Origin: Favolaschia claudopus
Lineage: Eukaryota > Basidiomycota > Agaricomycetes > Agaricales > Mycenaceae
DNA length: 64,000 nucleotides
Assembly: GCA_037176885.1 (NCBI GenBank)
Contig: JAWWNJ010000005.1
Span: 2,046,001 to 2,110,000, forward strand
Direction of reading: 5' to 3'
Part shown: positions 1 through 64,000 of the stretch, in pieces
Layout of the letters: the number at the start of each line of letters is the position of its first letter
Numbering within the stretch: position 1 is the stretch's first letter
The notes under the pieces: model-generated
What the model saw: the letters and a program-made list of their open reading frames with translations, nothing else
Told to the model about the DNA's origin: nothing
Databases searched by the model: none
Translations under genes and position numbers: made by a program

Positions 1-1887
1 GGTGAGAGAAGGAAACGACTTGCCCCGTACAAAAATGTCCCTAGAATTACACCAAAGTAAAAGGGCCCCAATCTTAAAACGAGGAAGATGAGATCACTGA
101 GCGAGCTGAGAAATCTGAAGAGCCATCACGCACAGCGATTGAGGGGTGGGAGGTGCTTCTGCTTGCATTGGGTTGTTAAGCGCGAATTTTGACGGGGCAG
201 GATAGTACAAGGCGTTCAAGAGCCAGGTTGTACCCAACGAAGGGGGGATGGGGGGTCGACGAAGGTGTGGCCAACTTCTCGAGGCAGCCGCCACTTAACA
301 CATCTACAGCGATGTCCATCTATGTTCCCGCGATCTTCTACCGCGGGACAGCATCAGGCGCGCGACCAACTACTGGTATGATAAATAAATGCAAAAGCTT
401 GATGATGATCATTCACTTTGCGTTAACTGTTGACGAAGAGAGGTTATATATACTGTTAAGAGTAGAAATTCTCACCGGCATGGCAAGCAAATGGTGGGTA
501 GGATACTAGGATAGACAGGATGTGCGACAGTTGGCCATGGAGTTCTGGATCGAATCATGAGCAGTCAACGCCATGCTTGAATGAATGAAGCGATGATGTG
601 TAGTCGACTTTTCGTCGATTGCGATCGTTGCATCAAGAGTACCTTTATTAAGAGAAAAACAGGATGGTGTCGGGAAGCCGTACAACCCGGAGAAACTCCG
701 CGCAAATCGAGAAGAGATCAGGACCATACGAACGAAACGCAAGCAAGAGCGGATCGGTGATTATGGCGATAAAAATGGGGCTGGGGTGGATTAGGCGGGG
801 AAAACCACCAAGGAGAAAGGTGTCGATATTCGTGTGAAATAAAGAACGAGAGATTGCGTTTCCTATAATCATATAGCTGTTCAGTGTGTTCCATCGAGTA
901 AAAAAGTGAATACTTCTAAGAGAAAATTCAGACCCAACAATTCGCACTTGACTCATCTTCAACTGAGCTTCCATTTCATTTGAGCGGTTCATTGTGAATG
1001 TGTTAGAGACGGCTGCCAGCGGCACCAGTCGTCCAGCGCACTGACGGTGGCATCTTTGAATGTGATCCGCAATGAAACTTGAAGATGGGAACCGGACTGC
1101 CAGTGTGACGTTTCAATGGGATGGGGATGGAGGAGGAGTTTCTAAGGGAAAGGACTAAGAACGCGGGGTCGAGATGGGGAGTAGAGCGGTAGCCTGCTAG
1201 TTGGATGAGTGCAATATCGCCAGATTGGTGCCTCAACTTTGCAATCTAAGTACTACGTCCGACTGCAGCTTCTGTTTGGAGAACCAATAGCATAGCCGTC
1301 AAAAAGCTCTGAGCTCCGAGATCCGGCCCAGTTTCTCCCTACCTAGATCGAACGCTCCGGAGTCCGTCACGGTCTGGCGAGGACAGGTGAGGACCATGAA
1401 GGAACAGGCTGGAACAGGACAAGAGAGATTTCACGTGATTGCCGTAAGAAGGACCATGTCACAACCATGTCACGGTCATACCTGGTCATACTCATTACGT
1501 GACGTTATTCTTTTCCTCAACTTTTCCTTCTTTTGTTTGTCCACAATTTGTCCTTTCTTCATTCAGCACAATCCACTGTTCAAATTGTCTTCAACCTCCG
1601 AACAATTCAGTCGGTGCGACTTCGTCAGCTGCTGCCGCAACCAGGTTGGCGATCAAGTGCCTGACCCCTACGCCGGCCCTGCCAGCAGGGCCGCCTTGCC
1701 GACTAACGCGTCACGATCTGCCATTTGGCGGCTTCCCAGCAATCAGACCCATACGCGTGTCGACACTTTATATGCGTCGACTGCCAACCATGGCCACCTC
1801 AGCTTCCAACCGCTCGATAGACGGTCTAACTTGAACGCGTACGCGGACTCGGACTCGGAGACGACTCGCGAGTCGACGTTTTCCACA
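1..1887. other. Intergenic left edge, no gene recognised
   Basis: No recognisable protein family or RNA gene is seen here. Short ORFs on both strands overlap each other and lack conserved motifs. A frame is open on the plus strand from 1387 into the SDR gene, but its translation upstream of 1888 is low-complexity and unlike the paralogous SDR at 58132, so it is read as 5' flank. Confidence 0.5.
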
Positions 1888-3280
1888 ATGCCCCCCGTCG
1901 CCCTCGTCGAATCCACTAATGCTTCCTACCATCCCTCCTACACCCCCATGGCCATCTTCGTCGGAGCGACCTCAGGCGTAGGCCAAGCCATGGCCGAAGC
2001 CCTGGCGCGACAGACTAATGGTCGCGCGCATATCATAATCATCGGACGAAGCGCCTCCGCCGCCTCGAAAATCCTTGCCGGATTTCCCAAGCCTCCCGAC
2101 GAGGATGGGAGCTGGAAACATGAATTCGTTGCCTGCGATGCGACGAGCTTGCGGAATGTCCGAGCTGTGTGCGACGCGCTGAAATCCAGATTGACGAGGT
2201 TGAATTATCTGGTCATGACTGCGGGCGGGCCGGACGCGAATTCTTTTACGAGCGCTGGCGAGACGGAGGAGGGGGTAAATAAGCATTTGGTGATGAGGTT
2301 AGACTTTCAGATTTCCAGCTTACCGTTTGCTTCACTTTTGAATTTTGGAATCTGATCATTGATTTATAGATACTTCATGCGCTACCTTTTCACGCAAGAC
2401 CTGGTCCCCCTACTTCTCTCTGCGAAAGAGCAAGGACAGCAAGCACATGCCATGTGCGTTCAGGGAGCCGGATTTGGTGCCCGTATTCGCACGGATGACC
2501 TTGGGCTGCACAATGCGGTGAGGAGGTCTTGGAAGTTATTGAATGGGAAGGTCATGCCTGTTCGTCTTTTTGTTTTTCTTCCCCCGTTGTTTTCGAGCTG
2601 AAGGCATCAATATGACATCAGTCAGTCGCTGCAATCAAAGGAATGATAACAGGCGTCACCTACAACGACGGCCTAGTCGCTGTCAGTGCCATTTTCCGAT
2701 ATTCTCTCCGAAAAAATTGACTCACTCATCATAGTACTTCGCCACGAAACACCCAATCATCACATTCACCCACATCCACCCGGGCCAAGTCCTGACCCCA
2801 GGGGGAACCAACGTCGACCTCGGATGGCTCTTTGCTCCATTGGCGTGGATAATGAAGCGTGTGAGGATGAGGATTGCGCTTGAGCAGGTTTGTTGCCTTT
2901 CACTTCCTCCCCTTGTCGGATAAATAACTCACTCAACGACTTTCCCTCAAGGATGAGCGCGCAAAATATATGCTCTACGCCCTCCTCGACCAAGCCACCG
3001 ACCGTGGAGGCATCTACATACGCGGTGAATGTGGCGATATCGTCAGCGCGCACGGATTTGATTCAGATTTCAAATCGCTGTTTGACGACCTCGAGACAGC
3101 AACGCTGTCGTCAAAATATGTGAGTGAAAGAGTGCACAATTAGCTTACTGTTGAAGACAAAATACCTTCTAGGGCGTCCTTCAAGGTATACCGATGAAAG
3201 GGTATGGCGGCTCGGACGCCTCGGTGGCGGGTCTGATTCGATATACGAATGAGGTGCTCGCTGGGATACTTAAGAACTAG
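1888..3280 (+). CDS. Atypical short-chain dehydrogenase/reductase (SDR), copy 1
   Basis: NAD(P)-dependent oxidoreductase of the SDR superfamily; substrate not predictable. Six exons: 1888-2297, 2370-2550, 2622-2681, 2735-2887, 2952-3119 and 3173-3280, giving 359 residues in one open frame. The N-terminal half has a Rossmann dinucleotide-binding loop (GATSGVGQA, about residue 30) and a beta-strand ending in TAGG at about residue 115, where classical SDRs have NNAG. The classical catalytic YxxxK is not evident: the matching position reads TYNDGLVA, so catalysis may be atypical. The start was chosen because the paralog at 58132 begins with the same MPP residues and has introns at the same codons. 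A conserved DERAKYMLYALLDQATD segment opens exon 5. A histone H4 gene on the other strand follows. Confidence 0.85.
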
Positions 3281-3818
3281 CTGAGTCTGTGCAACCTGCG
3301 TGGCGTTCAGAGAATGAGGAAAGTCGAAAATATGGTCAAAAGACGTAGAAATGGGTGCAATATAAACAACTGCAGGCGGAGACCATTGTCGACGCTGCGC
3401 AACCGTAAACAGTCCTCCTACTTATGAGTATCCATATCTGTGACTCGATGAAGCGAGATTTTTGACCGCCTTCTGACAAAAGGACAATGCCTGTGGGCCG
3501 GCTGCACGCGAGCCCGTTCGCGGCGGTACCGACGACAAGGACACGGCCACGATGATAAGGAGTCATAACCCGTCGAGGCGGGCGAATGGATCTCTGGGGA
3601 CGCGGACGATGGTGCGGAGGGTGGGCAACAATGGCGACTCATGGTGTCATTGGAGGGTACCTAGAATGCTAACAAAGGCGAGATGCGTACAGTATGGCAT
3701 AAGAGTACATATATAAAGATACACGATGGGGCGTTGCGAGGATGGGTGGTCTGTGCGCGGGAAGAAAAGGAGCGTCAGTCAGCGTCAAAGAAGCAGGGAT
3801 CCCAGCCCGCACCTCGGA
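3281..3818. other. Intergenic, 3' ends of SDR and histone H4
   Basis: This lies between two converging genes and so holds two 3' ends. No ORF with a recognisable domain and no repeat was seen. Confidence 0.5.
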
Positions 3819-4296
<478 letters not shown>

Positions 4297-4486
4297 TGTT
4301 GGGTGCTGAGAATATAAGTGTTATTGAGAGAGCTTGAGGAGGGTCGCTTGACTGGTGACGGCGAGGTAGCGGCGGGGATGGTGGTGGTTCGAGAGAAAGA
4401 GGCGATGTCACGCTCACGCTCGCCGTGACTCAACAAAAGGCGCGTTATTTACACTTGTTGTGGTTTACGCACCTTGTCTCTGATTT
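4297..4486. other. Upstream region of histone H4
   Basis: Short spacer between the H4 start codon and the tandem duplication. It should contain the H4 promoter, but no specific element could be assigned. Confidence 0.4.
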
Positions 4487-6250
4487 TGGCCCCGGTGTTA
4501 TGTCCTGGCACCTATTTGATTAATTTTTTTCAAATAGAGCGGGTCGTAGGAGGTAAAAGAAGACTGTCTGTAAAGACCTCTTTGTAGATTGGCAATATAC
4601 TGTATGGTTTTATGTTTTTTTTGGTATGCATGAGGTTCATTGTTCGAGTCCAGGTGGACGATGTCTTCGTCTTTTTCCGTAACATAAACTCAATAGCATT
4701 ACAAGTAGTATCTTAGACTGTGTTGTCCAGTTGAGGTTGTCTTGGAGTGAGCTTGTTTGCTTGCTCTTATCACATTCAAATCAAGTAAAAGACATTATTA
4801 ACGAGATTACTTGTTACACAAGTTTCTGCGACACGACCGAAACAGAAGAACGCCCTCAGGTAGGTATAAGCAGAAGCATCTCAGAGGAAACCGAAACGCA
4901 TACCCCATACCTGCACCCAAGTTCCCGGCGCCATCGTTTGAGCCGCTGGCCCGTCCGCCTGTTCGTCGGCAGGAATACCGGTTGCGTCGAACGAGTCGAC
5001 CTCAGAGACGACCGTGTTCTCCTTCCTGTAATCCGAAACAATGTGCTTGTCCTCGAGCTGCTTGTCGGTGAAGATGAGGTGCTGCTGATCACGATGGATG
5101 CCGTTCTTTTCCTAAATCGTCGCCTTCGCGTCGTCGATGGCGACCGACGACTCGACCTCACGCGTATTGGTCTTGCTAGTAACCCGTCTTTGAGATAATC
5201 TGCGTGTCACACGCCAACAGAGGAGACGAACCTTTGAAATTTGTCATCCGAAAACGCTGCCTCCATCCCTCGAGCTGCTTGCCGGCAAAGACGAGACGCT
5301 GTTGGTCGGGGGAATGCCCTCCTCATCCTAGATCGTGGGTTTGACGTTGTCGATGGTATCGAAAGACTCGACCTCCAGGGTGATGGTCGCCCGTGAGGGT
5401 ATTCACATAGATCTACATACCACGACGGAGACGAAGGACTGCCGGCGATGAGCATTAACTTTAGAAGCAGAAGAGCGGCGACGTACCGTATCAAAGTGCA
5501 CCGTGCACTGTTGCAAGGAGTGTAGTCAGAGAGGGTGCGGCCATCCGCGAGTGGCTTGCCGGCAGAGATGAAGTGTTGATGCCAGTGGTCGAGAGGAATA
5601 CCCTCCTTGTCCTAAATCTTCGCCTTCACGTTGTCAAGCATGTCAGACGAATCGACAGCCAAGCACAGTTTGCTCGTGAAGGTCTTAACAGAGGAGACGT
5701 ATTCTAGTCCGAGAGAGTACGGTTGTCCGAGGGTATTCACAGGTATCTGCGCATCGCCGCAGCGACGCAGAAATGAGGTGGCTCGACAACGATGGAGAAA
5801 ATCTTTCAATCAAATGAGAACGAGGTTAGTTGACGAAAGGCATAGATATTTTGTGGACTTACATGAGCCGCAGTCAGATTCCACCACTAACAAGGAGATG
5901 TAAGCTATGTGCAGGAAGCTTCTTTATCATTGTTTTATCATTCTTGTGCACCAGAGACGTCGAAAAGTTTTTTGAGTCGTTGGTGGAGTATGATGTCGAT
6001 GTTGTAGAGCCGCCGCAGAGTTGCCAATCGATCCGGGAAGTGAAAGAGATAGCCCAAGCCATAGAAGTAGTTCACCGGACAAGGAAGCAAGACAAATGAG
6101 AACGTGGAAGAGAGGGAGAGCGTTGGGAGAGCGTCTCGCGCGGACGTCTTGCCAGCACACGAGGCGTGAGAAATGATTTCCCAGTAAAGGCATAAGCTCA
6201 TGCCCAAATATGGGCATAAGGGCTGCCAGGGCACTGCACTATCGTCCTGA
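4487..6250. repeat. Tandem duplication, copy A (1,764 bp)
   Basis: The block starting TGGCCCCGGTGTTATG and ending CACTATCGTCCTGA is followed directly by a second copy. All ORFs in one copy recur at exactly +1,764 bp with the same translation, and the text reads the same in both wherever I compared it. A TGAT microhomology sits at the outer and inner junctions. The identity implies a very recent duplication or an assembly error. Apart from the ubiquitin-derived segment, no gene is recognised in the unit. Confidence 0.95.
4905..5705 (-). pseudogene. Decayed polyubiquitin array (copy A)
   Basis: Reading the minus strand from about 5705 down, three degenerate ubiquitin units can be traced. Unit 1 has VKTFTSKLCLAVDSSDMLDN, then VKAKI, a TAG stop at 5614-5612, DKEGIP, and later SAGKPLADGRTLSDYT. 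Unit 2 has TITLEVESFDTIDNVKPTI, TAG at 5330-5328, DEEGIPP, a one-base frameshift, then QQRLVFAGKQLEGW. Unit 3 has EVESSVAIDDAKATI, TAG at 5114-5112, then DQQHLIFTDKQLED. Intact ubiquitin has Gln31 where each TAG stands. Stops, frameshifts and poor spacing show that this cannot make ubiquitin. Translations past the stops are only used to recognise the family. Confidence 0.85.
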
Positions 6251-8014
6251 TGGCCCCGGTGTTATGTCCTGGCACCTATTTGATTAATTTTTTTCAAATA
6301 GAGCGGGTCGTAGGAGGTAAAAGAAGACTGTCTGTAAAGACCTCTTTGTAGATTGGCAATATACTGTATGGTTTTATGTTTTTTTTGGTATGCATGAGGT
6401 TCATTGTTCGAGTCCAGGTGGACGATGTCTTCGTCTTTTTCCGTAACATAAACTCAATAGCATTACAAGTAGTATCTTAGACTGTGTTGTCCAGTTGAGG
6501 TTGTCTTGGAGTGAGCTTGTTTGCTTGCTCTTATCACATTCAAATCAAGTAAAAGACATTATTAACGAGATTACTTGTTACACAAGTTTCTGCGACACGA
6601 CCGAAACAGAAGAACGCCCTCAGGTAGGTATAAGCAGAAGCATCTCAGAGGAAACCGAAACGCATACCCCATACCTGCACCCAAGTTCCCGGCGCCATCG
6701 TTTGAGCCGCTGGCCCGTCCGCCTGTTCGTCGGCAGGAATACCGGTTGCGTCGAACGAGTCGACCTCAGAGACGACCGTGTTCTCCTTCCTGTAATCCGA
6801 AACAATGTGCTTGTCCTCGAGCTGCTTGTCGGTGAAGATGAGGTGCTGCTGATCACGATGGATGCCGTTCTTTTCCTAAATCGTCGCCTTCGCGTCGTCG
6901 ATGGCGACCGACGACTCGACCTCACGCGTATTGGTCTTGCTAGTAACCCGTCTTTGAGATAATCTGCGTGTCACACGCCAACAGAGGAGACGAACCTTTG
7001 AAATTTGTCATCCGAAAACGCTGCCTCCATCCCTCGAGCTGCTTGCCGGCAAAGACGAGACGCTGTTGGTCGGGGGAATGCCCTCCTCATCCTAGATCGT
7101 GGGTTTGACGTTGTCGATGGTATCGAAAGACTCGACCTCCAGGGTGATGGTCGCCCGTGAGGGTATTCACATAGATCTACATACCACGACGGAGACGAAG
7201 GACTGCCGGCGATGAGCATTAACTTTAGAAGCAGAAGAGCGGCGACGTACCGTATCAAAGTGCACCGTGCACTGTTGCAAGGAGTGTAGTCAGAGAGGGT
7301 GCGGCCATCCGCGAGTGGCTTGCCGGCAGAGATGAAGTGTTGATGCCAGTGGTCGAGAGGAATACCCTCCTTGTCCTAAATCTTCGCCTTCACGTTGTCA
7401 AGCATGTCAGACGAATCGACAGCCAAGCACAGTTTGCTCGTGAAGGTCTTAACAGAGGAGACGTATTCTAGTCCGAGAGAGTACGGTTGTCCGAGGGTAT
7501 TCACAGGTATCTGCGCATCGCCGCAGCGACGCAGAAATGAGGTGGCTCGACAACGATGGAGAAAATCTTTCAATCAAATGAGAACGAGGTTAGTTGACGA
7601 AAGGCATAGATATTTTGTGGACTTACATGAGCCGCAGTCAGATTCCACCACTAACAAGGAGATGTAAGCTATGTGCAGGAAGCTTCTTTATCATTGTTTT
7701 ATCATTCTTGTGCACCAGAGACGTCGAAAAGTTTTTTGAGTCGTTGGTGGAGTATGATGTCGATGTTGTAGAGCCGCCGCAGAGTTGCCAATCGATCCGG
7801 GAAGTGAAAGAGATAGCCCAAGCCATAGAAGTAGTTCACCGGACAAGGAAGCAAGACAAATGAGAACGTGGAAGAGAGGGAGAGCGTTGGGAGAGCGTCT
7901 CGCGCGGACGTCTTGCCAGCACACGAGGCGTGAGAAATGATTTCCCAGTAAAGGCATAAGCTCATGCCCAAATATGGGCATAAGGGCTGCCAGGGCACTG
8001 CACTATCGTCCTGA
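6251..8014. repeat. Tandem duplication, copy B (1,764 bp)
   Basis: Head-to-tail second copy of the unit at 4487-6250. The sequence becomes unique again at TTTTCAATCC, just after 8014. Confidence 0.95.
6669..7469 (-). pseudogene. Decayed polyubiquitin array (copy B)
   Basis: Same sequence as the copy A array, shifted by 1,764 bp, with the same three TAG codons at the Gln31 positions (7378-7376, 7094-7092 and 6878-6876). It is a by-product of the segmental duplication rather than an independent retrocopy. Confidence 0.85.
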
Positions 8015-8413
8015 TTTTCAATCCTTCTCTTTCGCCGTTCAGAGAAAATTTCAGATAAATTCTAGATATATATGCAGTAAACTACTTCTACCGTAACCGC
8101 GATGAATAAAATATTGGGACCAGAGGATTTCAATGAATGGTTTGAAAGTTGAAACTAGCGCTGCTGCCAGAGTTGAAAAAGGGATGTTTTGAATTCTGTC
8201 CAAAAAATAAGAGCGCTCGGGCTGGGAAGAGGCATATGCTCCGACTTTGAAGACCCCCCCCCCCGTAGAATCCTCGACAGGTCAGAATTTAACGAACATC
8301 AAATCTGCCAAGACAAATTTATTGCCCATCGCGTCCCGGACTACTTATGTTACATTTGATTGTACAATAGTCACGATTCTCCTCGAATTCATGACTCAAA
8401 CGCGATCTGCCGT
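8015..8413. other. Intergenic between the duplication and the ABC gene
   Basis: Contains a poly-C run near 8256-8265 and AT-rich sequence. No gene is recognised. It holds the 3' end of the ABC transporter gene on the minus strand. Confidence 0.5.
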
Positions 8414-11002
8414 CTACATCACAGCGTCAGCAAACGCCTGCGCTTGCACATTGTACAGCTCAAAATATTCTCCACCACGCGCCATTAGTTCCTTGTGTGT
8501 CCCAGTCTCAACAGCTTCACCATCCTTCATGCATCTAAATAAACCCGTCAACATAAAGTCAACGCAAACCTGCAGCAAATCAGACTTACATTATCAAATC
8601 CGCATGCTTCGTCAAATGCCCGAAACGATGCGTCACAAATATCATCGTCTTGCCTTGTCGCGATTCCCTCAGGCGCTGGAATAATTGATGTTCGCCTTTA
8701 GGATCCAAGGCTGAGCTTGGTTCATCGGCGACGGCAAAGCGTATATTGCCCGAGAAGAAACGCATGAAGGTGCGAGATCTAGTTCGAGACATGAGTAGCG
8801 TTTCTTCAGGAGAAAAGGCAGGAATATTTACGCGACAAGCCGCTGCCTTTCGCCACCTGAAGAACAATTGTTTAAGCTCAACTCTTCAGACAGAGGTAAT
8901 CGCAGTACTCACCAGAGACCTCCGCCTTCTTCTCCAACCCATCAAAGATCTCCTTCAACTTCTTATGTTTATGCCGATCCAAATGCCCACTCCGAGCCGT
9001 GCTAACAGGATTTAAAATCGTCTGAATCCCATCCACCTGCCGTTGAATCACCCCATTTGCACCGCCAGACTCAGCCGCTTGCACAATCATATCCATGTTA
9101 TCGACCTGTGCCGGATGTCCCAGACCGATATTCTCCGCCAGGGTTAACGGATAAAGTTTATGTTCTTGTGTTAGCATCGCTTGGACTTTGCGCAAGTCCG
9201 AGATGCGGTAGTTCTTGATCGGCTCGCCGTCTACCAAAATCTCGCCCGAGTCGACGTCGTATAGTCGGTTGAGTAATTTGATGATTGTCGACTTTCCGCT
9301 GCCGTTTGCACCGACGATGACGACTAGCTGACCGGCGGGTATTTTGAGAGAGATGTTCTTGATCGCGTTGTCTTTCGATTTCCCTTCGGGGTAGGCGAAC
9401 GAGACATTCCTGACGAGAAAGATTTGAGCCATCGAAAGCAAACTATCATGACGAGGTGAACCTCAATTCGAACGCCATCCCGTTGTCACTGCTTTGAGAA
9501 CTTGGATACGCCTCGTCTCCATCAGCAAGCTTGTTCTCCACTGCACCCATATCGTACAGGTCTTGAATGTGCGAGCACGATTTTGCTGCGTAGCTCCACT
9601 TGACGTAAATCGATTGAACGGTATAATTTAACGTTTTAGCGTGTTGCTGAAGGATAGCAAAGGAGGTGACGCTGAAACTGTTCGGGTATAGAATGGAGGT
9701 CGCCGCCCAATATAGCTACGAAATGCAAATTCGATTTGTTTATTGCCTGCACCGGAGAAATTAGAACATACCGTCGGTAGATCACTGAATACACTGATGA
9801 GTAGTCGTTTGATTGGATTCTGGCGTTGCCCCAATGTGTATTGAGGGTGGGCATCTGAGACGTTGCCTAAATTCTCTCTCGCCTTCCTATATTCTGAAGG
9901 TGTTCAGCATTTGGTTACTGTAATAAGGATTTGTATGTGTCCGTACCTGCAGAAATCCATGTTCCGATGTCCGACGAAACAATCTCCTCGCGGAATGACT
10001 CATCGTTGGCTAGATGAGCCAGAGAGCGAAGTCTCAGGTAATTGGTATTGTCTGAGTATGTTACGAAGGCTGAATATTCGTCGTTTAGATGCTCTTTGTT
10101 CACGGACGGACATGATGGAACGTACGCTGAAGAAAAATGCGATAGCCGGATGTAGCGATCGCAGGGCCCACAAGCGATAAAACTGTGAAGATCAATCCAC
10201 TGTTGGCCTGCTGCAAAATGAACATAATTTGGGCCGAGAATTCGAATATGTCTTGAGCCGTTCCGGTCAGGTACTGGAAGGCACGCCAGAGGTCAGAAGA
10301 AGAAACTTTCTGCTTTGTGTTTTTATCTTGAATCGATTAAATAGAGATCAATCTCATTGTTGAATAGATACGATACCTGCTCCAGTGGGAATGTCCAGCC
10401 TCAGCCTCGCTGCAGAGCTTTCAGGATCGACAAGTTATCCGCAGTCTTGCACCAACCGTTTAGCATATATTCTTCAAAATATAGTTTGACACGAGTTTCG
10501 AGTACAGGTGTGACTTGATCTCTAAAGAGCAAAGTCAACTTTAGAGTAACAAGGGCCACATTGCGACTCACTTGAACCAAGATATGGTGGACGTGAATGC
10601 GATACACATGATGTGAATTACCATGGCTCGCAGAATTGCATTAACGTCTGCATGTCCCTTCATCAAGCCGTCATCGACTGTTTTCAAAAGATTCGTAGAC
10701 GCGTATAACATCAAAACGCTGTCCATTCCAGCCCCAAGTTCCAACGAGCAGGTCAGGATGACGAGAATAGGATCCAAGAAATATATTTCCGTCAAAAAGC
10801 GCCAAACAAGTGCGATGAGCGGTAGCTTTTCGTGAATCTCGTTCCATGGCAGAGACAAATTCGTCGGGAGACTGAGTTTGAAAGATGGCAAACTCGAAGA
10901 TTCCATGGGCAATAGAAGTCGCCAGACCCCCAGCGTCAAAGTTGTGTAGGAATAGTCCTCCAATGCGGCATTATTTGCTGTTTCTTTCTCTGAGCCAGGC
11001 AT
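8414..11002 (-). CDS. ABC transporter (TMD-NBD half-size type)
   Basis: ATP-driven membrane transporter; substrate unknown. Eleven exons on the minus strand, from 11002-10572 to 8534-8414, sum to 2,067 nt and give 688 residues without a stop. The N-terminal half contains hydrophobic stretches (around IALVWRFLTEIYFLDPILVI, VIHIMCIAFTSTI and LIFTVLSLVGPAIA). The C-terminal half is a complete nucleotide-binding domain: Walker A GANGSGKST, Q-loop MLTQE, signature SSGGERQR, Walker B FAVADEPSSALD and switch histidine VTHR. The signature begins SSGGE rather than LSGGQ. The start is the first ATG; an open frame continues upstream only through a TTG. The KDZ transposon is inserted about 90 bp upstream of this start and may have displaced its promoter. 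Confidence 0.88.
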
Positions 11003-11088
11003 GGGTGGAGATTCAGGGAGATGATGGTAGGTCGAGGGAATCCACCTCAAGAGTCAAGCCCTCTTAAAAGCTCAAAGATCACACTGCG

Positions 11089-11096
11089 CACCGCCT
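11089..11096. repeat. Left 8-bp target-site duplication of the KDZ element
   Basis: CACCGCCT immediately precedes the left terminus and recurs exactly at 29711-29718 just after the right terminus. Confidence 0.9.
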
Positions 11097-11211
11097 CACC
11101 TAAGGCACCTACCTTCTCGTGCCGTAAGGGACCTCTAAGGTCCCTTTCTATGGTCGATTAAACCCCCCTCAGAGGTGTCTGCCTCCGCGGTAGATTTAGT
11201 CATGTATTACT
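11097..11211 (+). repeat. Left terminal inverted repeat of the KDZ element
   Basis: About 115 bp, ending CATGTATTACT, strongly similar to the reverse complement of 29596-29710. It contains a hairpin (AAGGGACC, five-base loop, GGTCCCTT) and one CCTCCGC motif. Weaker similarity between the two ends continues inward to about 11280 (shared words ATTTGGATA and CGGCTGC). Confidence 0.93.
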
Positions 11212-11589
11212 GGATTTGGATATATTAATACCGTCTAAATCCGGCTGCGAAGGCGTGACCTCCATGGGTAGCCTTCGCTTAGAGAGTAGCCTCCGCTTAC
11301 TGTTGGGATGGTTTCCTTAGCCGTACTTCATAGCGGAAATTGACACCCAAGAAAAGATATACATTGGCATCACATACAAGACAGTATTTACAATAGGTAG
11401 CGATATCTACAGTGTAGGAAAATGATACAATATTGTTCGCAAATACAGCAGATTGGACACAAATGCGACGACAGAATACAGAGGAGGAGGGCGTAGTACA
11501 GCAGCAAGTCCAAAATGAGCCCAAGAAAGAAACACGCAAGCAAGAAGGGATGTACATGCGCTGCTGAGCCTCCGCCACCGAGCCTCCGC

Positions 11590-14500
11590 CTAATCATCCC
11601 CGCCAACCAGCTCGCGTTGAATCTTGGCGGCCCGCTGCCTCAGGGCCATATATTCCTCCATCAAGGCCTTGAAATCGTTGCCCGGTAACCGCGCCGAAGC
11701 CTGGACCTCATCTATGCGGGTCATCACCTCAGCATATTCATCGAAGGGGTTGCGGGGGGGAGCGACGACGGTGGGAGGCGGAGGAGCGACAGAAGGAGCG
11801 ACAGGAGGAGGGGGAGGCGGAGGAGCGACAGAAGGAGCGACAGGAGGGGGGGGGTTCGAGGTAGCGGTGTGGGGAATGAGGTAGTTGGATGACCGCCCAT
11901 CCCCCGCGACGACGTGACCCATCGGTGTCGCGGTGCCCTCTACCGAATACATGACGCCCTTATAACGTGTATGAGGAGGCGGGGACTGTCGAATATACGC
12001 AGGAATTACCGTCTCTGTGGACCCAGATGCCTCCGCCGATGCATCCGTCAATGCCTTCGCTGGCGCCCTTTTCTTCTTCTTCCCGTCCTTCTTGTTTTGT
12101 GCCGCTGCAGTCGCTGAGCGCGTTCGACGCGGTGGCTCAGGCGGAGCATCTTCAGCCTCAGGCGAAGCATCTTCAGCAGTGGCGGAGGTGCTGGAGGGAT
12201 CACCGTAAACGGCCCGCCAGTGCGACAGGCGTTCCCCTTGTTTCGCGAGCTTTTTGTGGAGGTTGTTCTCGGCCGTCGAAGATGCAGGCGGGGCAGGGGA
12301 ATCGGGGGTGTCGAAGGTGACCTTCCTGTTCTGGGCGGAGGGTCGCGGGAGGGACCTGGCGGAGGAGAAGGTGCCGGCGGAGGCTGCGGCGGAGGGCACG
12401 GCGAGGGCCGTGGGGGCGGTAGCGGAGGGTACAGCGGAGGCCTTGGGGGCGGTGGCGGAGGGTACAGCGGAGGTCTTGGTGGATGATGATCCGGCTCTTC
12501 CTCCACCCTCCTGCTGCACAGGGCGCGGCGGTGGTTTCGCGCCAGCCTTTGTCTTCTTGGCGGGGCGCTCGCCCGTCTCCTTGTCGTCAAGAAAGAAGTC
12601 GGAGGAGGTGGGGGAGGCATGGGGCCCTCGGGTGCGCTTCGAGCCCGTCGCCCCCGTGGTCGTTGCTTTCCTGGTCGCCGCGGGTTTCTTTTTGGGCGAG
12701 TCTACGTACTCGGTGTCCTCGGGGTCGAGGTAGCCTTCGCCGTCGTGGTCGTCGACCTCCAGGCTGCGCCTGCCAAGGGGACGGTCGTCGTCGGTGTCCG
12801 AGTCATCTTCGACGACCTGCACTGCCCTCCCCTTCCCCTTGTCTGCTTTCGCCGGCGGGGCCTTGACAGCGGGACGATCCTCGTCGCTGCCACTTCCAAC
12901 AACCTCAACCTCCACCGCCTTCTCCTTCCCCTTCCTCGTCTTGGGTGGTGGCGCAACCTCGACAACGTCTTCATCCGATGTCTCGTCTTCACCTGCGCGC
13001 TTTTTGGACCCCTTGTTCTTGGGCTTTGGAACTGGTCTGCTCGAAGATGCGTCGGTGTCCTTGCCCTTCTTCACCTTCACCTTCACGAGAGTCGAGGTGG
13101 CGGGGTTCCCCGGGCGGCGAAGGTCGACATGGGCTTTGTAGATGTCGCCGTTGAGTTTTTGACAGCGGACTTGCTGGTTGTTACAGGTGTTCCAGAAGTG
13201 ATCCAGCTGAGCCGGGTCGGTGGGAGGGGCGAGGGTATAGTCGTGAGAGATGATAAAGAAATCATCTGTATACGGAGGTTAGTCAAGACGGAATCGCAGG
13301 GCAAAGAATATAAACACGCACTATCGTCGGCGGCGACGTGGCGTTCAAGACGCATTCCGTACCCTGACTTCTTCCACTCTACCAAACCAATGTTGAACCA
13401 GGTGACCTCTGTGGTCCTCCACGCCGCTATCCCCTTCTTGTTCGAACTCGCCGTGCCCTGCTCACCGGGAAGGCGGACATTGTCTGGCCAACCCACTAGG
13501 CGGAGGCCCTCCTTCTGAAGCTTCTTAAACATTGAGAGCCATGGGAAATCGCCTCTTGAGCCCTTGAGGAAAAAGGAGTCGTTGATGATACCCATGCTCA
13601 TCTCGTTGAACCGCCCGTGTATCCACTTCGTGTCTGCCGGCTCATTGGGGAGAGGGATCACATTCTGGCCAGTTGACTTGACCCAATCCAGGTCGCATGC
13701 GCGTGTACCTCCAACATGCCGACCCCTCATACCCTCCTCCGCCTTGACAACCACCTTCTTCGATTGCGCGGAGGTGGAGGGACCGGCGGAGGCATGACTG
13801 GGACCGGCGGAGGCAGAGGCGGAGGTCTTGGACGGAACAGCGGAGGTTTTGGACGGTCCAGCGGAGGGCTCGGCGGAGGTATCGTCTTCTGCATTGTTCG
13901 AGGGCGGTCGCCAGATATCCAGGGTGGTTCCACCACTGAGGTGGTTTTTCGATTCGTGGCTGCTGCAAAAGAAATCAGCGAGGGACAATAGAAAGAATTG
14001 TCGACATACAAGGAGCAAGTCTTTGCGACTCCCAACAAGTCGGAGTTGCTGTACCCCTCACCAGTCGTTGGGTGCTTGAATGCGTTCGCAAACTAGACGA
14101 ATCAATGAGTTACAATCACGATTAGTAAAAGAAAAGTAGAGACGTACCGCCTCCGCCAATGATGGGGTCGCAATCACCTCCCCAAGTTCACCATCTTCGC
14201 TGACGTGCCTCCCGACTATGAAAAGGATTGCGTCGAACCTTCTATCATCGAGATCCTGAATCTACAGAGTTGGGGGTGAGAAATGTATTGCAAATACAAG
14301 GAAAGAATGCTGCATACCTTGCTCTTGAAAATATCACAAAAATGCTTGAATTGCCGTCCACGACCGGCGAGTGTTTCCAATTTGTCGAGCTCGAGAAGCC
14401 GCTCGTAGGCAAGGAGAACCTCCTTTGCACGATCCTTGTGTACCTCTTTGAACTTGTTGTACATGGTGCGGAGTATCTCGAAGTTGGTTGGGGGCAGGTC

Positions 14501-14818
14501 GGCGAAGGTGCCCGTGAACTTTGCGTCATAGCGTAGATATTCTTCGACCGCAAACCGCTCGTCCCTAGCGAGCGCCTGATACAAATTCCACCAATTGGTG
14601 CCAGGGCGACGATCGGTACTTGCTGAGAACTCGTTGACAACGTACTTGGCGAGGCGATCCATCGGTAGCTTAGTTTTCTTCTGATACAGCTGTGCCAGCT
14701 GCCGCATCTCCACCGTGAACTCCTGGACTGCAGTCGTCTGGTCCCTAGTCATACGCCCGCCAAAATCAAGCCCGCCGATGTTAATGACAGCAGGAGTGAT
14801 TGGCGGCGCATCCTCCAT
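11590..14818 (-). CDS. KDZ-element accessory protein, unknown function (about 1,004 aa)
   Basis: I do not recognise the family. Five exons on the minus strand: 14818-14318, 14261-14148, 14092-14010, 13962-13322 and 13265-11590. Phases agree and the total is 3,015 nt. The N-terminal third looks globular and is mostly helical by eye, with motifs such as RRPGTNWWNLYQALARD and LAGRGRQFKHFCDIFKSK. A middle segment around KHPTTGEGYSNSDLLG and a mixed region up to LRRPGNPATSTLVK follow. The last 500 residues are low-complexity, with Lys-rich, acidic and Pro-rich blocks including SVAPPPPPPPVAP. The first ATG in frame is used; the frame extends upstream to a GTG at 14893, so another 5' exon is possible. 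It lies inside the transposon, so a transposition or DNA-binding role is plausible but unproven. Confidence 0.7.
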
Positions 14819-16029
14819 CTCGACATCCTCTTCTGCATCGGCATCGGCATCTATGGCGGAGAGCGAGCGACCGCGAGGCTCGTCGCTGGCCACGGAGGAG
14901 CAACACTAGAAGTAAACTAAAGACTACATGTCAGGCTGTAGCCTAAATGTAGATTGTTTATTTGCGTGGAGCCAGCCTGGCCCTGGCTAGACATAAAAAT
15001 TGTATGTTTTGTCTATTTACGTGGACCCAGCCACGCCCCAGGCAGGCTTAAAATGGTGCCTTTAGGGCACAGGGGACTGCCGCTGTGTTCCGCACCAGGC
15101 CAGTTGATCCCTTTGATCGTGCCCTTGCGTACAAAAAAAGGGATTTTGCATTACATTATATTATTCCATTGTTTTTCTATGAATTCCATAATTCCCTTAT
15201 TGATGGCTAAAGAATTAATGTGCCGCCAACAAAAGCACCGAAAATAACGATATATTCTCTCAAAAAAAAAACAAAAGAAAAGGTCTTTTTGAACCGATTC
15301 GCGCCCAATATGCCCTTGTCCGCGGCGGAGGGATTCTCCTCGTGGCCTGAATTCTCCTTTATAGCCCGGCAGGCTTACGCACTCGCTCGATACTCATGCA
15401 GGCACCTGCTATCACTGTATGCCGCATTCTGCGCCGTATATGTCTTTCGCCAATATTCCAATATCCGAATGGAGATTCAAACAGACCCACCAATTCCACC
15501 GCCCAGGCGGTCCAAGAGGTTGTAGATTGAGGCAGCTGTAAATGTAGGGATTAGCGAGCGACGTAAGCCACAAGAAAACACTAGAAAAGGAGAGATCTGA
15601 AGAGCGCGAGGGACGAGCAACGCAAGCTTCTTTTGAAAAGAAAGAGAAAGTGACAGAAAAAGGATGGAATGAGAAAACGCACCCAGAACACTTCCCATGT
15701 GACTCACATCGCGTGTCAAGGTGGGGAGAATACAGAGCTCCCCGTCGTAGATAAAGGGGTTGGCGGCCGAGGAGATAGTCGTGTCGAATTCGCCGTTTCT
15801 AGCAGAGTGAAGGTTAGCGATGGCGCGAATAGAAGACGAAGTGAGGAATAAAGAGAGCATAGATAAAGACGGGATGTGAGAGTGAGGAAGAACGGCGGGG
15901 CGGAGGGGGGAAATGGGGAAAGGAGGAGGAGAATGGCCGGAGAACGGGGCGGGAAAGACGAGCCATTAAGGAAGAGGAGGAGCTGGAAAGTGTCTAGAAA
16001 GTGAAAGACGAACACAACAAAACACCCAC
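14819..16029. other. Transposon interior, no gene assigned
   Basis: Contains two copies of a 23-bp word (TGTTTATTTGCGTGGAGCCA and three further bases) at 14955-14977 and 15010-15032, with a third inverted copy at 21010-21032. No recognisable coding domain. Part of the region may be the extreme 3' portion of the captured ArfGAP gene, but I could not align it. Confidence 0.5.
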
Positions 16030-16974
16030 CTAACCCCACCCGCGTCCCTGAAGATCGTCCGCTGCAGCTGCTTCGCGTTCGTACACAAGCGCCTTTGTGT
16101 GTTCCTCGTCTTCGCGGGCTTTGCACTCGGTTTTGGTGAACGAGAGGGGGGTGGCTTTTTGTGCGCCTGAAGAGCAAGAGACGAGTAAGCGAGTGTATAC
16201 GAAGAAGAAGAGAAGAACGACTGACCCAACTTGCCCTTCTTGCTCCCGCCGGAGCTGCTGAGACCATTTGAATCTGCGGCGAGACCAACGCGGCGTTTCG
16301 GTGCAGCAGGGGTGGTCGTGGCAGCTGGTGTTGTCGTGGTCGAAAGCGCTCCCATTCCTCGCCAACCCGCTCGCCGCATGCCCCAACACAACAGGCGTCT
16401 CCACGCGACTCGTCTCGCCGTGCCAGGTTACTCCAGCTTCCGAAGAAGAATCGTCTTCTCCCCTGCCTTCCCCCCCTCGCGTCATCGCCGCCGCCGCTTC
16501 AATAACAAGACTGTCCGGCCACCTCGCCGCATCCGCGCTAACCTTCTTCCCACCTCCTCCCTACACATCTACGCCACCCTTCTTCCCTCATACCGCGCCT
16601 TCCCCTGCACGCTCCCCGCCCCGTTCTTATGCAGAAAGAAACGCCGAGAACGCCGCGTTCCCGCCGACCTTCATGGCGCGCAGCTGCTGGGTGACCAGGA
16701 GTCGAGGTTGGTGGGTCGGACGAAGGTGATGTGGGTGCCCATGTTGCGATGGAGGGTGGAGCAGCCGAGGCTGAGGTAGACAGCGTTAGTGACCGAGGGG
16801 GTGGGGTTGAGCGCGCCACGGTCGATGCAGGTCTGTGATTTGAAAGATACAAAAAAAAGTCAGGCTAGTGAATTGTAATTTATAAGAGACTAGACGACGT
16901 ACCTTGTTGTCGTTCGGGACGCGGAGGACGGCAAAGATGCGGTCGATATCTGGCTTGAATGCTTGACCGCTCAT
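16030..16974 (-). pseudogene. Captured, decayed Glo3-type ArfGAP (ArfGAP2/3) gene copy inside the transposon
   Basis: Arf GTPase-activating proteins of this type act in COPI vesicle traffic. The minus strand starts MSGQAFKPDIDRIFAVLRVP, followed by a GT-AG intron after NDNK. It continues with an ArfGAP-like zinc-finger region ending RNMGTHITFVRPTNLDSW, a one-base frameshift, and LRAMKVGGNAA. Further down are KKGKLG, another well-formed intron, then AQKATPLSF and ECKAREDEEHTKALVYERE, which matches the Glo3-type region after the zinc finger. Two of four zinc-binding Cys are lost (CIDR for CxxC, SLGC for CxxC), and stops and frameshifts break the frame. Retained introns show it was copied from genomic DNA and not from mRNA. 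Confidence 0.75.
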
Positions 16975-19900
16975 TCTGTCTGATCTTTAATATGGAAGTA
17001 GAGAGTTGGAGACAGTGAGGGAGGCACGAAAGGGCGCGGTTATGTGAGTGACGATTGAGGAGGGGAGAAGCGTCCGAAGGTGCCGGAAGGAAGCAATGCG
17101 GAGGGTGGAGGCGAGGGAAGGAGCTACGTCGAACCAATCACCTCATAAGCCGAGGATTGCGACATTGGTGATGGGGGAAGGAAGACGAGGGCGGGTAGAA
17201 GATTGCTTGTGCGCATCCAGACCGACGAGGCGATAGATAGTGAAAGTCTGGACATATGACAAGAGATGCGGGGTGCGGGGGGAAAGCTAGTATAAACGAC
17301 GGTCGGATCGAGGATTACTTGAGGGTCACGGAGACGTATAAGCAACGTATAAGTCACCTTCTTGCTCTGCTTCAATCTTCCCTATTGACCTCCCTTCCTC
17401 ACCAATACTTAATGTCGCCCTAATCGTCGGGATAGCGCGAGTTGCCGTCAACGCAGATGTGTGGATGGGTCGGTAGTTGACCTCGACAATACCGTAGTGG
17501 TGAAGGGAAAGAGTTGTGCTGGCGAGGCGTGACGACGTGACTCACGTCGTCGGCATCGATTCCGAGTGCCTCGGAGAGTATGTGCGCTGCTGATACTAGT
17601 ACAGTCGTCGTCGATAAGTCCGGCCGGGGAGGAGTGGTGAAAGCGTCGAAGACGAAGTGCTGGCAGTGTGACGCCGTGACTCACACGTGCGGAATCGTCG
17701 CCGATTGGTTGCGGGGGCTCGGTCCGGGCACCGGTACTCAACGCTTTCCTCCCATTTAAGAAGGTGCTCGCTCTACATGCTTCGAAGAAGATTGCTGACG
17801 CATAACTGTAGTGATTTTACATCCTGAGATTACCTCTATACCTACATTTACTGCGAGTATGCTTACATTTCAATTATTTCAAGGCATTGAACACATCCTC
17901 TCTGCAGCGTCTCGATATTGGTAACGACTTTTCGCCAGCGATCGTTATGAGTCCACAATACGGTTCCCACATTTCATCATTAGTTTATACCAGCTCAATT
18001 GCTGATTTTTTGTGCTTCCGATCCGCCTGTATCATTGTGATTATTCGGGTTCCTACAAGTTCAAGCTGTTTTTGCGCAATTCTCGACTCCAGCTCGTCAA
18101 CGAAGATGGTACAGCTATTATATACTATTTTGGCGAATAAAATGCTCCTTTTTAAAGCTATTCTAGCGCTTTGAATTTGGGATGCAAAACATCCGACAAG
18201 TGAAACTAGTTCGCAGTGTGAGATTAGCTACTGAGCTCGGTCAAGTTGAACCGTTTCAAGAATTGAAAGATAGGCTCAATATCTACTCAAAATTCTTGTA
18301 GAATAGTCAATATACAGTCTGTATGATGTCTCTGGACACTTTAGCTTGCTCTTTCGCTCACCCTGTGGCCTCAAAACCGACGAACAAAGTGGCCATCAAA
18401 TATTTTTGGTACAGTTCGTCATCGTACCGAAATTTCAGAACGAACAACGCGTTTGGTATTCCAAATTTAAGGGATAGCGTGTCTTATGTATCTCAACACC
18501 ATTTACGCGCGTCAGACGCGTCTTATACGCGTTCCACGTTGTGGAACACGTCGACCTCGTTAAGAGAAACGGCCATCGGACCGTCGTCCCAGCCAATGGG
18601 ATGGCGTTCCGATAAAGCCGAATGTTCGGTCGAAAGCAAGACACAAGTGCAATTTTGTTATTTTCCCTCAATGCTCACTGAGATCATGTCTTTGAGTGCA
18701 TTAGGAAAAGATCCATTGTTTCATTGCTGTACAAACAGTATAAGTAACTAGGAAAGTACCATAGAAATGATTCCAAGAAACTGTTGATGAAACAAGTACG
18801 AAGATAAAGAAACATCGGCAGAAAATGAAGTCATTCACTCCACTGCACCTGCACCACTGACGCCCACCGCTATCTTCTCCCAAGATGCAGCAGACTTGTC
18901 CCGCAGTATTGATCAACGGCTAAGATCAACGACACTAAACCGGCAACCCCGCTTGTCTCGCCGTCAACATCGCACTCATGGGCTATCGAGCTGGGCGAGC
19001 ATCGCGGAATAATCTGTGTCTTCGGAGGCATCGGGGTCGGGCGGTGCGGCGGGCGGTGCGGAGTGCATTGCGGGTGAGCGGGGGCGGATGTGGTGACGAG
19101 GAGAAGCAAAATGTGACGTTGGACAAGTGAACGGAACTGGCACGGAGTATTTGAAGCGGTGGTAGGAGGGAGACCAGGTTAACGGCGGGGGTACGGGATG
19201 ATGAGCGGGTTGATGAGGTACATGGGGGAAAGGAGCACCACGCACCTTTGCCCTCCTCATACATCAGTGTTGTGCTGAAGGAGAAAGTCGACGAGAAATT
19301 GACGAAGAAGTAGGCTAAACGATGAACGCGTGAGATAATGAAGGCGAGAGAAGCAAGTGTGGGTACGACACCCCATGTGAACGTCTATATTCGCGAGTGT
19401 CGGCGTTCAGCAAAGGCGGTGAGACGAGACGATGTCGAGGGAAGTGGGGACGGAGGGGTGGGAGCGGCACAAAGTCGCGGAGACGGCGTCTTTGACTAGG
19501 GATGATAGCCGGCGGGGCGGGGTGGGAGATAGGAGCAAGTGGAGGTGAATGATAACGAGTTAGTGAGGTCAACTAGGAGACCGAGACACTGCGCACCTTC
19601 ACCCTCCTCTTGTGTATTCGACGTTGGACCGGATGCGAGTGAATGGTGCAGGAGGGAGCTGGAAGGAGAAGGTGTGAGATTATAAGACGAGACAAGTCGC
19701 AAGTACGGAAACAACGCACCTGGGTGAAGATCGCCCGAATTGAGGCATTGGTGAACGCCGCAAGCACGAAGTGGCACGGGGGGTGGAGTCGGAGTGACAG
19801 AAGGCGTGCTATGGAAGGGTCAATTGAGTGAAATTGAGACAGGAGAGACAAAACGAGGAAAGTACGTACTGTTTGGTTTCCAACGGTTTCAGACAGAACC

Positions 19901-21079
19901 TGATGTGGCGCCGACGCTTTTCACGCGATGGCAATAATCTAAGATTACAGGGATGTCAGAAGGCCGAGAGAATTCTGAGGAATATTTATTTTATGACAGA
20001 ACTCGAAAATCTGAAGCAGGTACGTGCCGCTTGGGTGGGGGTAAGGAATTTGAGCTATCCCATCAAAGATCGAGGTGTTGCAGCTGGGTTTGGAGTCCCG
20101 AGACGAATCGAAGGGCACAGGTAGCTAGCATGCATCAAATAGAGCCTTTAGGGTCATTAGATCGAGGGAAAGGTGGAGAAATGAGTTGAAAACACGTACT
20201 AGATGATTCTGCAGGTGAGCTTGTGAAGCCATCAAATACCTTGAAAATTCGGGCGCACCAATGCTCGAAGCGCAAACGGCATGCTCTAGTATGGTAGGGA
20301 GTGTAATTACGAACAAATGGCACGCTTGGTTCGTGCAAAAAGACGGAGATCTGACTGAGATAGCGACACTTCAAGATTGGCTTGTCTTGTAGCCCCGCAG
20401 GATAGTTGAGGTTTGAAGGGTGAAACTGTCCTAATGCCAGCCTGTTGCTGTTTTACTGAACAGGTTTTGAAGTTAGAGAGCAAGAGGAAACCAAGGAGTA
20501 AACCGATGCATGTCGACATGAGACATGAAGTGAGGTCAATGAGGAGTGCAGAGCAGAGGATGATGGCAAGCAACGGCAAACTTCCCAGTTGGAGAACAAA
20601 TTTGTTCAAGTCCGACTTGAGTCCGACATAGGTCCGACAAAACAAAAGAGGCTAACAACGGAAAACAGAGACCCAGAGAGGCAAATGGTTCCAATCTAAG
20701 GAGAACATCTAGCTACTCTACTGTTTGAAACTTGTTTTGAGTCCAATAGAAGAAAAATAACAGGGAGGGCAATATTTTTGTGGCGAAACAAAATTTGATC
20801 CAATTCATCAGTAGATCACTAAACTAGACAATTTTGATGGCAAGCAAATTATATAAATTATATAAATCCCATAAGAATAAGATATCTGAGCTGCTGCTAA
20901 GCTGCCCAAATGAGATGACGGAAGCCGAGGTGCCGGCCCTCATCACCTCCATCAGAAGGCAATCACAAAGGGACCGGCAGGGGGCAAAAAAAAGCGCTTG
21001 ACAGGCTGTGGCTGGCTCCACGCAAAAAAACAACCGGGCAACCTGGCTATGTTCAGGGCATTTATTCTTTATATTACAT
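16975..21079. other. Transposon interior, 4.1 kb without a recognised gene
   Basis: Many short overlapping ORFs lack recognisable motifs. Stretches near 17000-17760 and 18870-19260 have coding-like composition and could be further host fragments carried with the ArfGAP copy, but no family could be named. CGGAGG motifs are sparser here than in the flanking ORFs. Confidence 0.4.
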
Positions 21080-22627
21080 CTAGGGCTCGGAGGAGGCACG
21101 AGAGGAATCGGCGACGGAGGTGGTGTGAGGGTAATCACCCCCGTCGTCATGAACAGCAGGCGGTGACGCCGCATTGCCGTCGTTGAAGGGGGGGGCGGAG
21201 GGAGTGTTCGCGCGGGCGTGGATGACGTTGTCGTCAGTACTGAACAGGTCGCTGGCACTTGTTGGGGGTGCAGTAGCAAGCGGAGGGGCTGGCGGCGGGG
21301 GTGCAGTCGCAGGCGCGGAGGCAGGCGGCGGAGGTGCGGTCGAAGGCGCGGAGGCAGGCGGCGGAGCGTTCGAAACATCTGGCGGAGGCTTCGATGCCTT
21401 CGCCGGGGCTTTTCGTGCAACCCTTCGCGGCTTTGGCGGAGCCTTGGGGGCCTTCGGCGGAGGTGGTGGCTGGAACAATACTGCAGGGTCGATTTTGAAG
21501 TTTTCCATCATCTCGAGCCCGAGATGGGCATTCGCGCTGCCAGACGCCTTCGACGGCGTCAGGTGAATGAAGGGATTGGGTCCCGGAGGCAGGGGGTGCT
21601 CCTCCCACAATGTACTGTGGGGTGGAGGGGGTAGAGCAGCCCGTTCCTCTTCATCCGCCTGAGCCTGTCGTCTGGCGCGATGCTCCGCTTTCGATAAGAG
21701 CACCCTTGTTTTCGGGGGCGCAGTGAACGTCGGAGGTTGAGCGTCTGGAGGCACGACGGAGGAGGCGCGATGCCCTCCCTTGGCGGCAAGGCGTCCTTGA
21801 GCAATCCTCTCGACACCGGGCTCAATCGATGTCGAGCGTGCTAGTTTGGATGGGGATGGGGGGAAATCGCGAGCAAAATTTGGAGGAACGAAAGCCGAAG
21901 GTGGAGGTGGAGGTGCAGCAGAGGTCGAGGCCACAGGAAGGGCAGGTGGAAGCTCGGGAGCACCGCGCCTTGCGTGCATGGATCTTGCCGTAGCGTTTGC
22001 GCGGCCGGTGGGCCTGATGGTTGGGCGCAGGCGTGTCGCTGGCTGCTGGTCGGGGGGAAGGGGCTCAGCCTGGAGGTGTTTATATCCACCTCCAGTCTGA
22101 AGCTCCTCAGCGTGTGGCGGAGGCAGTCGGAGGGGCACGGCGGAGGCAAAGCCCTGGGAGGGTAGGGGTTGTTTGGCGCGGACTGGCGAGGAATCCTGGA
22201 GCTCGTCGCTCTCGTCATCTGTATTTGGGCGGGGACCGGCCCCGTCGTCGTCTTCCTCGCTGTCTTCCTCCTCATATTCCCCTTCCTCCTCATCGGACTC
22301 ATCGTCTGCTGCCTCGGGATCTGCGTTTAACTCATCAGCATCCTCCTCGGGTAGTGCGTGCCCGTGAGTTTGAGGATCGGGATAGACGAAACCAGGGCCT
22401 TGAACCGGGGACCCAAGACCAGGAACTGTGCGAAGCACATCCAAGCTGTAGCCAGAGAAATCACCCTCAACCATGTAGTCGAGGCTGGATGCGGGAGGGG
22501 AGCCAGGAGGGGAGCCTACAGAAGTCAGCTCAGAGAGCTCGGCGGAGGTATTTTCCATGTCAACTTTTGGGAATCTGGCGGAGGCTACGAAAAAGAAACT
22601 TGTATGAGAATGTACAACGAGTTTCAT
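21080..22627 (-). CDS. KDZ-element accessory ORF, acidic/proline-rich disordered protein
   Basis: Single open frame of 515 codons on the minus strand; family not recognised. The protein is almost entirely low-complexity. There is a short N-terminal Ser-rich part, a strongly acidic block near residue 110 (DESDEEEGEYEEEDSEEDDD), a basic/Pro middle, and a C-terminal Ala-Pro repeat region (PPPASAPATAPPPPAP). An in-frame ATG at 22558 (MENTSAEL) is an alternative start; the longer frame begins at 22627. Its DNA is dense in the GCGGAGG word, which contributes to the composition bias. The upstream DNA is repetitive and may hide 5' exons. Reality as a gene rests on frame length, stop-free codon use and position in the element. 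Confidence 0.55.
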   Translation of the reverse strand: MKLVVHSHTSFFFVASARFPKVDMENTSAELSELTSVGSPPGSPPASSLDYMVEGDFSGYSLDVLRTVPGLGSPVQGPGFVYPDPQTHGHALPEEDADELNADPEAADDESDEEEGEYEEEDSEEDDDGAGPRPNTDDESDELQDSSPVRAKQPLPSQGFASAVPLRLPPPHAEELQTGGGYKHLQAEPLPPDQQPATRLRPTIRPTGRANATARSMHARRGAPELPPALPVASTSAAPPPPPSAFVPPNFARDFPPSPSKLARSTSIEPGVERIAQGRLAAKGGHRASSVVPPDAQPPTFTAPPKTRVLLSKAEHRARRQAQADEEERAALPPPPHSTLWEEHPLPPGPNPFIHLTPSKASGSANAHLGLEMMENFKIDPAVLFQPPPPPKAPKAPPKPRRVARKAPAKASKPPPDVSNAPPPASAPSTAPPPPASAPATAPPPPAPPLATAPPTSASDLFSTDDNVIHARANTPSAPPFNDGNAASPPAVHDDGGDYPHTTSVADSSRASSEP

Positions 22628-22689
22628 TAAACAGCCCTAGCGTACCTTTGGGTTTTAGGACACGTTTGAACAAGTATGGGACAACTTTG

Positions 22690-23060
22690 GATCACTTTTC
22701 GACGCGTTCAAAGACGCTTTTGGACGCGTTCGAAGACGCTTTTGGACGCGTTATTAGACGCTTTTGGACGTGTTATTGAACGCTTTTGGAGACACTTTGG
22801 GGGCGGAATCGGGACTCGAATGTGAAGCAACTGCAGTTGTCTTTCAAACATGAACAACAAGGAATATCAAGGGGAAATAACTCACTAGATATCAACGACA
22901 AAGACGCGTTATCGGACGGTTTTTTGACGCGTTACGGGACGCTTTTGGGGGCGGGATCGGAATCAGAACTCGATTGTGTAGCAACTGCAATCGTCTTTAA
23001 AAGAACAAGAGACATCGAGAGGAAAGGACTCACAAAATATCGACGACGAAGACTGGTGGC
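22690..23060. repeat. Degenerate tandem repeats upstream of the acidic ORF
   Basis: Short units of the type GACGCTTTTGGACGCGTT recur at 22700-22790 and 22900-22950. A longer unit of about 110 bp (GGGGGCGGAATCGGGACTCG onward) at about 22799-22905 is repeated imperfectly at about 22947-23050. Both copies carry what looks like a splice-donor-like AACTCAC/GACTCAC, so duplicated exon/intron sequence is possible. Confidence 0.7.
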
Positions 23061-23563
23061 TGGAGACAGAGAAACTGATTGAGGCACGATTTTACACTAG
23101 AGGATGTTAGTCCGAATGATATAACAAGAAACTATGTGCCATACAGGTTGTTTTGAGACGATTTGGGCGATTGGAGAGGAGGGAGACGGAGTGGCGGAGG
23201 GAGAAAAAAAGGAAGCCCGTCACATATTGTGACTGTCACAAGCCTACCTCTGTCTACCTTCCGCCGCACCTCCGCCACCCCGACCTTCGTCGACGTAAAC
23301 CGATCGCTGCCGCCACCGCGGATTACCTCAAAGTGGCAGCCAATAGGAAGCAGTATAAAACTCGATCTACAGGGTTTTTTTTCTAGGGACAGACTTGTTG
23401 GACTCGTTCGTTGCCAATTACTCGGGATTTCCTCCTCTGCTTTGCCCCAAGAGCTGGCTACTTTTTCTGTGATTTTACGACTTGTTTGAAACTACGTGCA
23501 TGAGTTGGGGCAAAAGCCAGGTGAGTTCTCATTAGTGGATTGACTTCTCCCACCATCTTGTTC

Positions 23564-24265
23564 ATGGGACGTCGAGCAAAATATCTCTCCCTTGAAGAGA
23601 AAGCGTTGGCGCAGCGGGAACACGATCTCAACTACAGTCGCAGTGTTCAGTGCGTCTTTTCTACCTTTCTAATGCCTCTAATGTGGAATATTCATGACTG
23701 TAGCGGTAAACCAATGCGTTCCGCATACCGAGAGTACGCCCACCGCCGCAAGCAGAGGAAGATTCCTCAAGCAACACCTCTCCTACCCTCACCCACACCC
23801 AGGCAGTTGAGACTATATCTCAGCCCACTTCCCACCCACTCACCACTCTTTGCCGAGGCATTGAGATCCCCTGACGCCCTCGATGAAAGCGACCTCGCCC
23901 GCTGGAAGAAAGAGCCACCATTTGAGAAGGACGACGATCCAACCGACCCGCATTCCTCCCAGTACCTGAAATTTACCAGGTCCCTCATCGAGGTTTTGCA
24001 TGGAGTTCGACTACGCGAGGAAAATCAGCGAGATGCTCAACTACGGAAGGAGTTGCAAGGTGGTGGACGGAAACACGTGCTATTGCAGCTGGAGGAGGAG
24101 GTTTTGGAGAAGTGTGGGGTCTGGCGTCGTGTGGAGGAATTAGAAAAGGGAGGCTTTTACCATCCAGATCACCAGTCTCGAGAATTTGCAATGCTAGAGC
24201 ATTATCTACAGTGGCTAGGACGATCTATATGCTACCTGTACTATCTAAAGTTTGCTGTTTTGTAA
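23564..24265 (+). CDS. KDZ-element accessory protein with basic N-terminus (MGRRAKY type)
   Basis: Two exons, 23564-23649 and 23704-24265, joined by a 54-nt intron, give about 215 residues. The N-terminus MGRRAKYLSLEEKALAQREH followed by AYREYAHRRKQRKI is a short basic, helical segment. I recall similar openings in proteins found beside transposons in agaricomycetes, and a DNA-binding role is an inference from that. The rest is hydrophilic and helical with WKKEPPFEKDDDPTDPHSSQ and a C-terminal EEEVLEKCGVWRRVEELEKG. The start is the first ATG; upstream the frame opens only with TTG. It is transcribed opposite to the other large genes of the element and converges on the transposase gene 300 bp away. 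Confidence 0.6.
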   Translation: MGRRAKYLSLEEKALAQREHDLNYSRSVQCVFSTFLMPLMWNIHDCSGKPMRSAYREYAHRRKQRKIPQATPLLPSPTPRQLRLYLSPLPTHSPLFAEALRSPDALDESDLARWKKEPPFEKDDDPTDPHSSQYLKFTRSLIEVLHGVRLREENQRDAQLRKELQGGGRKHVLLQLEEEVLEKCGVWRRVEELEKGGFYHPDHQSREFAMLEHYLQWLGRSICYLYYLKFAVL

Positions 24266-24564
24266 TGAAAGCTGCTTGATATTTCTTGACAAAATCAGCG
24301 GAGGTCCCCAGCAGAGGCTCTAAACGGTGGCGAAGGTGTAGACGGAGGCTCACGAAGGCGGCGGAGGTCTGCGGCGGAGGTTCACAGAGGTGGCGAAGGT
24401 ATATGCAAAGGCTCCGGCGGAGGGTCGCAGGTTGGCGGCGGAGGTTCACACTAGTAGCAAAGGTGCACACGGAGGCTCCGGCGGAGGTCGCCGAAGGTAC
24501 TTCAAAAACAATCGCAATGTGTAACGGAGATTCATTGTCTACAAAAGGTTTTACTGAAACATAG
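24266..24564. repeat. Non-coding cluster of the GCGGAGG motif
   Basis: Within about 220 bp (24295-24500) the words GCGGAGG, ACGGAGG and GGCGAAGG occur roughly a dozen times with irregular spacing, between the 3' ends of two converging genes. There is no coding potential on either strand here, so the motif is not explained by amino-acid composition. Confidence 0.75.
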
Positions 24565-27500
24565 CTATGTAAATGGGAGTGTAAGAATATGCTTTCGGTA
24601 GACATCCCGTACGAATGGCATATCGGACTCGGTCAGTGCAGTCTCTCGATATCCACACATGAATGCCGCCATAACACTCAGTACCCACAAACCGCAATCA
24701 TAGTCATTGGTCTGCCGAGGAACACCCTGAAACAGCTATATCAATGAATCTATGGCGCCTGGAGATGGACCTACCACTTTGAATAACGGCCGTGCCTCCC
24801 ATTTCTCTTCGGGATCTTCGGTCGTCAGATACAACGGGTGGCGATTGCGATTTGCGAGGGCAACCAGGCGAGTCATTAGGATCATTATATCCTAAAGACA
24901 GATGAGATTAATCTCGATTCATTGAACACTATTAATAATGTTAAACTTACACGAAGATCTTGTCGCCAACCTCCGGCGGATGCAAGGCTGTCAAAGAAAA
25001 GTATCTTCCGCTCGGGCACCAGCACTATGGCAACTACCCAGTGTATATCCGCTGGTCTATGGATAGGGATCAACCAGATTGGTTTGTCCCAGTACTCAGT
25101 GGGCGATACATGCCGCCAGAGATCAGGATCGGAACCCTTATAGTGTACACGGCCCAAGTCGTAGGTGCTGAATAAAGCACAGCGATTGGCGAACGACTCA
25201 GTTGGAGAATACGGAGCGCGGAGGATGTTGTGAAAGGAGGTGGCAATCCCGTTGAGGCCGAATCCATTGAGGCGGCCATTGGGAATACTGAAGGGCCGCA
25301 GATCGTCGGGGGTGATCTCTAGCGGGCGTCTACCCTCCCGAACAACGAAATGGGAAAGAGTTTCGGCTGTCGTTCCCAAGGTAGCGTTGCGTTTAGCGAG
25401 GTCACGGACAAAGGTGCTGTTGGTGGCACTTGGGGACTGGAAATCGGTCAACAGAAGTCCTACTCGCGAAGGCCGAATACTTACCTCGTATTCCCATTTT
25501 ATATCAAGAACTTCTGAGGAGAATTCCACTGCAGACGTCTCCACCTCCTCTTCATCATCGGAGCCATCAAATACTTCCTCAACCAAGATAACCTGCTCCT
25601 CATCCGAGAGTTCCCCAGAATCAAGCTGAGGTTCCAGTGAGTCCATAGCTTCGCCAAACTCAACAAATTCATCCTCAGTTATGGACGCCCGAAGTGTAGA
25701 GCTTGAGGAGCTTGCTGTAGACGCCGCCGCCGAGGCCTTGGACAGCATGACCACCAGGCTTTCGTTTCGAACGCGGGGTGACGCGGCCGTGTTAAATGAG
25801 GTTGCGGGCAGTGGCATTATAGGGACGGGCGGAGGCACCGCAGAGACCGGCGGAGGCACCGCAGAGACCGGCGGAGGCACCGCAGAGACCGGCGGAGGCA
25901 CCGCAGAGACCAGCGGAGGCATCGCAGAGACCGGCGAAGGCGTGACGGAAGGTGTGACATGGTCGGCGAAGGCTACGGCGGAGGGTACAAGAGCGTTTGC
26001 TGATCTCGTTGTCATTCGACCTTGAACGTCCCGATGGCGGAAGCAGGGGGTCCAAGACCTCTCCATGTCCGCGAGGTCCTGCTGTCGCTGTAAGATCAGA
26101 AAAACCAGCGCGGAGTCTGAATTCACGTTAGAAAGATCGTCAACAACATGGGCTGAAACATACCACCCAACGCTTCTTTCGCCTCCGCCGCAATTTTCTT
26201 TTCCTCACACAGCCAGTGCCGCAAGTTGTCACGCTCGAGATTAAGGCGAACCACCTCCTCAGCACATCGATCTATAAGATGAAGGTTGCGAATTCCATCG
26301 CGGACATCTTCGTCGTTGAGCCACCGCGGGATTGGTCCCTCGGATGGTGTGATCCATACGTCCTCATGCAGAGTTGGATCGTTTCGAAGGCCATTGAGCT
26401 GGGTAGAAAGAGGGGAGGGAGATGGGATGGAGCAATTTGGAGGCCGAATTCTCTCGAGCGTCGCACAACATGCATTGAATTTGTTGATAGCTCTCAATAA
26501 CGCCGGTTGGCGTTTGCTGATGGCTTTTCGCGTCTTCTGATGAAGCTTCGTTCCAAGTGGCTCTCTCCTCCCTGATACCGCGCGGTCAAGCGTCTCCCAT
26601 TCCATAAAAGACCCCGTCGCACGTTTCCGAATGTTGATCTTCAAGTCCCGCATCACAAGCAAGGTTCGAGTGAACTCCAGAGGGAGACCGCGGAGCTCTG
26701 GGTAGGTGTCCTGGATATTGAGTGATGTATAGAGTGCCTCCGCCTCCGTGCTAAGCTTCTCGTGTGTCAGCTCAAGCCCACGAAGGATGGCCAGAGACGA
26801 CGCAGGCGCCTTTGCATTCTTGAGAGTTGCTTTAGCCTCTTCGATGGCGTTCTCAACGGCGTCGATCTGCGTCTGGAGCATAAGAACTTTGTCGAGTTCA
26901 CGGCGGAGGCGGCGCGGAGCATCTGCAAAAAAAAAAATCAGAATCAGAGAAAGTAGATAGTAGATAGTAAACGTACGAGCACGGAGAGAAGTCTGAGCTT
27001 CCTTCTGTGCAGCCCATTCAGCGCGAAGAACCCTCTCCGTCACCCGACAATCGTGAAGGATCTTCGCAGCAGCACGATGTTTAGGCATAACATTATTCTG
27101 CTGCTGGCGAGTAATCCAAGTGCCGAGGGAGGCACGGCCTTCTTCCCCCACAAACGCGGCATATTCATCAATCATCCAGATGCGGCGCGAGCTCTGTAAG
27201 ACAGATGATCAGCAGGGCAGAAAAAGAGGAGGCTGAAACATACCCATTGTGTCCGTGTTAACGGTATGAGTTTGCGTGTCCGTGACCAAAACCGTTCGAC
27301 ACTTTCGTGATCCGCAAGCCCCATCCCCGTGCAGAACTTGGGGTTGTAGACTAGCTGGCATGCCCATTGATGCCCATACGCGTGCATCCCGTTGATGACA
27401 AAACCTACGCGCTGGCGGAGGCCTTCGGAGAGAATTGGATACTTGGCGGAGGGTGAGGCGCAGGACGGAACGGAGGCAGAATCGACATACCAAATTGAAA

Positions 27501-29507
27501 CTGTGGTCCGTGACACAGGCAACATCGTAGGCCTGTTTGACCGTTGCTTTCGGAGGGAGCAAACTGAAAAGCTCCTCCAGCATAGCAACAATATAACGCT
27601 GCTGCTCTCCCGGGGTGTCTATATTGCAGAGGAAGATGGGTTGCCCGTGGCGGCAAGTCATGACAAAGACCCCACTGGCATCGTAGCGATCGGGGTTGGC
27701 CTTACGCTTCTTCTCGTTTGCCGCGTCCCAGGACTCCTCGCAAGAATCAATGACTTCCTGTGCGATTGAACGTTTTGGATTAGCGTTTGGCTTCTTCCTT
27801 GCTTTGTCTACCCTTCGGCCAGCAGCATCAACCTTGGCCTTGGAAAGAAAATGCTTCGGTGTATGGGAAATTGGGCCATCGCCGGCGTTCTTCCAATGTC
27901 GATAGCTAAAGCATCCATCGCCACCTATTTGCACGTCGCCGCCCCTACAGGGAACATGTTAGCCACAATACAATCAAAGTAATAGAAGACAAAATTACTC
28001 GTCTAAAGATCTCCCCCACTCAGTGAGACCGAAGCACGCTGGGCATCGTTCGCGTAAGATTCGATCTGCCAGTCCGGGGAAAAGCTGGGGCGTGGAACGT
28101 GTGGCGGAGGCACCGGCGGTGGGTTCGGGGGGTAGAGCGGAGGCATTGGCGGGGGTTTCAGAAGGTGCGTCGGAGGCATTGGCCGGGGTTTCAGAAGGTG
28201 CGGCGGAGGCATTGGCGTTGGGTTCGGGGGGTAGAGCGGAGGCATTGGCCGGGGTTTCAGAAGGTGCGGCGGAGGCGTTGGGTTCGGACACGAGTTCGGG
28301 GGGTGGAGCGGAGGCGTTGGCGGGGGTATTGGCAGGGGTTTCGAAAGGTGCGGCGGAGTCATTGGCGTTGGGTTCGGGGGGTGGAGCGGAGGCATTGGCG
28401 GGGGGTTCAGCGGAGGCATTGGCGGGGGGTTCGGAAAGTGTGGCGGCGGCGAGCCGCACCTCTGCCCGTAGAAGTTCCGCTTCCACCTTCCTCTCCACCA
28501 GAGCCCGAAGATTGGATGACCATTGGACGGCCTGGATGAGCGATCGTCGGAAGGGATCCCGCGCAACGTCAACGTCGCCATGTAGCGGCTGGTTTGTGGA
28601 GTTAATTGAGAGATTTCGCATTGGAAAGGACACTCACCCTGTCCACGACCACCCTAAATCCCCGCCTTTCGTACACTGTATGAAGCGCAGCCGCAAGTGC
28701 GGTAACAGCATCACAAGAGCGCTCGAAAAGAGCCCGGTAGGAGTCAAGTAAATCGAAGGCAACCCCGGTCTGGGGCTTGGTTGGAGAAGCAGGGAAGACT
28801 CCGTGCTCAATAAGAAGGATGGCAGCCGACTTGCAGCTGCAGGTCCTAATTGTGACGTGCTGGATGTCTAGGGATAGGTGAGTGAATGAGCTGGCAGCCA
28901 GAAACCACCACATACGCGTTGAATACAAACACCGAACCCTGGAAACGATTTCCTTGCACGACGACATCATCGTACAATGATATACGAGCTCCGAAGGGAT
29001 GAAATCGCGTGGGCGGCCGTGTGTATCGCGGTAATACTGAATCCAGGGAATCTCCAGCAGAGGTAAGAGCATGTTCCAGGCAACATTCAATCGCTGATGA
29101 GCGGCATCGCCGGCAGGCTGTCGGATTAAGGGAGGTGGAGGTGGTGGGGGTGGGCGAGGCACGGAGGAGGGAGTGGGAGCAGGTTCCTCCTCAATCCACT
29201 GATCCATAGTCACGTCCATATTCGCGTCCGAGCTGTCGACGATGTCCATCGAGTGGCTTGAAGAAGGTAGAGCCATAGGAGGAAGAGGTGGAGGCGCGTT
29301 GGGAGGGGCTTCCCCCCGCAAAAGCGCACCGACGAGCTGAAAAGCGGAGGCAGCGGCAGAGGCCTGGTGAGTGTGTCCCAGGCCTTTTACTACCCCCCTC
29401 CGACGACGAACGCGACCATTCTTGATAGGACTCGTGTAGTGTAGACCAGGACCAGCCGTGGTCGCCTTCTGGCTCGCGCGCGTCGAGTGTTTTGGCTGTT
29501 TTGGCAT
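24565..29507 (-). CDS. KDZ transposase fused to a C-terminal Ulp1-type (C48) cysteine protease
   Basis: Eleven exons on the minus strand: 29507-28916, 28867-28638, 28588-27999, 27944-27491, 27441-27244, 27193-26977, 26922-26164, 26116-25485, 25436-24951, 24891-24775 and 24726-24565. They total 4,437 nt, so 1,478 residues with no stop. Residues about 190-270 carry the cysteine cluster typical of KDZ proteins (VRCLYS, TCSCKS, EHGVFPASP). About 300-460 is an Ala/Pro/Asn repeat. About 460-780 is the RNase-H-like transposase core: CPACF, GGDGCFSYRH, VFVMTCRHGQ, AYDVACVTDH, GMHAYGHQWACQLVYNP, HESVERFWSR; likely catalytic residues are the Asp of GGDG, the Asp of YDVAC and the Glu of VERFW. A VPPPVSA repeat follows. 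The protease has His in DIHWVVAIV, Asp in FFDSLA, and Gln and Cys in RQTNDYDCGLWV. Fusion depends on the 47-nt intron at 26163-26117. Confidence 0.88.
25826..25935. repeat. 21-bp tandem repeat in the transposase-protease linker
   Basis: About five copies of CGGCGGAGGCACCGCAGAGA plus one base. On the coding strand they give the heptapeptide VSAVPPP in series, between the KDZ and Ulp1 domains. Each copy contains the element-wide GCGGAGG word. Confidence 0.9.
28100..28450. repeat. Minisatellite in the N-terminal region of the transposase
   Basis: Irregular tandem repeat built from GCGGAGGCATTGGC and GGGGTTTCAGAAGGTGC blocks. It encodes ETPANAS and PPEPNANAS type repeats between the cysteine cluster and the catalytic core. 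Reading frame is kept throughout exon 3. Confidence 0.85.
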
Positions 29508-29595
29508 GGCAGAGGAGGCTAAGCGAAGGTCACGCGTTTGCAGCCGAATTTGGAAGTCACAGTGGTACAGTAGTATCCAAATTGGGCGAAGATGG

Positions 29596-29710
29596 AGTAA
29601 TACATGACTAAATCTACCGCGGAGGCAGACCCCTCTGAGGGGGGTTTAATCGACCATAGAAAGGGACCTCCGAGGTCCCTTACGGCACCAAAAGGTGGGT
29701 GCCTGAGGTG
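29596..29710 (-). repeat. Right terminal inverted repeat of the KDZ element
   Basis: Reverse complement matches 11097-11211 with only scattered differences. It includes the hairpin AAGGGACC, five-base loop, GGTCCCTT. It lies about 90 bp upstream of the transposase start codon and so probably contains its promoter. Confidence 0.93.
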
Positions 29711-29718
29711 CACCGCCT
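29711..29718. repeat. Right 8-bp target-site duplication of the KDZ element
   Basis: CACCGCCT, identical to 11089-11096. Confidence 0.9.
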
Positions 29719-30119
29719 CCGCAGTACATCATGATGAGTGAGTCAAAGCGACAGCGTGGAACGGTGGCAGTGTCGCCTTCTTGTCGTGACTCACGACACT
29801 GACATAATGAAATTTTCTCTCTTTTCTTGCGAATCCCGGTTGTCACCTACGAAGTCTCAAGATGTTCCAAGAAGCAATGAATTCTACCGCATTTTCAATG
29901 TGCACGGACACGCCTATCTTCAACTCCAGGCTCCAGCGGCCAGCCAGTGAGACTAAGCACAATGTAGCCCCCAATGTCGTGTCTCGAGGTCTGACGACTT
30001 GAGTCTTGAGCGGGTCGTGGCCTGTCGAGTCGTGGCGTTCTGCCTCAATTTGTCGGGCAATTCAAGGACAACTCAAGTCGTCTGTGAGAAGGCTGATTTT
30101 GTAGATGAATCAGTGATTG
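29719..30119. other. Intergenic, 5' flank of the membrane-protein gene
   Basis: Once joined to the sequence left of 11089 this would be the pre-insertion intergenic region shared with the ABC transporter. No ORF or RNA recognised. Confidence 0.5.
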
Positions 30120-31282
30120 ATGGAGAGCATGCTCCGGATTGGCAGAATGCCCTTGTTCGCCTTCCTCCATCTTCTAGCACTGTTCCCTGCCATACAGTGC
30201 TCGCTGCGGAACATCACCATCGACGATGCGGACCCGATGATCTCGTACTCATCGGGATGGGCAGGCGACAGCAGTCATCTCAGTTCATTGGATTACGGGG
30301 GAAGTCTTGCGAGGAATCAAAACGAGCCTGGTTGGGCGGAATTCACCTTCACTGGTACGTGTCCCGGCGAAACTTTCATCATTTGCAATTGTTCATCAAA
30401 CGATTTTGTCAGGCGTAGCTGTATACTATCTCGCTCCTCGATGGCCGTACTTTGTGAGCACCCGCGTCGGCTTGAATGGTCAAGCTCCAGATCTCGTGAA
30501 TTTGACGGATCCCGATGCACCGACCAAGCCATGGGGTGCACGCGAGACGGCAAAGTATTCCGTTTTGTGGTCGGCCAAGAACCTTGATAACACGCAACAT
30601 ACTGTACGAGTGAGTTTCGGAAACTTCATAGTGGTTGACGGATTCATGTGCGTCTTCTTTCAATTCCACGACGAGACGCTCACTAATGGGTGTACTTACT
30701 TTCAGCTACACTGTAGACGACGCTGCCTCGACGTCATCAAACAGTCCATCCTCTTCCCTGTCCTCCTCTGCTTCTCCGTCTCCCTCTGCTTCTTTGCAGC
30801 CTGCAGCAGAAGGGACTTCCGCTTCCAAACACAACGCGTTAACTATCGGGCTAGCCACTGCCTTCGCCATTGCCGGCGTTCTGGCGATTCTGCTTGCCGG
30901 CGCACTGTACCGGCGGCGGCGACGCAGAAAAGCGCGCGAGTCTCGACGGATTAACGATCTAGGACCTTCACAACCTGTTTATACGTCCGCCGCCTCTCCA
31001 GCAATGTCGCAGCCAATCTCTTCTCTCATTCCCCGACCCTTCCCCATCAGCAGCGAAACATTCACTCCTTCGGCTCACGAAGTCTCGCAAAATCGGTCGG
31101 ACTCGAAACATTCTGGACCTCAGATCGCGGAGCCTCAGATGAGAGGTGTACAGAACGAGTCTGCTGTACCCAGTGCTTCTGCGGGATCGGGGGCTCTCGC
31201 CGCCCCGTCAATAATCGGTAGGGAGACAATGTCGGGCAGTGTTCGCACGTCCTCGCCGCCCCCGTATTCCGAACGACATTAG
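30120..31282 (+). CDS. Secreted-ectodomain single-pass membrane protein
   Basis: Three exons, 30120-30354, 30413-30647 and 30706-31282, total 1,047 nt and give 348 residues. An N-terminal signal peptide (LFAFLHLLALFPAIQCS) leads into a compact ectodomain of about 160 residues (DDADPMISYSSGWAG; VAVYYLAPRWPYFVST). A Ser/Pro-rich stalk, a transmembrane helix (GLATAFAIAGVLAILLAGAL) and a basic stop-transfer YRRRRRRKARESRR follow. The cytoplasmic tail is Ser/Pro-rich and ends TSSPPPYSERH. This architecture is very common in agaricomycetes and sits at the cell surface; the function is unknown. The start is the first ATG after an in-frame TTG. Confidence 0.85.
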
Positions 31283-31395
31283 ATATCGACTGTGTTGTTC
31301 CCGTAATTCCATAACATTGTTGTATCTGCACAATGTGTCTTGGACATAACTCCTAAGTTTATAATCCTATCGACCTTCTTCTGGCGCCACCACGG

Positions 31396-32297
31396 CTACG
31401 AAAGGAAAGTTGAGTAAGAGACATTTTCTGTTGAAAGAAACACCAAACCTCTGGATCTACGCTTTTCGACCATACTCTCTGCTCTACGCCAATAATCGCA
31501 TCTACCCCACGCTCCTTCGATCCAGTCGAGCCGGAACTCCTGACACGACACGGAACAAAGTCGCGGATCTGCAGTATCCGACGGTTGGAACATATCCTCG
31601 TTGTCTTCTTCCGTTGAAACGACGACAAGCAGCTCGAGAGAGGCACAAGTGTCAAATACCATGTCCACCATGTCAGAATCGTAGAAGTCGCTGAGAGAAA
31701 GATGAGTCAAGGATGGCAGCATGCCGAAGAACGGCCACAGCGGCTCAGGGATGTCGCTGAACACGTCGAGATGGGTGAGGTTTTTGAACGCAAGATCATC
31801 TACGGGGGGGATTTGGAAATTCTCCGGACCACCAAAAAGGGAGTAGAGGTTGATGGAGAGACATTTGAGGCTTGTGAGGTTTCGCAGCAGCGGGAGCATT
31901 GCCGGGTAGGTGTCTCCCGTCCATAGAGCAAGATCGCGGATATTGGTGCATATGGAGAGGATGCGAGTGACTTCGTCGCGGGAGGTTGAGCTGGAAAGGG
32001 CTAGGTGGCGGACGTGTGCTTGAAGAAATTCTGGGGACTTGTATTCAAGCATCTTAATCAAGAGCTGCGTTTCGCCGCCGTCACAGAGGACGACGTGGTA
32101 TAGTTGGGGCTCTATCCTATATTTATAGTTGATCAGTAAATTGGTGAATTGACAGTTGGATGGTAATACCATATACAAACTCTTTTCGCGACTAAGATTA
32201 GAGTTTGGATCATGCTGGGATACAGCCAAGCTGCTAGCTCGAATATGACCCTCTCCAGCTCGGGAGGAAGGTTGATGAGTGTTTCTTCTTCCGTCAT
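31396..32297 (-). CDS. F-box/LRR-like protein of agaricomycete type
   Basis: Two exons, 32297-32170 and 32116-31396, total 849 nt and give 282 residues. The N-terminus TEEETLINLPPELERVIFEL is F-box-like, followed by WIEPQLYHVVL. The remainder has leucine-rich repeat-like segments spaced by about 25-30 residues (HVRHLALSSS, NIRDLALWTG, SLKCLSINLY, NLTHLDVFSD, SLTHLSLSDF). Such proteins are expanded in mushrooms and are usually taken as substrate adaptors of SCF ubiquitin ligases. No Skp1-binding residue can be verified by eye, so the assignment is by pattern only. Confidence 0.75.
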
Positions 32298-32578
32298 TAT
32301 GAAGCCGTCGAGCTTAGTGAGCTAGCTTGCACAAGAAACATGGAACTCGCGTTATGGTAGGGGTCAGCCTGACTCAGAAAGCAATGACAGTATCGCCAAA
32401 TAAACAAGTTGCCGTAAATGCCGAGTCCGATAAATTTTGGATTGAGAGTTTGTTGAGTGTGGGCCAAAAAAATTGCTTATACTATAGACAAGACATACAG
32501 GACGTATCATAGCTATGCGAGAGCGAGTATTGTGAAATTATAGACAAGGAATAATCAGAGTCACGATTGATGCAAATA

Positions 32579-33327
32579 TCAGAGCTTCTTTTTCTTGCTC
32601 AAGCTACCGCTTTCCGACGCGACGTCAAGCTGAGCATCGTTCGCGCTACGCTTGAGTGCTTGGCTCGTTCCGAGAGGCGCAGGCGCCGGAGAAGTCGCAG
32701 GAGCCTTGGAGCTACCAGCTGCCGCATTCCTGGTAGAGCCAGCCGCCAGTGCCTTGGACGGATTCTTCGCAAGATACGCTTGTTGAGCCTGTGGCGAGAC
32801 GGTGACAGAGCTGTATATCATGAGCTGAGAGACGCGTTAGGTGTTTCGCTGAGGCGATAGAAGACGAAGGCCGAACCGATTTACGCGACTTGTTAATCTT
32901 GTCCTGTTCCTCGCGCGTAATTTTTCTCTGCGACGCCCTGAAGGACCGGAAGATAAGGAAGAGAGACGAAAAGAAAACGCAATAGACGTACGTGCAGCCA
33001 TGCTCCTTCACGAACTTATTGAATTCTTTCTTCATGTCCGGAACCAGGTGGAATTTGATGATTTCCTCCTTGACCGGTCCGGCACTCGTGTCGACCGAGG
33101 CAAGATGCTGGAGGAATGTTGTCTTGGCCTAGGCCAGGTCAGCGAGATACGCGTTGAGAGTTGTTTCGAGGACTTACCGTGTCTAGGGCTCTATATGCGC
33201 GGTCGGACACAGGCGCAAATGAAGAACGGCCAATTGGATCATCGTAACGGTCAAAGCCATACGGGTCGCGACCGAAGAGACCATAGGGATCAAGCCAATC
33301 GTTGTAAGCGCGTCCACCGCGAAACAT
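32579..33327 (-). CDS. Hypothetical fungal protein with basic, nuclear-type C-terminus
   Basis: Exons 33327-33178, 33128-32992 and 32937-32885 splice cleanly and read MFRGGRAYNDWLDPYGLFGR, then VKEEIIKFHLVPDMKKEFNK and ASQRKITREEQDKINKS. The last exon most likely begins near 32824 and reads SSVTVSPQAQQAYLAKNP to a C-terminal LSKKKKL. The phase of the final junction does not fit the obvious splice sites, so that intron boundary is uncertain, or the gene carries a frameshift. Length is about 200 residues. I do not recognise a family. The lysine-rich C-terminus resembles a nuclear localisation signal. Confidence 0.55.
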
Positions 33328-33948
33328 GTTGAACTGCAGTAGTTGTGAATCTTGTGATGCGTAGCTGGGAGATGAGAGCAGAAGACAAAGACGAGACGCG
33401 TGATGTCACGCGCTGGGTCACAAGATATGCGCCATCAGTTTCCCAGCACGTGGGAATGTTGATCGAATCCCGCCTTGGCTTGAATCTTCCACCAAGGCTT
33501 CCACCCTCGAGATGGCTCAGTCGACGAAATCCATCAATATCTATGTCCAGTTCTTCCGCCTGAAACGGAAAACATCACGGATTTACCTTGGATTTACCCC
33601 GGTTCAGACCGATTTGCGATGATTTCGAGTAATGTAGTCTTTCTTAACTTGAAGTCCTTTACCCACTGGATTTTCTCACAGTTACATCGTTTCAAAGCTC
33701 TTTCGATGATTTGGCTATCATCAAACCACCTTTGTGTTCAACTTGCCCCAATTTCTGTGATCGCTGAACGCGTTGATCTGAGTCCTGTGGAAGAAGATGT
33801 TGCTCAGCTATCAAGCGCGCTGCCAGTATCCAACAAACTCACGATGGTCATCAGTCTTCGGGCTCAATCATCCCCGAGGCCGTGGTACTCTATCCCACGC
33901 AACACACGAAACCCTTCACTTCTCCTCACCCCTCAAGACTGTCGTATC
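33328..33948. other. Intergenic between divergent genes
   Basis: Serves as upstream region for the genes on either side. No convincing ORF; the frames at 33345 and 33619 lack any motif. Confidence 0.5.
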
Positions 33949-36190
33949 ATGTCCGACTCAGACTCCCCTAATGGACTTAGATTCGTACGTACAGCTTAAT
34001 TTCTGAATCCTACACAGGATCGGATTCTCCTACTCACATCCCTCTAAACTTAGATCATTGTGGGCGCCTCAATTGCAGGTATTCAAAAGCTCGTAGCTAC
34101 GTGCTGGTAGCATAAATATGACGGTATTGTGCTAGGTTTAGCAGCAGCAATAGGTCTCAAGGCCTCCGGGCACAATGTTCTTGTGTTGGAGAAAGAATCG
34201 CAACTAGAAGGAACGAATAAAGTGAGTTGCAATGTCACTTTAATCATTATCTACTCACGAGCACCGCAAGATACGCAGTGGATGTGCCAGGTGCGAATCG
34301 CCTTGAATATCTCGTGCTTTATTTGTTAACAGTTAATTCAGAGTACCGCCTAACGGAACCAAAATCCTGTTCGACTGGGGCTTGGAGGACCAGATGCGAA
34401 AATCGGGTGCAATTGTAGAAGGTTTTTCGATTTATACGTGTAAAGCATTTTCGTTCAGCCTTGATTTCGAACACTCAAAAATGAATCAGATGAAGGAACA
34501 GAGTTTGGTCGGGATTTTCTAGGTTCAAAGCGCTCCATCTCTTCGTATAAATTTTGACCTCTTCACAGGAACACACCACTGGGACCCCGAACTCATCCGC
34601 GATGCCCGTGGCCACAACATGCACTTTCGAGTGAGTTCCCGTACTGATTGCCCCGCCCGAATCCTTTTCAGATCACCAATACAGCACCAAGATCTTCTTC
34701 AACTCCTGTACGATGAACTGGCTAAGCCATCAGCGTCTAAACTGCTGGGATCTAAGCCTCGAGTAGCCGTGTTATTTAGTGCAGAGGTTGTTCAAGTAGA
34801 CTCTGAGGCGTGCAAAGTGACACTGCGGTCTGGTGAGGCTTACGAAGGGGATGCCATCATTGGTGCAGATGGCGTGCATGGAGTGGTTCGGGAAACATTG
34901 TTGAAAGAGGCTGGTTGTCCTAGAACTGACATTCCTACGGGATTAGCGCTGTATGGGTGTGTATTGCTCGTTGCCGTTCATTTCCTTTCTTCGACATTGT
35001 ATGGTCATAAATGTCTTTCTACAGAGCAACGGTGCCAAAGTCCGTTTTGGCGGACGATCCGGACCTTGTCTCATTTCACGCGGGTCTTGGAGTATGGCAC
35101 TCCACATACTTACTTCAGAACTGCTCGTTGACTCTAATATCCGTAGGCCACCGTGGCTATGGGTTCCAATCGAGGTCAGTCTTGTGTCATGCTTCGTTTC
35201 GGGTTTATATTCATCGAAGCCACGAACTAGTCGCACTGGCTTTGACTATTGTGCGTTCACGTTTACTTCAGTTCCGCATGGATCGACCGACACTCAGGCT
35301 CTACGATAGGGACAAACTCAAGATATTTCTGTCTGGATTCTCACTCCGGACCATTTTGAAGACGGAAGTTGGACTGATCTCGCGATCCAGAAGCTGAGTG
35401 ACATTGTAGGTCCATGTGATATCGGGTGAGTTTTACTGATTCTTGCTTCCGAATGCTTTACCTGCCTCTTGACCTGCCTAATGAACTGATTGACAGGCTG
35501 CATAAATTGGCCAAGCTCGCTGGCCCCGCATCCTGTATTCAAGTCAAGGACCATCATGAATTGGAGTCATGGGTTTCTAATAGTGGTCGAGTTGCGGTCT
35601 TGGGCGAAGCTGCACATCCATTTCCGGTGATTCTTTATTTCCTTTCATTCATAGGAACACTGACTAGGAGCTCGCTGTGGATGCTAGCCTGCAGCTACTC
35701 ATACTTATTCTGTGGCTCTCGAAGACGGTGCCTTTATTGGCCAGATTTTCTCTCATACTCGAAGTCGGGATCGTGTTCCCGAGTTCCTGCACGCTTTTCA
35801 AGAACACCGGTATGTGAACCCACTCGCTCATCACATAATCGATATTCATGGAAGCTGCCCGTTTGAAATGCCAGACAACCTCGTTGCTCACACATCAGAG
35901 ATAATGAGAAGGAATTGATAGGCTCGATGACCAGACCAGATGGTGAAGTAGAGGGAGGCCGTAACACGATTATGCGTGCAAACACTGCCGCTCGCCGCGA
36001 TGTTATGCACAACCTCAGTGTCGATGGCCGAGCGCTTGAAGAGATTTACTACATGTCAGCCGCCCGTTTTCCCTGCGGTTAGGTTCGCTGACCTGTGTTC
36101 AGTTTTGGATATGATCCGGCGGACGACGCAGACGAGTGGTGGGTGACCTGGGGTCGCTTTCGCGAATCCGCCGAAGCTTCAACGGAATGA
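33949..36190 (+). CDS. FAD-dependent monooxygenase (salicylate-hydroxylase-like)
   Basis: Flavoprotein aromatic hydroxylase type, split into about a dozen short exons. The first exon (MSDSDSPNGLRF) is followed by the FAD-binding Rossmann strand IIVGASIAGLAAAIGLKASG ending VLVLEK. Next come RVPPNGTKILFDWGLEDQM, the substrate/FAD segment DAIIGADGVHGVVR (DG motif) and the second FAD contact GRVAVLGEAAHPF, which has GE where most members have GD. The tail reads ALEDGAFIGQIFSHTRS, then EEIYY, a final intron, and FGYDPADDADEWW to the stop at 36190. Every exon I decoded stays in frame, but the boundaries between about 35080 and 35330 are ambiguous. Substrate unknown. Confidence 0.75.
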
Positions 36191-36784
36191 GAGTGGGCGA
36201 TATTTCCTGGCATTCCTAGTCAGAGGCGTCCGCTTTTGATCAGGACGCTCAGTATGATCCCGTATACCCGATTCTCCCCTGCATTTACGGACTGTTCCTA
36301 AAGGGTGGACAATGAAGGAGGACAATGAACCATTTGCCACACACTGCCAGCGAACCATCGCTCGTAATGCTAAACATCAACGTCGCAGTGTTATGGGCAA
36401 TGACATTGGGCTGCCTACCCATCGAAACCTGAAACTATATCCACTTTATCGCGGCTATTCAGCTACATGCCCATTTTTTGAACGACTACTTAACGTGCCG
36501 CATCCAGACTCGACGTATCTCGCGCGGGACGTCGAGATTACTAACTATAATGGCGAACGATACTTCAATCCTTGCTTGTATCAAGATCATTCGTATTTAT
36601 TTTCACCCCTTGTGCAAACTTCAATGATTTCGGTATGTCAATGAGATTTACAGTAGCTTATATATCCATTGCATTCATTGTATCTACGTGAGTACGTTAC
36701 AGAAATAACTAGGCATCCAGCAGGTTCGTGACAAAACAGGTATATCAAAGAAAGAGCATAATACACATTCCTCAGTATAAGTCC
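36191..36784. other. Intergenic, two converging 3' ends
   Basis: A 110-codon plus-strand frame at 36312 has no family resemblance and is not called. AT-rich sequence just before 36784 probably holds the 3' end of the coiled-coil gene. Confidence 0.5.
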
Positions 36785-39700
36785 TTATCGCATAGGGCGA
36801 TATGAGTTGGCAGGGGACGGTGGTATAAACGGCGCTCCAAATCCTCCTCCTCCGGCGTAGATCCCTCCCGCGCCTCCCGCATTTGCTCGAGTATTCGTAG
36901 CTGTCACTCGATCGAAAGATGTCATACGAGCGAGCCCACCAAGCGAGCCTTCACCATCGCTCGACGAATCGTCTTGCTCGATCCTAGCGGTCGTATATGG
37001 GTCCGTAATTCCCAAATTAGTGCTGGGATGCGGTGTTTGATTGTTAAACCGCGAACGACCGCCAGACGATGATTGCGATGTGGGACGGCTCAGCGCTGTC
37101 GTATTGAATGCAGCTGGAGTAGTCCCGGCGTTGACGTTGGCGATGCGCGGGTGGGACATTGTCGTCGCCGTACTGTTTGATCGGGATGTGGGCAGGGGGT
37201 AGCCTGCCGCGACACCGGGCGTAGGCGCGAAATAGCCCGTTCCAGAAGGAGCGGCAGTTGGAGCTGGTGGACCATAAAGCGAAGGACGTGGGGTGGTCGA
37301 CCTTTCGGAAGGATTGTCTGCGAAAGTGCGGAGGCGGGTCGGCAGCGGAGAACGAGGAGCGGTACCAGCACTGCCGGCGCTATCCGCTGTGGGCGGTGGC
37401 GCGAAACCAAGCGGTCGCATAGGTTGAGCAGACGGTGTCGAGCCCTGTCCGAAACCGAACTGACCACTCATTGACCACTTGTTGCTTGACGCAGCATTCG
37501 ATGGGAAAGAAGATCCCGAAGCCTGCTGCGGACCCACAGGATTCCCACCGACAACTGCAGGACCACCCCACGCACTTGTCGCGTGCATACCTTGACGACT
37601 TTGCGGACGAGCAGGCTCCACGGTGAACCCGCCTGTATGAAGATTCCCAAGTCGACTCGGTGGTTGGGCACCAGGCTCTGCACCGAAACCCCCACTGACA
37701 GGATTACCGAGGCGACTAGGCGGTCGCGCAGGTTCGACCGTGAACGAGTTTCCTGGTTGGGCCCCAACTCGAATTGGAAGAGGATGTCGTGATGATTCTA
37801 CAGTCAGCCCACTGGTCGTATTGCCCGGAACGGGCCCGCGACTGGGTGGACGTGTAGCAGATTCCACTGCGAAGCTTCCGAGGGCAGAATTACCTCCTGG
37901 CATCCCTCCAAACGGACGAGTCGCTGAAGGCTCAGCAGTGAAGGAACCGGAAGAAATTCCGATACGGCTAGAGGGGCGAACGACGGGTTCGACGGTAAAC
38001 CCGCTTGCAGGGTTCCCGAGAATTCCTCCCATCTGACGACTCGGCGGACGCGGAGGCTCCGCACCAACGCCGGCAGCAGCAGCGGGCATTCCACCCAGGC
38101 GGCTTGCGGGGCGAACAACAGGCTCGACATTGAAGCCGCCAGGCATAGCATTGCGACTGGCAGGACGTGTGACAGGCTCCACGGTGAGAGGCGGAGCAGC
38201 CCGTGCACCGAATGCAGGATTTGCGGGCACTCCGCCGTATATCCCAGCACCGGTGGACACAGGAGGACCTGGAAGGTGTGGAGGCGCTACGCGCGGAGCC
38301 CATGTCGCATTAACGATGGCGGGATTTCCTGTCGAAGCGCCGCTCGCTGCTGGTGTACCCCATGTCCCGGTAATCGTGACGGGATTGCCCGCCCCACCAG
38401 CAGGCGCAGGAAACGACGGCAGACTCCACGCGGCATTCGCATTCGCATTCGTCGGTATGGGTTGAGCGGGTGGGGGTTGTGGCGGAGCACCCCAGCTCGA
38501 GCCACCCTGCAGCGATCGCGCCTGCGTACCACTGGGTGTAGGAACGAAACCCGGAGGTAAGGGGCTTACACCCTGAGCAAATGCAGGAAGCGGACCCATC
38601 ACAAATCCGGGAGGCATAGGCGCATCATCGCTATCGCTGTCATCATTGTCGTCGCTTTCCTCGTCGTCTTCCGCAAGGAGAACAGGTTGGTGGTTAGGCG
38701 ATAGCAAGTGCGCCGATCCCTCAGCAGGTGGTTGATTCCCAGCAGCATGTATGCCGATAGAGGCGGGACGGGACTACATACAAGCATCAAGCAGACGATT
38801 ATCAGCAAAACGGAAAACGGTAAGAGAAACAGACCAAGACTCACAGGTGGTTCGATAGTAATCCCAATCGTCTGGGAACTACTCCCGCTTGATGACCTCC
38901 GCAAATTAGTCGACCCAAAGCTCTCCTGGCTAGGTCGTTGCTGCACGTTCGACGCCTGAATCGTACCATACGGGCTCAGCAAACCCGGAGACGTCACGGG
39001 GCTGGGAGGCGGTCTCACTCCCTGCAAGAAAACAAAACAAAAACGTCAAGCTTCGAGACTAGAAAACGAAAAGGAGTAAACGCAAGAACCCACCTCAACA
39101 TCCGTCTCTCTCCGCCACTCTTCCATCCCCCGCGGGTCTGTATACGGCGAGCTCCGCCTCGTCCACGAAGGCTGGCGCGAGATCGTGCCCCAACTGCTGC
39201 TCCCGCCAATCTGCTGACTCTCCCCCGTCGCATGCTCGATGATCGTACTCAACTCCCGTTCGCGATCCCGCCCTCCTCCACCACGATCGCCAGCACCACC
39301 ACCATACCCACCCGCGGCGGAGTGACTGCGCTCGCTCCCGGCCGCAGACCCCGCAACGCCGGCCGCGGGGAACGATGTCAGCCGCAGCGTTCGTAGACTG
39401 GTGCTGACACTCGACGGACTTTGCGCTTTATTGTTATTGTTATTATTATTGTTGCGACTGTCTCTTTCCCTCCTCTCCGAAGGCTCAGGTCGTTCGACCT
39501 CGAATTGCGGTGGCGCGGGGGGGACAGGCATCGTCATGGGCATAGGCATGGGCGGACCTGAGGGCGGCATCGTCCCCATCGGGGGCTGGGGCATCGGGAC
39601 GTGCGGCGGCATCACGATGATGCGTTCTGGGATTGGCATAGGGACGGGCGCGGGAGGGGGGATAACTGGGGGCGGGATGTTGCGAATCAGCCCCTCCATA

Positions 39701-41208
39701 GACATCGGCGGTCGAGGCCGCATCGCTTCCTCGTCAAGCGTGGCAAGCGTCGATGCGGATGCCGCACGCCGGTGAGAGCCAGACGGAGGGGGAGGAGCGG
39801 GTGCGGCAGTGCTGTTTCTCGGAGTGTTCCTAGACCCGACACTCGACACCGAGAGTTGACTGGTGCTCGCATTCGGTGGTGGCAATCCTGCGGGCGGCCG
39901 ACTGGCATTCGACGACACCGATGCGCGCGAGCGACTAGCTGCATGTGAAACAGGAGGAGCTCTTGAAGGAGCCGCAAAGTCGATACTGGTGACACGGGGA
40001 TGAGGAGTTTGCTGTTCTGGTGGAACGGGTGGGCCAGCAGCCGTGTGTCCCGAACTAGAAACCGAGACAGACGCGGGTCGTTGTGGCTGCTGAGGTGCAG
40101 GTTGATTGTTATTGATAACGACCGTCACGGGCGGAGGAGGCTGGGCAGGTGCGGATTCAGCAGGCGCTACCGGTGGAGGAGGCTCAGGTTGCGCTTGCTG
40201 CTGCGGTACACTCCGCGCCGACCTCCGTCGCTGAGGTGGTGGTGGTTGATGTTGGGGAGGAGGAGGTTGCGGGTCCGCCTCCACCGCTCTCGAGGCAGCC
40301 GTACTCGTACGCCCGCTTCTCCTCCTTGCCGTTCTCTCCGCGTGACGAGCAGCCGCCAACGCAGCCCGCATCTCCTGCTGTTGTTGCTCGATACGCGTCT
40401 CGGCTTCAGCCAACCGTCTCCTCTGCTCCTGCTCACGTCTCTCCCTCTCCCTGGCCGCCGCCGCCGCAATCATCCTCCCATGCTCATACCCTTCATTAAA
40501 ACCATCTTTATGTCCCTCCGCCCTCGCCACATGCGCCTTGTTCTCCGTATGCAATCTCCTCGCAAGCGACCTCGCTTTCCCCGCCGACTCCTCCGCATCA
40601 TCCCTCTGCGCCTCGAGCATTCTCACAACATCCTGCGCACGCTCGATTTCCGCACGCGCCGCATTGAGCTGAACTTCATACATTGTCAGTTGTGCTTGAG
40701 CGGTAGCGGCTTTGTGCTGTGCTGCAGAGGCGTCGGAGAATTTCTGTGACACCAAAGCCAGCTTTTTCGTCGACTCGAGGACCATATCGGGTCGGTATGA
40801 CGCGTCGAGCTGTGTGAGGGCATTATGTAGCAGTCGCCTGGTTTCTTCTGTTTCCTTATTGGTGGCAAGCAGCTCGAGAAGCTCCGCAGCAGAGGTCGGG
40901 ACATGTCCGTGTCCTTTCGAGCGAGGGCGCGCATCTGCAGTCTGATCGACATAGCCCGAGCGCGGATACGACTTTGTGGGCGGCTTTGGCGGCGTATCGT
41001 CGGTGTGGAATCCATTCATCTGCGCCTCTTGAAACTTGAGTGGATTTGGAGCTGAATGCAGCTTGCTAAACTGTGCGGCCTGAGCGGCTTTAAAGCCATC
41101 AACAGAGCTGCCACGAACAGTAGTCAGTGAGATATGTGTATATTTACAGAAGCGCTGAGGCTACACGCACTCGACGCTGCTTTCCAAAGACGACTCCGAG
41201 CTGTTCAT
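36785..41208 (-). CDS. Large coiled-coil and disordered protein (1,405 aa)
   Basis: Four exons: 41208-41171, 41107-39094, 39021-38845 and 38773-36785. They total 4,218 nt in one frame. After a short N-terminus (MNSSESSLESSV) and TSAAELLELLATNKETEETR, residues about 90-290 are strongly helical with heptad-like charge patterns (QRDDAEESAGKARSLARRLH; RERERREQEQRRRLAEAETR), so a long coiled coil is likely. The remaining 1,100 residues are Pro/Ser/Gly-rich and disordered, with an acidic patch DDEESDDNDDSDSDDAP near residue 760 and repeated FTVEPxxRPxSR motifs (at least eight, about residues 880-1060). I do not know the family; a scaffold or polarity protein is possible but not shown. Codon phase agreement across four exons supports the model. 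Confidence 0.8.
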
Positions 41209-42670
41209 CACGTCACAATTATGTCCCGAAATTCGCGAAATTTGGAGTAGAAAGAGAGAATTTGGGGTGAAATTTGGTCGCTAGTCGCACGAGACGGTTC
41301 GCTTGAGGGATCGCAGACCCAATGAGCCGCTATACGCGGTTGAAATGTCTGCGCCAGCGTGGTTGATGTGAAAGAGGTGGCAACATCGGCGCTTAGCCTA
41401 GCATCCCCTTTAGGCAATCGGTCCGAAGACGGCTCATTCGAATGCGCGCAACGTTGAAGAACTGCTCTCAGGAAGGGAAAACAAATGCACGTTTAAGCAG
41501 ATAGCAAAAGAGGGTACAAGAGGCAACCCTTACAGTGTTTTTTTTGGATCCCACGGTTTGATATGGCGGAGAAGGGCGAATGAAAGTTCATTCTTGAGGT
41601 CTCGAGTTGTGAAGTTGCCTGCCGGCCGAGGGTATACAGCATAATTTTCGTGTGGAGGTTACCGAACATATATCTGAATCTACAAAAAATTGAAGCGTTG
41701 AATGCCTCGAGCCAAGTCCTGAAAACAGTGAGATCGAACGTTCGAACATGGCGGACACGCACCTGGAGATAGACTGCGCTACTGCCAGCACCCATAGGAA
41801 AGCTGTAAGAGATTTCAACGCCATCCAACAGTTCATACCATAACTCACTTCATAGATACTATCCAAATGAAGCCCTAGGTCAGGTCCACGGAACCGGCTG
41901 AGGAAACTGGGTTTGACGAGACACAACTTAGGACCACACCGCATCCTCGCCCTCTCCAGAACATTAGCAGTTACCAAAGACCTGAAAGGCGATTAGACCA
42001 GCGAGACCCTAAATTCAGATTCCAGAGACTCAGCCGACGCCTAGCTAGAGGCTGATTTCGCGAGGCGGCCAGAAGTCCTTCTTAAAGCATCCGACTTCCG
42101 TTAGGGCGGGAGTGAGTTCTGTTAGGCTGACGAAAGAGGCGAAGGGACGTGGAGAGTTTTCGAGAGGCGGTATAGGAGGGGATTTTGACGACGGATTGAG
42201 TCAAGAGGAAGTCGCGATGATGGATCCCAGAAATGAAATTTGATAGACGCGATCACGTGAAATTATTCCCTTGCCGTCTGGTCGCGTCGCGGTCCCAGAA
42301 AGGTTTCTAAGAAACTATGACGAGGGAGTCTACCTCACTCAATAGGTGAATTGCTCTCTAGCAATCAGTCGTGAAGTGAATGGTTGATACAGCGGAATCG
42401 AATGCATTGTGAATCAAAACTCCTCAGAAAGTCTATTCGGGCAGAGATCTAAAATAGTAAGCATGAATCTCCTCCTACGACACATCGACCAATTCTTTCT
42501 CATGGGTTCCATGAGTACTTACTATTCCCGAGTAGGGACAACCAGGGACAACCTGCTCAACTTGAACTTGCTCTCATCCGCCGACACCGACACCATCACT
42601 GATGGCGGATCACTTGCTTTGCTGCCGCGGCCGGCTACTCACCTCTTTCCCCTCCATCCCTCCATCCACA
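41209..42670. other. Intergenic, no gene recognised
   Basis: A minus-strand frame of 129 codons at 41588-41977 (VKPSFLSRFRGPDLGLHLDS) looks somewhat protein-like but has no recognisable family and no clear splice partners. The rest is upstream sequence of the divergent genes. Confidence 0.4.
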
Positions 42671-43071
42671 ATGTCCAACCAACAGCACCGAGGCTCAGAC
42701 TTCCTACGAAAAACCGTCCCTCCCGCCCAAGCTCGCCGCATCCGCATCATGGTCATTGCGTTCCCCATCCTCGTCGTAACAGGCTGTACGTATGCATATG
42801 ATCATCTTTTCCCAATCTTTTCCTCTTTTTCAAAAGATTCGGAAAATGTCCCAGAGGGAAAGAAATCCCCGTCTGCTGATATCTGCTATGATTATTCTCG
42901 GTCTCCTGGATCTTTCTTTGCTGTAGTAACCCGCGCGTTCTAGACACTATCCTCGACCGGATGCTAAACGACGACAAAAGCAGGAATCCGTCTTCAGTAC
43001 GGCAAAGTCCCACGTCGCCTTCGACGCATGTACAGTCAAGACCGAACCCCGAGTTTGAAGTGAGTGCTTGA
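42671..43071 (+). CDS. Small single-pass membrane protein (about 80 aa)
   Basis: Exon 1 (42671-42785) reads MSNQQHRGSDFLRKTVPPAQ then ARRIRIMVIAFPILVVTG: a basic N-terminus followed by a hydrophobic segment. A donor GTACGT and an acceptor TTCTAG lead to exon 2 (42944-43071, YTILDRMLNDDKSR...), 243 nt in all. The second exon is less certain because GTGAGT at 43060 could be another donor. The arrangement resembles small organellar or ER single-span proteins, but no specific family is claimed. Confidence 0.45.
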
Positions 43072-44168
43072 TGACTCTGACAACAGCCACTGGCAGACCG
43101 ATTGCTTCTACCTCATTGACGTTATGTCTCGCAGAAATAATCGCCCTCGCGGCCAGCTTCTTGGACAGTGCCCTCGCAGTGCACTCCGAGTCTCTGATAC
43201 AGGAAGAATTTACGACGCATCTATAGCGATTGTACTTTGTACTCTAGGCAACCACTTGTCTGTCCGTCCAAGTCTTACTTTTCGGGGATCTCCTTTTGTC
43301 ACAAATACTTCTCGACACCATTTATAGTTAACCTATCTTCTGTGCGCAGAAAACACACGTATGATGCATCGTCTGCTGCTACCGGCGGCGGAACATTGGC
43401 TAGGTCTCAAAAATAGTTCGATATGTGCGTCGAAGCCCGAAATCCCCGTCCACCAACGACACGAGCTTTGAATGTTCTCTTCGATTTGTTACCCCAGATT
43501 GCACTTGAAGTGCTAACCAATGCTCAAAGAAGATCGGTTCTCTTCGTATCCCCGACCCACAGCACGCACGCAGACAATAGTATACGATAGTTTCCACCCC
43601 TTGCCGTTTTCCAGGTTCCTACAACCCCCATTGAGGAGGCTCTGGCAACACCGCGAGCATGATATCAGCACATCACCCATGCACGGAGGCTGCATCCCGT
43701 TATCATGTCTGCCCTTCAAATCCGCTACACGCTTGAAGGCGGGCATCGGGGTCCTGAGCGGTCTACTGTAGATGCTGCTCGTCGTTGAGCTGCGCTAAAA
43801 ATTACAACGGTGGGTTGACACGCTCCTCTACGTCTGCCATCCGAAATCAGAAGTCAAAGATATCTCAAACTCAATCAGGAGGAACATTCTCAGAACTGTC
43901 CTGTTCTGTGAAAATAAAACACATATTCTCAATGAGGTACCATCTGCCGGCGGCAGAATTCGCCGAATCTCCGTTCTCCTTCTGTCAAACAAATGACATT
44001 CTCCGCCGCCATAGAACACATTCTTCTGACCCACCTAGAAATCTGAGCACCGCTCAATCGAATTCAATAAACCCCGGCACGATCGAGTACTCGATCCTTT
44101 CTTCAACGCCGCGATCCCAGGACCCAAGCGCATAGATAGCTCGCAAAGATGTCAAGTCGCATCCCATT
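43072..44168. other. Intergenic, no gene recognised
   Basis: Only short frames without motifs. Nothing repetitive was noticed before the inverted-repeat element that starts at 44169. Confidence 0.4.
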
Positions 44169-44641
44169 AGGGGCATTCAAAGTAAACCTTGGCTTACGCG
44201 CTTTTGCGCTTTTACGCTTCTACGCTTTTCCGCGGCTGAGCCGGCATGAAATGTCAAGCTGGCAATGCTCGGCAAATGTCAGCGTGCGAAATGACGGGTT
44301 CATCGGATTGATTCGCGGATGATTTCGGAGCAGTCGAAACCCTAGAAACTCACGCTCCCTGGGGTGAAGGAGACATTTTACAACACCGGAGAGCTGTATT
44401 ATCACTGATTCAGTCCAGCCGATCCTCTTGGACCCACTGTCCAGCTGTCTCATGCGGGGAGAAGCGCGTTGATGTGCCGTCCCAAAAAGGATAGTGATCA
44501 ACGACGTGTCACGGTGTCACTCGGATTGATTCCTGCCGTTGAGCGCCGCAATTGACATGTCATGCCGGCCCAGCCGCGGAAAAGCGCGAAAGCGTAAAAG
44601 CGCAAAAGCGCGTAAGCCAAGGTTTACTTTGAATGCCCCTA
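44169..44641. mobile_element. MITE-like element, 473 bp, about 85-bp TIRs
   Basis: The left end AGGGGCATTCAAAGTAAACC, continuing through TTGGCTTACGCGCTTTTGCG, is mirrored at the right end, which finishes GGTTTACTTTGAATGCCCCT. The arms run about 85 bp with few mismatches and are built largely of CGCTTTTGCGCTTTTACGC. ATT flanks both sides (a 3-bp target duplication). No ORF inside. It is non-autonomous and the superfamily is not determined. Confidence 0.85.
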
Positions 44642-45178
44642 TTATGACCCGATACAGGCAAATTATTGGTACGACTGATGTTTGGTTTGGGATGTGACCG
44701 TTCGTATCTTCCTCGCTTTCCCTTCAACACTGGCTTCGGTTCAGCTGAATGCGCAGAATCAAACTCAAGAGTCAGGACTTTCACGCACATCCACCTTCAA
44801 GATCAAGCTCAGAGGTAGTGGCTTGCGGGATGGCCATGGTACATAATCGTCCTGCATTCAATCGCAGATCGAATGCTGTTGCCCTGTTTGAGCAGAATTT
44901 TCCTAACAAAATGTGGCGCCGGCGATGTTGATCATACAGAGGAAAACGATTCCGGTGGCGCAAAAGCCTCGCAAACGACAGATTATGTCTCAAAATTCAA
45001 TGCACAGGTGTGGCGTCAAGATGATATATTGATACATTATATTGGTTGTTGCAACCGAATGCTTTCTAGAGATCGAGAAGGTTCAAGTCAGTAAAAACTA
45101 AAATGAAAGCCAAGGACAGAGACTCACGTCGGTTTATTTGGCTGATTTGCTCAACCGCCATTAATCTCGATCTCGTCT
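44642..45178. other. Intergenic, no gene recognised
   Basis: Short frames only. The right part is the 3' flank of the small mitochondrial-type gene. Confidence 0.45.
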
Positions 45179-45637
45179 TCACCTCCCCTCCGGTTTCCGT
45201 CCACCGCTCTCACTACCCTGCGGACCCTGCTGCTTCGTACTCTGCGTAGTCTCCTGCGGATTATTCCCCTTCTCCTCCCCATAGTGCTCCTTGCCCCCAT
45301 ACCGCTGATGCTCCCCCGGCGCATGATACGGCCGCTCGCCACTCATCGTGCTATACTCCTCCATCCCCGTCTTCTTCTCTCCATCCTCAGGCTTCTGCCC
45401 CTGCGCATTGGTCACGCCTGCTTCAACACCAGCAGCACTCCACCGCCCAGATGGAGCCTCATGCGGCTTTTGTACGTTCTCTGACGACGGGTCGACGCGG
45501 TGGACCGTGGAATCGGCGGCGGGTGACGAATCGACTTCTTTCGAGTAGGAATCGGTGGTGTGCCAGCGGGAAGTCACGGGTAGGGCGAGGCGACGAGAGC
45601 CGAATCGGATGGGGCGTATGAGAGATTTGGAAAACAT
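45179..45637 (-). CDS. Small hydrophilic protein with mitochondrial-type presequence (152 aa)
   Basis: Single exon of 459 nt. The N-terminus FSKSLIRPIRFGSRRLALPV is basic and amphipathic, as expected for mitochondrial import, followed by TTDSYSKEVDSSPAADSTVH and RVDPSSENVQKPHEAPSGRW. The C-terminal half is Gly/Gln/Glu-rich (GERPYHAPGEHQRYGGKEHY). I recall conserved fungal proteins of this pattern with no assigned function. The start is the first ATG; the frame runs upstream only through a TTG. A Thr/Gln-rich tail suggests disorder. Confidence 0.75.
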   Translation of the reverse strand: MFSKSLIRPIRFGSRRLALPVTSRWHTTDSYSKEVDSSPAADSTVHRVDPSSENVQKPHEAPSGRWSAAGVEAGVTNAQGQKPEDGEKKTGMEEYSTMSGERPYHAPGEHQRYGGKEHYGEEKGNNPQETTQSTKQQGPQGSESGGRKPEGR

Positions 45638-45981
45638 TGCGAGGGTGGTGGTGGAAGACAAACTGACAGTGAATGGCGGGTTTTGGTGGCCAGCAAGTCG
45701 CCAAGAGTATGACGCGTTACGTTACGGGAATCGACGTCATTTTGATCATGCGCACGTGAAAACGGTGATTGCCGTTCGTTGATGCACCACGCCACCAACC
45801 TTTTACCTCTTTCATTCTTCAACCACGACGTCGAGCCTGGTCCGATATTGGAACGGTGTAACAACAGCTGTCCAAACTCATTCTGATTCAATCTACATGC
45901 TATCGGCGATCTCAAGCGCACTATCTCACCCCTGCCAACGCTTCTCGCGGTCTCAAAATGGCATAAGTAACTTCTTACTAT

Positions 45982-46458
45982 CACACCGCAGGACCGCGAA
46001 TAATAAGCGGCTTACAGTATCGTTTTTATGGCACGAAAAAGGGTCCAAATCAGGCCCCTTTTTATCTGAGCAAAAAAGCGGCCGGAAAGCTGCCTTATTC
46101 AGGCAAATATCAGGGGCACATTGTTTTGTGCCTGATTACTGCGATAAAACTGATACTGTAAGGGCCTTATTATGTGCGGTCCTGTGCAGTGGCAGGCCAT
46201 CTGCCGGATTGGCAAGGATGGTGCAGGGTAAACTAGCATCTGGCAGCTACAGCCCTGGACCGCAAATAATAAGGCCCTTACAGTATCGTTTTTATCACAG
46301 ATAATCAGGCACAAAACAATGTGCCCCTGATATTTGCCTAAATAAGGCAGCTTTCCGGCCGCTTTTTTGTTCAGATAAAAAGGGGCCGGATTTGGACCTT
46401 TTTTTGTGCCATAAAAACGATACTGTAAGCTGCTTATTATTCACGGTCCTGCGGTGTG
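45982..46458. mobile_element. Nested double-foldback element, 477 bp
   Basis: Outer arms start CACACCGCAGGACCG and pair over about 200 bp around a spacer of about 65 bp. Each arm is itself bounded by a 40-bp inverted pair (left: GGACCGCGAATAATAAGC and inverted GCACATAATAAGGCCCTTAC; right: the same words), so a module X occurs four times as X, X', X, X'. This looks like two MITE copies in opposite orientation. TAT flanks both outer ends. No ORF inside. Confidence 0.85.
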
Positions 46459-47750
46459 TATCCGGTCCTGGCTGAGCAAGAATATCCCACTCAATCAACT
46501 CAAACAACGGCGGGACTGTGCTCGAAACGGCATGTTTCTGGCACACTTCTGGTCTCCGCAGGTTGAACGCTGCCAAGATACTCAACATCTCGCAAAAAGC
46601 CATCTTGCACTCGATAAATCCTGGTCGTACATCGCAGCACTTCAGCATACATCTTGACATGTTTGACCTGTCTTCTCCTGGTTGCGCTCGTTAGGAAACT
46701 TAACACAAAGACTTCAACTATTCTCCATGCAGTCAGCCCAAGATGTGGTAGGATGTGGCCTGTCTCTATCGTCTTCTTAAAGACTCTTCCCTCTATCCTC
46801 TGTCTCTTGAGTTTCTCTGCCATGGCAACTTTGCGACCTCATCGACACTCAAGGTATCGGAGGTGATAAATCATAACTCTTGCTCCGCGGCCGTCTTGAA
46901 CTGTAGGAAGCGGGACACCGGCAAACTTCTCAAGAAGATGTTGTCATCAAGTAAATCGCCAACGTCTGATATCTCTTTCACCATCCCGGCCAATTGCAGC
47001 GAACACTATTCGACGCTGCTTTGAACACGGATCCCCCCACTGACGACGCTTCTTCCCTCGGAGTTCCAGTTCCCTCTCCCCTTCTCCCTATCAAGAAGTA
47101 AGAACTTGCTGATGACCATGGACCAGGGTGGCTACCTCCGGCGTAACTTGCCACAAATTGGCACACCGCACGATGATCCTTCATGAAGCCTCAACCTTGT
47201 TGACTGTCGCATCTCTGGTTTCCCAGTTTCGACCACTCCACTTGCCATAGCCGCCTAATGCAGGCGTTCGATACTTATCGGAATCTGAAGCATCCGCTAT
47301 ACCCTACCGATCAATACATCAAGGGCTTGTGAACTTCCACATTCGAGAATATTTGACGGCGGGTGTTTTCCAATGCAGCTATTCAACTACCCGCAAAAAG
47401 TCTCGAAACTCAATCACCTCGCAACTTCCCAGACTTTTCAACCCTGGAATCATACTCTTTCGTTGCGTGTATTTTTACACTGACGCTGTACCTTTGAACC
47501 GGCGTTGGCTGCTAAATTCGACAACGATCAAGGAAGAAGTTATGACACACTCCTCAGTCTTTATCGGTGATAACTATTCTTCGGCTTCCCTCACCACGCG
47601 CTGTCGTGCCGATTGGGGGAGATCGCGACAAAGATCGGTTCGAGGCCATTAAGTTGGTTCCCGTGAAATAAAACCGGACTCGGCGTTTGTGTGCTTGCTG
47701 CCTCGTTCCCCCCTACACGACGAATCGGACAGACTCGACGACATCTCACA
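46459..47750. other. Intergenic, possible gene remnant
   Basis: The plus-strand stretch 46650-47030 has coding-like phrases in shifting frames (RLLKDSSLYPLSLEFLCHGN; SEVINHNSCSAAVLNC) and may be a decayed gene. No family could be named. The last 100 bp is the promoter side of the following gene. Confidence 0.35.
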
Positions 47751-49666
47751 ATGGCTGAAGCGCCTTCGCCACAGGATCTGTGAGTGCTTGTCGTCTATAC
47801 CAGCTCGTTCTCCCCAAGTTGCTTACGAATATTGTTCTGCAGGCTAGGCCCGTACTACTTTGGTGTGGTACTGGGGACATTTTTCTACGGTGTAAGCGAA
47901 CGGCTTTTTTCGCTTGGGTCGCTTCCATTCGCGCTGACACTTCGCTTAGATTCTCGTACTTCAGGTGACCTCCTACCACCTTCCGTGTTTCTCGGGCTAC
48001 ACTCACTCACTTTTCTGTCTTTCTCAACCGGATAGGTCATCACATACTATCAAAGTTTCAAGAAGGACAAGCTCTGGCTCCGTCTTTTTGTAAGCCGTTA
48101 ATTCCTAGAATATTTCCTGCGGTTATAATCAACATTCACGCTTGGCCCAGATATTGTACCTGTTCGTCGCCGAAACAGCTAGTACTGCCGTATCGATAGC
48201 CATGATATACGAGCCGCTAGTCGGGCAATTTGGTATGTACTCCGATGCTTCTGAAAAACAGTAGTTCAATACTCGCGAAGGTCAAGTGACGCCTGAAGGG
48301 ATTCCGAAGCCCATGTTTTTCTTCCCCAGCTGTGAGCTCTCGGCTGTCAAAGTAGTCTCGTATCAATTAACCTCGTCTCTTCACAGTACTCCCTGGTCGT
48401 ACGTCCCATTGTTGAATGCCGGTGAAGTCTGAAATTCATTTTTACGCCCAGAACCATTCTTGGAGGTGCGCAGATATTCCCCAACCCGTACCAAGGGTTT
48501 TGAAGGGCCTCTACCTCCCAGGTGGCCGTATTTGTACCGGTACAATTTTTCTACAGTTGGAGGATAAGCGTGATAATGCGCAACTACATCATGCCCGTCC
48601 TTATTTGTCTTACCTCCATACTTTCTGCCGGTGAGCGCTTTTTGTTTAGGCTATTTCAAGTGACTTCCCTCCAAGTTTCACTCACATACGACTTTCAGTT
48701 GGAGCCATCTGGACGGGCATCGTCGTTCACACCGTCAAAAATTACCTCCGCAAGCCCGAAGTCAACAACAGCGCCCTCATATGGTCCGTCTCTGCTGCAG
48801 GTATGTATGCTATACTTCCGTTTTTGTTGGTGTATGAAACACCACTCAATGATGATCTGCGTCAGGCGCGGACGTCCTTATTACAGCATCCCTCTTCTGG
48901 AGTTTGGTGAGTAATTGTTGCTGTGTACACTCTTGCCAATTCACACCCGCTCACACGTCTCGCTGCAGAGAACCAGACGCACCGGTATCCGCAAAACTGA
49001 TGATACTATAAATACTATCATTCGAAGTACGCTTTTGTGTCTCCGGTACTTTAGGCGTCTGATATTTATTTATGCGGTGTAGATGCGATCCAGACCGGCG
49101 CTTTGACTGTGGTATTCACGCTTCTTGACGTCGTTCTCTTCGTCGCGCTGGATCACAGCACATTGTCAGTACTCTGCCACCTCTTCCTCCACATCTCACT
49201 TTCCTGTTAATCAACGGCGGCGGTCTAAGACTAAATCGTATGACAGGAACTTTGTCTTCGACTTTGCGCTCCCAAAGCTATACAGCAACGCCCTCGTATC
49301 GACCTTGAACGCCCGCGCCGGAGGTGTCACCGGCAGTCATGCACCTAACGTTCTATTCTCAGGCTCTGGCTCGGGGGTGCGTATTCATAGCCTTGATTCG
49401 ACTCCGCCGTGCAGGACGGAATATGATGATGAAATCTGACCTGATTTTTTTCAGTCGAATTCTCATTCACGACAGGCTGGGTCTCTGCACCAGTTGCCTT
49501 CCGTGAGTGTCGACTTGCTGAATTAATTAACTGGAATCACTTAAATCTCCGCCAGGCCCATAAGCTTGTCATCGAAATGAACACCGTCGTCGAGCGGGAA
49601 GACGACATGCTTGCTTTGGGTGATCGTCGCACGCATAGCGACCACCCGTATGCGGAACCTAAGTAG
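47751..49666 (+). CDS. Multi-TM membrane protein of the DUF6534 type
   Basis: A basidiomycete integral membrane family of unknown function with about seven TM helices. At least ten short exons; the first is MAEAPSPQDL. Then come LGPYYFGVVLGTFFYG, ILVLQVITYYQSFKKDKLWL, LYLFVAETASTAVSIAMIYE, VAVFVPVQFFYSWRISVIMR, VLICLTSILSA, VGAIWTGIVVHTVKNYLRKP, ALIWSVSAAGADVLITASLF and ALTVVFTLLDVVLFVALDHS. The family-type signature LYSNALVSTLNAR lies near the end. The last exon reads HKLVIEMNTVVEREDD to the stop at 49666. Boundaries of the exons between 48240 and 48520 were not resolved. The family name rests on this signature and topology from memory. Confidence 0.75.
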
Positions 49667-52193
49667 GAAACGGGGAGAAAGGAGGGGCATCTGTATCATT
49701 CACTGTACATTTTTGCCTTTTTGCTGCTAGAGAATGCACTGGCCGTTTTCCCGCGATGGGGTGGAACCGCTTGTTCGGGTCATATAGAACTCGATGGATG
49801 GAATCGACGGACAAAACAGGAGCATTTCCCACTAACTGGTAGTAGTGTTGGTTGTAGACTATGTATGTAAGTTGGTCTGAATGTTTAAGCAAAAACGGTT
49901 TTGGCCGACTTGAACTCAATCACCGCTTCTTGCTTGAGCCGGCGGCTCGGGAAGTTCAATTTTCATTGGCCGCAAGAAACTTCACCGATCTTTGTTCAAC
50001 AATTTCCTAATTCTGATGTTGATACTAGTAGCTGATTTTTTGAACACCTCCGGCGGTACACCGCGCGAGATATTGTCATCGTCATTGTTGAAAAGCCACA
50101 TGAATCAAGTATTTTCGGCATATCGTACCCAAGCGCTTTGATTCGGATGTTGGGTAAAAATTTTCAACCAAATGCAAGTAAGATGGGCGACCCAGATCGG
50201 CAGCCGTAAAGAATAGCAACAGGCGTACTGTACGGCTGATTTCATTTCAAGGTATTCGAATTGATTCTTCGTCGAAGGATCTTAGCAGTTTAAATGTGTT
50301 TCAGTCTAAGGAGTCCAAGCGGCGCGGGGTTTAAAGCGATTCATCTGAATCGCCCATGATGGATCAACGTCTGAGCCTTGTGCAAGCAGCAATAGCTCAC
50401 CCAAGACTGGGAAACGGAGGCAAAGTTCCCGAATGGTTGGTTATCGTGATAAGCTCCTCAGGTTTTGTGCGTTTGTTTGCAGATGGAGGACTGGAGAGGA
50501 AGAAGAATGTGTGTTGAGTGACGCGGCTCGGCGGGAGTTCGGCTGCATGCTGCTGATGAGTGATTGCCGTCACTGCCGTAACACAACCTGAAGAGCGAAA
50601 TTGTACAATGTAACAGATAAATCTAAGTACTCCATCCTCACCAGGACGATGATGCTAAAGTAGAACATCGATCAGGCTTAATGCCAGACTTCCAGCCACA
50701 ACAACAGAGCGGAGGGATTTTAATTTTAATTTTTTTTCTGAATGGACAAATTGCTATAATAGATCAGAGCCAATCAAGCTTCCACCGCCCACCAACCGGC
50801 AACGGCCCCCACATCGTTAGTCTGGGCCTTAACGAAGGGTATGTTGGTGAAGCGTCCGTGGGAGTGATGGTGAGATTGATCTTGTGATCCGTGTAATGGC
50901 AGCTCTTACCCTTTGAGGTGGCGTGCGCTCTATCGACGCGCGCCTGCGATGTGGGACAGTCCCGACGACTCTAACCAGCATTCTGAAAGTCAGCTGTCGA
51001 CGTCTGGCACGCAGTTGGTTTCACCTCTCACTGCAGTATCTGTACATTTGCACCCAAATTCCAATACATTACTCCGCTACCTTTCTTTAATTACTCTCAC
51101 GGATGCGTCGATTTCCTCCATGTATCGGGAGAGGGGAATAAAACATTGGGTACTAGGGAAGGCAAGGTAGGAGAGGAGCGCGTCGGCGGCGTCGCGCTCG
51201 CAGCGACCAAAAAACGACGGACCTCTAAGCGACGGCCATCAGCAGCCGCATCACGCTCATCACTCCCACGGACGCTTCACTGACCTACCCCCCACTTAAG
51301 GCCCAGACTTTCTTTAGGTCCTTGAGAACGAATTGTCTTCTCATCGCCCGGGAAAGTCTGGTTTACGAGACTACCACATCGTCATCAAAGGCACCAACCC
51401 ACAATTAACACTAAATGCAATCAACTGCCCTGGCGGGGACAATCTACCCAATGTAGCAAAGCTCAAAGCCAGGGGAAAGATTAACGGGAGCACTCGGTTG
51501 GCGAGAGGGTGCGACTTTGAGCCAAGGCCGAGACGATCGACGGCATATGTGCTTAGAGGGAATAGACCCATACATGTTCCCCACCAGATGCCGAGCCGTG
51601 GGGATACGTGGAGGAGGGTTGAAGAGGCGGCGTGGAAGCGGAAGCGGAGGCCCTTGAAGTGGGAAAAATGCGTCTTAGATTCTGGTTTTACTTGGCGCTT
51701 CGAATTCAAGGACGTACCGGACGGGATTTGTAGGCAGCTGCGACCGCGTAAGGAACACCACTAAAGATGGTGCCATATGCTGCTGAATTTGAACCGAAGG
51801 AAAGCATCGATGCTCTATGAGTGTTATGGGTGAACACAAAAGATTTACGTTTCGACATTGAAACAACTCACCCCAGACTTAGCAAGGGGAGTGGGACTCC
51901 TGAGCGGTTTGTGATTATGATGTGGTCGTGAAGGTCGTTGGATTGCGTTTCCGAGCCAGACGTTGTCATCGTTCAGTTCAAGGGAGAAGAGAAGGAAAGA
52001 GAGGGCCGTAGACGGTGTAGGACTGACGCGGCTCGGCGGCAGTTCGGCTGGAAGTTTTGGGGTGCCGTTGATACCAACTGATGTATATCGTATACCGTGA
52101 ATGCCGCGTCGCCGGAGTGTCGGCACAATATTGTCCACTGCCAGTGAATATTCAAGACTCTCTTCGACTGACAGTGTACACATTCCAACCTAC
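49667..52193. other. Intergenic 2.5 kb with short repeats
   Basis: No gene is recognised. The 143-codon plus frame at 51333 overlaps a 112-codon minus frame and lacks motifs. A word GACGCGGCTCGGCGG(G/C)AGTTCGGCTG occurs near 50521 and again near 52024. Confidence 0.5.
50812..51315. repeat. Imperfect inverted repeat pair around 50.8-51.3 kb
   Basis: 50812-50880 contains AGTCTGGGCCTTAA and GTGAAGCGTCCGTGGGAGTG. 51249-51315 contains their reverse complements (CACTCCCACGGACGCTTCAC; TTAAGGCCCAGACT) in mirrored order. The arms are about 60 bp with mismatches and the span is about 500 bp. It may be a decayed MITE. Confidence 0.6.
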
Positions 52194-53037
52194 TCATTCG
52201 ACACGCATATACGGCTCAGCAGCAACCAGCAACTCACCCCACCTTCCATCGTTCAGCGTGAGGACCCGCTCCCACACCTCTGACGGCCCCGCAACCTTGA
52301 GCCACATAAACCACCCGATCAGCTCGAAGTCTTCGTACGCGGGCCCATTGGATCCAAAGACCCACCCGCTCTGGTTGGGTGTGACGAAATCAGAGAGCTT
52401 TGTGAGGGCGGCTTCGAGCGCCTGCATCATCTCGGGGCGTTGAGAAGGCGGGGCGATTTCGTGTAGTTCTTTGCCTGATTCAAAGTTGCGCCGCATTACT
52501 ATGAATTTCCACTCGTATCGTGAGATAGGGAACGAAAACGCACCGAACATCGCCCGCCGCGTCTCCACAAAATACACCGTATCCCGCTCATCCAGAATAT
52601 TTACGATGCTTGGAATGACGAGAGGTCGCAAAGGTGTCACAACGGCTTGCATTGCCTCTTGTTCTGCTGCGCCCAAAAGCGGGATCGGTCGTTGGGTGTA
52701 GGTGTTTTCGAGGTATTCCGCAATCAAGCGCGAGTCGGAGATGACTTTGTCGTCATCGATTATGGCGGGGACGGTGTATTTGAGGGGGGTGGTGCTCGTT
52801 GGTGGGGCGCCGGCGGCGGGGAGGACGGTGCGGATGTCGGGGAAGTGGACGGGGATGGTTTTGTACGAGAGTTGTTTGTAGTTTAAAAGGAGTCTAAGGA
52901 GAAGAGAGCGTCGGGCGACTCCGACGAAGCAGAAAGTTGTAAGCAGCGCACCGGGTTGCCCAAGTCCTGGGAGAGAAGGGAGTCGGGAGGTTGCTCGCGA
53001 GCTCGAAGAGGGTTATGAGGCCGTTGTCAACCTGCAT
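52194..53037 (-). CDS. Glutathione S-transferase family protein
   Basis: Two exons, 53037-52952 and 52893-52194, total 786 nt and give 261 residues. The N-terminal thioredoxin-like domain begins VDNGLITLFELASNLPTPFS, PRTWATRLLLNYKQLSYKTI, and contains the cis-Pro element YTVPAI and the glutathione-site SDSRLIAEYL. The helical C-terminal domain follows (SGWVFGSNGPAYEDFELIGW). The order matches fungal GSTs of the GTT2/etherase-like group, which conjugate glutathione to electrophiles in the cytosol or act in aromatic degradation. The catalytic residue in this group is a Ser or Cys near the first helix; SPRTW is the candidate. It is divergent from the esterase at 53701 with a 660-bp shared upstream region. 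Confidence 0.85.
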
Positions 53038-53700
53038 GTTGGCCTGAGAGGAGAGCAGTGAGCAAGCTGTGAGAACGAGTCGCAGTCTTTGTCTTATTCA
53101 GCAGATGTCGGGTGGCCCGGGGAACGAATTTCTTGCGAATTCAATCGCGTCAGCACTTGATCTGCGGCCGCGGGATTCAGGCACGATAAACATGATGAGA
53201 AAGGTTGAAATCTGACGGTGGCTCTTGAGTCCATCCTCATCGTCCTGTGCGGGGATGTCGAGGTGGAAGGAGAGCGGGCAATGACGTACAGGGCGGGAAA
53301 CGGCTTCTCGTGATCATCGGTTCGACCCGCCGATCTTCTCCCACGCTTCCTTGCACACTTCCACAACAACTTCCATTGCTTTTTCAGCCACCAACTTGCC
53401 ACCAACGCTCAAGAGGACGCTTGAACCAAGTAAAGCACTCGGCGGGTTGAAGATCCCGCCATTCTAAATATACGTCAAAATACTCCCTCGCCTAAAAATC
53501 GAAACACCGACGGCGGCCAGGCGCGATCCCGTGCCGACACCCTCCATCGCGTGACCCTCCCTCATGACATTGATGCACCACTCGTGCGTCGCGCATCAAG
53601 GAACGGCGAAGTAATTCAGAATTTTCTATCGCGCTCGGAACGCATTCCGATGATATAAACCAAAACCCTTCACCACCGCATCGACCGACCGCCCCCAGCC
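53038..53700. other. Shared upstream region of the divergent GST and esterase genes
   Basis: No ORF with recognisable content. Likely a bidirectional promoter region. GATATAAACC at about 53651, 50 bp before the esterase ATG, is a possible TATA-like element. Confidence 0.5.
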
Positions 53701-56120
53701 ATGCTCTTCCCCCGCCGAGTCTGCCTTGTCGGCGCGGCGCTTTTAACGGCGTCGGCTCGCGCACAAACCCAAACCCCCAGCCCCATCATCGACGTCGGAT
53801 ATGCCAAGTATCAAGGGTTTATGGACACGGCGACGAATATCACGCAGTTCTTAGGTGTGAGGTATGCCGCGCCGCCTATAGGTGCGTTTTGCTTCATATA
53901 CATTTCGCTGTTCGCGGAAGTGCTGACCGCTGTATTTGCAGGCGACCTTCGCTTCCGTGCCCCCGCAGCTCCCGCAAACGAACCCGGCGTGCAAGTCGCC
54001 ACCTTCCAGCCCAATTGGTGTATGCAATCGGGAGATGGGACGAATCCAGTCAATCCGTTGAGACAGAAGAGGGAGGCGGCACAGGCTCCGGAGGATTGCT
54101 TGTTCCTCAAGTGCGTGTTTTGACTACCACTACCATTGCTTCGTAATTTTTTTTTTGCTGATACTCTGGTTTTCAGCGTATACTACCCCAGCGACGCCGC
54201 CGGCACCCCACCTAAAAAGCTGCTTCCGACTTTAGTTTGGATTCACGGAGGCGGGTGCGTCGCAAGTTCTTTTTATTTCTAACACCAACACCTATAATGA
54301 TATCCCGCTCATAGATACCTTGGCGGAGCCGCCATCGGAGCTAGCGGGGAAGACGTCGTTATCAGAGGCAACAGGGAGGTCGTAGTGGTGGTCATTCAGT
54401 ATAGATTGGGCGTCTTCGGTGCGTCTCGAGTCGCCTTCCCTGTGCGCAGAACTTCTCGAATTCGATAAATGAAGGCTTCCTTGCTGGATCCGAGGTCAAG
54501 AAAAACGGGAATTTGAATGCGGGACTTTGTGCGTATATTCGTTATTTCACTCTCTTCCCTCGCTCAAAAGATTCCTGATTCATTCTAGTGGACCAAGACT
54601 TTGCGTTGCGTTGGGTGAACCAGCATGTACGTCTTCTGTTCTCTACTCATTAAGCCGATGCTAAATATCCCTCTCAAGGTGTCGAAATTCGGCGGCGACC
54701 CCGAGAAAGTGACGATCTGGGGACAATCTGCCGGTACGCATCCCATCCTATTTACTCTTCAGGTCCAAGTGCAACTCACCGCGTATGTACTATAGGTGCG
54801 GGCTCAGTTCTTCAACACGTCATCGCACACGGCGGTAAGACGGAGCCCCAGCTTTTCCGGGGTGCGATAACGAGCTCGACGTTCCTGCCTTCGCAGTATC
54901 ATTATGACGACTATGTTCCCGAGGTGCGAAGCTACATATTTGCAGCATTCCTTACTCGATCCGACGCTCTGTGTTGTTTGTGACTAGTGGATATTCAAAC
55001 AAGTTCTGACTCAAACCAAGTACGCCCGCGTTTTTCTCCCTCCATTTTCATTCAAATTACTTATTTGCTTTCTCCATGCGATTCGCAGCTGCACCAAAGC
55101 ACCCGACGGGATGGCATGTCTGCGCGCCGTTGACCAGGCGGTTCTGCAAACCGCCAACACGAACATCAACACCGCCGGATTCTACGGGACGTTCTTGACT
55201 GTGCCTGTCGTTGATGGGACGTTTATTACCCAGCGACCGACGTTGTCTTTGTTGCAGGGGAAGGTCAATGGGGTGCGTCGCGTCGTATTATCGAGCTTGT
55301 GGACTCAACGCTCACTCTGTTTTATATTGTTCTTGTGTTTCAGCAAGCCCTCCTCTCGACGACGAACGTGAACGAAGGCATCGACTTTGTGAATCAGAGC
55401 GTCAAGACAACTGCGGCGGAGTATGCATATGACTTGTTCCCGAATTTCAGAGCGATTGAGTCGGGGGTTGTTGGGGCGCTGTATCGGGGGTTGGGGGATG
55501 ATTTGTTCCAGACGAATTTGGTGCAGGGGGAGTGTGAGTGGTGTTTCGTTCGCTCTATGGTTTCGCTTACGGGAGATGTGTTTTGTTTTTTTTTCTGCAG
55601 CGATTTTCATTTGCCCAACGTATTATCTGTTGAACGCATTCCGCGGGCGGGCATTCAAGGTTCGTTTCTCTCTCCCTGTCTTGAATAATTCATTATCCCT
55701 ACCTACTTACCCGATTATCCAGGGCGAATTCGCTGTTCCCCCCGCCCTCCACTCCGACGACTACCTCTACTACTGGCCCAACGGCGTCGCCCCCCCTTTC
55801 AACAACAAGGACTTCATCGACGCATTCGCACAGGTCTTCACGTCCTTCATAGTCAACCTCGACCCGAATAAGAAACTCGCGCCGACGATTTTGCCCAAGT
55901 GGAATCACTATAGTGATGGTCTTGGTGGGACGGAGATGTTGTTTAATAAGACGGAGGATGGGAAACCTGTGATTAAGCAGGTGAAGACGGGATTGAAGTT
56001 GTTAGAGAGGTGTTTGTGAGTGATGATTCCTACTATTTTTTCTCTCTCGCCTTGTAGTTGCCATGGCTGATCTTCTATTGTAGGTTCTGGGAGAGCGTAG
56101 GGGGTCTCACAGGCCAGTGA
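53701..56120 (+). CDS. Secreted type-B carboxylesterase/lipase
   Basis: Alpha/beta-hydrolase that cleaves carboxylic esters outside the cell. Thirteen or so short exons. The signal peptide is LFPRRVCLVGAALLTASARA. Family landmarks appear in order: TQFLGVRYAAPPIG, the disulphide-type EDCLFL then NVYYPSD, the oxyanion loop LVWIHGGG, VVVVIQYRLGVFGFLAGSE, NLNAGLLDQDFALRWVNQHV, SKFGGDPEKVTIWGQSAG (nucleophile Ser in GQSAG, where GESAG is commonest) and AITSSTFLPSQ. Later come PVVDGTFITQRP and the catalytic-His region VPPALHSDDYLYYWP. The last exons read KTGLKLLERC and FWESVGGLTGQ, stop at 56120. No break was seen. Introns are about 50 nt, GT-AG. Confidence 0.87.
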
Positions 56121-56372
56121 ACACGACGAAATTGTGACGAAACGAAGTGATAAGAGAAAACAAGTCGTATACTTATTTCCGCTCATGAAAAATCTGACGT
56201 CCGTACACTTCGGCGAGCTCACGGGCTCCGAGTCACGAATACCAGTAACCAGATCCGCAACATCTTACCATTTGTTTTTCGACCCTCAACTTCAGTGTTT
56301 TCTTGCTTGCTCCCTTTGAGAACCTCCGCAGTCGCGAGCGTTTTTTTCCCTGCTTTCTCAGTTCTATGTATT

Positions 56373-56532
56373 TTGACATTCTCACGTCCACGAGGCACGA
56401 GTGTTCGAGAGAATAGGGTTTGTGGATCAGCGGTGATCGACGATCGGAGTCTCTCTCTCTTGACTCTCATGTCGACCCCGCCCGTCTCTCCCTGCCTGCG
56501 CTCGCTGTCCTCAAGCCTCTGGTTTTTCTTGG
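56373..56532 (+). repeat. Direct repeat R1, copy 1 (160 bp)
   Basis: Begins TTGACATTCTCACGTCCACG and ends GGTTTTTCTTGG. It recurs at 57349-57508 (+976 bp) with no difference noticed. Confidence 0.9.
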
Positions 56533-57243
56533 TTTAGCTCTGGTGTTGGCTGGATTGGCTTTGGTTTTGGTCGGCTACTTTTCTCGGGGGCCATTCGCGC
56601 GCCTCCTATCTTTCATTGCTGCTCCAATGGTTTCGCTATCTAGACGACTTCAATGCTAGCTTCCTCATCGCTCCTAGGGACTCGGTCGGAGGTGTCTACC
56701 TTGCATGGAGTGAGGCTCAAGCCATATGCCTTGCTCCAGGGCGGATTCAAGAAGCCTTACGACCTCTTGCACTCCCCCTCTTTGAACTCTTCGTCAACAA
56801 AATTCTTTCTGTCTGGGACCTTCGGCTATTCCTTCGACTCAGGTATTCCTGCACTGCATGTCATCCGCAATCATCGTGCTTTTGCACCTGCATTCGCATT
56901 CAATGTGCCTTGGCACAAGCATCCGCATTTATCGTGCTTTTGCACACGCATCCGCATTTATCGTGCTGTCGCACGCGCATCCGCATCTCATTGTGCTTTT
57001 GCACTTCGCATTTCCATGCCTGCATTTCATGGCCTCTGCGTCTCCGCGTCATTCGGTCGATACCTGGGGTTTTCAAGAGTCAAGTCCTACCGGTCACTCA
57101 TTCAATCCCGGCTTATGTTCGATAAACTGCAATTCCTTACTCTCGGTTGTCTATGCTGTCGCCTCTTAGGTACGTCCCAGTCGTGCACTCCTATTTTGAG
57201 CGGGTATCCTTCTGCGGACGCGTCGTACACTCCTACCATGGCC
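56533..57243. repeat. Spacer with a 36-bp tandem repeat
   Basis: Between the two R1 copies, 56869-57015 holds four to five copies of a roughly 36-bp unit built on ATCGTGCTTTTGCACACGCA and TCCGCATTT. No gene is recognised; the open plus frame here has no protein-family features. Confidence 0.75.
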
Positions 57244-57346
57244 GGGGGTACCGCTGAAGGATTCCCCATTGCGCCGGGGAGCCCATGGGGCTGGGCTCTC
57301 TCCCGCCTCCTCCATATGCAGACTGAGTCGGCGAGCGCAATCCACA
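57244..57346 (+). repeat. Direct repeat R2, copy 1 (103 bp)
   Basis: Begins GGGGGTACCGCTGAAGGATT and ends GCGAGCGCAATCCACA, abutting R1 copy 2. It recurs at 57760-57862 (+516 bp). Confidence 0.9.
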
Positions 57347-57348
57347 AA

Positions 57349-57508
57349 TTGACATTCTCACGTCCACGAGGCACGAGTGTTCGAGAGAATAGGGTTTGTG
57401 GATCAGCGGTGATCGACGATCGGAGTCTCTCTCTCTTGACTCTCATGTCGACCCCGCCCGTCTCTCCCTGCCTGCGCTCGCTGTCCTCAAGCCTCTGGTT
57501 TTTCTTGG
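57349..57508 (+). repeat. Direct repeat R1, copy 2 (160 bp)
   Basis: Same sequence as 56373-56532; lies two bases after R2 copy 1. Confidence 0.9.
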
Positions 57509-57759
57509 CCCACCCACCCATCCGCTGTGTTTTAAAATTTTCCTTTTCCTTTTACATATATTTCTTCTGCTCAATCTTGATGCTTTTTCCCTTACTCGTG
57601 GTTTTCCCTCAATGAGGTTTTTCCGAGAAGGTTTTTAATGCACTTGTTTGAAGCCCCATTCTACGTACATTTCAACTCCATTCATCTCCAAAACTGTACA
57701 TTTACTTTATCACTACAAGGTTGACGTGTACGTAGTAGTAAGTATATTTTTGGGCCAAT

Positions 57760-57862
57760 GGGGGTACCGCTGAAGGATTCCCCATTGCGCCGGGGAGCCC
57801 ATGGGGCTGGGCTCTCTCCCGCCTCCTCCATATGCAGACTGAGTCGGCGAGCGCAATCCACA
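57760..57862 (+). repeat. Direct repeat R2, copy 2 (103 bp)
   Basis: Same sequence as 57244-57346. The order over the block is R1, spacer, R2, R1, spacer, R2, as in an interleaved partial duplication. The 270 bp up to the SDR gene at 58132 is its upstream region. Confidence 0.9.
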
Positions 57863-58131
57863 TTCTGCCAATATTCTACTCTATTCATTATTCATTTCCC
57901 GTCTTTTGTTGATTAATATTACGCCCAATGCTTACTCTGTTCTTGCTCTCTCGGCTGTTTTCTCAACAACTTGAGCAATTGAATCCACCGCCGGCTATCC
58001 CGACGGCCCGGCTGACTGTCGTGATGACGCGTCGATGCCGGACTTGGCGCTGACAGACGCGTCGCGTTTTTATATGATCAACCACCACCTCAACCCAGCT
58101 CATCCCTGACACCTCCTCCCACCCCTCCACC

Positions 58132-59512
58132 ATGCCTCCCCTCGCCGTCGTCGAATCCACCAACACCGCCTACCACCCCAACTACCTCCCCGTCGCCATC
58201 GTCGTCGGCGCGACCTCCGGCGTAGGCCAAGCCATGGCTGAAGCCCTCGCCCGACAAACCAACGGTCGCGCACACATCATCATCATTGGCCGTAGCGCCT
58301 CCACCGCCGCCAAGATCCTTGCTGGATTCCCCAAGCCCACCGACAAAGACGTAGAGGAGGGCGCGAAGCATGAGTTTGTGGCTTGCGATGCGATGAGCTT
58401 GCGGGACGTCCGCGCTGTTTGCAAGGGTCTGAAAGCGCGGCTGAAGAGGGTCAATTATTTGGTGATGACGGCGGGTGGGCCGGAGGCCAATTCAATGACG
58501 GAGGCGAGCGAGACGGAGGAGGGGATTAATAAGCATTTGGCTATGCGGTTCGTCTCCCCTGTTTCTTTCTTCGATTATGAAGCTGACCTCCCATGATAGA
58601 TACTTCATGCGCTACCTATTCACGAAAGAATTTTCCCCCCTCCTAGCCTCCGCCAAAGAAATGGGGCAACATGCACATGCAATGACCGTTCTGGGTGCGG
58701 GAATGGGCGTGCACCTGCGCACGACCGACCTTGGGTTGCACGATGCACTGCGGGGCTCCTACTCGTTCCTTCAGGGCAGAACACCCGTATGTTTTCTTTT
58801 CTTCTTGGTGCTCATCAACCAAGTCATCTGCCTGCAGCTCATCGTCGCAATCAAAGGAATGATAGCGGGTGCAGCCTACAGCGACGGTTTGGTCGCCGTA
58901 CGCCTTCTTTATCATCTCACTCCTCATTTCAATTCTTGATACCCTTTACTACTTAGTACTTCGCCGCAAATTATCCAACCGTCGCATTCACGCATATTCA
59001 TCCTGGTCAAGTCTTAACAGCTAACGGCTCGCACATCGACATGGGGTGGATGTGGGCGCCGCTTGCATGGGTGCTTGGGTATGTCAAGCGCGCGGTTTCG
59101 CTTTCGCAGGTGCGAGGAACTCCTCTTGTATGTATTTGAATCTCAGTCTCTGACCTGTATGCATCCCAGGACGAACGCGCAAAATACATGCTCTACGCAC
59201 TCCTCGACCAAGCGACCGACTCTGGAGGCGTCTTCATCCGTGGGGATCATGGCGACATCGTCAGCTCGCATACTTTCGATGCGGCCACCTTCGAGTCACC
59301 TTGGAAGAACCTCGACGCGGCGGCGGACAGCAATAACACGGCCTCGAAAAAATGGGTACGTCTCCCTTCCATGTCCGCATTGATCACGAAAATGAAAATT
59401 TGGACAGGGCGTTCTCTCGGGCATCCCACTGAAGGGGTACGGCGGCTCGGACGCGGCCGTGGCAAATTTGGTTCGGTATACGGAGCAGGAGCTGGCCAGG
59501 ATATTAGCATAG
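58132..59512 (+). CDS. Atypical short-chain dehydrogenase/reductase (SDR), copy 2
   Basis: Paralog of the gene at 1888. Six exons, 58132-58547, 58600-58786, 58838-58897, 58957-59109, 59170-59355 and 59408-59512, total 1,107 nt and give 368 residues. All five introns interrupt the same codons and phases as in copy 1, while intron sequences have diverged. Shared landmarks are VGATSGVGQAMAEALARQTN, the strand ending TAGGPEAN, YFMRYLFTKE, FTHIHPGQVLT, DERAKYMLYALLDQATDSGG and GYGGSDAAVANL. The dinucleotide loop is intact; a canonical YxxxK is again not obvious (AAYSDGLVA). Exon 5 is 18 nt longer than in copy 1. The gene converges on the NmrA-like gene, 110 bp away. Confidence 0.87.
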
Positions 59513-59622
59513 TTACTTGGGTACGTTGGGGATTCACTCGTTCTGTTCGCTGTCTGACGATTTGCAGGTTCACTTTATGGACTGTACTGGATTGTCAATT
59601 ATACCTAAAAATACATGATCGC

Positions 59623-60766
59623 TCAAGCGGGTCTCGGCGCCTCCGTGCGCAAAAAAGTCTTCCAGTCTTTCATCTCGGGGTACATCTCACGCGCCGCAGC
59701 GAGGTCAGCGTTGTATCCCACTTCGTTGAAGAACTGCGTGCAGTCCGTTAACGGTGAAGAGCGAATCGAAGCAACGCAAACGCACCTTGAACATAAGCCT
59801 CAAATCCTTCGTCATATTCTTCACCACCCAGCTCAACGCGCTCCCACCCGTCATCTCCGGCCTCATCTCCGCCTTGATCCCCTCACTCGCAAACGTCTCG
59901 CGCCACCCGCTCTCCATCCCCGCCGCCGTCAACTCGTCCCCCACCACGTCGACCGTCCGCCCCACGTACTTGTCGGGGTTCTGTAGAGCCAGGGCAGCGA
60001 CCCTGCCGACGTCAGACGCGGCGACGAGCTGCAATGAGGTCGAGGGGGCTAGTTGGCAGAGGAACATGATTTTGGTGAGCCGGCCGACGAGAGTGGTGGG
60101 GTCTTGCACGAGTTGGTCCATGAAGGTGACAGGGCGGAGGAGGGTCGTCGGGAGGGTGGGGTGGGTGGTTTGGAGGTAGGTCTCGCCGAGGCGTTTGGTG
60201 TCAAGGCTAATTTTTTGTTCTGTTAGGGCTGGGAAGCTGCAAGGAAGAGGAGAGGAAGACGTACTGCGGCACACCAGTCTTGTTCCCCGGCGCGTTGCCG
60301 AAATTCGCACCGGCGTAGATGAAGTGTCGGACGCCGTGTTTCGCAGAGGCGTCTGCTAGTAATTGCGCCTCGCGCACCTCAGCGTCGAGCCCGCCGGGGT
60401 TGTCGAGGCCGAGCTGGACGGAATACACGGCATACACGGGGGCGGGGGAGGCGGAGAAGAGGGCTTCGGGGGAGGAAGGGGAGCCTTCGATGAGGTGGAC
60501 GCCCGGCAGGGCGGCGAGGGCGGCGCTTTTCGAAGAGGAGGTGGAGCGGGTTTGGGCGAGGATTGTCCAGGGTGGTGGGGATGTAGGTGGGGAGTTGGCG
60601 TTGATTTGGGCTAGCGCTGAGACGGAGGAGTTAGGACTCGGCTTGGGGGAGCTCAGGAGATGTGCTATGTACCACGGACGACACCGGAGCCTTGCTTGCC
60701 AGTTGCCAGCATGACGAGAACAACTTTTGTGTCGGACGAAGATTCTGATGAGTTTGCGGTCGACAT
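59623..60766 (-). CDS. NmrA-like NAD(P)-binding protein
   Basis: Four exons, 60766-60673, 60616-60265, 60206-59786 and 59733-59623, total 978 nt and give 325 residues. The N-terminus has a Rossmann strand-loop KVVLVMLATGKQGSGVVRAL, where the NmrA family has the ATGxQGxxV glycine motif. It continues with TILAQTRS, LLADASAKHGVRHFIYAGAN, the family-typical VPHLDTKRLGETYL and TTLLRPVTFMDQL, and ends EVGYNADLAAAREMYPEMKD then W. NmrA-like proteins are redox sensors or atypical SDR reductases; which applies here cannot be told. The start is supported by the preceding short hydrophilic leader MSTANSSESSSDT, and the frame is intact. Confidence 0.87.
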
Positions 60767-61305
60767 CTGTGCTGGGAAGAAGGGGAGAAGGGGGGAGTTG
60801 GGTTATCCCAAGGAGGGTAGATGAGTGAATTATAACATGAATCTCTTTCCGCTCAAGCGTCTTTCCGTCTGCGTGTGATGATTGATGACCGCTGGCTGTG
60901 GGATTCGAATCGTTCGATGGCAGTGCAATTCTGTATCGGAATGTTCGGGCCGACGGTAACGCGGATACATTGACTTGTGCGCATTCCGCCGCAACGTGCG
61001 TGCCCAGAATGGGAATTTGATGTTCCATCAAATCATGTATCAATTTGATTTCAGTGACCCGTTGCTCGGCACCAACGCTCGAGCAAAACAATGTCAAGCA
61101 CGCTTCGTTAAGCCTTGACCTGCTCAGGGATGCTTAAAGGCTCGTTAATAGATGTCTCATTGCACGTAAACTACTTTACTGAAGCCCCTACAACCACTGC
61201 TACCAACAGCAGAGTTGGTACGAACTCTCTGTAGGTCTACTCATTGAATGTACTGTACAAATCATAAATTCGAATAATACAAATCAAAATCTTCGTCGAA
61301 GGAAA
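60767..61305. other. Intergenic
   Basis: Upstream region of the NmrA-like gene and 3' flank of the SWIM gene. No ORF or RNA recognised. A 10-bp palindrome GATTCGAATC lies at 60902-60911. Confidence 0.5.
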
Positions 61306-63301
61306 CTATTGCTGATATGAGGTATATGGAACGCTATGATATGGCGGATATTGTGAGTAATAATATGTAGGTGGGATACCATAGCCTGGATAGGCACTAG
61401 AAACATTGCTCGGTGCTGGAGGTGGATGGAGAAGGCCTTGGGGCGGATATGATGCATGCGGGGGAAGAGGCGGAGCTTGCTGATACGTCTGAGCTGGCGC
61501 CGATATCAGCAGAGGTGGAGGAGGCGGGGGAAGCGAGAAATTCGGAGCTGGTAGTACGGGTTTCCGAGTCTTCTTCTTGTTCGTCGTCTTGGATGCTTTG
61601 GATCCACTGCTCGCTCCAGCTCCATAGGCAGCATCGCCGGCTGGGGTACGTTTTGTCTTGATTCTGGGCATCATTGTATTCCGTGCTGTCTTGTTTTTGA
61701 CAACGGGTGCTAAGCGCTGTTTTGAGGGTAGAATTGATACGTCGTCTGTTGCCAAGAACATCGCCCCGAGACTGGATTGAAGAGAAGCGATTGCGTCGTC
61801 CGGAATTTGTGTCGTAGGAGGTAGGCGAAGACGCGCCGCAAGACGTTCAAGCTGGTCAGCTATGCTTGCGAGATTCTGCATAGGCGCACCGCCGGTCATT
61901 TCCATGGCATCAGGATCAGGATCGGCTACGGTCGAAAGGCTGCGGACTTGTGGAATTGCGGGCCGGGCTGTATGGGGATCGTTGTTGTCTAGATGATCGT
62001 GAAAGTCCTTGCCGAATATGCGCTGGACTGCACAAAGGTGCTTGCAAAAGGAGATGCCGGGGAAGTCAAAGCAAGTACAAGTGTATGCCTTGAGGTCGAC
62101 ATCATATGCGCGGGAGGGATCTGACTGCGACGTGACTTTGAATACACCATCTTCCTCGATTAGCGCAATGTCGTCGGCGGTATAGGTCGCACCGCGGATC
62201 TCAATATCTTGACGTTTCTGCACCTCCGCGTCAGGCCCCTCCAACCCCAAGTCCTGTCTTCTTTGCTTGAGTGCGTAGTACGGAAGAACAGCATGAATGA
62301 GGATGTGTAGCAAGTGGTCTAGCCGTCGATTGCGCTTGCCGTGGAGGAATTTATCTTTCAATACAGGCGAGCGGCGGCGGCGGCGCTGAGGTGACCGCGG
62401 CTCTATCTTGACAGCAGCGGTATATCCAACAATAACAACGTCGTCGTCTTCATCGTCCTCCTGAAGGACAGCACGCTTGCGCTTGAGAGGTCGCGCTGGG
62501 GATGGCGTCCGGGCGAGGTCGTAGATCAAGCGCATAGGCGGAGAGGCAGGAAGAGGGCGACGAATCGGACGCGTTGGTGGAGAGGCAGGAAGAGGGCGGC
62601 GAGGGCGGGAAGAGGTGGGCGTGGGGCGGGAAATGTCTTCTTCTCGATGTTCTGACAGGAGCGCGGCGATATGCTCGTCCTGATCCAAACCGTCGACACC
62701 CGGGGAGCGAATGAGAATCTGTCGACGAGTACGCAGATCATGCGCGTAGGTCGGCTCCACCTCCATCCACCTTGCAAAATCCGGAGAAAAAACCTCGTAG
62801 CGGCGATCCCCAGGGCGAGACCACCAAAGACCTTGGCTAGTTATTGCTGTGACGAGACCAGGATGTCCGCTTTTATGGAAGTCGACCAGTGTGAAGGAGA
62901 TAGACGACGGCTGCACTGAGACCGGGAGTCGACGAGCAGGAGCCGGCGGGGAGAACCAATGAGGGTGGGAGATGCGATACCGGCTTTCTTGGTTGTCAGA
63001 CGGAGGGATGGCTGGTGGAGGGGTGTTGGCAAGCTTTTCTAACTCTGCGAAGAAGGCGTCGTCAAGCCGCTGAGAGGAGTGGCCAGAGCAGCAGCAGCCG
63101 CCAGAGGAAATACAGTGTCGTTTGCATTTGACCTGCATACAGTCCTTGTTAACGACGGTGGAGGGGCATCCAGTTTCTCTGCATTGGACCGAGCGACGAC
63201 GTAGATTCTTGAGATACTGAAGGGTAGTGAGCTTTGGAACATAGAAATCCAGAAATTGGGCTAGGCGAGCTCACCATTTGCTGATTGAAGAAGCGCGACA
63301 T
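61306..63301 (-). CDS. SWIM zinc-finger protein with N-terminal cysteine cluster (650 aa)
   Basis: Two exons, 63301-63275 and 63231-61306, total 1,953 nt. After MSRFFNQQM the protein reads LTTLQYLKNLRRRSVQCRET and a Cys/His cluster (CPSTVVNKDCMQVKCKRHC, GGCCCSGH), probably zinc-binding. Then RRYEVFSPDFARWMEVEP and a Pro/Arg-rich region with a duplicated RRPLPASPP follow. A SWIM domain of CxC-x(n)-CxH form lies at about residues 370-400 (AYTCTCFDFPGISFCKHLCA). A Lys-rich stretch and a Pro/Tyr-rich tail (SAYPGYGIPPTYYYSQYPPY) end it. SWIM domains occur in MULE transposases and in chromatin or ubiquitin-ligase proteins. No transposase core is present here, so it may be a domesticated or accessory protein. 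Confidence 0.78.
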
Positions 63302-63653
63302 GGTGGGAGACGAGAAGCACTGTATGGCTCTGTTGTGTCCCTTCCAGTCGAGCTTTACAAGGCCAAACAACGGCAGGAGGGTTTCTCAATTGTTGCCATC
63401 ACTAGCCATCATTGATTCAGTTTTTCGTAAGCCATCAAATATCCATTTCGAGCACGCACGTTGCGGCGGAATGTCAGGAGTGGATACATTGCCTGTTCAG
63501 GAAGTCCATCAGTGGCTTCGTGACATGTCACAGAGTCTCTCTTGTTCATTTCGTCGATGTTATTTTCGCCAGCGCCGAGCGGCGGAGTTTGAGGCCAGGG
63601 TGACGCGGAATCTACTTCATGTCGTGAATTCTTTGATTCTATCTCTGTTTCAG
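63302..63653. other. Upstream region of the SWIM gene
   Basis: The frames on both strands here are short and motif-free. It is probably promoter sequence for the minus-strand SWIM gene and perhaps for a plus-strand gene beyond. Confidence 0.4.
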
Positions 63654-63859
63654 ATATGCTGCGCGACCTCGTAGCCGACAGAATCCAAGTCGCTAACAAG
63701 TCGCCAAAACTTGAAGTTGACCAAAACTCTGGCAGGAGACTTGCAGGAGACCAATGCCTACTTCTCAAGCTAGCTCAACAGATTACTGCCAACCTACAAG
63801 TTGAAAAGGCTGTAGCGCAAGAAAGACTCGACCCTTACACATATCCAGTTCTCTCTATA
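63654..63859 (+). CDS. Possible first or internal exon of a gene cut by the window edge
   Basis: An acceptor-like TTTCAG at 63648-63653 precedes an open stretch reading MLRDLVADRIQVANKSPKLE, then QCLLLKLAQQITANLQVEKA, and ends at a good donor GTAAGT at 63860. The composition is helical and protein-like. No family is recognised, and the remainder would lie to the right of the window. It could equally be chance. Confidence 0.25.
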
Positions 63860-64000
63860 GTAAGTATATACCCAACGAAATTATGTCTCGCTTTCTGTTC
63901 ATTCGCGGCCGCCGCCCGCCGGCCGCGTAGCGTCTACTCGCAAATTCCCCTCACTCAAATTTTCAGTAAATGGCGGGCTATAGCAATCTGTACGCCTATT

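Follow-up and report, generated by a model that had tools for sequence, protein, structure and literature searches.

A KDZ-superfamily DNA transposon in one haplotype of Favolaschia claudopus, split by a nested element and dense in the motif CCTCCGC

Results

Structure of the element

The 64,000-nucleotide stretch analysed here (the window), from the genome of the wood-rotting mushroom Favolaschia claudopus, holds an 18.6-kb block bounded by inverted repeats, whose features are collected in Table 1. An earlier note, made from the same sequence, had reported 115-bp terminal inverted repeats (TIRs) at both ends with identical sequence flanking them. Both observations were reproduced: the arms are identical at 108 of their 115 positions, and the 8-bp target site duplication (TSD) CACCGCCT stands at either end. 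Its assignment to the KDZ transposons is likewise supported by the transposase core (PF18758, 152.8 bits against a Pfam cut-off of 26.6, in protein P0001), the TIRs and the 8-bp TSD. We conclude with high confidence that the locus is a cut-and-paste DNA transposon of the KDZ superfamily, about 12.4 kb long by itself, that inserted into one F. claudopus haplotype with an 8-bp duplication and carries three genes, the large one split by a nested 6,188-bp element. Subtracting the nested stretch and one copy of its TSD leaves 12,419 bp for the KDZ element. Cut-and-paste movement is what the KDZ core would predict, with the TIRs as the presumed cut sites of the transposase.

Table 1. Features of the KDZ element and of the element nested in it (window coordinates)
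Feature	Position	Strand	Details
Left TSD, 8 bp, CACCGCCT	11089..11096		One copy in empty sites
Left TIR, 115 bp	11097..11211	+	CCTCCGC close to inner end
Large gene (gene 2), 3′ part	11590..14899	-	Five exons; 1,031 residues open, downstream of the nested element; relatives P0121-P0123
Left TSD of nested element, 7 bp, GGAGGAG	14894..14900
Nested second element, 6,188 bp, unclassified	14901..21088	+	Ends CAACACTAG...GGGCTC; boundaries by local comparison (right one approximate, about 21088)
Right TSD of nested element, 7 bp, GGAGGAG	21089..21095
Large gene (gene 2), 5′ part	21089..22558	-	ATG start; 490 residues open, upstream of the nested element; P0121 continuous with 3′ part
Companion gene	23564..24265	+	Two exons; 215 aa; all-helical model; convergent with transposase
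Transposase gene	24565..29507	-	11 exons; 1,478 aa and stop; CxC1/CxC2, KDZ core, Ulp1 (C48)
Right TIR, 115 bp	29596..29710	-	With CCTCCGC
Right TSD, 8 bp, CACCGCCT	29711..29718

The nested stretch was recognized in a genome search with the whole element, where query positions ~3,803-9,995 matched different loci from the remainder. It belongs to a repeat family (further copies L023, L025 and L026) whose members are ~5.6-6.3 kb long, have exact 7-bp TSDs and resemble one another weakly at their ends; those read start with CAACACTRG and finish with GGGCTC. All four copies with both ends read by eye (the window and contigs C105, C48 and C28) have an exact 7-bp TSD; the left end alone was located on C237 and the right end alone on C17. 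A Pfam search with 10 of the 21 open reading frames (ORFs) of at least 95 aa in the nested element gave no match above cut-off and one below it.

Elsewhere in the window, two inverted repeats are perhaps miniature elements (45982-46458, 157-nt arms 96% complementary; 44157-44652, 101-nt arms 90% complementary). Two 300-nt direct repeats, 100% identical, lie 1.76 kb apart (4487-4786 and 6251-6550), and 56373-57862 holds further direct repeats (160 nt and 103 nt, 100% identical) in a region of strong AT skew.

Genes of the element

The transposase model has no mismatch to the annotated protein P0001 (R3P38DRAFT_2499670, Favolaschia claudopus), from which 120 of the model residues are absent. An alternative model of 10 exons and 1,494 residues was dropped because the alignment with relatives supports an additional 48-nt intron, and the eleven-exon, 1,478-codon frame of the earlier note thus stands. 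Besides the KDZ core, P0001 contains CxC1 (32.5 bits, cut-off 26.9), CxC2 (27.8 bits, cut-off 27) and an Ulp1 protease domain (C48; 64.8 bits, above the Pfam cut-off), with the CxC cysteine cluster preceding the core. Several Asp/Glu positions of the core, conserved in at least 95% of the 120 relatives listed, are candidate catalytic sites only. Both KDZ and Ulp1 (C48) domains are present in 13 F. claudopus proteins among those 120, a number that alleles may inflate. No TET/JBP domain was found in the 20 window ORFs and five proteins scanned.

The 215-aa companion protein has 51 database matches at E <= 0.001, comprising 31 from Mycena, 14 from F. claudopus and 6 without an organism name, and for 28 of them the contig has the same size as a contig bearing one of the 120 listed transposases. 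By coordinate comparison, a companion lies no more than 6 kb from 19 of 20 other places with a KDZ core (the exception is on C327), these places coming from a scoring of 39 among 263 candidates, so that more may exist. The protein is predicted to be all-helical (mean pLDDT 85.6), and a structure search with it against solved structures returned no match at E <= 0.001. A profile search of solved structures returned none either. The large gene encodes a protein of ~1,500 aa that recurs in the KDZ family: translated searches of ten copies detected its 3′ part in every one and, with the window as query, its 5′ part in 8. Its database matches at E <= 0.001 are three (P0121-P0123), all from F. claudopus and none with a Pfam domain; a structure prediction for a gene 2 exon reached a mean pLDDT of 56.4 and was excluded from use.

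Between the window and other copies, the transposase has a dN/dS of 0.07-0.21 (5 loci) and the companion one of 0.12-0.18 (5 loci); the two parts of gene 2 have 0.20-0.31 (4 loci) and 0.28-0.42 (6 loci). These ratios are rough, because 19 of 20 listed comparisons have a dS above 1 and synonymous sites are near saturation. These values suggest that the three-gene layout has apparently been kept by purifying selection. What the earlier note had called cargo ORFs are better described as conserved genes of the element, one of them broken, given a companion near 19 of 20 KDZ-core places and the large protein in all ten copies.

Insertion site and mobility of the family

Once joined, the host flanks align across the insertion site with two further contigs, C96 and C159. 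Identity to the flanks on the window's contig (C5) is 96.3% and 95.6%, and both contigs match it again upstream at 96-97%; on that account we read them as haplotypes. The F. claudopus assembly spans 265 Mb (264.6 Mb were searched here) with 86.8% duplicated BUSCO genes (PMC10905254). When aligned, both of the two other haplotype contigs found show a single CACCGCCT and no footprint. The insertion in the window looks young, in agreement with the earlier suggestion of a recent event. Since the best KDZ matches of the window copy are merely ~75% identical, its own movement is dated solely by the empty haplotypes.

A search of the genome with a TIR pattern, a check that the earlier note had proposed, found 74 termini against 0 for the reversed pattern. 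By eye, 48 of these form 24 facing pairs, of which 11 are 3.0-3.7 kb long and the two widest, at 23 and 29 kb, may each comprise more than one element. With 24 facing pairs and 13 F. claudopus proteins combining KDZ and Ulp1 (C48) domains among the 120 listed, the idea that a delimited copy is unusual since many are fragments finds no support. An exact 8-bp TSD flanks all nine elements with both ends read (the window, C6, C110, C66, C10 and four short elements). Five relatives with two ends measure 12,217 bp (C10), 12,175 bp (C6), 11,893 bp (C1), 11,948 bp (C60) and 11,968 bp (C77); longer ones occupy 18.9 kb on C66 and 28.6 kb on C110. The two short elements for which ORFs were listed have none above 211 residues.

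The copies on C10 and C66 differ by 14 mismatches in a 10,930-bp block (99.86% identity), have unrelated flanks and different TSDs, and contain specific stretches of ~0.45 kb and ~7 kb respectively. The KDZ family has thus moved recently in F. claudopus, and the earlier note was right about an active family in the sense of a recently mobile one. Another pair of copies, on C113 and C131, shows 96.9% identity over 9.9 kb, with different sequence past the single end that was read. The copy at C66:267241-286112 (L014, L015) carries a further insertion of ~7 kb near its left end that is absent from its C10 twin. Three TIR-bounded stretches, C96:1024421-1030486 (6,066 bp), C148:548030-554095 (6,066 bp) and C200:305626-311668 (6,043 bp), are perhaps a medium-sized subfamily or alleles. 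Five KDZ ends (L003-L007; TIR identity 91-92%) are accompanied by ~96-99.7% identical sequence on either side of the TIR. We rejected them as five independent insertions, as their flanks are common beyond the TIR; judging from these flanks, they seem to be one KDZ end copied within another, larger repeat.

Distribution of the CCTCCGC motif

The sequence GGCGGAGG occurs 54 times in the window where 2.7 occurrences are expected: 48 in the 18.6-kb element (2 of them in the nested stretch) and 6 in the 45.4 kb outside. Counting GCGGAGG/CCTCCGC, the density is 36-54 sites per 10 kb in all ten long KDZ copies (six of them partial stretches, and C110 taken in two pieces) and 80-101 per 10 kb in all four short elements. 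It is 0-6.5 per 10 kb in four nested-family copies, the middle of C110 and eight background stretches; on C4, a single site falls in a 1.2-kb flank, equal to 8.3 per 10 kb. The motif is the top-ranked 7-mer in 8 of 8 KDZ copies and 0 of 3 controls ranked. It is present in 17 of 21 TIRs, three of the others having CCTTCGC and one TCTCCGC. Within the window element, densities per 10 kb are 54 in non-coding sequence, 45 in the transposase, 70 in the large gene and 0 in the companion. The companion gene (23564-24265) stands without CCTCCGC amid genes that have many.

Genome-wide, three CCTCCGCC within a short span occur at 241 places against 43 for the reversed pattern. From the 100 places listed (contigs C1-C22, many overlapping), 84 fall inside KDZ-family elements, a count made by coordinates that takes the C2 element as ~12 kb from its right end and includes a C17 region with TIR-like ends. 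Four extra regions have 68-83 sites per 10 kb and are not independent evidence because they were chosen for holding clusters. The host background has a mild excess of its own (17 sites against 6.2 expected in 45 kb).

In a simple comparison, motif sites are conserved more often than 7-mers matched roughly for composition, for example 28 of 48 against 152 of 744 between the window and the C110 copy, a result that alignment and tandem repeats favour. Under a strict test restricted to isolated sites and matched for flank identity, conservation is above expectation in 12 of 12 comparisons with long copies (P<0.05 in 3), and reaches P<0.05 in 0 of 12 comparisons with short copies, each offering 0-2 testable sites. 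Our reading of the motif does not depend on its conservation.

Discussion

The earlier note delimited the KDZ element correctly, yet the element is broken by a nested one and of ordinary size without it. It had proposed an intact, autonomous 18.6-kb element with cargo, a view in keeping with the wholeness of both ends and of the transposase frame but one that can hardly be credited: 14901-21088 is a repeat that occurs alone elsewhere with its own 7-bp TSDs, and the gene split here runs continuously through the nested insertion point in P0121, the protein of the C110 copy. The extra length behind the size that it had called unusual is the nested insertion, and five relatives without it are 11.9-12.2 kb long. 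We rejected the whole 18.6 kb as a single element because of the repeat inside. Because the nested element split the large gene, the window copy is probably impaired, unless the large protein comes in trans from other copies. As for the empty sites, the C5 element might once have been in all haplotypes and have left C96 and C159 by precise excision, which is possible in principle; we consider this very improbable, as the site in either contig reads exactly as it would have before insertion, with no footprint, and a single insertion is simpler.

The closest experimentally mobile relatives that we found are KDZ1-KDZ3 of Cryptococcus neoformans, which move in culture, are 9.2-11 kb long with TIRs of 139-241 bp, and make TSDs of 8 bp (KDZ1) or 4-8 bp (KDZ2/KDZ3) (PMC12810828). 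They share KDZ and CxC1 domains, TIRs and, in KDZ1, the 8-bp TSD with the window element, whereas the portion of the report available to us mentions neither an Ulp1 domain nor a companion gene or a dispersed motif; the window element, for its part, is ~12 kb long with two further genes and is known here from sequence alone. By description, the Zisupton lineage is also similar in its KDZ transposase, TIRs and 8-bp TSDs (PMC12730594), and TIRs with an 8-bp TSD characterize nine of nine F. claudopus elements with both ends read. Kyakuja families, in contrast, are described with 7-bp TSDs and no TIRs, and the TET/JBP genes of some Zisupton, Dileera and Kyakuja elements have no counterpart seen in the window element; the main text of that paper does not include F. 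claudopus or Mycena (PMC12730594). Among the titles and abstract openings listed in searches of the open literature, none describes the element, its companion genes or the motif.

For the motif, the closest analogy comes from Arabidopsis, where VANC21 binds to a short sequence that has accumulated in its own transposon family, VANDAL21, and brings about loss of methylation (PMC5735166). There, as in F. claudopus, a short motif is dense within one family, often in tandem, a density so high being confined to that family; here it is dense in the family and sparse outside, with the mild host-background excess given above. The portion of the VANC21 report available to us differs in showing binding and anti-silencing, and in placing the motif mainly in non-coding sequence, while the F. 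claudopus motif also lies in exons (PMC5735166).

There are possible explanations for the abundance of CCTCCGC. One hypothesis, which we hold to be a serious possibility although somewhat short of even, is that it is a mere by-product of slippage in GC-rich coding repeats, without a role in recognition. Many sites indeed stand in tandem arrays with spacings of 21, 33 and 63 bp; the 67 sites of the window fall into 25 context clusters and the 36 of C113 into 5, and one reading frame holds 31 of the 52 sites wholly within window exons. The host excess also fits slippage, with the shifted word CTCCGCC ranking sixth there, and so does the strict test of isolated sites, with P<0.05 in just 3 of 12 long-copy and 0 of 12 short-copy comparisons. 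Slippage in coding repeats accounts less well for a non-coding density as high as that of the transposase (54 and 45 per 10 kb) and for sites in all three frames, or for the still higher density, 80-101 per 10 kb, of the four short elements, two of which, where ORFs were listed, lack any above 211 residues. The motif in 17 of 21 TIRs, and the 0-6.5 sites per 10 kb of the nested family, flanks and other repeats, also argue against it. The consensus of CreA/Mig1-type repressors is SYGGRG, which GCGGAG fits, and the motif could be the site of such a host factor, used by the element for expression. This appears improbable: GCGGAG is found 77 times in the window element against 10.6 expected, while among the other seven SYGGRG forms GTGGAG is about twofold enriched (17/7.9), two exceed expectation 1.4-1.5-fold and four do not exceed it, and short elements without long ORFs would hardly need ~30 host sites. 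With these other forms barely enriched, a CreA-type site was rejected as the main account of the motif.

We tentatively regard CCTCCGC as a putative recognition site for a protein of the element, perhaps with an anti-silencing function as in Arabidopsis VANDAL/VANC. Present in most TIRs read and scattered through the copies examined, it would be the binding site of one of the three proteins that the element encodes. It is conceivable, if doubtful, that KDZ transposons in F. claudopus, and perhaps in further Mycenaceae, possess self-recognition of this kind, with the 215-aa companion, the large protein or the cysteine cluster of the transposase as the candidate binder. By the same analogy, and with equal reserve, a motif of the TIRs may have multiplied to ~30-70 sites per element, in autonomous and short elements alike, and may protect them from silencing or assemble a transposition complex, as a fungal counterpart of VANC that arose independently. 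We know of no kinship between VANC and the proteins of the F. claudopus KDZ element.

The element itself is a member of a known superfamily, and the points worth following are its conserved companion genes and the motif. What would matter is a three-gene layout together with a dense motif common to autonomous and short elements. If a protein of the element binds the motif, it would offer a fungal example, easily put to the test, of a transposon marking its own DNA, and such self-marking, if true, could help explain the persistence of these elements in the large genomes of Mycenaceae.
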